Assembly: GCA_003224235.1 (NCBI GenBank) | Contig: QHYU01000167.1 | Location: forward strand, 1-40,767 | From: Acidobacteriota bacterium | GTDB taxonomy: Bacteria > Acidobacteriota > Terriglobia > Acidiferrales > UBA7541 | Direction: 5' to 3' | Length of the DNA stretch: 40,767 bases | Part shown: one piece after another, positions 1 through 40,767 of the stretch | How positions within the stretch are numbered: position 1 is the first letter of the stretch | How the letters are laid out: each line of letters starts with the position of its first letter | Position numbers and translations under genes: made by a program | Notes under the pieces: model-generated | Databases searched by the model: none | What the model was told of the DNA's origin: nothing | What the model saw: the letters and a program-made list of their open reading frames with translations, nothing else

Positions 1-2
1 AG

Positions 3-3000
3 GGCTATTTCCGGATAGAAGGCACGCCGGGCTCCGACACCGGCGGCGTCATGGTGCGTCTGAACGATCCCGGAGCCGTGCACAGCATTCAAAGTGGGCT
101 GGGTTGCTCTCCGCTGGGAGGCACCAACTGTAGTCCGGACGACCGCTTCATTCTGGATCCCCTGAACTACACGAACGTGTTCGCAACCGGCTTCCCGCTC
201 TGCATCCCCAGCGCGGCAGTTCCCGCAGCAAACTGCCCGGCCAGCAACCGCAATCAGGCCGCCACGGTCGAAACCGTTGCCGATTCCACCCACTTCGCCC
301 CCATTATGGTCGGCGATCACCTCAGGGTCATCGGCAACTACGAAGTGGTGAATGGCGTTACGTTCTTCTCCGCCTGGAACACTATGGTCTCTGCGAAGCT
401 GCTAACCAAGATTACGCCGACGCAGCCCGATTATATGGTCTTCTACGCAGCCGATTGGGATTACCCCGGTTTCCCGGCCAACCGGCTTCGGATTCAGTCG
501 TTTTTCGGCGCTGGGACTGAACCCGCCACGGCACCCGGCTCGGCTCCGCGTTTTGATGTCTTCTCTCTACAGACCGATCAGAACAACGTTGCCCATGAGC
601 TTCCCCTGGCCTCGAGCGTGAATAATACAGAGGTTGCCATCGATTTTCCTCCGGGCAGCCAGCTCTGGAGAATCAAGTATGACATAGATTTTGGTGGGGC
701 CCCTTTGCCGCTCGTGAATCCTTGCATCGTCCTCACCGCAGCCGGTTTCCCTGTCTGCCCGGCAGGGGGCACCATTGAAGAGAGATTCCGCATTGTTAGC
801 CCCCCCAGCCGAGAGATCATGGCCCATACGCGGCACCAGGCAGAATTGCTCCCCGGGGTCGTCGCCCATGACATCTCCGGGAATGTCGCGCAGAGCGGCC
901 AATACCTGACGCCCGTTGGCCCGCACTTCCCGGTTCCCGAAGAGGATCTTGACCTAACCGCGCAAGCCTTCCCGTATCTTTTCGAAGGCATGCCGTGGGA
1001 CCTCGACCGCCACGTTGGACCGCAGGGTTGCAATGGTCCCTGCGAACTGAGCGCGCTGCCGCTGAATCCCTTCCCGTTCTCCGGCTGGGATCCCCGCATC
1101 GTTCCCAGCCCCAAAACGGGTGCGCCGCCGGTGCCCGCCGCCGTTCGGGATAAGATGCTTTCCTTCTTCCCGTTTGGCCCGCCCAACGGGAATGGCTCCG
1201 CCGGCCTGCTGCAGTTGCCGCCCCAGTCGGGTAACGTGCCCACTGCACCGCCCTTCGGGCCTCAAAATGAGGTCATCATCTTCACTATTCCGACGGTGAC
1301 CATTACCAGTCATCCGCCGACCCCGACAAACATCAAGACGCCGACCTTCGCGTTCACTTCGAACACGGGCACTACCTTCCGGTGCTCGCTGTCGCTCACG
1401 GCCGTGCCCGCGTTCGTGCCCTGCGCGTCGCCGTTTACGTTCCCGCCGCAGCTCGATGGCACCTTTACCTTTACGGTGGTGGCCTTCGACGCCGGCCTGA
1501 ACCCCAGCCTTCCGGCCACGTTCACGTTCACGATTGACACGGTACCACCCGTGGTGACCCTCACGGCGACGCCGCCAGCCGTCACCACCGTGAACACTCC
1601 TTCGTTCAGCTTCACGGCGAACAAGACTCCGGTGACCTTCCAGTGCTCGCTCTCGACTGGTGTGGACGCCTTCACGCCTTGCACTTCGCCGATTACGTAT
1701 GCGGCGCAACCCGACGGCGTGTACACCTTCAAGGTGATCGCTACCGATCTCGCCACGAACGTCAGCGCTCCGGCCATCTTCACGTTCACCATCGCCACGC
1801 GGCCGACTGTCACCTTGCAAACGCCGACGCCGAACTCGATCGGTATACCTCTGAATACGACCGTCAGCGCGACGTTCAGCAGAGCCCTTAACCCGGCCAC
1901 AGTTACGACGGCCTCCTTCAGCCTACGCGCCGCTGGCGCCGCGGCGGATGTGCCGGCAACGGTAACCGTCAACGCCACCGGCACCATCATTACCCTCACC
2001 CCAACCGCTCTGCTGGCGCCGGGGACGGTTTACACCGCTACGATAGCCGGTACCGTGGCTGATACTACCGGTGTCACGGTCGCTGCACCCGTGGTCTGGA
2101 GCTTCACCACGGATACAGCGCCGACAGTCACCGTTCAGGCGCCACCAAACGGCGCAACCGGTGTGCCTGTCACGACCACCGTCTCGGCGACGTTCAGCAA
2201 GCCCATGAATGCTGCCTCGATCACTACGGCCACCTTTACCCTGACGGCCGCGGGCGCGGCAGCTCCTGTGCCGGCAACAGTAACCCTCAACGCCGCTGGC
2301 ACCGTTGCTACGCTCACGCCCACCACCCCGTTGGTGGCAGGTACCGTTTACACCGCTTCGGTGGCTGCGACCGTGACCGACACCGTCGGCACGCCGATGG
2401 GTACCGCCTCCACATGGAGCTTTACCACCAGCGCAGCGCCGAGCGTGATCGCCCAGGCGCCGCCGAATGGCGCAATCAATGTGCCGCTTAATACGACGGT
2501 CTCGGCGACGTTTAGCAAGCCCATGAATGCCGCCACGATCACCACGGCCACCTTCACCCTGCGTGCGGCGGGCGCCGCGGCGGATGTCCCGGCAAGTGTA
2601 ATCGTCAATGCCGCGGGCACCATCGCCACGCTCACGCCCACCAGCCCGCTGGTGGCAGGCACGGTCTACACCGCTACCGTGGCTGGCACCGTGACCGACA
2701 CCATTGCCACGCCGCTTGGTACCGCCTCCGTGTGGAGCTTCACCACCGACGTGGCGCCGACAGTGACCGCCCAGGCGCCGCCAAATGGCGCAACCGGTGT
2801 GCCGCTCACTACGACCGTCTCAGCGACGTTCAGCAAGCCCATGAATGCCGCTTCGATCACCACGGCCACCTTCACCTTGCGTGCGGCGGGCGCCGCGGCG
2901 AATGTTCCGGCAACCGTTACTCTGGATGCCACAGGCACCATCGCCACCCTGACGCCCACCACTCCGCTGGCGCTAGGCACGGTCTACACCGCCACCGTGG

Positions 3001-5396
3001 CGGCCACCGTGACCGACGTAGCCGGCACCGCGCTTGGTACTGCCTCCACATGGAGCTTCACCACCACACTGCTGACAGTGACCACCGTGGCGCCGCCAAA
3101 TGGCGCGACTGGTGTGCCTCTGACCACAACTGTGACGGCAACATTTAACAGACCGCTGAATGCCGCCACGATCACCACGGCCAGCTTCAGCCTGCGTGCG
3201 GCGGGTGCGGCGGCGAATGTCCCGGCAACGGTTACGCTCAATGCCACGGGCACCATCGCCACCCTCACACCCACCACTCCGCTGGCGCAAGGCACGCTCT
3301 ACACCGCCACCGTGGCTAGCACGGTAGCCGACACAGTCGGCAACGCGCTCGGCACAAACTTCGTCTGGAGCTTTACCAGCGACGTTGCGCCGACCGTGAC
3401 CGCCCAGGCCCCGCCAAATGGCGCAGTCAATGTGCCGCTTAATACGACCGTGACGGCGACGTTCAGCAAGCCCATCGCTGCCGCCACGATCACCACGGCC
3501 AGCTTCAGCCTGCGCGCGGCGGGTGCAGCGGCGAATGTCCCGGCAACGGTTACGCTCAATGCCGCGGGCACCATCGCCACCCTCACGCCCACCACTCCGC
3601 TGGCAGCAGGCACGATCTACACCGCTACAGTGGCTGGCACCGTGACCGACACGGCCGGCACTGCACTCGGCGCAAACTCGGTGTGGAGCTTCACCACCGA
3701 CGTCGCGCCGACAGTGATCGCCCAAGCGCCAACACCTAACGCGACCGGTGTGGCGACAAGCACAACCGTCACGGCGACGTTCAGCAAGCCCATGGCGTCC
3801 GCCACGATCACCACGGCCAGCTTCACCCTGCGCGCGGCGGGCGCGGCGGCGAATGTCCCGGCAACGGTTACACTCGATGCCACGGGCACCATCGCCACCC
3901 TCACGCCCACCAGCCCGCTGGCGCTCGGCACGGTCTACACCGCTACGGTGTCTGGCACCGTGACCGACGTAGTTGGCACGGCTCTGGGTACAAACGTGGC
4001 CTGGAGCTTCACCACGGTCCAGCTTACCCGCGGACAGCGAGTGAGCGGAGCAACTGTCTTCGCCACGACTCTGCCCATCAACCTCGGCAACACCACAGCC
4101 GGTGACACCTTGTTGGTGGCGATCGAGACAAATAACGACGTGGCGGTCACCTCCATCACCGACACGCTGGGCAACACCTATGTCAAAGATGTCGGCTTCG
4201 CCGGTGCCCCGAACCGCCTCAGCATCTGGCGCGCTTCGAACATCAGCGGCGGTGCGGCGCCCGTTGTTACCATCACCTTTGCGGCTAAAGAAACGGCCAC
4301 GGCGGTGGTGGCGGAATACGGCGGCATCACTGCCGTGTCGCCCTTCGATCAGACGGCGAGCAACAATCAGTTCGGCGCCACGGCCTACAGCTCCGGGACT
4401 ACCGGGGCTACGACTCAGAGCACCGAACTGCTGTTCGGCTTGCACATGAATCGCAGCACTAACGTTGGGACCTGGACTCCTGCCGGAGGCTTCGCCACCG
4501 TGCTGGAGGCAGGCAACCCGACCAGCCAACACCAACTCCAGGTGCAGGATCAGTTCGTGACTACGACCGGAGCGTTTGCCTCTACCGGCACGCACTCCAC
4601 CGCCGTCACGATCACGAGCCTGATTGCCAGCTATAAAGTTGGTGGAGCTGGTGCGCCGCCTCCGCCGCCCGCGCCGGTTACGCCGACTGTGACCGCACAG
4701 TCGCCGACACCTAACGCGACTGGCGTGGCGACCACTACCACCGTCAGCGCGACGTTCAGCACGGCTATGAACGCCGCCACGATCACCACGGCCAGCTTCA
4801 CCTTAACCGCTGCTGGCGCTGCGGCTCCTGTGCCGGCAACCGTAACGGTTAACGCCGCTGGCACCGTCGCCACCCTCACGCCTACCACCCCGTTGGCGGC
4901 AGGCACGGTCTTCACCGCCACCGTGGCGGGCACCGTGACCAGCGCCGCTGGCACCCCGATGGGCGCCAACGTGACGTGGAGCTTCACCACGGCCCCGGCC
5001 GCACCAGTCAATGCCGCCCCGACCGTGATTGCCCAGTCACCCACGCCTAACGCGACTGGTGTGGCGAGCAACACCAACGTCACCGCGACGTTCAGCACCG
5101 CGATGAACGCGGCCACGATCACCACGGCCACGTTCAGCCTGCGTGCGGCGGGCGCGGCGGCGAATGTCCCGGCAACGGTTACACTCGATGCCACGGGCAC
5201 CATCGCCACCCTCACGCCCACCACCCCGTTGGCGGCAGGTACGGTCTTCACCGCCACCGTGGCGGGCACCGTGACCAGCGCCGCTGGCACCCCGATGGGC
5301 GCCAACGTGGTCTGGAGCTTCACCACGGCCCCGGCAGCGCCTGTCGCCGGAGCGATTGCCAGGCAACACCCTGCTGGTGGCGATCGAGACCAATAG
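3..5396 (+). CDS. Giant Ig-repeat surface protein, 5' truncated by window edge and frame-broken at its C-terminus
   Basis: The frame is open from base 3, so the true start lies outside the window and the internal ATG at 51 is not the start. The first ~420 residues visible are Cys/Pro-rich with no family I recognise. Two Ig-like domains of the 'FRCSL...FTPC' type follow (about 1295-1795). Seven ~105-residue SbsA/Big_5-type Ig repeats then run from ~1800 to 4016, each ending in a W-S-F-T-T motif. Next is a ~200-residue beta-rich module (4017-4641) beginning near TLLVAIETNND, a Pro-rich linker, and two more Ig repeats (~4678-5328). The frame then reads 22 unrelated residues to TAG at 5394-5396, while a second copy of the beta-rich module continues in another frame. 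A secreted or surface-anchored adhesin or scaffold role is inferred from the repeats. No catalytic motif is seen. Confidence 0.8.
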   Translation, partial: GYFRIEGTPGSDTGGVMVRLNDPGAVHSIQSGLGCSPLGGTNCSPDDRFILDPLNYTNVFATGFPLCIPSAAVPAANCPASNRNQAATVETVADSTHFAPIMVGDHLRVIGNYEVVNGVTFFSAWNTMVSAKLLTKITPTQPDYMVFYAADWDYPGFPANRLRIQSFFGAGTEPATAPGSAPRFDVFSLQTDQNNVAHELPLASSVNNTEVAIDFPPGSQLWRIKYDIDFGGAPLPLVNPCIVLTAAGFPVCPAGGTIEERFRIVSPPSREIMAHTRHQAELLPGVVAHDISGNVAQSGQYLTPVGPHFPVPEEDLDLTAQAFPYLFEGMPWDLDRHVGPQGCNGPCELSALPLNPFPFSGWDPRIVPSPKTGAPPVPAAVRDKMLSFFPFGPPNGNGSAGLLQLPPQSGNVPTAPPFGPQNEVIIFTIPTVTITSHPPTPTNIKTPTFAFTSNTGTTFRCSLSLTAVPAFVPCASPFTFPPQLDGTFTFTVVAFDAGLNPSLPATFTFTIDTVPPVVTLTATPPAVTTVNTPSFSFTANKTPVTFQCSLSTGVDAFTPCTSPITYAAQPDGVYTFKVIATDLATNVSAPAIFTFTIATRPTVTLQTPTPNSIGIPLNTTVSATFSRALNPATVTTASFSLRAAGAAADVPATVTVNATGTIITLTPTALLAPGTVYTATIAGTVADTTGVTVAAPVVWSFTTDTAPTVTVQAPPNGATGVPVTTTVSATFSKPMNAASITTATFTLTAAGAAAPVPATVTLNAAGTVATLTPTTPLVAGTVYTASVAATVTDTVGTPMGTASTWSFTTSAAPSVIAQAPPNGAINVPLNTTVSATFSKPMNAATITTATFTLRAAGAAADVPASVIVNAAGTIATLTPTSPLVAGTVYTATVAGTVTDTIATPLGTASVWSFTTDVAPTVTAQAPPNGATGVPLTTTVSATFSKPMNAASITTATFTLRAAGAAANVPATVTLDATGTIATLTPTTPLALGTVYTATVAATVTDVAGTALGTASTWSFTTTLLTVTTVAPPNGATGVPLTTTVTATFNRPLNAATITTASFSLRAAGAAANVPATVTLNATGTIATLTPTTPLAQGTLYTATVASTVADTVGNALGTNFVWSFTSDVAPTVTAQAPPNGAVNVPLNTTVTATFSKPIAAATITTASFSLRAAGAAANVPATVTLNAAGTIATLTPTTPLAAGTIYTATVAGTVTDTAGTALGANSVWSFTTDVAPTVIAQAPTPNATGVATSTTVTATFSKPMASATITTASFTLRAAGAAANVPATVTLDATGTIATLTPTSPLALGTVYTATVSGTVTDVVGTALGTNVAWSFTTVQLTRGQRVSGATVFATTLPINLGNTTAGDTLLVAIETNNDVAVTSITDTLGNTYVKDVGFAGAPNRLSIWRASNISGGAAPVVTITFAAKETATAVVAEYGGITAVSPFDQTASNNQFGATAYSSGTTGATTQSTELLFGLHMNRSTNVGTWTPAGGFATVLEAGNPTSQHQLQVQDQFVTTTGAFASTGTHSTAVTITSLIASYKVGGAGAPPPPPAPVTPTVTAQSPTPNATGVATTTTVSATFSTAMNAATITTASFTLTAAGAAAPVPATVTVNAAGTVATLTPTTPLAAGTVFTATVAGTVTSAAGTPMGANVTWSFTTAPAAPVNAAPTVIAQSPTPNATGVASNTNVTATFSTAMNAATITTATFSLRAAGAAANVPATVTLDATGTIATLTPTTPLAAGTVFTATVAGTVTSAAGTPMGANVVWSFTTAPAAPVAGAIARQHPAGGDRDQ
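1800..5328 (+). repeat. Nine-copy array of ~315-bp SbsA/Big_5 Ig-like repeats
   Basis: Copies start near 1800, 2118, 2435, 2753, 3069, 3386 and 3704, then 4678 and 5014 after an inserted beta-rich module. The period is 314-318 nt (about 105 codons). Conserved landmarks are PPNGA or PTPNATGV at the start, ATFSKPMNAATITT in the middle, LTPTTPL.AGTVYTATVAGTV after that, and WSFTT at the end. The high DNA similarity also keeps long antisense frames open; these are not genes. Confidence 0.9.
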
Positions 5397-5898
5397 CGAC
5401 ATACCGGTCTCCTCGGTCACCGACACCCAGGGCAACACCTACGTCATGGACGCCGGCTTCGTCGCGGCCCCGAACCGCCTCAACGTCTGGCGCGCATCGA
5501 ACATCATCGGCGGTGCGGCGCCCGTCGTTACCATCACCTTCGTGGCGAAAGAAGAGGCCACGGCGGTGGTGGCGGAATACAGCGGCCTGCTCAACGTGGC
5601 ACCGCTCGATCAGACGGCGAGCAACAATCAGTTCAACGCCACCTCCTACACCTCCGGGAATACCCCGCCGACGACTCAGGCCACCGAACTAGTGTTCGGT
5701 GTGCACGTGAATCGCACCGGCTTGGGTACCTGGACGCCTGCGGCAGGCTTCACCACGGTGCAGGAGCGGGACAACGTCACCAGCAAACACCAGCTGCAAG
5801 TGCAGGACAGAATTGTGACCGCGACCGGAGCGCAAGCCTCCACGGGTACGCACTCCACGCCTGTCACGATTACCAGCCTGGTTGTGACCTATAAATAA
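5356..5898 (+). pseudogene. Frame-shifted C-terminal module of the Ig-repeat surface protein
   Basis: This 180-residue frame closely matches the beta-rich module at 4101-4641 of the preceding gene: TLLVAIETN, APNRL.VWRASNI.GGAAPVV, LDQTASNNQFN, STGTHSTPVTITSL. It has no credible start (TTG, no Shine-Dalgarno) and no N-terminal linker, so it is the displaced end of the giant protein rather than its own gene. After the W-S-F-T-T motif the linker is 84 nt in module 1 but only 34 nt here (5328-5361), a net loss of 50 nt, which moves the frame. A ribosomal frameshift or an assembly error could still join the two parts. Confidence 0.7.
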
Positions 5899-5912
5899 GG
5901 CGAAGTAAAGAC

Positions 5913-5954
5913 TCAGCCCGAGGAACCCAGCATCCAGCGGGTTCCTCGGGCTGA
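5913..5954 (+). terminator. 16-bp perfect hairpin between the surface protein and the peroxidase gene
   Basis: The arms 5913-5928 and 5939-5954 are perfectly complementary (16 bp, GC-rich) around a 10-nt loop. The hairpin lies 14 nt after the TAA of the Ig-protein module and 56 nt before the next start. No U-tract follows. It could be a terminator that relies on other factors, an mRNA 3' stabiliser, or a partial attenuator for the peroxidase gene. Confidence 0.5.
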
Positions 5955-6010
5955 AAACAGAAGGAAGACGCAAAGATCGCGTGGGCTTTAACAATTCTTC
6001 GAGGTGAAAT

Positions 6011-8446
6011 ATGAAAGGGACTACCAGCTTGCAGCCGCGGATGAAGATGACAACCATCAGAATGGCCGTGGCCTTTCTCGCAGTGGCGGTTCTTGGCGCG
6101 GTGGGGATTGCCATCAACCAGGATTCCGGCGTTGCCCAAGCGCAATCGTTCATGCCGCCCGACCTGTTGCATGTGATTGATCCACTCTCGTCGCTGAAGT
6201 CGATTCCGGTTCCGGAACCGCGCAACATCGCCCGTTACATTAAAGACCGGAATGCCGCCATTGCCTTGGGCAAGGCCTTGTTCTGGGACATGGCGGTGGG
6301 CAGCGACGGTCAGTCTTGCGGGAGCTGCCACTTCCATGCCGGAGCTGACAGCCGGTCGAAGAACCAGCTCAACCCGGGCTTCCGCGCCGTGCCATCGGAC
6401 AATACATTCTCGAAGTTCAGCCGGAATGGCGGCGGTCCCAACTATCAGTTGAAGGCGGCGGACTTTCCGTTCCACCAGCTGGCTGATGTGAACAACCAGA
6501 ATTCGGCGGTGGTGTTCGACACCAACGACATCAGCTCCTCGGCCGGAGTGTTCAATTTCGCCTTCACGGCGGTTGCTCCCTTGGCCGCCAACAGTGCGAC
6601 CGACATCGGGACCATGGCCTCGCCTGACCCGGTCTTCAATGTTGGCGGGATCAATGTTCGTGGCGTGGAGCCGCGCAACACCCCCACCATGATCAATGCG
6701 GTCTTCAACCATCGCAACTTCTGGGATGGCCGCGCCCGCGCGGAATTCAACGGGGTGAACCCCATCGGGCAACTCGACCCCGCGGCGAAAGTGGCGCAAG
6801 TTCCCGCTCTCGGAGCGCAACCCGAAATGATCAGCCTCATTGACGGCTCGCATCCCGACCTGGCGCTCGATAACGCCTCACTGGCTTCCCAGGCCGTGGG
6901 CCCGCCGCTCAGCAACCTCGAAATGTCGTTCAACGGCCGGAACTTCGCGATCCTGGGCCGCAAGCTGGTGTCGCGGCGTCCGCTGGCGCAACAGTTGGTC
7001 GCAAGCGATGACAGTTCTCTGGGCCTGCTGAGCCGGTGGCCAGCCCAGGGCTTGAATACCACCTACAGAGACATGATTGCCGCCGCGTTCCAAAACGAGT
7101 GGTGGGATTCGACCTGGATGGCGCAGATTAACCCGGACAATAGCGTCACCTTCCTGCCTTCGGGGACAGTGGCCGCGTCCGCTCTGAGCAACACCTCTGC
7201 CTCTGCCAACCAGTTCCAGCTCATCGAGTCCAACTTCTCGCTGATTTGGGGTCTGGCCCTCCAGGAATACATGGCCACGCTGGTCTCTAACGACTCACGC
7301 GTGGACCGTTTTCTAGAGGGGCATCTGGACGCCCTGACCGCCCAGGAGCAGTTGGGCATGGATGTCTTCCGCCACAAAGGCCGCTGCATCCGCTGCCATG
7401 GTGGTCCGGAGACGACCAACGCCAGCGTGAGCAATATCGTGGATGGTCTTATTATTCCGGCAGAACTTCTCGAACACATGTTCATGGGCGACGGAAACTT
7501 CGCCGTCTATGACAACGGGTTCTACAACACCGGGATGCGGCCATGCGCAGGTCTTCAGCCCAATGGCCAGCAGGGTCTCTGCGATGACCTCGGCGTCGGG
7601 GCCTCGATCGGACCGCTGAATTTGCCACTCTCCAACGCCCGGCTGCAACAGATGCCGAATAGCCCAGTTACTCGTGTCGAGTTTGTCGGCCCGACTAACC
7701 GGATCGTCGCGGACGGTGCATTCAAGACCCCCGGACTCCGCAACGTCGAGCTGACCGCTCCCTACTTCCACAACGGCGGTATGCTGTCGCTGGAGCAGGT
7801 GGTGGAGTTCTACAACCGCGGCGGGGACTTCGCCAACTTCAACATGAACAACCTGGACCTGGACATCACTCCACTGAACCTGACGGCCGATGAAAAGGTT
7901 GCGCTGGTGGCGTTCCTCAAGGCCCTGACCGACGAGCGCGTGCGTTACGAACAAGCTCCCTTTGACCATCCGGAACTGTTCGTTTCCAACGGCGCGATTG
8001 GGGACCAGAAGCGCGTCCTCAGTGACGGTACGGGCAAGGCCATCATGGACACGCTGCATGTTCCACAGACAGGGAGGGTCGGCCGGACAGCCCCAGCTGC
8101 CAACTTCCTGCACACGCCTCTTGTGCCGCCGGTCTTGTGGGCAAGTAACCCCACAATGATCTTTACGGCCTCCGCGAGTGCGGCTACCAAGCCGGCCGGG
8201 CAAGTGTTGAACATCCGGAACCTGGGAGAAGGCCAACTCTCCTGGACCCTCGCTGGGACCCAGCCGTGGTTGTCGTTCACCCGCACCAGCGGTGTGGCCC
8301 CGGCAAGCCCGGCTCAGGACACGACCCTGACAGTAAATGCTTCCGGTATGGCCCCCGGCAGCTACATGGACACGGTCACCATCACGGCCCCCGGTATCAA
8401 GAACTCACCGATTCAGATTACGGTGAGACTGGTGGTCAAGCCATAA
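6011..8446 (+). CDS. Secreted di-heme cytochrome c peroxidase-like protein with C-terminal BACON-like domain
   Basis: An 811-residue exported protein with an N-terminal hydrophobic segment (about 17-35) after a basic start. Two c-type heme motifs are visible, CGSCH at 103-107 and CIRCH at 459-463, matching the bacterial cytochrome c peroxidase/MauG fold in which two hemes transfer electrons to peroxide or a protein substrate. It is much longer than classical CcpA (~330 residues), with a large insert between the hemes and a C-terminal ~110-residue beta domain (about 700-811; SWTLAGTQPWLSF) resembling BACON/Ig-like carbohydrate- or mucin-binding modules. The start is set by GAGGTG about 6 nt upstream of ATG. 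It lies downstream of the giant Ig protein on the same strand, separated by a strong hairpin. Peroxidase versus MauG-type substrate oxidation cannot be decided from sequence. Confidence 0.85.
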   Translation: MKGTTSLQPRMKMTTIRMAVAFLAVAVLGAVGIAINQDSGVAQAQSFMPPDLLHVIDPLSSLKSIPVPEPRNIARYIKDRNAAIALGKALFWDMAVGSDGQSCGSCHFHAGADSRSKNQLNPGFRAVPSDNTFSKFSRNGGGPNYQLKAADFPFHQLADVNNQNSAVVFDTNDISSSAGVFNFAFTAVAPLAANSATDIGTMASPDPVFNVGGINVRGVEPRNTPTMINAVFNHRNFWDGRARAEFNGVNPIGQLDPAAKVAQVPALGAQPEMISLIDGSHPDLALDNASLASQAVGPPLSNLEMSFNGRNFAILGRKLVSRRPLAQQLVASDDSSLGLLSRWPAQGLNTTYRDMIAAAFQNEWWDSTWMAQINPDNSVTFLPSGTVAASALSNTSASANQFQLIESNFSLIWGLALQEYMATLVSNDSRVDRFLEGHLDALTAQEQLGMDVFRHKGRCIRCHGGPETTNASVSNIVDGLIIPAELLEHMFMGDGNFAVYDNGFYNTGMRPCAGLQPNGQQGLCDDLGVGASIGPLNLPLSNARLQQMPNSPVTRVEFVGPTNRIVADGAFKTPGLRNVELTAPYFHNGGMLSLEQVVEFYNRGGDFANFNMNNLDLDITPLNLTADEKVALVAFLKALTDERVRYEQAPFDHPELFVSNGAIGDQKRVLSDGTGKAIMDTLHVPQTGRVGRTAPAANFLHTPLVPPVLWASNPTMIFTASASAATKPAGQVLNIRNLGEGQLSWTLAGTQPWLSFTRTSGVAPASPAQDTTLTVNASGMAPGSYMDTVTITAPGIKNSPIQITVRLVVKP

Positions 8447-8462
8447 CCTACTGTGCCACCTT

Positions 8463-8501
8463 GGCGCCTGCCGGCGGATACCTAGCCGCCAGGCAGGCGC
8501 C
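8463..8501 (+). terminator. GC-rich hairpin after the peroxidase gene
   Basis: Arms 8463-8477 and 8486-8501 (GGCGCCTGCC.GGCG / CGCCAGGCAGGCGCC) pair over about 14 bp with one bulged base. The hairpin begins 17 nt after the stop codon. No U-tract follows, so it is a terminator or mRNA-end candidate only. Confidence 0.4.
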
Positions 8502-8729
8502 AGGGGTCACGGAAGAAACACCTCTGCTTTTCCCCCGCTAGTCATCCACGAGCCACGCAGTTGTTTGCACCTCATTTCTAGGCCGACCTGATTGCCTGCA
8601 CCCCCAAGCCGTTTGCCAGGTAGATCTTTCCGGACTCTGTGGCTCCTTAGGGCGATTGTCGCTCATCGCTTTCGAATGCTCGCTCTTCTCAGCCAGCCGA
8701 GGGCCTGCCTGCGATGCCTGCGTTTTCCC

Positions 8730-8758
8730 TTGACGTTCTATTACCACCGAGGTAACAT
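8730..8758 (+). promoter_or_regulatory. Candidate sigma70-type promoter upstream of the ankyrin gene
   Basis: TTGACG (8730-8735), a 17-bp spacer and TAACAT (8753-8758). The predicted start near 8765 would leave a leader of about 387 nt before the ATG at 9152. Promoter logic in this organism is not established, so this rests on box similarity alone. Confidence 0.35.
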
Positions 8759-9151
8759 GAAGCGCAAAGTTCACCAAGAGCTTTGCAGAAAGACTAACTC
8801 TTACATCGTGACGCCCTGTTTCTGGCCAAAGCTCGCAAACCCTTTAGAACGCGCACTTAGGAAAAATGCCTCCACAAGCCCTTTAGAATCCGCATTTGCA
8901 AATCCATTGGACTTAAAGTTCCTTAGAATGAACACTTGCAGGAAATGGTGGGGCTCCCCCCCACAGAACCTCGATTTCACTTTTGGTTCAATTGCTTGCA
9001 GATCCCACCCCGTTCATGCACCGGGGTTCTCGACAACTGCCCTGTTATCTCCATCATACACAGGAAAGCAATGGAAGCCGGATTGCTCGCGACTACCTCA
9101 ACCAGGCGCCAGTTTCGTCACGAAAGGCCTGCGTACGCGAGGACGAAGAAA

Positions 9152-9964
9152 ATGAGCTTGCAGAGGAAAGGTTTCTTTATAGGAGTTATTGTAAGTCTGC
9201 TGCTGTGCGTGGTCCTGCTCGGGGCAAGTCACAAGCGGGAGAGCGAGAAGGCGCGCAACGAGTTGAACCGATTGAAAATCAAGTACGACGAGAGGAGTTT
9301 TCTCGGGGCGGCGCTGGACGGCAATACTCCTGTAGTGGCTTTGTTTCTCAAGGCAGGTATGAACCCCAATACCAGAGACGTCCACGGAGCGACGCCGTTG
9401 CTGGTAACTGCGGCCGGTGGTCGCAGTGAGACTGCAGAGTTGCTGCTTGCCAACGGAGCCGACATCCACGCGAAAGACAATAGAGGCTGGACGCCCCTAA
9501 TTTTCGCAGTCTTCAATGGAGATCTAGATCTGGTCAAGGTGATGTTCAACCATGGCGCAGATGTGAGCGCGAGAGGCCAGGGCGGTTACACGCCCTTGAT
9601 GGTTGCGGCCGTGAGATACCGTACCCAGGTGACCCAGTTTCTGCTGGACAGGGGTGCGGACATCAAGGCGAAAGACGACAAGGGCCTGACACCCTTAGTC
9701 CTGGCCGCAGAAGTAGGCGCAACCGACGTGGCGCGCTTGCTGCTCGATAAGGGCGCTGACGTGAATACGAAAGGGAAGGGCGGCGTTACGGCCTTAATGC
9801 GCGCGGCCGACAAAGGCCAAGTCAGTGCAGCTAAGCTCCTGCTCGAACGAGGCGCCGACATCGACGCGAAAGACGACACGGGCCGGACGGCACTTATGCA
9901 AGCGACCGCTTCGGGGCGCACTGAAATCGTTGCCTTACTCAAGACGGCAGGAGCTAAAAATTAG
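9152..9964 (+). CDS. Membrane-anchored ankyrin-repeat protein
   Basis: A 270-residue protein. A basic start is followed by one hydrophobic segment (about residues 7-24, FFIGVIVSLLLCVVLLGA), a short charged linker and about seven ankyrin repeats of 33 residues filling residues ~45-268, with regular TPL..AA..G....LLL..GAD motifs. It probably sits in the inner membrane with the repeats in the periplasm, as a protein-protein interaction module. The frame is open upstream to 8936, but that extension lacks sequence character, so I chose the ATG that immediately precedes the hydrophobic segment. The ribosome site is weak (GAGGACGAAG). It stands alone, convergent with the DUF1800 gene. The partner is unknown. 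Confidence 0.8.
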   Translation: MSLQRKGFFIGVIVSLLLCVVLLGASHKRESEKARNELNRLKIKYDERSFLGAALDGNTPVVALFLKAGMNPNTRDVHGATPLLVTAAGGRSETAELLLANGADIHAKDNRGWTPLIFAVFNGDLDLVKVMFNHGADVSARGQGGYTPLMVAAVRYRTQVTQFLLDRGADIKAKDDKGLTPLVLAAEVGATDVARLLLDKGADVNTKGKGGVTALMRAADKGQVSAAKLLLERGADIDAKDDTGRTALMQATASGRTEIVALLKTAGAKN

Positions 9965-10166
9965 CCCGCTCGCTCGCAGACGCGGGCCAGTGATTTTGCA
10001 GCAGCTCTTGCTAGAAAATAGTTCGGAACGGATCAAACCGAGCAGGTGTACAGCCTATTAAGAAGCGGAGCTGAAATTGGCGCTTCGGCCTGACAGAGGG
10101 CCGGCGGCGCATGCGCACGCGGCCCGTACCCACACTTGCCGGCTGAAGGCCTCCGCCCCTTTCCTT

Positions 10167-12017
10167 TTATCGCCGCTGAAATTCCGGACAGCCCAGCACC
10201 AGCCCGGTCAGGATGCCAAGGTCCACCTGTTGGACGGGGTCGTCGAGCTTGGCGCGCAACACCTGCGGGTCGGTGGACCGCTTCTCCAGCGTCTCGCGCG
10301 TTTCCGGCGAAATCTGCTTATCGAGGAACTGCTCGATGGTGGTGTCAAGCGCCTGCCTGGGATCGCCAATTTTTTGATCGGAAGCCAACTCCGTGCCAAG
10401 CAGCGCGGGGAGCTCGACCTGCGCCCCGCGGATACGATTGCTCGCCAAGGCGATGGCGAAGTTCAGGCGGTTGAGCAGCGCGCCGGAGTTCACCCAGGCC
10501 TCGGCCTTGTCGGCGTAGCCGGTCGGCGGCAGGCATTGATAGAGCGGCTGGCCGATTCGCGCGATCCACTGCACAAGCGGCATTGGCGCATCCACATCAG
10601 CCCCAAGGGCGCGCGCGGTCGATGCCACCAGCTCGAACGGCGTCTTCACTTTTGCGCGGTAAGCCTGGCGCGACCAGAACTCCCGCGACGCGATCATCGT
10701 TTGCAGGACGGCGCGGATGTCACCATCGGTCTTGAGAAACGTCTTGGCCATCGCGGCGATCAGGGCGGGGGGTGGAGAGTCGGACGCGAATCGCCGCGCC
10801 AGTTTGGCGGACATGAACTTCGCCGTGCTGGGATGCTTGGTGAGCATTTCCAGCACCTTCTCTCCGTCTTTGATGCCGCCGGCGCGGATTTTCTTGCCCA
10901 AGACTTTCTTTTCCCCCGGGTCGTGGATGCGTTCGTCGAAATAGAACTCGGGATTCGTCCGCAGGTCCCGCACGGTCCAGCCCGTGAAGCAGCGGGCCAC
11001 CTCCGTAACATCTTTCTGGGAGTAGCCGCCATCCACGCCGAGTGTGTGCAGCTCCAGCAGTTCGCGGCCATAGTTCTCGTTCAAGCCGCGTTTCGGCCCT
11101 AGCGGAGGAACCTGGCCGACCGGCTTTGCGGGGGGCCTTTGCGGCCTGTTCGGCTTTGGCGGCGCATGCTTCGGCCGCTCGAACGCGTTCGGGTCGGCGC
11201 TTAGCCAGTTATCGAGGTAGAAAAGCATCGCGGGGCTGTGGGCCGTGGCGGAGAGTAGGTCCTTGAACTTGCCGAGCGCGTGCGGGCGGATGACGTCGCG
11301 CTCATAAGAGGTGACCAAGTAACGGTCCGCGTCCTTGTAAAAGAAAACGTTGAAGTGGTTGAACCAGAAATCGGTCATCTGCTCTTGCAATTGATGTTCG
11401 CTGTAGATGGCGCGGATGAGCTTGGCGATCGCCAGTTCCTCGAGGATGCGCTGCGGGACCATCTCGGGCGTTTCGCCCATTGCCCGAGCCGCCGTGGCGT
11501 GAAGCTTGGCCATCTCCTCCTGCCGTTTGCGATACTCTTCCACCGTGATTCCCAGGCGCTTGGCAGCCACGTCCGGCGCGGGATACTGATCAAGTAACTT
11601 CGCCGCTGACAGCGCTAGCGACGGATAGCGGTCCAGACGCGCGGTTAACGCGGAATCGTCGAGCGACTCCGGGTGAAGTTGCTGGTCAATCCATTTCTCC
11701 AGGCCCAACTTGCGTACGCGCTCCACATCGCCGGGCCGTGGTCCGTAGCCGAGCCGGTTCAGGGCGTGCAGAATCGCTTCGTCCTCGCTCAGCTCGGTGA
11801 TAGGCAAGCGGCCCTTGAAGGCCTTGGTGAGCTGCCCCGGTTGGCCCTTCTCTCGATCGGGCCGCTTCGCGCGTTCTGTCGCCGGGTTGGCCGTCGCGCG
11901 TGCAGCCGAAGTGCTCGCGACCTGGACGACCGCCGCCAGCAGAACAGCTGTCAGCAACAACGATGCCGTCTCGACTTGCCAGAGGAGCCTAATCGGGGGA
12001 CTGCCTTCTTTGGCCAT
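10167..12017 (-). CDS. DUF1800 family exported protein
   Basis: A 616-residue protein with an N-terminal hydrophobic stretch (about residues 17-40) suggesting export. The body fits the DUF1800 family: HALNRLGYGPRPGD near residue 85, FWFNHFNVF near 225, the NENYGRELLELHTLGV signature near 325, a DV.E.AR.FTGWT motif, and a C-terminal NFA.AL..NRI region ending in GCPEFQRR. Family function is unknown. Such genes usually stand next to a DUF1501 gene in Acidobacteria and Planctomycetes. No DUF1501 neighbour exists here: the next genes are an ankyrin protein and a SEC-C protein. A Pro-rich insert lies near residues 285-315. The start ATG has only a weak ribosome site. Confidence 0.85.
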   Translation of the reverse strand: MAKEGSPPIRLLWQVETASLLLTAVLLAAVVQVASTSAARATANPATERAKRPDREKGQPGQLTKAFKGRLPITELSEDEAILHALNRLGYGPRPGDVERVRKLGLEKWIDQQLHPESLDDSALTARLDRYPSLALSAAKLLDQYPAPDVAAKRLGITVEEYRKRQEEMAKLHATAARAMGETPEMVPQRILEELAIAKLIRAIYSEHQLQEQMTDFWFNHFNVFFYKDADRYLVTSYERDVIRPHALGKFKDLLSATAHSPAMLFYLDNWLSADPNAFERPKHAPPKPNRPQRPPAKPVGQVPPLGPKRGLNENYGRELLELHTLGVDGGYSQKDVTEVARCFTGWTVRDLRTNPEFYFDERIHDPGEKKVLGKKIRAGGIKDGEKVLEMLTKHPSTAKFMSAKLARRFASDSPPPALIAAMAKTFLKTDGDIRAVLQTMIASREFWSRQAYRAKVKTPFELVASTARALGADVDAPMPLVQWIARIGQPLYQCLPPTGYADKAEAWVNSGALLNRLNFAIALASNRIRGAQVELPALLGTELASDQKIGDPRQALDTTIEQFLDKQISPETRETLEKRSTDPQVLRAKLDDPVQQVDLGILTGLVLGCPEFQRR

Positions 12018-12247
12018 GGTTCAATCGCCTGCGGGTGCTTGTCTAACCCCTCACAAATCTAGATCTGTTCGACCGTCTATCTTAACCCAGCGTTGCCGGG
12101 AAAGTTTTGCGCCAGACGCTGCCGTTAAACCTCCATTTCCCTGACCAGTACGGCCAGTTCAATCTGGCGCAAGGTCCGGGGAAAGCCTTCCCCTCCGTCG
12201 CGCCCATGCGAACATACTCCTCGACGACATGTCCCGCTCTATAAGGA

Positions 12248-13723
12248 TCAGAGGTTCTTCTGGGGAAGATTCAGGCGTCTGCGAAGGACAGTGAAATCAG
12301 GACGGATGAAGCCCGGGGATGTTTCGTCCGTACGTCGTTCGAATTCGTTCAGGAGAGCCTCTACGATCTCCCTGCCGTCGGGATCCTTGACCGCCTGCAT
12401 GGGCGTTCGGCCCCCAAGGATTGGCACCTTCTCGTCAACCCAGGCTTCAAGCTGTCTTTGCACGAGTTCCCGCCCCCGTTTCTGTATTTCCGGATCCTGC
12501 AGGAACTCCTCCAGCTCGGCCCGGTCTTGCTCCGCGCCCGGAGAAGCTTCTTCCTCTTCTCTTTCCATCAGCTCCTCGTAGGACTTCATAACAGTGCTCT
12601 TGTGAACCACCGTGGCGCCGAGACGCTTCTCGATTTCGCTCCGAAGCCTGACGGCACGCTTCTCTGAATTCACTTCCGCAACCAGGGAGCGGTCCAATAT
12701 TCGAATCGTTCCGAGAATTGTATTGTCCCAGGTCTTGAACTTTCGATTGCCCCTTTTGATCCAGTCGAGCTCTGTTTTCCGGAGTCTTCCGTCGGCGTCG
12801 TATTCCGCATTACTCAGCAATTGTTCCTTGGACAACCCTTTCGCGAGCGGGGCCAGCGCCTCAAAGGCAGCTTGAGGCGACTCGATCTCAAACGTAATCG
12901 TGTGTAGCACTAACGGATCGCCATCTGTGTTGCAGATCCGGGGCGGCGTATTCAGAAGATCGCGAATGTTTAGATAGACTTCCCGGATATCGTTTTCATA
13001 CCGAGCGAGATCCTGCGCCCAAATTTCGCCATTCTCTCTTTTAGCCTTACGCCGCAGCTTCTTGCGCAGAGCGATCACCTCCGCCTTCATTCTCGGCGGA
13101 ATCCGCACCGGAGCGCAGCACCCCAGCGTTGTGATTCCCTGCATTGGGAGGACCTGCGCAAAAATGATGTCCCCGTTTTCCACAGTCTTCGATGCCGTGT
13201 GTTCCCGAACCGCCTTCTCCTGTCCGGTCAGGATGTCACGCAGGACAATTCTTTCCCCCGGGTGACTTGATATGACCTCATAGAAGGTGAGCGGCTGCGT
13301 CATGGACTGCTCCAGGACTTGCCGCTGCATCTCAGTCAGCCGACGTGCATTCTCCAGCATGAACGCTTTGGCGATAACCCCACCCCTCGTGGCGCCCGTC
13401 CTTCTCCCCCTTGGCCGAGTGGGAGTCCAATGAAACAAAAAGTAGGGGAAGAAAATCTGGCCTTCATCGAAATCAGGATGGTCCAGACTGTCGGGCTGCC
13501 CGAGGTGAAAGTCATCCCATGCGTCCAGGATGCACATACCGAATTTCCGCTCTGCATACCGCAATATCGCGCGGCTGAGATCGTCCGAGGCCGCACGCTC
13601 CCGGGCCCACAGAGTTTCCTCCGACTCAGCAGTCTTGGGCAGGCAGCAGCGCTTATACTTCTTGCCGCTGCCGCAGGGGCATGGATCATTTCTTCCAGGT
13701 TTCACGGAGAAACTTGTCGGCAT
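12248..13723 (-). CDS. SEC-C motif protein of unknown function
   Basis: A 491-residue probably cytoplasmic protein. The N-terminus carries a SEC-C zinc-binding motif (CPCGSGKKYKRCC, residues 15-27), also found at the SecA C-terminus, where it binds zinc and SecB. The middle has no domain I can name. A Lys/Arg-rich segment lies near residues 215-235. An acidic coiled stretch (about 385-430, E- and R-rich) precedes a C-terminal W.DEKVPILGGRTPMQAV segment seen in other SEC-C proteins of unknown role. Neighbours give no functional hint. The stop lies about 230 bp from the DUF1800 start, so co-transcription is possible but unproven. Confidence 0.75.
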   Translation of the reverse strand: MPTSFSVKPGRNDPCPCGSGKKYKRCCLPKTAESEETLWARERAASDDLSRAILRYAERKFGMCILDAWDDFHLGQPDSLDHPDFDEGQIFFPYFLFHWTPTRPRGRRTGATRGGVIAKAFMLENARRLTEMQRQVLEQSMTQPLTFYEVISSHPGERIVLRDILTGQEKAVREHTASKTVENGDIIFAQVLPMQGITTLGCCAPVRIPPRMKAEVIALRKKLRRKAKRENGEIWAQDLARYENDIREVYLNIRDLLNTPPRICNTDGDPLVLHTITFEIESPQAAFEALAPLAKGLSKEQLLSNAEYDADGRLRKTELDWIKRGNRKFKTWDNTILGTIRILDRSLVAEVNSEKRAVRLRSEIEKRLGATVVHKSTVMKSYEELMEREEEEASPGAEQDRAELEEFLQDPEIQKRGRELVQRQLEAWVDEKVPILGGRTPMQAVKDPDGREIVEALLNEFERRTDETSPGFIRPDFTVLRRRLNLPQKNL

Positions 13724-13783
13724 GTCCCTCGCACATTAACGCGCGTGGAAAGGAAAAGCAACAGGCTGAAGGCTAAGACGGGC

Positions 13784-15166
13784 TCAGCGCATTTCGTTCT
13801 TGAAGACGCTCCCGTTCTTCATCACAAACCGCACTCGTTCCAGTTCACGGATATCCTTCAACGGGTCACCGGCAACCGCGATGATATCCGCGTAGGCTCC
13901 GGGCGCGATCACACCCAGCTCACCCTGCATGTCGAGCAGCTCCGCTGCGCGTGAAGTGGCCGAGCGGATGGCATCCATCGGGGACATGCCCATCTCCACC
14001 ATCCGCGGGAACTCCTGCGCGATAGAGTCCGTCCACGGGAAGCCGCCCACATCAGTGCCGAACGCGATCTTGACCCCCGCGCGCAGAGCCTTCTGGAAGG
14101 AAGTGATGTGCAGGGCTACGCGCTTGCGGTCGCGCCGGCCCGCCGGGGTGTTCTCCGGCGCCCAATGGTAGTAGTAAACGCTCAGCGTCGGGCAATACCA
14201 GGTTCCCTGGCGCACCATCTGCACGATCGCGGCATCATCGAGCTCGAGCCCATGCTCGATGGAGTCGCAACCGCCATCGAGCGCGCGGTGCAGCCCCTCG
14301 CCGTTGTAGGCGTGGCAGGCGACCTTCTTCTTCCAGCCATGCACCTCCTCCACAATGGCCTTCAGCTCCTCCAGCGTCAGCGTGGGCTGCGAGACCAGGT
14401 TACCTTGCTTGTCGAGCCACGAGCGGTGCGTCATGTAGACCTTGATCCAGTCGGCGCCGTGGTCGAGCTGCTCCCTCGCCGCCTTGCGCGCCTCCACCGG
14501 GCCGTCAATGATCTGCACGCCCTTGGGCACTTCGATCTCGGGCGCGTAGCCTTCCAGCGGATATCCACCGGTGGTGGAGATGGCGCGCGTGGAGGCAAAA
14601 ACCCGCGGGCCTGGAATGTAGCCTTGTTCGATGGCCTGCTTGATCCCAACGTCTCCGTAGCCCGCGCCTTCGGTCTCCACATCGCGGATCGTAGTGAAAC
14701 CTTGCTCGAGTGCCCTTCGGGCTGCGACCGCTGCACGCGCCGCCCGGAAAGCCAGCCCATATTTCAGTAACTGCACGTCGTAGCCGCCTTGGGCAGGATC
14801 TTCGCCCTGCAAGAAGATGTGCGTGTGTGCGTCGATTAGTCCGGGCAGCACCGTCGCTTTGGACAGGTCAATCACCTTCGCCTCCGCGGGAATTTCTCCG
14901 GCCGCAGCATCCTGCACCCGCTCGATGCGGTAGCCACGGACTACAATCACCTGGTTTGCCCGCGGCGGACCACCCTTTCCATCAATCAGAGTTCCCGCGC
15001 GAATGACGGTAAGCTCTTCCTTCTGGGGACCAGGCATGCCGGCCTGGCCACCGGCGCACAGGGGCAAGAAGACGAGGCAGATCGCCAACGCAATAATAGC
15101 GAGCCCATAGTGGGCGACAGCTTGTCCTGAGTCTCGAAGCTTCGAGATCGAACGGTCGAACCGCAT
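13784..15166 (-). CDS. Secreted metal-dependent amidohydrolase (imidazolonepropionase/prolidase-like)
   Basis: A 460-residue amidohydrolase-superfamily enzyme. It shows the full metal-site set: DAHTH (His114, His116), a lysine candidate for carbamylation (Lys242 in WIKVYMTH), ACHAYN (His284), SIEHG (His305) and GTDVGG (Asp372). This subgroup of exported enzymes typically cleaves Xaa-Pro or Xaa-Arg dipeptides or related amides, but the substrate here cannot be assigned. I chose the start at 15166 rather than the longest frame (15343) because GGAGGT lies 5 nt upstream of that ATG and a signal-like hydrophobic segment (residues ~20-38) follows. It probably acts in the periplasm or outside the cell. 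It is divergent from the kinase gene. Confidence 0.85.
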   Translation of the reverse strand: MRFDRSISKLRDSGQAVAHYGLAIIALAICLVFLPLCAGGQAGMPGPQKEELTVIRAGTLIDGKGGPPRANQVIVVRGYRIERVQDAAAGEIPAEAKVIDLSKATVLPGLIDAHTHIFLQGEDPAQGGYDVQLLKYGLAFRAARAAVAARRALEQGFTTIRDVETEGAGYGDVGIKQAIEQGYIPGPRVFASTRAISTTGGYPLEGYAPEIEVPKGVQIIDGPVEARKAAREQLDHGADWIKVYMTHRSWLDKQGNLVSQPTLTLEELKAIVEEVHGWKKKVACHAYNGEGLHRALDGGCDSIEHGLELDDAAIVQMVRQGTWYCPTLSVYYYHWAPENTPAGRRDRKRVALHITSFQKALRAGVKIAFGTDVGGFPWTDSIAQEFPRMVEMGMSPMDAIRSATSRAAELLDMQGELGVIAPGAYADIIAVAGDPLKDIRELERVRFVMKNGSVFKNEMR

Positions 15167-15194
15167 GCGCACCTCCGCGCTCTTGGGGCGTACA

Positions 15195-15223
15195 GGAATA
15201 CACCACAGACGAAGCATTTTCAA
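15195..15223 (-). promoter_or_regulatory. Candidate promoter of the amidohydrolase gene
   Basis: On the - strand TTGAAA (15223-15218), a 17-bp spacer and TATTCC (15200-15195), with a short leader to the ATG at 15166. The -10 box is only a partial match. Confidence 0.25.
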
Positions 15224-15445
15224 TTGCGGGAGGCCGGACATTCCGTCTGCCTCCCTCATCTTTATCGAGCGCTCTCTGGTTCTCTCAATCGCGGGTGAAA
15301 GAGGCATCCTGCTTCGGCAAGACCTTGTCCGCCGCATTCTCAATCGCCGAGTATTAAAGTAGGTTGCCGTTGGACCCGACGGCGGCAGGAATCGGGTCAG
15401 CAGCGGCCTTGGGAGTAGCTGTTTGATTGATTGCCCTTGCGATGA

Positions 15446-15474
15446 TTGTTTCCCACATCGGTTAGGAGTAATAT
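15446..15474 (+). promoter_or_regulatory. Candidate promoter of the kinase gene
   Basis: TTGTTT (15446-15451), a 17-bp spacer and TAATAT (15469-15474). It predicts a leader of about 140 nt that contains an inverted repeat (AGGCTG ... CAGCCT, about 15509-15535). Support is box similarity only. Confidence 0.25.
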
Positions 15475-15621
15475 GGCGCCCCAGATACGGAGGGCGGGTC
15501 GCGGGATTAGGCTGGATTTCCCGGGAGACCAGCCTATTTATACCCCCGGCAAAACGTCCCGATTCTTAGGCTGTTGGAGTCGGGAGCCTGATTCCCGAGT
15601 TCAGAACCCCCCCCGAGGCAA

Positions 15622-18300
15622 ATGGCTCAGCCCGCACCGCAGTCAGTGGGCCCGCGTGACGCTGATCTGAGCGGCACAACTGTGGGGCGCTTCGCCGTCC
15701 GCGCCCGGCTGGGAAAGGGCGGGATGGGCGAGGTGTACCGTGCTTACGATACAGCACTGAAACGCCCAGTTGCTTTGAAACGGATCACGCCGCGCCTTCA
15801 GTCCGACGAGAATTACCGCCGACGGTTCCTGCACGAAGCCCAATGCGCCTCCGGGCTGACCGACCAGCACATCGCCGGTTTGTACGACGTGCTCGAAGCC
15901 AACAACGAAGTCTTTTTAGTGATGGAGTATGTCGAAGGAGTGACGCTCCGCCAGCAGCTTCAGCGACCCATCAGCATCGAGAAGCTCCTGGGGATCGCGG
16001 TGCAATGCGCCGCAGCACTGGTGGCCGCGCACGAGCGGGGTATTGTCCACCGCGACCTGAAACCTGAAAACATCATGCTGACTCCTACCAGCCAGGTGAA
16101 GATCCTCGATTTCGGAGTGGCCAAACAGTTGCCGCCCGCCGAGGTCACCGCCACGACGGAAACTGTCAATGGCGGGAGCGGCTTGGCCGCCGGCACACCT
16201 GCTTACATGGCACCAGAAGCTCTGCTGGAAAAAGACACCGATCCCCGCGCGGACATTTTCTCACTGGGGGTTATTCTCTACGAAGCAGTGAGCGGGCGTC
16301 ATCCGTTCCTTGCGGGCAGCTTCATGGCCACAAGCGACCGCACTCTACACGAAGTCCCGCCGCCGCTCACCCGACTGAACCCAAAGGTTCCCGCCGAGCT
16401 CGAACGCATTGTGGCCAAGATGCTGGCCAAGAATCCGGACGAGCGCTACGCTACAGCGGCGGATCTGCTGGTGGACCTGCGCGCGGTGCAGCGTACCGTG
16501 ACGTATCCGACCCCGTTGCCCGCGCGGGATGACTCCACTAGTGGTGCGCGAGGATGGATCAGTCGCAATAAAGGGAAGATTTTCGTTGCCGCGCTGGGGC
16601 TTCTGCTGGTGATCAGCATTGGTTTGCTGTCGCAGGTGCGGCAGCGATTCCACTGGTTCGACAAGGCCATTGCGGGGCCCAAAAACGTGGCGGTGCTGCC
16701 TTTCCAGGCCATTGGCGGCGCACCCGAGAACCAAGCCTTCTCTGATGGAATCACGGAAGCCCTGACCGCGAAGCTGACGCAATTAACCGCTACGCATCAG
16801 TTGCAGGTGGCTCCTGGCCGGGAAGTCCGCGCGCGCCGCATCTCCGGCCCCGAGGAGGCGCGCAAGGAACTGGGCGCAAGCTTGATTCTGGAAGGCACAG
16901 TGTACCGCTCGGGGAACACCGTACGCGTGAACTACGCGCTGGTGGACACTAGCACCAGACGGCAAATCCGCGCCGGGACGATCACCGCGGATGCCTCTGA
17001 TCCGTTCGCCGTGCAGGACCGCGTGGCAGATGGCGTGGTGCGAATGCTGGAGCTGGAGCTGAATCCGCAGGAGCGCCGTGCGCTCCAGGTCCACGGCACA
17101 CAGGTCGCCGTCGCTTATGATTTCTATCTACAAGGGAGCGGCTACTTGCAGAATTACGACAGACCCGAGAACATTGAAAATGCGATCAACGTATTCGAGC
17201 GGGCGCTCAGCCTTGATCCCAACTACGCCCTGGCCCATGCGGGCATTGGTGAGGCTTACTGGAAGGCGTTCGAAAGCAGGAAAGAGACCCAGTGGATCGA
17301 CCCCGCCCGCAAGGCCTGTGAACGCGCCCTGGCCCTGAATGACAAACTCGCTGAGGCCCACATTTGCTTAGGAACTCTGCACAACGGCATCGGACAGTAC
17401 GAGGCTGCGGTCGTGGACTTTCAGAAGGCGCTTGAAACCGAGCCGACCAGCGACGCCGCCTATCGAGGTCTGGCGGAGGCCTACGAGCGCCTGGGCAACT
17501 TAACCGACGCCGAACGCACTTATCGAGAGGCCATCGAACTGCGACCCCATTATTGGGCGGGCTATCACTGGCTAGGCAAGTTTTACTTTCATCGGGCGCG
17601 CTACCCCGAAGCTGCGGAGATGTTTAAGCAGGTTGTGGCACTTGTCCCCGACAGTTTTCTCGGGTACAGCAGCCTGGGCGCACTGCTCCACCTGATGGGG
17701 CGCACCGATGAGGCTATTGCTGATTTCCAAAAATCCTTGGCCATCAAGCCTACCTACTTTGCCTACTCGAACCTGGGAACTCTCCTATTCTTTCAGGGCC
17801 GATATGGCGAGGCCGTACTTATGTTCGAAAAGGCTGCCGCGCTGGCACCAAACGATTACGAAGTGCAGAGGAACCTTGCCGATGCCTACCGTTGGGCGCC
17901 TGGGCTGGCCCAGAAGGCTCCGCCCGCGTATCGGCGAGCCATCGAACTAGCCCAGAACCAACTGCGGGTCAACCCTCGGGACTCGACGGCCTACAGTATC
18001 CTAGCTATCTGCTGGGTCAAGCTGGGCGAGAAGAACAAGGCGCTCGAAGCCATCACTACAGCACGCCGTGAGTCACCGGGCGACGTAGCTATTTTGTCTA
18101 ACGCGGTGCAGGTTTATCACCTCGTTGGGTTGCGGCAGCGCGCGCTGGAAACACTTGCCGCGGCGGTCCGCGGCGGCTACTCTCTGGCCGAAATCCATGC
18201 TGAACCCGAGTTAGCGGGGCTGCGTAGCGACCCGCGCTACCCGAAGATAGTCAGCGACGCCGCTTCCAGCGGAATCAGTTCCCCAGGGAAACAAAATTGA
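15622..18300 (+). CDS. Membrane Ser/Thr protein kinase with TolB-like and TPR extracytoplasmic region
   Basis: An 892-residue PknB-type kinase. The kinase domain (residues ~23-290) is complete: the glycine loop GKGGMGEVY (31-39), ATP lysine Lys53 in VALK, HRDLKPEN (143-150, catalytic Asp145), DFG (163-165) and APE (197-199). One transmembrane helix (about 319-338) separates it from an outer region with a TolB-N/FlgO-like domain (about 355-480, NVAVLPF...) and about ten TPR units (490-880). Such kinases phosphorylate cytoplasmic proteins in response to signals sensed by the extracytoplasmic part. The substrate is unknown. A cupredoxin-like gene follows 12 nt downstream, and an FHA-SpoIIE phosphatase lies convergent beyond it. 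Confidence 0.9.
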   Translation: MAQPAPQSVGPRDADLSGTTVGRFAVRARLGKGGMGEVYRAYDTALKRPVALKRITPRLQSDENYRRRFLHEAQCASGLTDQHIAGLYDVLEANNEVFLVMEYVEGVTLRQQLQRPISIEKLLGIAVQCAAALVAAHERGIVHRDLKPENIMLTPTSQVKILDFGVAKQLPPAEVTATTETVNGGSGLAAGTPAYMAPEALLEKDTDPRADIFSLGVILYEAVSGRHPFLAGSFMATSDRTLHEVPPPLTRLNPKVPAELERIVAKMLAKNPDERYATAADLLVDLRAVQRTVTYPTPLPARDDSTSGARGWISRNKGKIFVAALGLLLVISIGLLSQVRQRFHWFDKAIAGPKNVAVLPFQAIGGAPENQAFSDGITEALTAKLTQLTATHQLQVAPGREVRARRISGPEEARKELGASLILEGTVYRSGNTVRVNYALVDTSTRRQIRAGTITADASDPFAVQDRVADGVVRMLELELNPQERRALQVHGTQVAVAYDFYLQGSGYLQNYDRPENIENAINVFERALSLDPNYALAHAGIGEAYWKAFESRKETQWIDPARKACERALALNDKLAEAHICLGTLHNGIGQYEAAVVDFQKALETEPTSDAAYRGLAEAYERLGNLTDAERTYREAIELRPHYWAGYHWLGKFYFHRARYPEAAEMFKQVVALVPDSFLGYSSLGALLHLMGRTDEAIADFQKSLAIKPTYFAYSNLGTLLFFQGRYGEAVLMFEKAAALAPNDYEVQRNLADAYRWAPGLAQKAPPAYRRAIELAQNQLRVNPRDSTAYSILAICWVKLGEKNKALEAITTARRESPGDVAILSNAVQVYHLVGLRQRALETLAAAVRGGYSLAEIHAEPELAGLRSDPRYPKIVSDAASSGISSPGKQN

Positions 18301-18312
18301 AAAGGAGGAAAT

Positions 18313-18633
18313 ATGGCCACACCTAAGAGAGAACCCCTACGATGCCACGAGATACATGAGGTTAGTATATCCTTTAATGAAGGCAAATTCGAATATGGGC
18401 CCAAAGGTAACCCCGTGCACGCAAGCCAAGGAGATTGCATACGGTGGATCTCGGACAGAAAGTTTGCAGTTCATTTTCAGAATATATCACCTTGCGACGG
18501 GGTGGATTTCTCCGACGGTGAAAACACGGGGAAGGTCACCGAAACTGCTCCGAGCGGCAGCTACAAGTACATCGTGGCTGTGGAGCATGCGGGTCGCATC
18601 TTTATCGACGACCCTCAAGTCATCATCCCGTAG
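18313..18633 (+). CDS. Small cupredoxin-like protein coupled to the kinase gene
   Basis: A 106-residue protein starting 12 nt after the kinase stop, behind a near-perfect AAGGAGGA site, so almost certainly in the same operon. The pattern (GDCIRWISDRKFAVHF, then GSYKYIVAV and RIFIDDPQVIIP) suggests a single-domain beta sandwich like the cupredoxin fold. No signal peptide is visible, and the usual His-Cys-His-Met copper ligand spacing is absent, so copper binding is doubtful. It could be a regulatory or substrate partner of the kinase. It was placed by fold resemblance only; I cannot name the family. Confidence 0.7.
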   Translation: MATPKREPLRCHEIHEVSISFNEGKFEYGPKGNPVHASQGDCIRWISDRKFAVHFQNISPCDGVDFSDGENTGKVTETAPSGSYKYIVAVEHAGRIFIDDPQVIIP

Positions 18634-18847
18634 CTAAGCCGCAGGCGACGCAGAGAATGGGTGCGGCGCATCTTCGCCCACGGCTTTGTTGGCGAAACTC
18701 AGACGTGCAGCGGAGCGGCGATAGTAGCTTGCGCGAGTCCGCTGTCTTGGCTAGGCATTGCTCAGCAAGGTAACATTCCCCGTCTTGTGTAGGCTTCGGC
18801 AAGAGTCGGGAGCGCGCCCAGATTGGTTTCGGACCAGGTTTCATGAT

Positions 18848-20554
18848 CTATGTCCCGCCCGCTCGCGCCTCCACAGCCTGTGCGGCGCCTCGATAGCGGA
18901 CCAGGAGCAGGGTCACATCATCGGCTTGGCCAGCGCCGCAGGTGAACTCGACCACCGCATTGAGGATGTTGCCTTGCAACTCTTCGAGCGGTGCGCTGGC
19001 GTGCCGCGCCACCACGTCCTTCAACCGCGCTGTGCTGAATTCCTCGTCCACTGGACTCTTGGCCTCGGTGACGCCGTCGCTGAACAACACGAGGGTGTCG
19101 CCGGGCTGCAAGACGAATGCCGAGCTCTTAAATGTGGCATCCGGGAGGAGCCCTACCGGCAAGCATTCGGCGGGAAAGGCAGACTCCGCTCTGCCGTCGC
19201 GGAGGAGCAGGGGAGAGGGGTGGCCGGCGTTGATGAATTCAAAGCGGCCGGCGGTGTCGAGGATGCCGAAGAACACCGTGGCATAGCGTTCCACCCGGGA
19301 GTGAGCGCAGAGGAAGCGGTTGACGTGCGCGAAAACGTCCGCGGCCTGCTGGCCGACGGCCAGGCCGCTAAGCGCGCCCTGGAGCATGGTGGTCACCAGC
19401 GCCGCCCCAAGCCCTTTACCGGAGACGTCGGCGATGATGAAAGCGGTGCGATTCGAGCCCAACTCGACCACGTCGAAGTAGTCCCCACCCACGGTCAGGC
19501 AGGGTTGGTTGATGCCGCTCACCTGCAAGTGAGGCCAGCGGGGAAATTCACGAGGGAGCAGCGCCTGCTGGATATCACGCGCGATGGTGAGTTCTTGCTC
19601 CAGGCGTTGCCGCTCGCGTTCGCGCTCGACCAGTCGCGCATTGTCGATAACGCTGGCAGCTTCCACAGCCAGGGCATCGAGGATCTGCCGCTCCAGGCCG
19701 GAAAACGCCGCCGGCTGCCTGCTATCGAGGTAGAGCACTCCGAGGAGTTCTCCGCGGGGTGTCTCGGAAGCATTCTCGACTTCGCGCTGGGCCATGGTAT
19801 ATAGGGGAATCACGACCACAAAACGGAGCTGCTGCGCGATGATGCTCTGCGCGGCTTTCAGGTCCAGGGCGCCGGCCTGCTCAACGTCTTCGGTGACCAG
19901 GGCGCGGTGCTGCTCGAGCGTGGCGCGAATGGCGGTCTGGCTTGGCTCGAGTCCCTCGGTGGGGAGGCTGCGCGCGCCGCGCTGCCGGGCCAGGCGCACG
20001 CGCATTCCCCCGGTGGAGGCCGGTTCGAGTAGCAAGCCGCGGTCGGCATCGGTCAGCGCGATGGCGTGGTCCACCATCGTGCCCAACACGGCGTCCAGCG
20101 GCAGATGCGAGTGCAGCAGGGCCGTGGCCTCCAGCAACAGGCTCAGCTTGCGCAGACCTCCCGCGCCAGACTCGGCCGTGCTCAGCTGCTCCATCCGGGA
20201 AAGAAGCTGTGGGAGCGATTCGGTACCTTGGCCGACGTGGAAGATCAGTTCGTACGAGTCGGGGAGGCCGAAGTTGATCGTATCGCCATCGCGCAAGGGC
20301 CGCGAGTCCACTCTCTCGCCGTTGATGAACAGGCCGCGGCGCTGCCCGCGGTCTTGCAGGCGAAAGTCGCCTTTTTCGTACACCAACGCGGCGCATTCCC
20401 GCGAGATCCGCCGGTCGGGAAGTTGAAGGTGATTGCCGGTCTCGCCGCCGCGGCCGATCAGGAAGGGCGTATGGGCTACGCGAACCACTCGGCGGCTGCC
20501 ATCAGGCCCGATCAATTCCAGCACAGCCTCGGGAATGATCTGTGTATCCGTCAT
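18848..20554 (-). CDS. FHA-GAF-SpoIIE (PP2C-type) Ser/Thr phosphatase, RsbU-like
   Basis: A 568-residue cytoplasmic signalling protein. Domains in order: FHA (about 25-105; FLIGR, RRISRECA and a GLFINGE loop), which normally binds phosphothreonine; GAF (about 130-310); a charged coiled linker (about 310-335, ERERERQRLEQELTIARDIQ); and a SpoIIE/PP2C phosphatase (340-560) with the metal-site motifs GGDYFDVVEL, IADVSGKG, NAGHPSP and FSDGVTEA. It probably dephosphorylates an anti-anti-sigma factor or kinase targets. The FHA domain makes the convergent kinase at 15622 a plausible upstream partner, by inference from position. No clear Shine-Dalgarno precedes the ATG. Confidence 0.9.
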   Translation of the reverse strand: MTDTQIIPEAVLELIGPDGSRRVVRVAHTPFLIGRGGETGNHLQLPDRRISRECAALVYEKGDFRLQDRGQRRGLFINGERVDSRPLRDGDTINFGLPDSYELIFHVGQGTESLPQLLSRMEQLSTAESGAGGLRKLSLLLEATALLHSHLPLDAVLGTMVDHAIALTDADRGLLLEPASTGGMRVRLARQRGARSLPTEGLEPSQTAIRATLEQHRALVTEDVEQAGALDLKAAQSIIAQQLRFVVVIPLYTMAQREVENASETPRGELLGVLYLDSRQPAAFSGLERQILDALAVEAASVIDNARLVERERERQRLEQELTIARDIQQALLPREFPRWPHLQVSGINQPCLTVGGDYFDVVELGSNRTAFIIADVSGKGLGAALVTTMLQGALSGLAVGQQAADVFAHVNRFLCAHSRVERYATVFFGILDTAGRFEFINAGHPSPLLLRDGRAESAFPAECLPVGLLPDATFKSSAFVLQPGDTLVLFSDGVTEAKSPVDEEFSTARLKDVVARHASAPLEELQGNILNAVVEFTCGAGQADDVTLLLVRYRGAAQAVEARAGGT

Positions 20555-20686
20555 CGGCGCACAGGAGGCGGAGAAATCTTATCACGGCGCACAAACGAGG
20601 GAGGGCCTTAACCAGGCCGGAAGGGCAGAGGGGGACCCCCGGGCGTGAATCGGAAGCCCCGCTCGGATTCAGACTCGAGTTCCGAA

Positions 20687-21103
20687 CTAAGTTTTGGGTT
20701 TAGTGGCTTTAGATTTTTCGGGCGCCATACCTGGAGCTTCGCCGGTGGACTTAGGTTCCAGAACCTTCACACGGCGGGCGATTTTCTTGCCGTTCTCCTC
20801 ATCGTAGTAGACGATGACTTTGGCGTCCTTGGCCAGGTTGCCCTGCACCTTGGTTTCGGCAGTGCGCGCAAAAGTCCACTCACTCTTCTTCTTTCCCACC
20901 GCCTTGGCGATCACCAAGCTGGTGTCGGTCGTCGCCACAAGCTTGCCGGTGGCTTGGTGGGCCTTAGCTTTTTCCGTAGCTTTGGTGGACGGCGTAGCTG
21001 TTTTGCCCGTGGCCTTTGCAGGCGCCGTAGTTTGCGCCGCCCAGCAAGTACAGGCCAACAAAAAAAACACAGCAGTTAACAGAACCCATGTCTTCTTGCT
21101 CAT
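20687..21103 (-). CDS. Small exported Lys/Ala/Thr-rich protein
   Basis: A 138-residue protein with a clear signal peptide (KKTW then a hydrophobic run, cleavage after CWA). It continues with an Ala/Thr/Lys-rich low-complexity linker (about 25-48) and a compact domain (about 50-120: GKLVATTDTSLVIAK, EWTFARTAETKV, VIVYYDEENGKKIARRVKVLE) resembling small OB/DUF5666-like periplasmic domains. I chose the ATG at 21103 over the longer frame because GAGGAGGG precedes it and the signal peptide begins there. The role is unknown. It is divergent from the antiporter, with a 142-bp shared upstream region. Confidence 0.75.
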   Translation of the reverse strand: MSKKTWVLLTAVFFLLACTCWAAQTTAPAKATGKTATPSTKATEKAKAHQATGKLVATTDTSLVIAKAVGKKKSEWTFARTAETKVQGNLAKDAKVIVYYDEENGKKIARRVKVLEPKSTGEAPGMAPEKSKATKPKT

Positions 21104-21245
21104 CGGATTTGCCCTCCTCTGGCTGGAGCGCATCATCCCTCTAAACTCTGGAAGCGTCAAGCGATCCGAGGCAATATTGTGCCATGCGGCACATTGGACT
21201 TGCCACCTGTCGCCCAGAAACGCTACAAGTCACGGTGAAAACGCC

Positions 21246-22712
21246 ATGAGCACCCCATCCGCTCGAAAGCGATATTTCTGTTTCTTGTCCGCAGCACTCC
21301 TGCTAGGCGGTTATTCCGCCACTGCTCAGCGGCTCATGGGGGCCACCCAAGCCGTGCCACCGGCGGGCCATGGTGATCCCGTGGCGCCAATCCTCTTGGC
21401 GCTGGTCCTGATTGCTCTCGGGGCGGCCCTAGGTGGACGGGCGATGAGCCGCCTCGGCCAGCCTGCAGTATCGGGGGAGCTGTTGATCGGGATGCTGGTG
21501 GCCAACCTCGGTTATTACTTTCATGAGCCGGTGCTCACCCTCCTGCGCGAGGGCGAGACCGTCCGGAGAATCCTGGATATGGCCCTGGTGCTAAACGTCG
21601 GCTTGGGCCGCGCCGCGCAGCTGGTGTTGCCCGCCGGGGGGCACGCCGATCGCCTGGCGCAAATCCTGAGCGGCGAGTCAGGAATGGCAGCGATTTCCGT
21701 CTATGCCTTTGTGGACCTGCTCTCCCGCATCGCCATCATCGTGTTGATGTTCCTGGTGGGTCTGGAAACCAGCGTCAATGAGATGCGGCGCGTGGGCAGG
21801 ACGGCGCTGCTGGTCGCGGCGCTCGGCGTCGTAGTTCCTTTTTTGCTGGGTCTCGGGGCGATGGCTTTGCTGCAACCCGAGGCGCCGCTGGGCACGCGCC
21901 TCTTCATCAGCGGCATTCTGACCGCTACCAGTGTGGGCATCACCGCGCGGGTGTTGCGCGATCTCCAGCAGAGCTATCGTACCGAGGCCAAGATCATCCT
22001 CGGCGCAGCGGCGATTGACGACGTGCTCGGGCTCCTGGTGTTGGCCGTGGTCAGCGCGCTGGTGGCGACGGGCACGATCGGTTGGCTGCGTGTGGCGGGG
22101 ATTGTGACGAAATCGGCGGTGTTTCTGTTCGGCTCGGTTGCCATCGGGCTGTGGATCACCCCGCGAGTGGTGAAGCGGCTCGCGCGGCTCGAGATCGAAA
22201 ACCTGAAGCTGCTTTTCGGTCTAGGGTTCGCCTTCTTATTTTCTTGGCTGGCAAACGCGTTCGGCCTGGCCACGGTCGTCGGCGCTTTCGCCGCAGGGCT
22301 GGTGCTGGAAGGTTTCTTCGACAAAGAGCTCCAGGGCCACTCGCTGCGCGATCTGCTCTCCCCGCTCGAATCGCTGATTGTGCCGGTCTTCTTTGTCCTG
22401 ATGGGGATGCAGGTGAAGTGGGAAACCTTGGCGGACAGGAAGATCGTCTTGATTGCGGCGGCGCTGACACTGGCGGCGATTCTCGGCAAAGTGGTTTCCG
22501 GGCTGGGGTGCAGCCGTAAACTCAGCCGCCTGACAGTGGGCATCGGGATGATGCCGAGGGGTGAGGTGGGGCTGATTTTCGCCGGCATCGGAAAAGGGCT
22601 TGGAGTGGTCAGCGATGGAGTCTTTTCCGCCGTGGTGATTATGGTGATGGTCACCACGCTGCTGACGCCGCCCCTGCTGAAGCTCACCCTGCAGCGTCAC
22701 CCGCCGGATTGA
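21246..22712 (+). CDS. CPA2-family cation:proton antiporter (KefB/NapA-like)
   Basis: A 488-residue membrane protein with an N-terminal signal-like segment and about 12 hydrophobic helices. CPA2 landmarks include GQPAVSGELLIGML in the early helices, MFLVGLE, the TATSVGITARVL repeat and GAAAIDDVLGLLVL, whose paired acidic residues form the ion site. It exchanges Na+ or K+ for H+ across the inner membrane. A short loop rich in Gly and Ala lies between helices 3 and 4 (about residues 115-150). There is no C-terminal RCK/TrkA-N domain, so it is a short-form antiporter without that regulation. I chose the ATG at 21246 because the long upstream frame runs antisense through the neighbouring gene. 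Confidence 0.88.
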   Translation: MSTPSARKRYFCFLSAALLLGGYSATAQRLMGATQAVPPAGHGDPVAPILLALVLIALGAALGGRAMSRLGQPAVSGELLIGMLVANLGYYFHEPVLTLLREGETVRRILDMALVLNVGLGRAAQLVLPAGGHADRLAQILSGESGMAAISVYAFVDLLSRIAIIVLMFLVGLETSVNEMRRVGRTALLVAALGVVVPFLLGLGAMALLQPEAPLGTRLFISGILTATSVGITARVLRDLQQSYRTEAKIILGAAAIDDVLGLLVLAVVSALVATGTIGWLRVAGIVTKSAVFLFGSVAIGLWITPRVVKRLARLEIENLKLLFGLGFAFLFSWLANAFGLATVVGAFAAGLVLEGFFDKELQGHSLRDLLSPLESLIVPVFFVLMGMQVKWETLADRKIVLIAAALTLAAILGKVVSGLGCSRKLSRLTVGIGMMPRGEVGLIFAGIGKGLGVVSDGVFSAVVIMVMVTTLLTPPLLKLTLQRHPPD

Positions 22713-22759
22713 GGCATGCTTCGGCGTTCCCACCGCTTCTCAGTCGCCGGCTGGACTGT

Positions 22760-23650
22760 TTAGGATGGAGTCCGTGCAGTTGCCGCTCGCCGGGCGATGT
22801 ATTCGGCCGCATATGCCGAAAAGGCTTTCTCGAGTCGTTGCGTGATCGGCCCGGGAGCAGAAGCCCCGGGGCGGCCAATCGCGCGGCCTTCGATCTCGCC
22901 CACGCCCAGCAGGCAGCGGTTGGTCGAGGAGATGAAAACCTCGTCCGCCGCGAACAAGTCTTCGGGGCGAAGCGCCTGCTCGACGATAGGCACGTTGGTG
23001 TCGGGGCCGATCTCGAGCAGGATGGCGCGAGTGACGCCTTCGAGACATCCGGAGTTGAGCGGCGGGGTTAGCACCTTGCCTCCCCGCACGCAGAAGATAT
23101 TCGCCGCGGTGCACTCGGCCACCTCGCCGCGTTCATTGAGCAGCACCACTTCATCGAACCCCTGCTGCTGCGCTTCGCCGAGGCTCCACACGTTCACGAG
23201 CCACGATGTCATCTTGGTCCCGGCAAGCGGCGAAGCGGCGTGGCGCCCATGCTCGCGCAAGGCCAGGCGCGCCGGCTCACGATAAGCGGGCAGGCCGGCC
23301 GTATACATCAGTAAGTCCACCTCCGGAAGCGGTTCGTCGCTTTGCCAGAAGCCAGTCTTATTGTAGAGGATGTAGATGCGCGCGGTGCCTTCCCTTACCT
23401 GATTGGCGCGCAGCAACTCGCCCAACTGGGTGCGCACCTTAGTGGCATCGAACGGGAAGGGCATGCGCGTGCGCGCGGCGTCCTTCTGCAAGCGCCGCCA
23501 GTGGCGTTCGTAGGCAAAGGCTTCGCCGTCGAAAATCTGCAGAGTGGTGAATATTCCGTAGCCGGAGAGCAGGCCCGCTTGGCCGGGTGATAGCCGGACG
23601 TTTTCGATGGGCACCAAGCGGTCATTGTGAAAGATGTGGCGATGGATCAT
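22760..23650 (-). CDS. Class IV PLP aminotransferase (BCAT / D-amino acid aminotransferase / aminodeoxychorismate lyase type)
   Basis: A 296-residue fold-type IV PLP enzyme. The Schiff-base lysine is Lys146 in GTKMTSW, and the cofactor-binding Glu179 lies in EVAECTAANIFCV. N-terminal SPGQAGLLSGYGIFTTL and C-terminal GCLEGVTR and SSTN motifs agree with IlvE/Dat/PabC enzymes, which cannot be separated with confidence here. Length is normal for the family. It is convergent with the antiporter. No clear Shine-Dalgarno precedes the ATG, and upstream lies only a decayed groES. Confidence 0.88.
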   Translation of the reverse strand: MIHRHIFHNDRLVPIENVRLSPGQAGLLSGYGIFTTLQIFDGEAFAYERHWRRLQKDAARTRMPFPFDATKVRTQLGELLRANQVREGTARIYILYNKTGFWQSDEPLPEVDLLMYTAGLPAYREPARLALREHGRHAASPLAGTKMTSWLVNVWSLGEAQQQGFDEVVLLNERGEVAECTAANIFCVRGGKVLTPPLNSGCLEGVTRAILLEIGPDTNVPIVEQALRPEDLFAADEVFISSTNRCLLGVGEIEGRAIGRPGASAPGPITQRLEKAFSAYAAEYIARRAATARTPS

Positions 23651-23717
23651 GGCCGTATTCTAGCGCGGGTACCGCGTTCTTTGGAAGGAAACGACGCAGC
23701 ACCAGCATTCGTTCATA

Positions 23718-23739
23718 GGACAGGCATTCGGGCCTGTCC
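23718..23739. repeat. REP-like short palindrome
   Basis: Arms GGACAGGC (23718-23725) and GCCTGTCC (23732-23739) are perfectly complementary around a 6-nt loop, in non-coding DNA. It has the shape of a dispersed extragenic palindrome, but only one copy is present here. Confidence 0.35.
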
Positions 23740-23820
23740 ACTCAAACGCCGGTGGGATTCTGGCGGGTGGCAGTAGCCTGGGCCATGCGAGAACGTTAGG
23801 ATCTTGATGTCGTTGGCGGT

Positions 23821-24019
23821 CTATTTGCCGAACAAAATCCGATCGGGGTTCACATCGAGGGGGATCGGATCCCTCGGCCCTCTTCGATCGTGCCGGCTCC
23901 AACGGCCATCACTTCGCCCTCCTGGGGCTTCTCTTTGGCCGTTTCGGGGATGATGCCCTTCGCGTTTTCTTCCTCTTCCAGCCTCCTTACCAGGACGCGG
24001 GAGTCGCGTGCACAGTCAT
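23821..24019 (-). pseudogene. groES: Decayed groES (co-chaperonin 10) remnant
   Basis: On the - strand, GGGAGG precedes an ATG at 24019, but that frame stops after ten codons. A shifted frame reads VLVRR then [17 protein letters not shown] and [13 protein letters not shown], an unmistakable GroES core. After about 23880 a third frame reads [14 protein letters not shown], the next GroES segment, and stops at TAG (23821-23823). So two frame changes have occurred and the last ~25 residues of GroES are missing. No groEL lies adjacent. An intact groES must exist elsewhere. This is a second, non-functional copy or a relic of a moved operon. Confidence 0.8.
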
Positions 24020-24051
24020 TTCTCTAACCTCCCGTTATTCTATGACGACAT

Positions 24052-24726
24052 CTAAGGGTGAAAAGTGTTCCTGTTCTTCTGTCGCGCCACTTCCAGGTTG
24101 TCGGCTTCTCTCTTCTGGCGATCGCTTTCTTTCTGCAGATCCTCTCGCCCCTCCAGCTTCACAGATTCGGCAATCGCAGCATCGGCCTGTCCATCCAGCC
24201 GTTTCGAAAACATGACAAGCCCAAAGGAGTTCAGCAAGCTGGAACGGAAAAGGTTTATCGAGTACTGCGAATCTTCCCAGCGGGCGATGACCTTTTCTGT
24301 GGACCGATACAGCTCGTTCGTCGGGAAGCTGATCTGAGCTTCTGGCCTCGTTGTAGTTCCGTACTTGGTCGAGACGGCTTGTATCATGTCCTCGGCCGTT
24401 AGCCCTTGTGTGGCGTGCCGATCATAGGTCACCAAAATCTTGTACAGCTCGCCATTGTAGAAGCTGAAGAAAACCTGCCGCACGGAGTCGGCTTGGAGCG
24501 AAGAGTCAGAAGAGTCTCGCGGCCACCACGCCAACTCTTGAATGACTGCCGGGTGCTTGTGGATCAGCTTTGTGTGGAGCGGTTGTGAATCAATCTGCTT
24601 CGATAGTTCGACCAAGCTCATTCCGAACGAAAAGTTCCGATACTTGGAAAGGTCCTGCCCGTAAATCAAAGGAGCCGAAAGCAGGATCATAACGACCGAA
24701 ATGACCACACGGCGCATCATTTTCAT
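24052..24726 (-). CDS. Exported protein of unknown function with charged coiled C-terminus
   Basis: A 224-residue protein with a signal peptide (MKMMRR plus a hydrophobic run, cleavage near IYGQ). The body (about 25-180: FSFGMSLVELSKQID, SVRQVFFSFYNGELYKI, EDMIQAVSTKYG, ALARW-like IARWED) resembles a diffuse group of acidobacterial exported proteins with no assigned function. The tail (about 195-224) is highly charged and probably alpha-helical. AGGGAGA lies about 8 nt before the ATG. The decayed groES begins 32 bp downstream on the same strand. Confidence 0.7.
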   Translation of the reverse strand: MKMMRRVVISVVMILLSAPLIYGQDLSKYRNFSFGMSLVELSKQIDSQPLHTKLIHKHPAVIQELAWWPRDSSDSSLQADSVRQVFFSFYNGELYKILVTYDRHATQGLTAEDMIQAVSTKYGTTTRPEAQISFPTNELYRSTEKVIARWEDSQYSINLFRSSLLNSFGLVMFSKRLDGQADAAIAESVKLEGREDLQKESDRQKREADNLEVARQKNRNTFHP

Positions 24727-24755
24727 GTGAATGTCTCCCTCGAAAAATTAAAGAT

Positions 24756-25077
24756 TCAGATCCAGGGCTCGCTTTCGAATCGCAAGGATTCCGGCAAAAG
24801 GGCGGCTTGCTCGATCAGCATGGTTCCCGTGTTGGTGGTGTCTTCCATTAGCGTCTCCGGCGTTTGCAGTGGCGCTCAAGACCGCCACGCGGCTCTCGGG
24901 CTTGGATCTGTTATCGACGCCATAGTAAGTTTCGATTTCCTGTTTGATGAAAAATAAAGCCAGGACAACCAGAATGGCGCCCGCGCAAACCACAAAGTCC
25001 AGGCTTGCGGAGGGGTGCCAGAACACCGTCAGGAGCAACGCCGTAATGGAAACCCACTTCATGATTTTCGTGACCAT
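24756..25077 (-). CDS. Small membrane protein with an apparent frameshift in its C-terminal half
   Basis: The first ~75 residues (ATG at 25077) hold two hydrophobic helices (about 7-20 and 27-44, ending FFIKQEIETYYGVD). In that frame the tail becomes His/Arg-rich and ends at 24748. The next frame, from 24848, reads MEDTTNTGTMLIEQAALLP then ESLRFESEPWI and stops at 24756. That looks far more like genuine protein, so a one-base change near 24850-24880 is likely. Alternatively the second part is a separate 30-residue peptide. The ribosome site is poor. Function unknown. Confidence 0.5.
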
Positions 25078-25124
25078 GGGCTAGCTCGTTTCTCCGTCCG
25101 ATTTCCCATTACCGGAGAAGTGAG

Positions 25125-25145
25125 GGGGCGGACTTAGCCCGCCCC
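25125..25145 (-). terminator. GC hairpin downstream of the ABM gene
   Basis: GGGGCGG (25125-25131) pairs with CCGCCCC (25139-25145) around a 7-nt loop, 26 nt beyond the ABM stop codon on the - strand. It has no U-tract, so it is a candidate only. Confidence 0.3.
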
Positions 25146-25171
25146 GCACCGAACGAAAAGACCTGCAAGCT

Positions 25172-25492
25172 CTAGGTCGCTACGGCAGCGGCGATCTTGT
25201 GGAAGGTCGAGTTGGAAACCTCATAGGTTTCAACCTGAGGAGTTCCCTCAACCACTCCCGCCAGGATCTTCGTCACTTCTGGATAGGTCCCGCGGTTGTA
25301 AGCTTCCGCGTTCTCTGCTCTTTCCCACAAACTGATTCCGAATGCTTCCCTTCCGCCCGGAGCAACGAACGTGATTTCGTCCTGGAACCCTTTCTGTTTT
25401 CGAAGCAGGGGAATGATTTCCTTCTCCAGCCTCTGGGTCAACTCGGCAGCGCTATTGAGCTTCAGATGCATGGACACTCTGCGTGCAAACAT
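25172..25492 (-). CDS. ABM-like (antibiotic biosynthesis monooxygenase fold) small protein
   Basis: A 106-residue single-domain protein (MFARRVSMHLKL..., then LEKEIIPLLRKQKGFQDEI, ISLWERAENAEAY and a C-terminal TYEV) matching the dimeric alpha+beta-barrel/ABM superfamily of small cytoplasmic proteins. Members include monooxygenases and heme-degrading or stress proteins. Function cannot be assigned from fold alone. I chose the ATG at 25492 because AAGGAGAG lies 6 nt before it. It is transcribed from a near-consensus promoter shared back to back with a now-dead XRE copy. The same 5' end (12 identical residues) reappears at 26022 as a remnant. Confidence 0.8.
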   Translation of the reverse strand: MFARRVSMHLKLNSAAELTQRLEKEIIPLLRKQKGFQDEITFVAPGGREAFGISLWERAENAEAYNRGTYPEVTKILAGVVEGTPQVETYEVSNSTFHKIAAAVAT

Positions 25493-25581
25493 GTCACTCT
25501 CCTTGGTTCTCATGGGCCAAGGGGAATTCACATAACCTCCGTTAGTTCAGACAAACTGGAGACTCCCTTAGTCCGCTAACC

Positions 25582-25610
25582 AAAATAGGTGAATTAACTT
25601 GCTCTGTCAA
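25582..25610 (-). promoter_or_regulatory. Near-consensus promoter of the ABM gene
   Basis: On the - strand TTGACA (25610-25605), a 17-bp spacer and TATTTT (25587-25582). The predicted start is near 25575. The opposite-direction boxes of the same module (TTGCTC 25599-25604 and GATTAT 25622-25627) abut it and are weakened relative to copy 2. Confidence 0.6.
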
Positions 25611-25664
25611 GCGGAATTTTAGATTATTTTCCATACTAATCTAATTCAGTTAAGCGAGCGGAGG

Positions 25665-25856
25665 CACGCGTAGATGTTTGTTTCGTGATCAAACAGCGGC
25701 TGGAAGAATTGGGGCTTGAGCAGATCTGGCGGCTGGCGCCGAAGTGACAGAGTCCTACATTCCAGTTGCTGACCCCCCAAAAAGCGCTACAGCAGCTTTC
25801 GCAATTGGGTGACTTCCAGCGCTGGGGAGCTTTCAACAGCGCAAGGAAGAATTCGG
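25665..25856 (+). pseudogene. Dead 5' copy of the XRE regulator gene
   Basis: Aligns with the first ~75 codons of the regulator at 26200 (VIKQRLEELGLEQ against VVKQRLEELGVEQ). The Shine-Dalgarno GGAGG (25660-25664) is kept, but the GTG start is destroyed by a deletion. Four bases (AGAG) are missing after CAG at 25723, and TGA at 25745-25747 then closes the frame. Homology fades after about 25856, so the rest of the gene was lost or never duplicated. Confidence 0.8.
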
Positions 25857-26022
25857 CGGGTGGGTTAGTAGTGCCTACGACGAGATGGGAAGGTTCGGAG
25901 AACCCTTCTCGTGAGTTGGTCCGCAGCACCCCCTCGGCCTGTTCCTTAATCCCCTTCGTATGCATTGGAAATCTCTTCTCTTCTTGTAGTTTCAGATGCA
26001 TGGAGACTCTGCGTGCAAACAT
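25857..26022 (-). pseudogene. 5' remnant of a second ABM gene
   Basis: The ATG at 26022 sits behind a preserved AAGGAGAGG site and encodes MFARRVSMHLKL, identical to the start of the ABM gene. The following residues diverge, with at most weak resemblance around EGFSEPSHLVVG. The open frame runs to 25636, but its later part is simply antisense to the dead XRE copy. Its -10 box is decayed (CATTCT in place of TATTTT), so expression is doubtful. Confidence 0.65.
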
Positions 26023-26430
26023 GTCCTCTCCTTGGTTGTCATGGCCAAGGGCCGATTTCAGATAACCACTTTGGTTTAGATTATCTTATGACCCTCTCAG
26101 TCCTTAATCAGAATGGATGAATTAACTTGACCTGTCAAAAAGAATCTGGGATTATTTCCAAGGTTTGATCTGATCCAGTTAATCGAGCGGAGGTACTCTG
26201 TGGATGTTTCTCTAGTGGTTAAACAGCGGCTGGAAGAATTGGGGGTTGAGCAGAGAGATCTGGCGGCTGCCGCCGAAGTGACGGAGTCTTACATTTCCCA
26301 GTTGCTGACTCGCAAGAAATTGCCCCCCGCGCCTGACCGAACAGATATTTACGGCAAAATGGAAAAATTCTTAAAGCTCCCGAGCGGTAAGCTTTCGAAG
26401 CTGGCTGACATCCAGCGCAAGGAAGAATTG
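25991..26430. repeat. Copy 2 of the tandem duplication (dead ABM 5' end, divergent promoters, live XRE 5' end)
   Basis: Partner of 25461-25856. Here the XRE side is intact (GTG start, good +-strand promoter) and the ABM side is a remnant with a decayed -10 box. Confidence 0.85.
26127..26155 (+). promoter_or_regulatory. Promoter of the XRE regulator with overlapping palindromic operator
   Basis: TTGACC (26127-26132), a 17-bp spacer and GATTAT (26150-26155). The -35 box lies inside the palindrome TTGAC-CT-GTCAA (26127-26138), which also carries the - strand -35 TTGACA. A dimeric repressor bound here would block both directions. Autoregulation is inferred. Confidence 0.55.
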
Positions 26431-27135
26431 AAGAGAAATCTGGAGGACCCACCCACGCCCTTGTTTAAAGAAGTTCGAGAGTTGATTCTCCGCAAGTGCG
26501 CACGCGACAAAGAAAAACAAATACGGGCGATTTTTGAGAAGCAACCCTTCGGCGAACTTGAACGCCTCGTCACCCAGAAGCTTTTGGACGTGGTCAAGAG
26601 AGTCGCCAAAGAAGAATTGCAAAGTGAAAACTGGCTCCACCTGGTGGCTCGACTCAGCGGCCGAAGCTATGAACAGATGCGAGTCATCATCCTCGACTTC
26701 CTGGACACGGATGTCTTCAACGTGTCAGTTGAGAACTGCGTTGCCTTCCTGGATCCGCTGATTGAATCCTGGGATATCGACCTAACGACCTTTGGTATGG
26801 AAATTGTGTTGAACCGGAGACTAGCCCCAGGGCACCCTAAGAAATTTGAGTTTGTCGAAAGGGAACCTGACCAACTTGAGGAAGAGCCGGGGCTCAAACA
26901 ATTCCTTCATGACCCTTCCCTAAGCGGCGATGCTACCGACGAGGAAATCGATTTCCTAAAGAGGCTGAGGTTCAAGGGAAAACGGCCCGCCCCGCTCTAT
27001 TATTACCGAGAATTGCAGAACCTCAGAGACCCGCTCCATTTTCGCGCGCTCATGACCCAGACCCTGCGGAAGAAAACATTGGGGCAGTCCCAGCCGGAAG
27101 GATCAGTCGCCCCGATGCATAAATATCTGGCTTAG
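26200..27135 (+). CDS. XRE-family transcriptional regulator with long C-terminal region
   Basis: A 311-residue DNA-binding protein. The N-terminal HTH_3/XRE domain (about residues 4-60: VKQRLEELGVEQRDLAAAAE then VTESYISQLLTRKKLPP) is followed by a ~240-residue charged, helical domain with no family I can name (KEVRELILRKC near 90, Tyr-rich PAPLYYYRELQNLRDPLHFR near 275). The start is GTG at 26200 with GGAGGT 5 nt before it; no upstream ATG is in frame. It sits between the duplicated promoter module and the PA2779-like cluster, so it may control itself, the ABM gene and the cluster 145 bp downstream. In Pseudomonas aeruginosa the PA2778/PA2779 genes also adjoin an XRE-type regulator gene (PA2780), as I recall. 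Confidence 0.85.
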   Translation: MDVSLVVKQRLEELGVEQRDLAAAAEVTESYISQLLTRKKLPPAPDRTDIYGKMEKFLKLPSGKLSKLADIQRKEELKRNLEDPPTPLFKEVRELILRKCARDKEKQIRAIFEKQPFGELERLVTQKLLDVVKRVAKEELQSENWLHLVARLSGRSYEQMRVIILDFLDTDVFNVSVENCVAFLDPLIESWDIDLTTFGMEIVLNRRLAPGHPKKFEFVEREPDQLEEEPGLKQFLHDPSLSGDATDEEIDFLKRLRFKGKRPAPLYYYRELQNLRDPLHFRALMTQTLRKKTLGQSQPEGSVAPMHKYLA

Positions 27136-27228
27136 GCTCGAAAACAAGCTCACAAAACTCAAAAATGCCCGCCAGCTGCGAAAGTCAGGCTAGTTTCGGT
27201 GAGAGGTTTCATTGACTTGCTGCGCGGC

Positions 27229-27257
27229 TTGCGGAGCCTCTCTGTTTTCAGCATAAT
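27229..27257 (+). promoter_or_regulatory. Candidate promoter of the PA2779-like cluster
   Basis: TTGCGG (27229-27234), a 17-bp spacer and CATAAT (27252-27257), predicting a leader of about 17 nt that contains the AGGAGG ribosome site (27271-27276). Confidence 0.4.
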
Positions 27258-27280
27258 GAGGTTGCCCGCCAGGAGGATCT

Positions 27281-27691
27281 ATGAGTCTCAAGTTCCAAAG
27301 CTGCTTGTGCACACTGCTAATTCTGATCCTGGTTGTGACGTTCACCGCGCCTCAAAACGCGTTGGCGCAAGAGCATGTCGTTTCTCCTGCGGATCTTCAC
27401 AGGGACATCCTCGCTGCAGCGCAGGCTAGGGAGGGCAACCAAGACAAGGTTCTGAAGTTCTTCTCCTCCGACCAGGCCAAGAAGGCTCTTCAGTCAGCAA
27501 ACCTCCCTTACGAAAGGGTTCAAAAGGCAGTTTCCCAATTGAGCGACGAAGAGCTGGCCCGGCTGGCCGCCCGCACTGAAAAGGTCCGGAAAGACTTTGC
27601 CGCAGGCGCCCTAACCAATCAGCAAATCACCTATATCATCATCGCTCTGGCAACAGCCTTGATCGTCGTGATCATCGTTGTGGCCCGGTAG
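27281..27691 (+). CDS. PA2779-family (DUF6627) exported membrane protein
   Basis: A 136-residue protein: N-terminal signal or membrane segment (about residues 9-28, cleavage near ALAQ), then EHVVSPADLHRDILAAAQAR, a helical middle (about 48-100, with LSDEELARLAART near 88), and a C-terminal membrane helix (about 115-135, ITYIIIALATALIVVIIV) ending in Ala-Arg. This pattern and length match the PA2779 family, whose function is unknown and whose genes commonly adjoin a C39-type peptidase gene (PA2778). That gene follows here after 9 nt. AGGAGG stands 4 nt before the ATG. It may be a substrate, an anchor or a partner of the peptidase. Confidence 0.8.
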   Translation: MSLKFQSCLCTLLILILVVTFTAPQNALAQEHVVSPADLHRDILAAAQAREGNQDKVLKFFSSDQAKKALQSANLPYERVQKAVSQLSDEELARLAARTEKVRKDFAAGALTNQQITYIIIALATALIVVIIVVAR

Positions 27692-27700
27692 CGATCCGCC

Positions 27701-28255
27701 ATGCCTTGCCGTTTAGCCGGGCTATTCGCGCTTTTCTTCAGCCTCGCCTTCCACGGCGTGGCAACTGGCCCGCCCGGAATCTGGCTGGACGTTCCATTTG
27801 TTAAGCAGGAGAGAGACGCCTGCGGGGCGGCCTCCATTTCCATGGTGATGCAGTACTGGAATAAGGACAAGAGTTTGCTGCTTTCCGCGGGGGCCGACCC
27901 GCGCGTCATTCAGCAGGCGCTGTATTCCAAGGAGGCGAAGGGCATCTTGGCCAGCAGCATGGAGTGGTATTTTCAGGAAGCAGGCTTTCGCACGTTTGTT
28001 TTTCAGGGCGAATGGATGGATCTCAAGCACCACCTTCTCCTGGGGCGTCCCCTGATTGTCTGCCTGAAAGGAAGCCGCCGGAACGATTCACGTCATTACG
28101 TGGTGGTGACGGGTCTGGACTGGCAGCAGGATTTCGTGCTTGTGAGTGATCCCGCACAGCGTAAGCTGTTGAGGTTGGAACGTGCGGATTTCGAGAAGAG
28201 TTGGAATGCCGCCGGCCAATGGACTTTGCTAGCCCTTCCCAAGCAGCACGAGTAA
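27701..28255 (+). CDS. C39-type cysteine peptidase, PA2778-like, exported
   Basis: A 184-residue protein with a signal peptide (residues 1-~22) and a Peptidase_C39_2 fold. The catalytic cysteine is Cys41 in ERDACGAASISMVMQYW, the histidine is His132 in DSRHYVVVTG, and the aspartate is Asp150 in VSDPAQRK. C39 enzymes cut after double-glycine leaders or act on other small proteins. Here it is a free-standing periplasmic enzyme, not an ABC-transporter domain. It starts 9 nt after the PA2779-like gene and overlaps the next gene by 37 nt, so the three are almost surely one operon. Unlike PA2778 itself, the TPR part is not fused but carried by the next gene. Confidence 0.85.
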   Translation: MPCRLAGLFALFFSLAFHGVATGPPGIWLDVPFVKQERDACGAASISMVMQYWNKDKSLLLSAGADPRVIQQALYSKEAKGILASSMEWYFQEAGFRTFVFQGEWMDLKHHLLLGRPLIVCLKGSRRNDSRHYVVVTGLDWQQDFVLVSDPAQRKLLRLERADFEKSWNAAGQWTLLALPKQHE

Positions 28256-29931
28256 CCGCCCTGCTCTTGTGCCTCTGTTTGTCCTCTGGCGCACTTCCTC
28301 AAGAGCCTCCGGCCGATGCCGATCGCAGGGCAACCGTACGCAGATTGTATGCCGAGAAGCGTTGGGAAGAGATCGTGCAGTTCGCGCCCCTTTCCTCCGA
28401 CCCGGCCGAACTCGATTTGTATCGCGGCTTGGCACTGGCTCAGTTGCAACGCTGGGCTGAAGCAAGAACGGCTTTTGAGACGGGGCGCAAGAAGGAACCC
28501 CGGGATAAGAGATTTCTCTTGGAGCTGGCCGGAGTTGCCTATCGCCAGCAAAAACTCTCTGAAGCCAAGACCAATCTGAAGCGGGCCCTGCGTCTCGACC
28601 GCGGTGACGTGTATGCGCAGGACTTTTTAGCGACGATATACCTTTTAGAAGGCAATCTGGAAGCGGCGCTCCAGCATTGGAACCCGATTGGAAAGCCTCA
28701 AATCACGAATCTAAAGTTTGATCCCCGGCCGCGGGTTCGTGCGGTACTTCTGGATCGCGCATTTGCATTCTCTCCGGCGGAGGTTCTGCATCTGAATGAC
28801 CTGCGCACGACCGAAGCCCGCATTGAGAACATGGGGATCTTCCCGCGCTACCGGTTTGAACTCGTGCCCGAGCAGGAGCAATCCTTCGCCGTGATGTTCG
28901 AGGCCGCGGAAAGAAACGGCTGGGGGGACGGCACCCTTGACGGACTTCTTTCCCTGTTGAGGGGGCTGCCGTACCAGGCCGTCCAGCCGGAGTTTTACAA
29001 CCTGAATCATTCCAGCTTAAACGTGACTTCCCTGCAGCGGTGGGATTCCCAAAAGCGCCGCCTCTTCGCTTCCCTGTCTGTCCCTTTAGGGCAAGACCCC
29101 AAATGGCGTCTTCAATTTTACCTGGACGGAAGGAACGAGCATTGGGATCTGAGCGAGACATTTCAGGGGGCTACTTCGCCGAAGACAGACGTGAAGTTGC
29201 AAAAGGCCGAAGCGGGAGCAGAAATTCGATCTGTCGTCAGCGGGCGCTGGACCTGGAAGAGCGGAATGAGCCTCGCGTACCGGAGTTTTGGAAATCTCGG
29301 CGGCATCACGCCCCAGGCGGCGCCGTTTTTCACAGGCAGTTTTTCTTTGAAGTATTACGCCGGGTTCAATTACAAGCTCCTCCGAGTTCCAGAAAGACGA
29401 TTCACTGTGGACTCAATTGTATCCGGTCAATTCGGGAAAGCCTTTGCACGCCCGCTCGGACCTTTCGGCGGGATCGAAGGCTCTCTGGACGTGCATTGGT
29501 TCCCGCTCCCCCGCGGCGACGACTACGAGATGCGAAGCCGGCTCCGCGCCGGCGCGATTATGGGACGGGTTCCCCTGGACGAGCTCTTCGCTCTGGGGAT
29601 CGAGCGAGACAATAACCTTTGGCTCCGCGCTCATATCGGAACGCGCCACGGCAAGAAGGGCAACGCTCCCATGGGGCGCCAGTTTATCCTCTGGAACTGG
29701 GAAACTGACAAGGTCGTGTACCAGAATGCCTTTTTGACGCTGAAACTCGGGCCGTTCCTCGATGCCGGCAAGGTTGCCGATTCGTCAGGAGATTTCCGTT
29801 CTGGAGGTTGGCTCTGGGATCCCGGAGTTCAATGCAAAGTGCGCGTCTTAGAAAGTCTCACAATCGTTTTCTCCTACGGCAGGAATCTCCGCTCGAGCCG
29901 AAATGCCTTTTACACTACAGTCTCCCGATAG
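28219..29931 (+). CDS. TPR-POTRA-like outer-membrane barrel protein
   Basis: A 570-residue exported protein. A signal peptide (about residues 10-30) is followed by TPR units (about 30-165, e.g. WEEIVQFAPL, KEPRDKRFLLELAGVAYRQQ), then a POTRA-like segment (about 190-235: SPAEVLHLNDLRTTEARIEN then MGIFPRYRFELVP) and a C-terminal beta-barrel-like region (about 270-570) of alternating strands resembling an Omp85/surface-antigen barrel. It would sit in the outer membrane and could secrete or insert a partner. I chose the ATG at 28219, just before the hydrophobic segment; it overlaps the C39 gene by 37 nt (translational coupling). The Omp85 label rests on pattern only, and the terminal aromatic residue is absent. 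Confidence 0.7.
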   Translation: MDFASPSQAARVTALLLCLCLSSGALPQEPPADADRRATVRRLYAEKRWEEIVQFAPLSSDPAELDLYRGLALAQLQRWAEARTAFETGRKKEPRDKRFLLELAGVAYRQQKLSEAKTNLKRALRLDRGDVYAQDFLATIYLLEGNLEAALQHWNPIGKPQITNLKFDPRPRVRAVLLDRAFAFSPAEVLHLNDLRTTEARIENMGIFPRYRFELVPEQEQSFAVMFEAAERNGWGDGTLDGLLSLLRGLPYQAVQPEFYNLNHSSLNVTSLQRWDSQKRRLFASLSVPLGQDPKWRLQFYLDGRNEHWDLSETFQGATSPKTDVKLQKAEAGAEIRSVVSGRWTWKSGMSLAYRSFGNLGGITPQAAPFFTGSFSLKYYAGFNYKLLRVPERRFTVDSIVSGQFGKAFARPLGPFGGIEGSLDVHWFPLPRGDDYEMRSRLRAGAIMGRVPLDELFALGIERDNNLWLRAHIGTRHGKKGNAPMGRQFILWNWETDKVVYQNAFLTLKLGPFLDAGKVADSSGDFRSGGWLWDPGVQCKVRVLESLTIVFSYGRNLRSSRNAFYTTVSR

Positions 29932-30012
29932 AGCCCAGCAGACAAACTCCCTGCGCCAATATGGTTGAGAGCCGTAGAGTGCTGCGAGTGTGAGCGAGCG
30001 CAGCGCCACGCA

Positions 30013-30963
30013 CTACAGCTTGGACACCGAATTGCTGCCGAAGCTCGCTACCCAGATGTGCGTACCATCAAAGACGACGCCAAAGGGTCCTCTGCCCACG
30101 GAAAAGGTGCCGAGCACAGCGCCCGTGTTCGGGTCTAGCTTCATCACGTTGCTGCTGCCGTTGTTCGCCACCCAGATGTAGGTACCATCAAAGGCAAACC
30201 CCGCTGGACCATAGCCCACAGCATAGGTGCCGAACAGGGCGCCAGTACTTGGCAAGAGCTTCGTCACATCCTTACTGACATAATTTGCCACCCAGATGTA
30301 GCCCCCAGCAAACGCCACCGCGAATGGCTTTCTGCCTACAGGAATAGTGCCGAGGTTAGCTCCGTCCAGAGCCCGTAGCTGCGTCACGCTGTCGCTGAAT
30401 TGGTTCGCCACCCAGATGCTGGTCCCATCAAAGGCGATCCCGACTGGACGCTTGCCCACAGGGAAGGTACCGAGATTGGCGCCATCGCTGGCCCGCAACC
30501 TCGTCACCGTGTTGCTCCGGTCATTTGTCACCCAGATGGAAGCGTTGACGCAGTCATAGACCAAGCCCGACGGCCCGTCACCCACAGGGTAGGTCCCGAG
30601 GAGGGCTCCATCGAACGCCCGCAACTTCGTCAGGGTGTTACTGCGGTTGTTCGCCACCCAGATGCTGACCGAACCGGGGGGCGAGGTAGAAACGGCGACA
30701 GCAACAGGCCGATTGCCGACCGGGAAGTTACCCAGGTAGGCTTCGTCGCTGGCCCGCAGCTTCGTGACGGTGTTGCCCACTGAATTCGCTATCCAAATGT
30801 TGACTCCATCGAAGGCCACACCCTCCGGACCCCTGTCCACAGGCAGCGTAACGACTTGCGACTGCGTCGAGGTCGTCTGTGCAAACGAGATGCCCAGCGC
30901 CAGAACGACCGCGCATGACGCGGCCTCCAACAACCCTTTCGTTCTCAGGGGAGTGCTTCTCAT
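30013..30963 (-). CDS. Secreted YncE/NHL-like beta-propeller protein
   Basis: A 316-residue protein with a signal peptide (cleavage near SFAQ) followed by about seven tandem ~42-residue blades, each reading like GPFGVVFDGTHIWVA followed by N.SN.V.KL and GA.LGT..VG. This is a YncE/Vgb-type propeller, usually a binding or scaffolding protein, sometimes a lyase. The repeats are also visible in the DNA (period ~126-129 nt). AAGGAGAGAGG precedes the ATG. It is the third gene of a - strand run after the multicopper oxidase and SCO1 (27-bp gap to SCO1), so a periplasmic redox role is suggested by context only. Confidence 0.85.
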   Translation of the reverse strand: MRSTPLRTKGLLEAASCAVVLALGISFAQTTSTQSQVVTLPVDRGPEGVAFDGVNIWIANSVGNTVTKLRASDEAYLGNFPVGNRPVAVAVSTSPPGSVSIWVANNRSNTLTKLRAFDGALLGTYPVGDGPSGLVYDCVNASIWVTNDRSNTVTRLRASDGANLGTFPVGKRPVGIAFDGTSIWVANQFSDSVTQLRALDGANLGTIPVGRKPFAVAFAGGYIWVANYVSKDVTKLLPSTGALFGTYAVGYGPAGFAFDGTYIWVANNGSSNVMKLDPNTGAVLGTFSVGRGPFGVVFDGTHIWVASFGSNSVSKL

Positions 30964-30990
30964 TCCTCTCTCCTTCCTATTGATGCCGTT

Positions 30991-31650
30991 CTACTCGTAC
31001 TGCGGCTGGCTTCGCCTTCCGGCTAGTCTGTTCTTCGGCCAGTCCACCCACGAGATGGATTCCGCGATCCATTCCGCGTGGGCCAGCCCCGGGCACGCGG
31101 CCCACAACTGGAGGGGCTCGTTGCCATACCGAACGTTCCCTATGTGCTTCTCCTTGTCCTTATCCCGCTGGGGGTTTGTGTACGTGAAGCCGAGCTTGCG
31201 ACGAAGCAGCTCAATATCGTCAGGTTTCCCGGTCAGGAACAACCACCCGGCCCCGACGTGATGAATCTTGGCGTATTTCTTGAGCACTGGGGATGTATCG
31301 TTTTCGGGGTCGAGCGTGATGGAATACATGAAGATGTCGCGGCCCACGCGGTGGCCGAGAAGTTTCTGAACCTTCACCAGGTTTTCCGTGATTCGAGGGC
31401 AAACCTTGGGACAGGTCGTAAACATGAAATTGATGGTCACGATCTTGCTCTTGATCAGGTCATCGTAGAACCGGACCTCTTTACCCAGGTGTGTGGTCAA
31501 AACGACGTTGGGGAAATAGCGCTCTCGAATCGCCTCGCGCTCCGCCGATGTGGGCGGCGACTCTCTCCTGCCTCTGAAGGCTTCGCGCGCGTAAGCTATG
31601 GCAGCAAGAGGTGCCACTGCTAAACCTGCCAGCAAAGTTCTTCTCTGCAT
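30991..31650 (-). CDS. SCO1/SenC-family copper chaperone
   Basis: A 219-residue exported thioredoxin-fold protein. An N-terminal Arg-Arg and hydrophobic segment (about residues 1-20) indicates export or anchoring. The copper-site motif is Cys80-x3-Cys84 in TTCPKVCPR, with His169 in KEKHIGNVRYG as the third ligand. SCO proteins deliver copper or disulfide exchange to cytochrome oxidase or other copper enzymes. Here the adjacent upstream multicopper oxidase is the obvious client. Length is normal. GGAG stands just before the ATG. Confidence 0.9.
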   Translation of the reverse strand: MQRRTLLAGLAVAPLAAIAYAREAFRGRRESPPTSAEREAIRERYFPNVVLTTHLGKEVRFYDDLIKSKIVTINFMFTTCPKVCPRITENLVKVQKLLGHRVGRDIFMYSITLDPENDTSPVLKKYAKIHHVGAGWLFLTGKPDDIELLRRKLGFTYTNPQRDKDKEKHIGNVRYGNEPLQLWAACPGLAHAEWIAESISWVDWPKNRLAGRRSQPQYE

Positions 31651-31719
31651 CGCTCCTTATCTCCTTTCTCCTGCTGCCTCCAGGCCGCACACGTGTTGAG
31701 AGCCGTGACCCGGCGTGAA

Positions 31720-33503
31720 CTACGGGTTCCGGTTGGTATCTCCCACCGGCGCGATGTCCCACCTCAACATCATCGCGTGGTCTTCGTGGACGGTGTTGTG
31801 ACAATGCAACGGATACCGTCCCAGGAAGTCCCGGAAGCGGAAGAAGAGTTCGACCGTGGTGTCAAACTCGAGTCGCACCACGTCCTTCCGGCCGGTCTGC
31901 ACTAATGGAGATGTTGGCGGTGGGTGCCCGTTGATGGAAAGAATCTGGAATTCCTCGAAGTGGATATGGATGGGGTGTCGCCAGCCCCGAGCTGTTAATC
32001 AGGATCCAGTGCTCCACGGTATTCTGCTGTACGGTGAAGCGGGGCTCGTTACAATCCATAAAGCGTTCGTTAATGGTCCAGCCACCGTTGCTGTTGTCGA
32101 AGTCAAACGTCCTGGTTACTCTCGGCGCCGGCGTGGTGCTAGGCAGAGAGTAAAACTGAGGGTGCGTGGCGGGGTCCACGCTGTTGTCTGCCACAGCAGG
32201 AAGATCCACGATAATCTGGAGGAGCAAGTTGCCCCGGCCTGCAGGCAGAATGTCACCGGTGGGGCCGGTTCCGTCCTGCTGCTCCAGGCGGTTCTCGAAG
32301 TAGATGGTTTTCCCCGCGAACTGCGAGAAGTCGATGATCACATCCACGCGCTCAGCAACCCCAATCCGGGCGCTTTCGATTTGCACCGGCGTCGGCGTGA
32401 GGTTCCCGTCGGTGGCAATCTGCCAGAACATGTTCTGCGCGCTCAGATTGTTCAGATCGGTCAAGAAGATCTGGTAAAAACGCGAAGGCCCGCTGTCCAG
32501 CCAGCGGAATCGATAGCGGCGCGGGTGAACGTGCGGGAAGGGCTGGATCTTACCGTTGACGAGAAATTTGTCTCCCAGGATACCGTCCAGGTTGAAGAGA
32601 TCGAAGAACAACTGCCCGTTGGAATCGAACACCTTGTCTGCAAGCATCATGGGGATGTCGAACTGACCGCTGGGAAGATGAAACCCCGTGGTCTCATCAC
32701 CAGTATCGTGGTCATTAAAGATGAGAAAGAAACCAGCCAACCCCTTGTAAATATTTTGCGCCGTGAAGTCCACGCGGTGGTTGTGATACCACAGTGTGCT
32801 CAGGGATTCATTGATGTCGCCGTTGGGTGGATGGTCCGAGGCGAACCCCGCTAGGACAACTGGATAGTGCTGGTCATAGAACTGCCCTATCTCGAAAAAG
32901 TCGCAGGGAAAGCCGTCACTTTCTGACGGCGTATGACTGTTGTGTAAGTGGGTTGTGACCGACGGCAGTCCAAAACCACCATTATTCGTAGGCAGGTTAT
33001 TGACATTCCGCACGAGGATGGGTTCACCGTACCGGGCGATGTAGGTCGGGCCCGGAATGATCCCGTCAAAGCCCCAAATCGTTTGCACGGGGAGATCCGG
33101 GGACATGCTGACCTTGGCCGCCTTTTGGACAACTCGGTACAGCTTCTGTGGGGGAAACAGGGTGAGCGCCTGATGAAGGCGTGTCCGGCCTTCACCACCG
33201 GCGGTGTTTGGGGCCACGGTCGGTGCAGGGTTCAGCGACGCGACCGCCTGCTTAATTGGCATGATGGGGAGTGGTTCGACGAACGCACGAGTCAACGGGC
33301 TTACCGGATTGTCATCGGGGATGCCCTCGCGCGGGTTGCGCCATCGAGCGCTTAAAGTCTCTCTTGGGAACGAGAAGACCAGCGCTGGTGATGAGCCCCA
33401 TTTTCATCAGCTCTCGGCGACTTAACTTTGCCGCGATTAACTCGCGCCGATTTCGCGTGGCGGCTTCGATCTCCTTCTGTCGTGCTTTCGACAGTTTCGA
33501 CAT
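31720..33503 (-). CDS. Tat-exported multicopper oxidase, interrupted by two apparent frameshifts
   Basis: The start is the ATG at 33503 (AAGGAGA upstream), giving MSKLSKARQKEIEAATRNRR and a Tat-like SRRELMKMGLITSAGLL segment. The frame then shifts near 33340-33365, where SARWRNPREGIPDD is in the next frame. The main body continues with TTHLHNSH and WYHNHRVD copper ligands, and near 31986 one G is missing from a GGGG run. After restoring it the frame reads HPIHIH and ends YPLHCHNTVHEDHAMM, giving all four copper motifs of a CotA/laccase-like enzyme. Without correction the two C-terminal copper motifs are lost. Assembly error or recent inactivation are both possible. It is first in a run with SCO1 and a beta-propeller. 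Confidence 0.85.
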
Positions 33504-33679
33504 AGCGTTCTCCTTACAAGTCCGAAGCGTGCGCTGTTCGTCCCAACCAGAGGCTCGATGCCAATAGCCCTGCCGCTGTTGTCGCCATCTGGGTGGAGGT
33601 CTGGCGGTGACCCAAGTTGCTGAAGCGACACCTGAAACTCGCAACCGTCAACTCGCGAAACCCGGAGATTTTCAGCTCA

Positions 33680-33905
33680 TCACGCTGATGATCTGGCTGT
33701 ATACATGCGCGCCCCTAGGAGGTACACGGGTTCGGGTACCACTGCTGCCGAGGGATCGGCGTTGCGCGACGGGGCGGTTAGGCCATTGAGCAGGACTAGG
33801 TGGAGTTGTGTGCCCAGCGAGAGTTGGTTGGAGTGAGATCGAGCCGGAAACGCGACGGTGAGCAACAGGAAGACCGCGACGCCAATGGAAACGAAACCCT
33901 TTCAC
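33680..33905 (-). pseudogene. Small exported protein, frame-broken and probably truncated
   Basis: AGGGAGGA lies just before a GTG at 33905. One base must be dropped within the following AAA for the frame to give a signal peptide (KGFVSIGVAVFLLLTVAFPA) and then LSLGTQLHLVLLNGLT and AAVVPEPVYLLGARM, ending at 33680. The second part resembles exported proteins with a GT.L.V.LL..L... pattern followed by an AGS.V segment, but that end is missing. It lies upstream of the multicopper oxidase on the same strand. Low certainty. Confidence 0.35.
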
Positions 33906-34313
33906 TGCTTCCTCCCTACCCCTTCTCGTGGGGCGTTCCGCTGGCGCCGCGGAGCCTGCAACGCAACTCGGTGCGTCGCTGGCCAGGGTGCGGAGGAAAA
34001 GCACAGCACCCGTGTGAACACTAACTCTGCCTGGAAAGGTTCGCAGCAAAATTGTGTCGCTCTGTTCCAAGAAAGTAATCACTCGGTTAGGACATTTTCA
34101 AATGATTGCGAATGCTTTGCCGCGAAAGCTCGGTTTCACACGTCAGGGTCGCAGGTGACGGCTGACCGTTCATCCGGCGCAATTCTTCTGCAGCCATTAC
34201 TGCTGCGGCCCATCCTCCATGCTATTTTGGTGTGACTCAGCCTTTTTCTTGGCGCGGAATCGCTGCTTGGGAAAACAGGGAATCTTCAAACGCGAAGTGA
34301 AGGAGGAAAATTC
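33906..34313. other. Non-coding stretch upstream of the di-heme gene
   Basis: 408 bp between the - strand exported-protein remnant and the + strand di-heme oxidoreductase. I see no gene, RNA or strong promoter. AAGGAGG for the di-heme gene lies at its right end. The adjacent 33504-33679 also holds no gene I can support. Confidence 0.4.
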
Positions 34314-35615
34314 ATGGGGCGTTTGCTGGGGATTGCGGTCTTGTCTCTTGCCTTAGCTGCCGCGGGGCAACAGGGCACGGAGGCTCCAACCGGCTTCGAC
34401 AACAAGAGCAACGGTTTGGTGGATGATACGACTCATCAGGCGGACCAAGCGAGGTTTGACGATATAGAGACGGTAAAGGACGGTCTGGGCCCGCTTTACA
34501 ACGCGCAGTCCTGCCGCGAGTGCCACCAGGACCCCACGTCGGGCGGAGCAAGCCAGATTACGGAGTTGCGGGTGGGCCACCGCGGACCAGATGGCCGTTT
34601 TCGCAATCCGGAGATCCCGATCGCCCGCGGCGCAGAAGTCATCTCTGGACGCTCGCTGGTGAATGACCGTGCCATCTGTCCGAGCGAAGCCTTCCCCGAC
34701 ACAGAGATTCACGAACGCGTCCCCGACAGCGAAACGATCCGCACGACGCGCGTATCGCTCAATCTTCTGGGCGATGGATTCGTGGAGGCCGTCGCCGACG
34801 AGACCCTGGTCAACCTGGCCCGCGAGCAGTGCAAGACCACGGGCCGCAGAATCTGCGGGCAGGTGCTTTACGTGCCCATCGTGGAGGCGCCCGGACAAAC
34901 CGGTGTCGGGCGGTTCGGCTGGAAAAACCAGCACGCCAGCCTGCTGTCGTTTTCCGGGGATGCCTACTTGAATGAAATGGGCATCACCAGCCGACTGTTT
35001 CCCAACGAGGTGACCAACCGTTGCAACACCGCTCCGGAGCCGAACAACACTGCCGGCCCCGATGGACTCGACGATGTGGACCATTTCGCGCGCTTCCTCC
35101 GGGCCACAAAGGCTCCGGCACCGGACAAGGTGCTCGCAGAAACGCCCAAAGCAAAGAGAGGCTCGGAATTGTTTGACCGGATCGGCTGCGCCACCTGCCA
35201 CGCGCGCGCGCTGACGACAGCACCAGCGGGAACGAAGATCAATGGGGGCAACTTCACGATTCCCGAAGCGCTGGGGCAGAAGACGCTTCACCCCTTTTCG
35301 GATTTTCTGTTACACGACGTGGGAACCGGGGATGGGATCGTGATGGCGATGGAAGAACACTACGGACCAAACGCCTACAAGGTTACCTGGAAGAGTTTCT
35401 CCCTGAAAGAGTACCGCAGCACAACGAATAAGGTTCGGACGGCGCCGTTGTGGGGCGTCCGACTACGAACGCGGTTGATGCACGACGGCGCATCGGTAAC
35501 ACTTCGCGACGCCATTCTGCGGCATCGCGGAGAAGCCATTCGGGTCACCCAACGGTTCCAGCGGCTGTCACGGAGTGAACAGGAAGCAATCGTCGAATTC
35601 TTGCAGTCCCAATAG
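34314..35615 (+). CDS. Exported di-heme oxidoreductase (DHOR family)
   Basis: A 433-residue exported protein (signal at residues 1-~18). Two c-type heme motifs are present: CRECH (67-71) and CATCH (292-296). FGWKNQHASL, DAYLNEMGITSRLFPNE and a C-terminal LWG.R.R..LMHDGA...RDAI..H.GEA segment are typical of the DHOR (PF06537) family, relatives of MauG/cytochrome c peroxidases of mostly unknown substrate. AAGGAGG stands about 8 nt before the ATG. It is divergent from the multicopper oxidase group, and this strand carries no partner gene. Confidence 0.88.
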   Translation: MGRLLGIAVLSLALAAAGQQGTEAPTGFDNKSNGLVDDTTHQADQARFDDIETVKDGLGPLYNAQSCRECHQDPTSGGASQITELRVGHRGPDGRFRNPEIPIARGAEVISGRSLVNDRAICPSEAFPDTEIHERVPDSETIRTTRVSLNLLGDGFVEAVADETLVNLAREQCKTTGRRICGQVLYVPIVEAPGQTGVGRFGWKNQHASLLSFSGDAYLNEMGITSRLFPNEVTNRCNTAPEPNNTAGPDGLDDVDHFARFLRATKAPAPDKVLAETPKAKRGSELFDRIGCATCHARALTTAPAGTKINGGNFTIPEALGQKTLHPFSDFLLHDVGTGDGIVMAMEEHYGPNAYKVTWKSFSLKEYRSTTNKVRTAPLWGVRLRTRLMHDGASVTLRDAILRHRGEAIRVTQRFQRLSRSEQEAIVEFLQSQ

Positions 35616-35769
35616 CACAGGAGACTAAACGCAGTTCCCTCGGACATTGCCTTGTGAGACAGCGGCTGGAAAGGTACGCCCTGAGCTGGACGCCATTTGC
35701 GCGGCTGGGCCGCAGAGGTAAAAAAATCCATTCAACATAAACCCAGCGAAAGCAGAGAAGTAACTTTTG

Positions 35770-36276
35770 CTAAAAGTTTTGGCGGACGATCTTCGCCACG
35801 CTTTTCGCCAAGTTGTGCGTCGCGCGCAGGTTCTCGCCAAAGAACACCACTTTGCCAGTCACATCGCGGTCCACGAGCGACTGCCCGCTGCGGTCCGCGA
35901 TTCTCACATGCACCTTGATTGAGGTGGCCCCGGCGACGGTGGTCACCTGACGGAGCCGCTCGCTGCCCTCCTTGAAGCCCAGCACCTTGCTATGCAGGGT
36001 TACCAAGTTTGCCTCGTCGGCAGCGCCGCGTTCGCCATCGCGGTAGATCCTCTCAAACTTCCCCGTCTTCCGCACTTGATCGATGAGGTTCTCATACAGC
36101 GCCATTTCAAACGCCGGGGGCAACTTCACCTCGTCGCATTCCACTTCGAATACTTGAATGGCCGAGGCTTTGAATTTTTTGGTTTGCTGCGCCTGCGCCG
36201 GTGTCGCCACCCAACTGGCTATCACGAAGGCGCCGAACAATGCCAGGACCACGCTTACATAAGGTATGCGCCTCAT
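35770..36276 (-). CDS. DUF4410 family exported protein
   Basis: A 168-residue protein with a signal peptide (cleavage near AQAQ) and a domain that fits DUF4410: YENLIDQVRKTGKFERIYRD, a beta-rich middle (TVAGATSIKVHVRIADRSG), and the terminal FGENLRATHNLAKSVAK. Family function is unknown. GGAGAG precedes the ATG. The gene overlaps the upstream gene by 4 nt (ATGA), so the pair is translationally coupled. Confidence 0.8.
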   Translation of the reverse strand: MRRIPYVSVVLALFGAFVIASWVATPAQAQQTKKFKASAIQVFEVECDEVKLPPAFEMALYENLIDQVRKTGKFERIYRDGERGAADEANLVTLHSKVLGFKEGSERLRQVTTVAGATSIKVHVRIADRSGQSLVDRDVTGKVVFFGENLRATHNLAKSVAKIVRQNF

Positions 36277-36791
36277 GGTTTTCTCTCCTGTTTCCTGTCC
36301 GGCTTCTGCCCCTCTTCCTCCACCGGAATGCTGGCGTGCGCGCCCTGTGCCACCATTTGCTTTTTGACCAGCGGCGCCTGGCCCTTCGGAAGAATGAAAA
36401 TGACGCCGTGCAGAGCGCCTTTGGCGTCGCGATACTTCAGCGTGAGGACGTCGATTCCCTTTCGGAACAAACTCAGGAAGCGATCGCTCTCGTACGGCGC
36501 AAACATCGCCAGCATGCCAAGCTTGCCGCCTATGAGGCGCTTGTTGTCGGCGTTGGTGAAGATGTCCTGAATGGAAGCCATAGCCACTTCCGCTTTGGCT
36601 GTGCCGGCCTCAAACCGTACTTCGCCGGAACTGACGAACAGCTTCCCTTTGATTTTCTTCTTGACGCCTTCCAAGCCAAGCACGTGCACCACGTTCGATG
36701 TAGCCACCGGTTCCTGGGCGACCACGCTGGCCGTCGGACATGCCAGTAAACATCCGGCAACCAGTAGAATCCCCTGTAAAGGTTTAGCCAT
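36273..36791 (-). CDS. Exported protein coupled to the DUF4410 gene
   Basis: A 172-residue protein with a signal peptide (about residues 1-26, cleavage near VVAQ) and a ~110-residue compact domain: GKLFVSSGEVRFEAG, ASIQDIFTNADNKRLIGG, RKGIDVLTLKYRDAKGALHG, VIFILPKGQAPLVKKQMV. It has a PH/GRAM-like alternation of strands ending in a helix, but I cannot name the family. The tail is Lys/Arg/Glu-rich. I chose the ATG at 36791 because AGGAGAT precedes it and the signal begins there. Its ATGA overlap with the DUF4410 start suggests the two products work together in the periplasm. Confidence 0.75.
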   Translation of the reverse strand: MAKPLQGILLVAGCLLACPTASVVAQEPVATSNVVHVLGLEGVKKKIKGKLFVSSGEVRFEAGTAKAEVAMASIQDIFTNADNKRLIGGKLGMLAMFAPYESDRFLSLFRKGIDVLTLKYRDAKGALHGVIFILPKGQAPLVKKQMVAQGAHASIPVEEEGQKPDRKQERKP

Positions 36792-36982
36792 TGGAGTATC
36801 TCCTGATGAATGGTTCCGTCTGGTTAGTCCAGTCCCGAGAAGTGCGGCTAGGGACGTGGGCAACTATATCCCGAGGTCGAGCCAATGGAAAGCATTACAG
36901 TAACGTTGATGAAGAGGGGGGTACCAAACCCCAGGTAGCGGCGGGGCAGGACGCCCTGCGCGTCAGGACAAGGAATCGCAAT

Positions 36983-37783
36983 TCAAAGGCGGGTTCGGCC
37001 CTCTGTGGTCTGCGTTCCGGGGCGGCTATAGCGGCGCTCTAAGCTTTCAAACTGGAGTTGGCGGGAAATACCGCTGCGGTGCAACTGGTATCGGAATAGC
37101 AGCCACAGGATCGACAGTCCGTAGACTGCGCTCTGCCAGAACGAAGCCGAAGAGGCCTGAGGAAAATATCGAGTCGGTACGGGGACTTCAGTGATGCGCG
37201 CTCCCAATTCGACCGCTTGTGCCAGAACTTCTTGGTCGAAGATGAATTGATCGGAATTCATCGGTGTGTTCGTGGCTTCCAGAATCTCGCGGCGGAAGGC
37301 GCGATAACCAGTATGATACTCGGAGAGCTCTAATCCAAAGACCGCATTTTCGATAGCTGTCAGAAAGCGATTGGAGATATATTTCCACCAAGGCATACCT
37401 TGTTTCACCGGGTCGGAACCCAACAATCGCGAGCCGAGCACGATATCGGCCTTGTCCTCGTGGATGGGCCGGATAATCTGTGGCAGCAAGGTTGGGTCGT
37501 ACTGGTAATCGGGATGCAACATCACGATGATGTCGGCACCAGCTTTCAGGGCCTCCCGATAGCAGGTTTTTTGGTTGGCGCCATACCCGTAGTTCCGGTT
37601 ATGGATAAACAATTCGAGGCCCAGCTCCCTGGCGATCCTGGTGGTTTCGTCGGTACTGCCGTCATCCACCAAGATTACCAAATCCACCATTTGGTGCGGC
37701 AGGTCGGCATAAGTCATGTGGAGTGTCTTGGCCGCATTGTAGGCCGGCATTACCACAACTACTTTCGGACGAGCGCCTGTCAT
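36983..37783 (-). CDS. Family 2 glycosyltransferase (DPM1/GtrB-like)
   Basis: A 266-residue GT-A fold enzyme: VVVMPAYNAAKTL at the N-terminus, VDDGSTDE (39-46) and HPDYQYDP near residue 90 as the metal/nucleotide-sugar motif, then VLGSR and HTGYRAFRR. It resembles polyprenyl-phosphate mannose/glucose synthases. One weakly hydrophobic segment occurs near residues 215-235, but there is no C-terminal pair of membrane helices. It would make a lipid-linked sugar donor that the GT39-like protein nearby could use. The start overlaps the methyltransferase stop by 4 nt. Confidence 0.88.
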   Translation of the reverse strand: MTGARPKVVVVMPAYNAAKTLHMTYADLPHQMVDLVILVDDGSTDETTRIARELGLELFIHNRNYGYGANQKTCYREALKAGADIIVMLHPDYQYDPTLLPQIIRPIHEDKADIVLGSRLLGSDPVKQGMPWWKYISNRFLTAIENAVFGLELSEYHTGYRAFRREILEATNTPMNSDQFIFDQEVLAQAVELGARITEVPVPTRYFPQASSASFWQSAVYGLSILWLLFRYQLHRSGISRQLQFESLERRYSRPGTQTTEGRTRL

Positions 37784-38493
37784 TCAATCGCCTCCCGGCG
37801 TGCCACAACCACGAATTGATATGCGAACAAGGTCTTCCAAAGGCGCGCCAAGGTGTAGAAAACTCGCTCCAGGATGCGGATGGGAAGAGTGCCGTCCCAC
37901 CGAGGCAGCGCAAGGCCAACAGGGATACCAGTGGGCTCGACGCTCTCGATACGAAAGCCGCTACGGGAGAATAAATCTGTCCACCCTGCCCAGGTATAAA
38001 AGTGGAGATGGGTGCGATCGAACAGCCCGCGATCGTGCGCCGGGAATTTTCCAAGAAGAACGTTCCAGCGAAAGTAAAAATTGCCGCTATTCGGCAAAGA
38101 CGCAACCAGCCGCCCGCCTGCCGCCAGCAAGGATCGAAGTCCGAGAAGGACCTTGCACGGATCCCTCAAGTGTTCCAGTAAGTCCGCACACACGATGAAG
38201 GGAAAGGAGCCCGGCAGGGTCGCCACGTCCTCATCCAAGTCCAATTCTAAGAACTGCACGTGTTCGGGCAAGGCCGCGGGCCCGCATCCGGGTTTGTCCA
38301 CACAGACGACCTCGTAGCCTTGCGCTGCGAGTGCTTCGGCGAGATAACCTTCCCCGCAACCTACGTCCAGCACGCGAAGGCCCTCACCTGGTCGGTTGAA
38401 CCACTTCAGGAGGAGGCTATGGCTGCTATAGGGACTCCGCTTGAAGCTGTACGGGGAGCAGACCCGAGCGCGCCGTTCCGTCAACGTTGGCAT
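37780..38493 (-). CDS. Class I SAM-dependent methyltransferase
   Basis: A 237-residue protein with the SAM-binding motif VLDVGCGEGYLAEAL (about 41-55), an acidic strand end (VVCVDKPG near 65), FIVCADLLEHLRDP (motif II region) and a post-motif GRLVASLPNSGNFYFRW segment, as in UbiE/COQ5-like and glycan methyltransferases. The substrate is unknown. I chose the ATG at 38493 because the longer frame to 38772 has no ribosome site and overlaps the upstream gene. It is coupled to the GT2 gene by a 4-nt overlap, so a sugar- or lipid-modifying role is inferred. Confidence 0.8.
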   Translation of the reverse strand: MPTLTERRARVCSPYSFKRSPYSSHSLLLKWFNRPGEGLRVLDVGCGEGYLAEALAAQGYEVVCVDKPGCGPAALPEHVQFLELDLDEDVATLPGSFPFIVCADLLEHLRDPCKVLLGLRSLLAAGGRLVASLPNSGNFYFRWNVLLGKFPAHDRGLFDRTHLHFYTWAGWTDLFSRSGFRIESVEPTGIPVGLALPRWDGTLPIRILERVFYTLARLWKTLFAYQFVVVARREAIE

Positions 38494-38719
38494 AACTTCC
38501 CAGTCGCTTCTTTTTCGGGCGCAGCGTACACTACGAACGCGAAGATGGCCATCAAAGATAAGACGCCATTTGCACAACAATATACCTTCTGGCCCGAGAG
38601 TTGATTCCCGGTGCCCGAAAAGTGTCTGGGGCTTACCGGCGTGGCCGTATAAGTGAATGTTGCCGCGAGGTGTCCCGCCATCACACGGATCATACACTCG
38701 ATACGCGACGCTGCGGTGA

Positions 38720-40432
38720 CTATGAGGGCGGCGATTTGGCCGCAACTTGGAAGATCGAGATATTTTCGCCAAAATTCTGATGCGGGAAGTACTTCAACCC
38801 TGGGAAGCGCGATTCCAATGTGCTTTGCACATCCGTTCCCCAGCCGGCGTGAACGATCCAGACTCGCTCTCCGGGCCCCAAGCCATATTTCCGCGTCATC
38901 AGATCAAACACAGCCTTGAAGTTTCCGCCGGTAAACATCCAGAGATCGGCTGAGACGACGCGATATCCCCCGCACGGGAATTCCTGAATCCGCTCTTGCT
39001 CTTGTGTCTCCTCGAAGGGGAGAACCTGGTCCCGGCAAAGGTAGTAACGGAGCATGACGCCAGTCTGGTACTCGACAAAGATCAATTCGCCCGGCGAAAT
39101 GGATTGACGAATATCCTTGAGCCCTCTACTCATTAAGACTTTGGTCTGGTTCTCCGGGTAGATGAATTCAAGCGGCCTGGCCTCCAGGTGACTTCCCAGC
39201 AGAGCAACCATGGCGGCCAACAAACCAGGCCAGAGCTTCTTGCCGGGCAGATGCGCGAGCAGGAAGCTGACTCCTGCCACGGAAAAGAGGGAAAGATACA
39301 CGCTGTGGCGTGTGCCTCCGTAGGGATAGACCCGGAAGACAGCGGCGGCGCAACCCACTACAAAGGGAAGAAAAAGAAGGATCCCGAGCTGGCGTGAGCT
39401 TGCCCGCGTCGGTTCACCGTCGCCACCTTTGACCAGCAAGATTGCGATCCCGAGGAGAAAGAGTGCAAACATGACTGCTCCCACCTTGTCTTGGGCAAAA
39501 GCAAACTGGAAAGCGGAGACGCTGTTGTTGAACGCAAAGTCCCATAGCTCCTCTTCACCGGGCCGGAAGTAGGAATGGCGAAGCCAGCCCCGCATGGCCT
39601 CCTGCTCAATGCCGCTGCCGCGTAGTTTCGTGATATGCGTAACGTAGAGCCACGCGTAAATAGCTGCTGCTCCCGCCTGGAATCCGAGCCACACGCGCAC
39701 TACTCGGGCCGGGAGTTGACCGGAAACGACCCGCAGCAGCGAGTAAACTCCGACAACAAGCGCGAACCAAAGCGCAGAGTAATGCGTGAGAATCGCAAGG
39801 TAGAGACACAGGGAGAAGAGGACCATCATGCCGACGGATCTTTTCTGGAATGCGCGCTCCAGAAAGAACAGCGCGCTCGCCATGAAAAATAGCAGCAAGG
39901 CGTAACCGCGCACATCCGCCGAGAGCGCGATCATCGTCGGGGAGAAGGTGATAAGCGCGAGGCAGATGAAACCTGGGTTCCTGCCGAAAAGATCGCCCAC
40001 CCACTTGAAGGCAACCCAGCCCAAGGCAGTCCCGGCCAGTACAGACGGAAGGCGAAGGACAAACTCGGAATTTCCGACATATCGCCAAAAGTAAAGCAGC
40101 CAGAAAAAAAAGGGAGGGTGTGCGTTGGTCAGGCTCGTTTTGTATGCCAGGTAAACCGAGGGCCGATTCATCAGAAGGAAATGAAGTGCCTCATCGGGAT
40201 TGAGAAAGCTTCTGCTGGCCATCCTCACTCGGATCAGAAACCCGATCGCAACTGCAACCAGCGCAACGAGATCGCTATGGGACTGCAGCCAAAGCTCGAC
40301 GCGGCTGACGATGCCGCTTCTGTCGCCGTTGACACCCCTTTCCGGTCTACCCTCTGGTGAATTCACTTCCCAATTGCTCCTGCTCGAATCTTTAGTCTTT
40401 CGCGCGGCTGCCGTCGGGCCATTCCTTTTCAT
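38720..40432 (-). CDS. PMT_2/ArnT-like membrane glycosyltransferase
   Basis: A 570-residue polytopic membrane protein. A charged cytoplasmic N-terminus (about 1-50) is followed by about 10-12 hydrophobic helices and a C-terminal soluble domain (about 440-570). The first loop carries FLNPDEALHFLL, with the Asp-Glu pair expected at the catalytic site of GT-C enzymes (GT39/GT83), and SADVRGYALLLFF is a typical second landmark. These enzymes move a sugar from a polyprenyl-phosphate carrier to protein or lipid on the outer face of the membrane. The GT2 and methyltransferase genes lie downstream on the same strand, after a 226-bp gap with no supported gene. Confidence 0.85.
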   Translation of the reverse strand: MKRNGPTAAARKTKDSSRSNWEVNSPEGRPERGVNGDRSGIVSRVELWLQSHSDLVALVAVAIGFLIRVRMASRSFLNPDEALHFLLMNRPSVYLAYKTSLTNAHPPFFFWLLYFWRYVGNSEFVLRLPSVLAGTALGWVAFKWVGDLFGRNPGFICLALITFSPTMIALSADVRGYALLLFFMASALFFLERAFQKRSVGMMVLFSLCLYLAILTHYSALWFALVVGVYSLLRVVSGQLPARVVRVWLGFQAGAAAIYAWLYVTHITKLRGSGIEQEAMRGWLRHSYFRPGEEELWDFAFNNSVSAFQFAFAQDKVGAVMFALFLLGIAILLVKGGDGEPTRASSRQLGILLFLPFVVGCAAAVFRVYPYGGTRHSVYLSLFSVAGVSFLLAHLPGKKLWPGLLAAMVALLGSHLEARPLEFIYPENQTKVLMSRGLKDIRQSISPGELIFVEYQTGVMLRYYLCRDQVLPFEETQEQERIQEFPCGGYRVVSADLWMFTGGNFKAVFDLMTRKYGLGPGERVWIVHAGWGTDVQSTLESRFPGLKYFPHQNFGENISIFQVAAKSPPS

Positions 40433-40767
40433 TGAACCTAAGGTGAGGCCGTAGCATGATCATCTTCAAGCTCACCGGGTAAATCAGGCGAAGAGGAGTC
40501 CCCCAGCGATGCCTCGGTCCATGCGGTCCGATCTTCGCATTGGCAGGCTGAATGAACCTCGCTGCCTTCACAAGGAAAACGAAGTTACAGCTCTCGGCAA
40601 GCTTATAAACTTATCTTCCGAGCCGTCAAATATTGCTTTTCTCCACTGTTTCTTGGAAGCTACCGCTTCGCGCCTGGAAGATCCGGCATGATCGCGGGAG
40701 CATGAGACCAGTTGGGTTTTCGCGGACCGGCGACTAAAATTAGTCCGCAAGAGGAGTGCAGAGGGGG
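40433..40767. other. Right-hand edge with no supported gene
   Basis: 335 bp between the glycosyltransferase start and the window end. Both 60-codon frames here lack ribosome sites and protein character. A 59-codon - strand frame (about 40388-40578) exists but overlaps the glycosyltransferase N-terminus and is not convincing. Confidence 0.4.

Follow-up and report, generated by a model that had tools for sequence, protein, structure and literature searches.

Divergent switches built around XRE-family regulators and heat-shock regulons of the repressor type are both known kinds of bacterial control system. The module described here resembles autoregulated XRE/cI-type switches and the C-proteins of restriction-modification systems in that a regulator faces its target across back-to-back -35 hexamers and inverted repeats, and it resembles HrcA/CIRCE, HspR/HAIR and RheA in pairing a single regulator with a conserved operator before chaperone genes and with probable autoregulation. 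With the tLST island, a patchy and probably transferred locus, it shares a small heat-shock protein, a diguanylate cyclase and other stress genes; the tLST review makes no mention of XRE, GroEL, monooxygenase or Acidobacteria. A search of the openly accessible literature returned no description of a module combining XRE, ABM and chaperone genes.

The window is a stretch of 40,767 nucleotides from an Acidobacteriota bacterium, within which the initial annotation had proposed, at 25461-26430, a tandem duplication followed by the loss of opposite promoter directions in the two copies. We conclude instead that this region is probably what is left of two adjacent modules, both complete at one time and set in the same orientation, each with an ABM gene and an XRE gene diverging from a shared control region.

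Two copies of a divergent ABM/XRE unit

The features of the region are as follows.

24748-25077, minus strand: third gene behind ABM1, a small membrane protein starting MVTKIMKW, recognized by DNA matches behind other ABM genes
25172-25492, minus strand: ABM1, whole ABM-fold protein of 106 aa from the list of open reading frames, the target gene kept by copy 1
25493-25669: control region of copy 1, with back-to-back -35 hexamers TTGCTC and TGTCAA at 25599-25610, the ABM -10 at 25582-25587 and the XRE -10 at 25622-25627
25532-25547, 25576-25593 and 25636-25653: operator-like repeats of copy 1
25670-25853, plus strand: XRE1 pseudogene, delimited by alignment with copy 2
25854-25922: unassigned 70-bp segment between the XRE1 remnant and the third-gene remnant
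25923-25986, minus strand: third-gene remnant of copy 2, a leader and start codon (25965-25963), identified by its match to locus L087
25987-26022, minus strand: ABM2 stub, codons 1-12, fused directly to the third-gene leader
26023-26199: control region of copy 2, with -35 hexamers TTGACC and TGTCAA at 26127-26138, the ABM -10 at 26110-26115 and the XRE -10 at 26150-26155
26062-26076, 26104-26121 and 26165-26182: operator-like repeats of copy 2
26200-27135, plus strand: XRE2, intact XRE-family regulator of 311 aa with a GTG start, identified by HTH_3 and by intact relatives

In a gapped local alignment of 25458-25853 with 25988-26429, 325 of the 390 aligned columns (83%) were identical, and the score of 388 lay far above the maximum of 40 reached in 200 shuffles. 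Independent repeat detection recovered direct repeats, at offsets of 528-534 bp, that run from the 5′ end of ABM through the intergenic region to the 5′ end of XRE, so the homology of two copies about 530 bp apart is confirmed. The promoter boxes were likewise found as quoted: copy 1 has a whole ABM gene, starting at 25492, behind TTGACA-17-TATTTT and an XRE side reading TTGCTC-17-GATTAT, and copy 2 has a whole XRE gene, at 26200-27132, behind TTGACC-17-GATTAT and an ABM stub behind TTGACA-17-CATTCT. The decay described for the first XRE copy also held up; GTA replaces GTG at 25670, and beyond it come the loss of 4 nt, a TGA in frame and internal deletions of larger size, with the final recognizable XRE codons at 25794-25853. 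Each copy has thus retained one gene, ABM in copy 1 and XRE in copy 2, as first described, but the second block has no clean left boundary inside ABM: 25923-25993 resembles DNA found downstream of ABM elsewhere. Some 130 bp, including this leader DNA of the third gene, separates the left end of copy 2 from the copy 1 unit. Scanned against Rfam and for tRNA genes, the window gave no matches.

For the ABM label, which rests on members of the family alignment and on a structure model, PF03992 was matched weakly by 18 of 32 relatives (best E-value 1.6e-4), and searches of Pfam and NCBIfam with ABM1 itself yielded no significant family. The AlphaFold2 model of ABM1 (pLDDT 86), a single chain, has the roughly 100-aa alpha/beta-barrel (ferredoxin-like) fold expected of the dimeric ABM superfamily, and its best PDB matches are ABM monooxygenases (E-value 4e-7); the relatives are 105-106 aa long. 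We therefore retain the label. XRE2 carries an N-terminal HTH_3-type domain by both sequence and fold, as expected for the XRE family: its HTH_3 match (E-value 3e-4) falls narrowly short of the cut-off, a relative in L161 passes it (5.7e-5), and the likeness of its moderately confident model (pLDDT 71) to HigA, ClgR, SinR and DdrO is confined to the N-terminal HTH. The C-terminal domain of about 200 aa matches no known family, and intact relatives of XRE2 are up to 82% identical to it.

On the far side of the third gene, 24052-24726 encodes a secreted protein, conserved and about 225 aa long, with the motifs QDLSKYR.F..GMSL and ELTWWPP, without a match in Pfam or NCBIfam and with relatives at 30 of 80 XRE loci. 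The third gene itself also stands behind ABM on two other contigs of this genome (C37 and C234) and on contig C617 of genome G029, at 73-77% DNA identity.

Control regions and promoter directions

We found and scored 73 copies of the control region. The control region contains three inverted repeats with the half-site TTAACC/GGTTAA and a spacing of about 6 nt, located in the ABM leader, around the ABM -10 and near the XRE start. Half-site positions that are not part of a promoter hexamer show 90-100% conservation. Under the whole promoter model, control region 1 scored 103.2 bits and control region 2 scored 106.0 bits.

If each copy had kept a single promoter direction, the abandoned direction should be the weaker one, and in one respect it is: the XRE -35 of copy 1 lacks two conserved bases, the sole fit to the prediction of reciprocal decay. 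The ABM -35 is an intact TTGACA in both copies. Among loci whose left gene, ABM or Hsp20, is intact, 56 of 58 have this hexamer, as do all 10 loci that lack a recognized whole ABM or Hsp20 gene. As for the ABM -10 of copy 2, CATTCT agrees with the consensus at three of six bases, yet agreement at three or fewer is normal at loci with intact ABM or Hsp20 (26 of 58, several of which start with C). Nor is the TTGC-type -35 of copy 1 unusual, as TTGCTT serves five loci with an intact XRE and TTGAC is absent from the XRE -35 at 21 of the 50 intact-XRE loci. Where XRE has been lost, its -35 and -10 boxes are slightly weaker (Mann-Whitney p 0.016, uncorrected for kinship), and TTGAC occurs at the XRE -35 of 29 of 50 intact and 7 of 18 lost loci (Fisher p 0.18). 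Half-scores computed against 31 other control-region copies ran opposite to the prediction, with copy 1 worse on the ABM side (92.9 bits versus 107.8 for copy 2) and copy 2 worse on the XRE side (47.5 bits versus 54.1 for copy 1). The two copies are therefore not degraded in different promoter directions, and the reciprocal decay of promoter boxes put forward in the initial annotation is not upheld.

Ancestral arrangement and neighborhood in relatives

Relatives were searched in 61 related genomes and then in GTDB contigs. A single intact divergent ABM/XRE pair, its genes about 170-200 bp apart, was present at dozens of loci, both within Acidobacteriota and beyond that phylum, as predicted if the ancestral control region was undivided, and a divergent ABM accompanies XRE at 62 of 80 XRE loci across these groups. 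The XRE relatives at 70-82% identity come from assemblies labeled Acidobacteriota, Rokubacteria, Methylomirabilota/NC10, Gamma- and Betaproteobacteria, Nitrospirae, Gemmatimonadetes and Krumholzibacteria, all of these being labels of metagenome-assembled genomes. Recurrent neighbors at the 80 XRE loci are GroES (22), a GlsB/transglycosylase-associated membrane protein (22), GroEL (19), Hsp20 (17), a PAS-GGDEF protein (12) and an RRM protein (9). The gene clusters shared between these neighborhoods showed no ClpG and no MerR-like gene. In the XRE tree the phyla are mostly clustered, with 9 label changes against a minimum possible of 6, a pattern suggestive of cross-phylum transfer and no stronger than that because the sequences are metagenome bins. 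An uncharacterized conserved protein of about 150-180 aa with the motif KFNSLEIT.V.SKRFLG (768-1316 of L167) also occurs in the XRE/ABM neighborhood, with relatives at 18 loci.

Adjacent modules in the same orientation recur at four loci (L118, L119, L120 and L121), and among the relatives it is the XRE copies that decay, with ABM or Hsp20 left standing. L120 (genome G066, contig C178) has two adjacent complete modules in which both ABM genes are whole, one XRE is whole and the other carries 5 stops; it is a parallel, less eroded case that may picture an intermediate before decay. Over 3797-8225 of this locus (16000-26798 of the contig) we observed three ABM and two XRE genes, that is, the two adjacent divergent modules and an orphan.

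Origin of the locus

The DNA to the left of the ABM2 stub bears most directly on how the two copies arose. Positions 25923-25993 match the region following ABM in L087 at 76% over 68 nt (BLAST E-value 2e-8), with weaker matches in L085, L086, L080, L079 and L077. In L087 this DNA comprises the leader and the start codon of ABM's downstream neighbor and reads GAAACTACAAGAACACAGGAGATTTCCAATG, against GAAACTACAAGAAGAGAAGAGATTTCCAATG in the window; 34 of the 39 leader nucleotides are identical. Since a third-gene leader stands beside the ABM2 stub, copy 2 once held a complete ABM gene and a third gene, and the deletion joint lies near 25986/25987. The DNA after ABM1 does not align with the leader. 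A 5-nt microhomology, GAAAC, at the joint was considered and dropped, since no more than 6 of 49 relatives share it at the ABM end.

A tandem duplication of about 530 bp, carrying an ABM 5′ end, a promoter and an XRE 5′ end and followed by subfunctionalization, would account for aligned copies 528-534 bp apart that each keep one gene, and the damaged XRE -35 of copy 1 and the slightly weaker XRE boxes at loci that lost XRE are in its favor. The left end of copy 2, however, is not joined directly to the copy 1 unit but carries a third-gene leader unlike the DNA after ABM1, which excludes a simple partial tandem duplication with its breakpoint in ABM and largely refutes the model as to origin. 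The box types that are normal at intact loci, the half-scores in the wrong direction and the TTGACA preserved in both copies and at all 10 loci without a recognized whole left gene also count against the model, and we regard it as improbable. Less improbable, though still unlikely, is an old duplication of the entire unit of ABM, third gene and XRE from a single ancestral module with later decay of both copies. The two copies are among each other's best DNA matches (80%), their sisterhood was not rejected by the AU test (p 0.28-0.37), and adjacent same-oriented modules at the four loci named above offer a precedent. Against this, copy 2 is equally similar to L133 (80%), the identity of the copies is no higher than that to modules of other genera, their third-gene leaders do not align together, the promoter trees separate the copies by a 90/96 split, and their ABM sides belong to different groups of the tree. 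The preferred reading is a pair of old paralogous modules that adjoin each other, rather than duplication of a whole module. It is very improbable, finally, that both control regions were kept as working parts, with copy 1 driving ABM1 and supplying an extra operator cluster that titrates XRE; the regions do score similarly (103 and 106 bits) and keep three operator-like repeats each, but ABM1 by itself accounts for the conservation of most of copy 1.

Under the preferred reading of two paralogous modules, an internal deletion in copy 2 would have brought ABM codon 12 directly against the next gene's leader, further deletions would have shortened the third-gene remnant and XRE1, and point changes with small deletions would have finished XRE1 off. 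An XRE protein acting in trans on many operator-promoter copies would make surplus XRE copies redundant and free to decay, and target genes would persist behind their own promoters. Here ABM1 is retained behind control region 1, and XRE2 behind control region 2. Chance rather than redundancy could be the reason for which gene each copy lost. The gene losses most likely represent ordinary deletion and decay of redundant copies.

A dispersed operator-promoter and a candidate XRE regulon

This genome holds the promoter in nine copies but has just two XRE genes that are intact, XRE2 and one on contig C91. The latter (L070, about 6590-7460) encodes 283 aa, 81% identical to XRE2, with TAG as its natural stop, and its upstream region is quite different, with no TTGAC-N-TGTCAA element. 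On contig C37 (L073, 96-4615), the promoter is followed on one strand by ABM, the secreted protein with the DLSKYR motif, GroES and GroEL, the XRE side having been lost, and on contig C234 (L069, 5976-6614) an Hsp20 gene (L069_6530) lies behind the operator-promoter without XRE. The operator-promoter heads Hsp20 genes in L077, L084, L085, L118 and L119 as well. A weak promoter copy on contig C219 (L246, 8259-8412) was seen to precede an apparent decayed XRE start.

Across the 61 genomes, the promoter and XRE occurred together in 15, the promoter alone in 1, XRE alone in 3 and neither in 42 (Fisher p 2e-10), an association partly inflated by physical linkage because many promoter copies adjoin XRE. 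Hsp20 in general did not track XRE across genomes (p 0.16). The conserved operator does stand before chaperone genes in genomes with XRE, as in heat-shock regulons under a repressor, and on this pattern XRE is probably a shared regulator acting in trans that governs a protein-stress regulon as well as its own gene, probably as a repressor. It would bind the TTAACC-N6-GGTTAA-like repeats that overlie the ABM -10, the 5′ leader of ABM and the start of XRE, repressing ABM and XRE until a protein-damaging stress. Because one such regulator would suffice for many targets, surplus XRE copies would decay as in copy 1, and the loss of XRE with retention of ABM or Hsp20 in relatives fits a redundant regulator of this kind. 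Whether the whole amounts to a soil-bacterial stress regulon spanning several phyla, in which one highly conserved XRE would act on ABM, Hsp20 and probably genes linked to GroES-GroEL by way of a portable operator-promoter cassette spread within genomes by copying, is a question on which we put the chances at about even.

Comparison with known systems

The locus is a case of ordinary genome decay and unsuitable as an example of promoter subfunctionalization; if the cassette reading is true, the window illustrates the collapse of redundant operator-promoter copies. The wider module, widespread and with a highly conserved control region, offers a concrete candidate, open to testing, for a regulator of heat-shock type in soil bacteria, Acidobacteriota among them, and since ABM genes occur here in a chaperone setting, it may help to explain the role of the poorly understood small ABM-fold proteins. 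Compared with XRE/cI switches and C-proteins, the promoter here is dispersed before different genes, the operators are predicted, and about 200 aa at the C-terminus of the regulator form an unassigned domain. HrcA/CIRCE and the MerR-type HspR/HAIR differ from a system that has an XRE-type HTH and TTAACC-N6-GGTTAA repeats and that includes an ABM-fold protein. The nearest described island is tLST, whose regulator is MerR-like, in contrast to the XRE-type regulator of the module described here.
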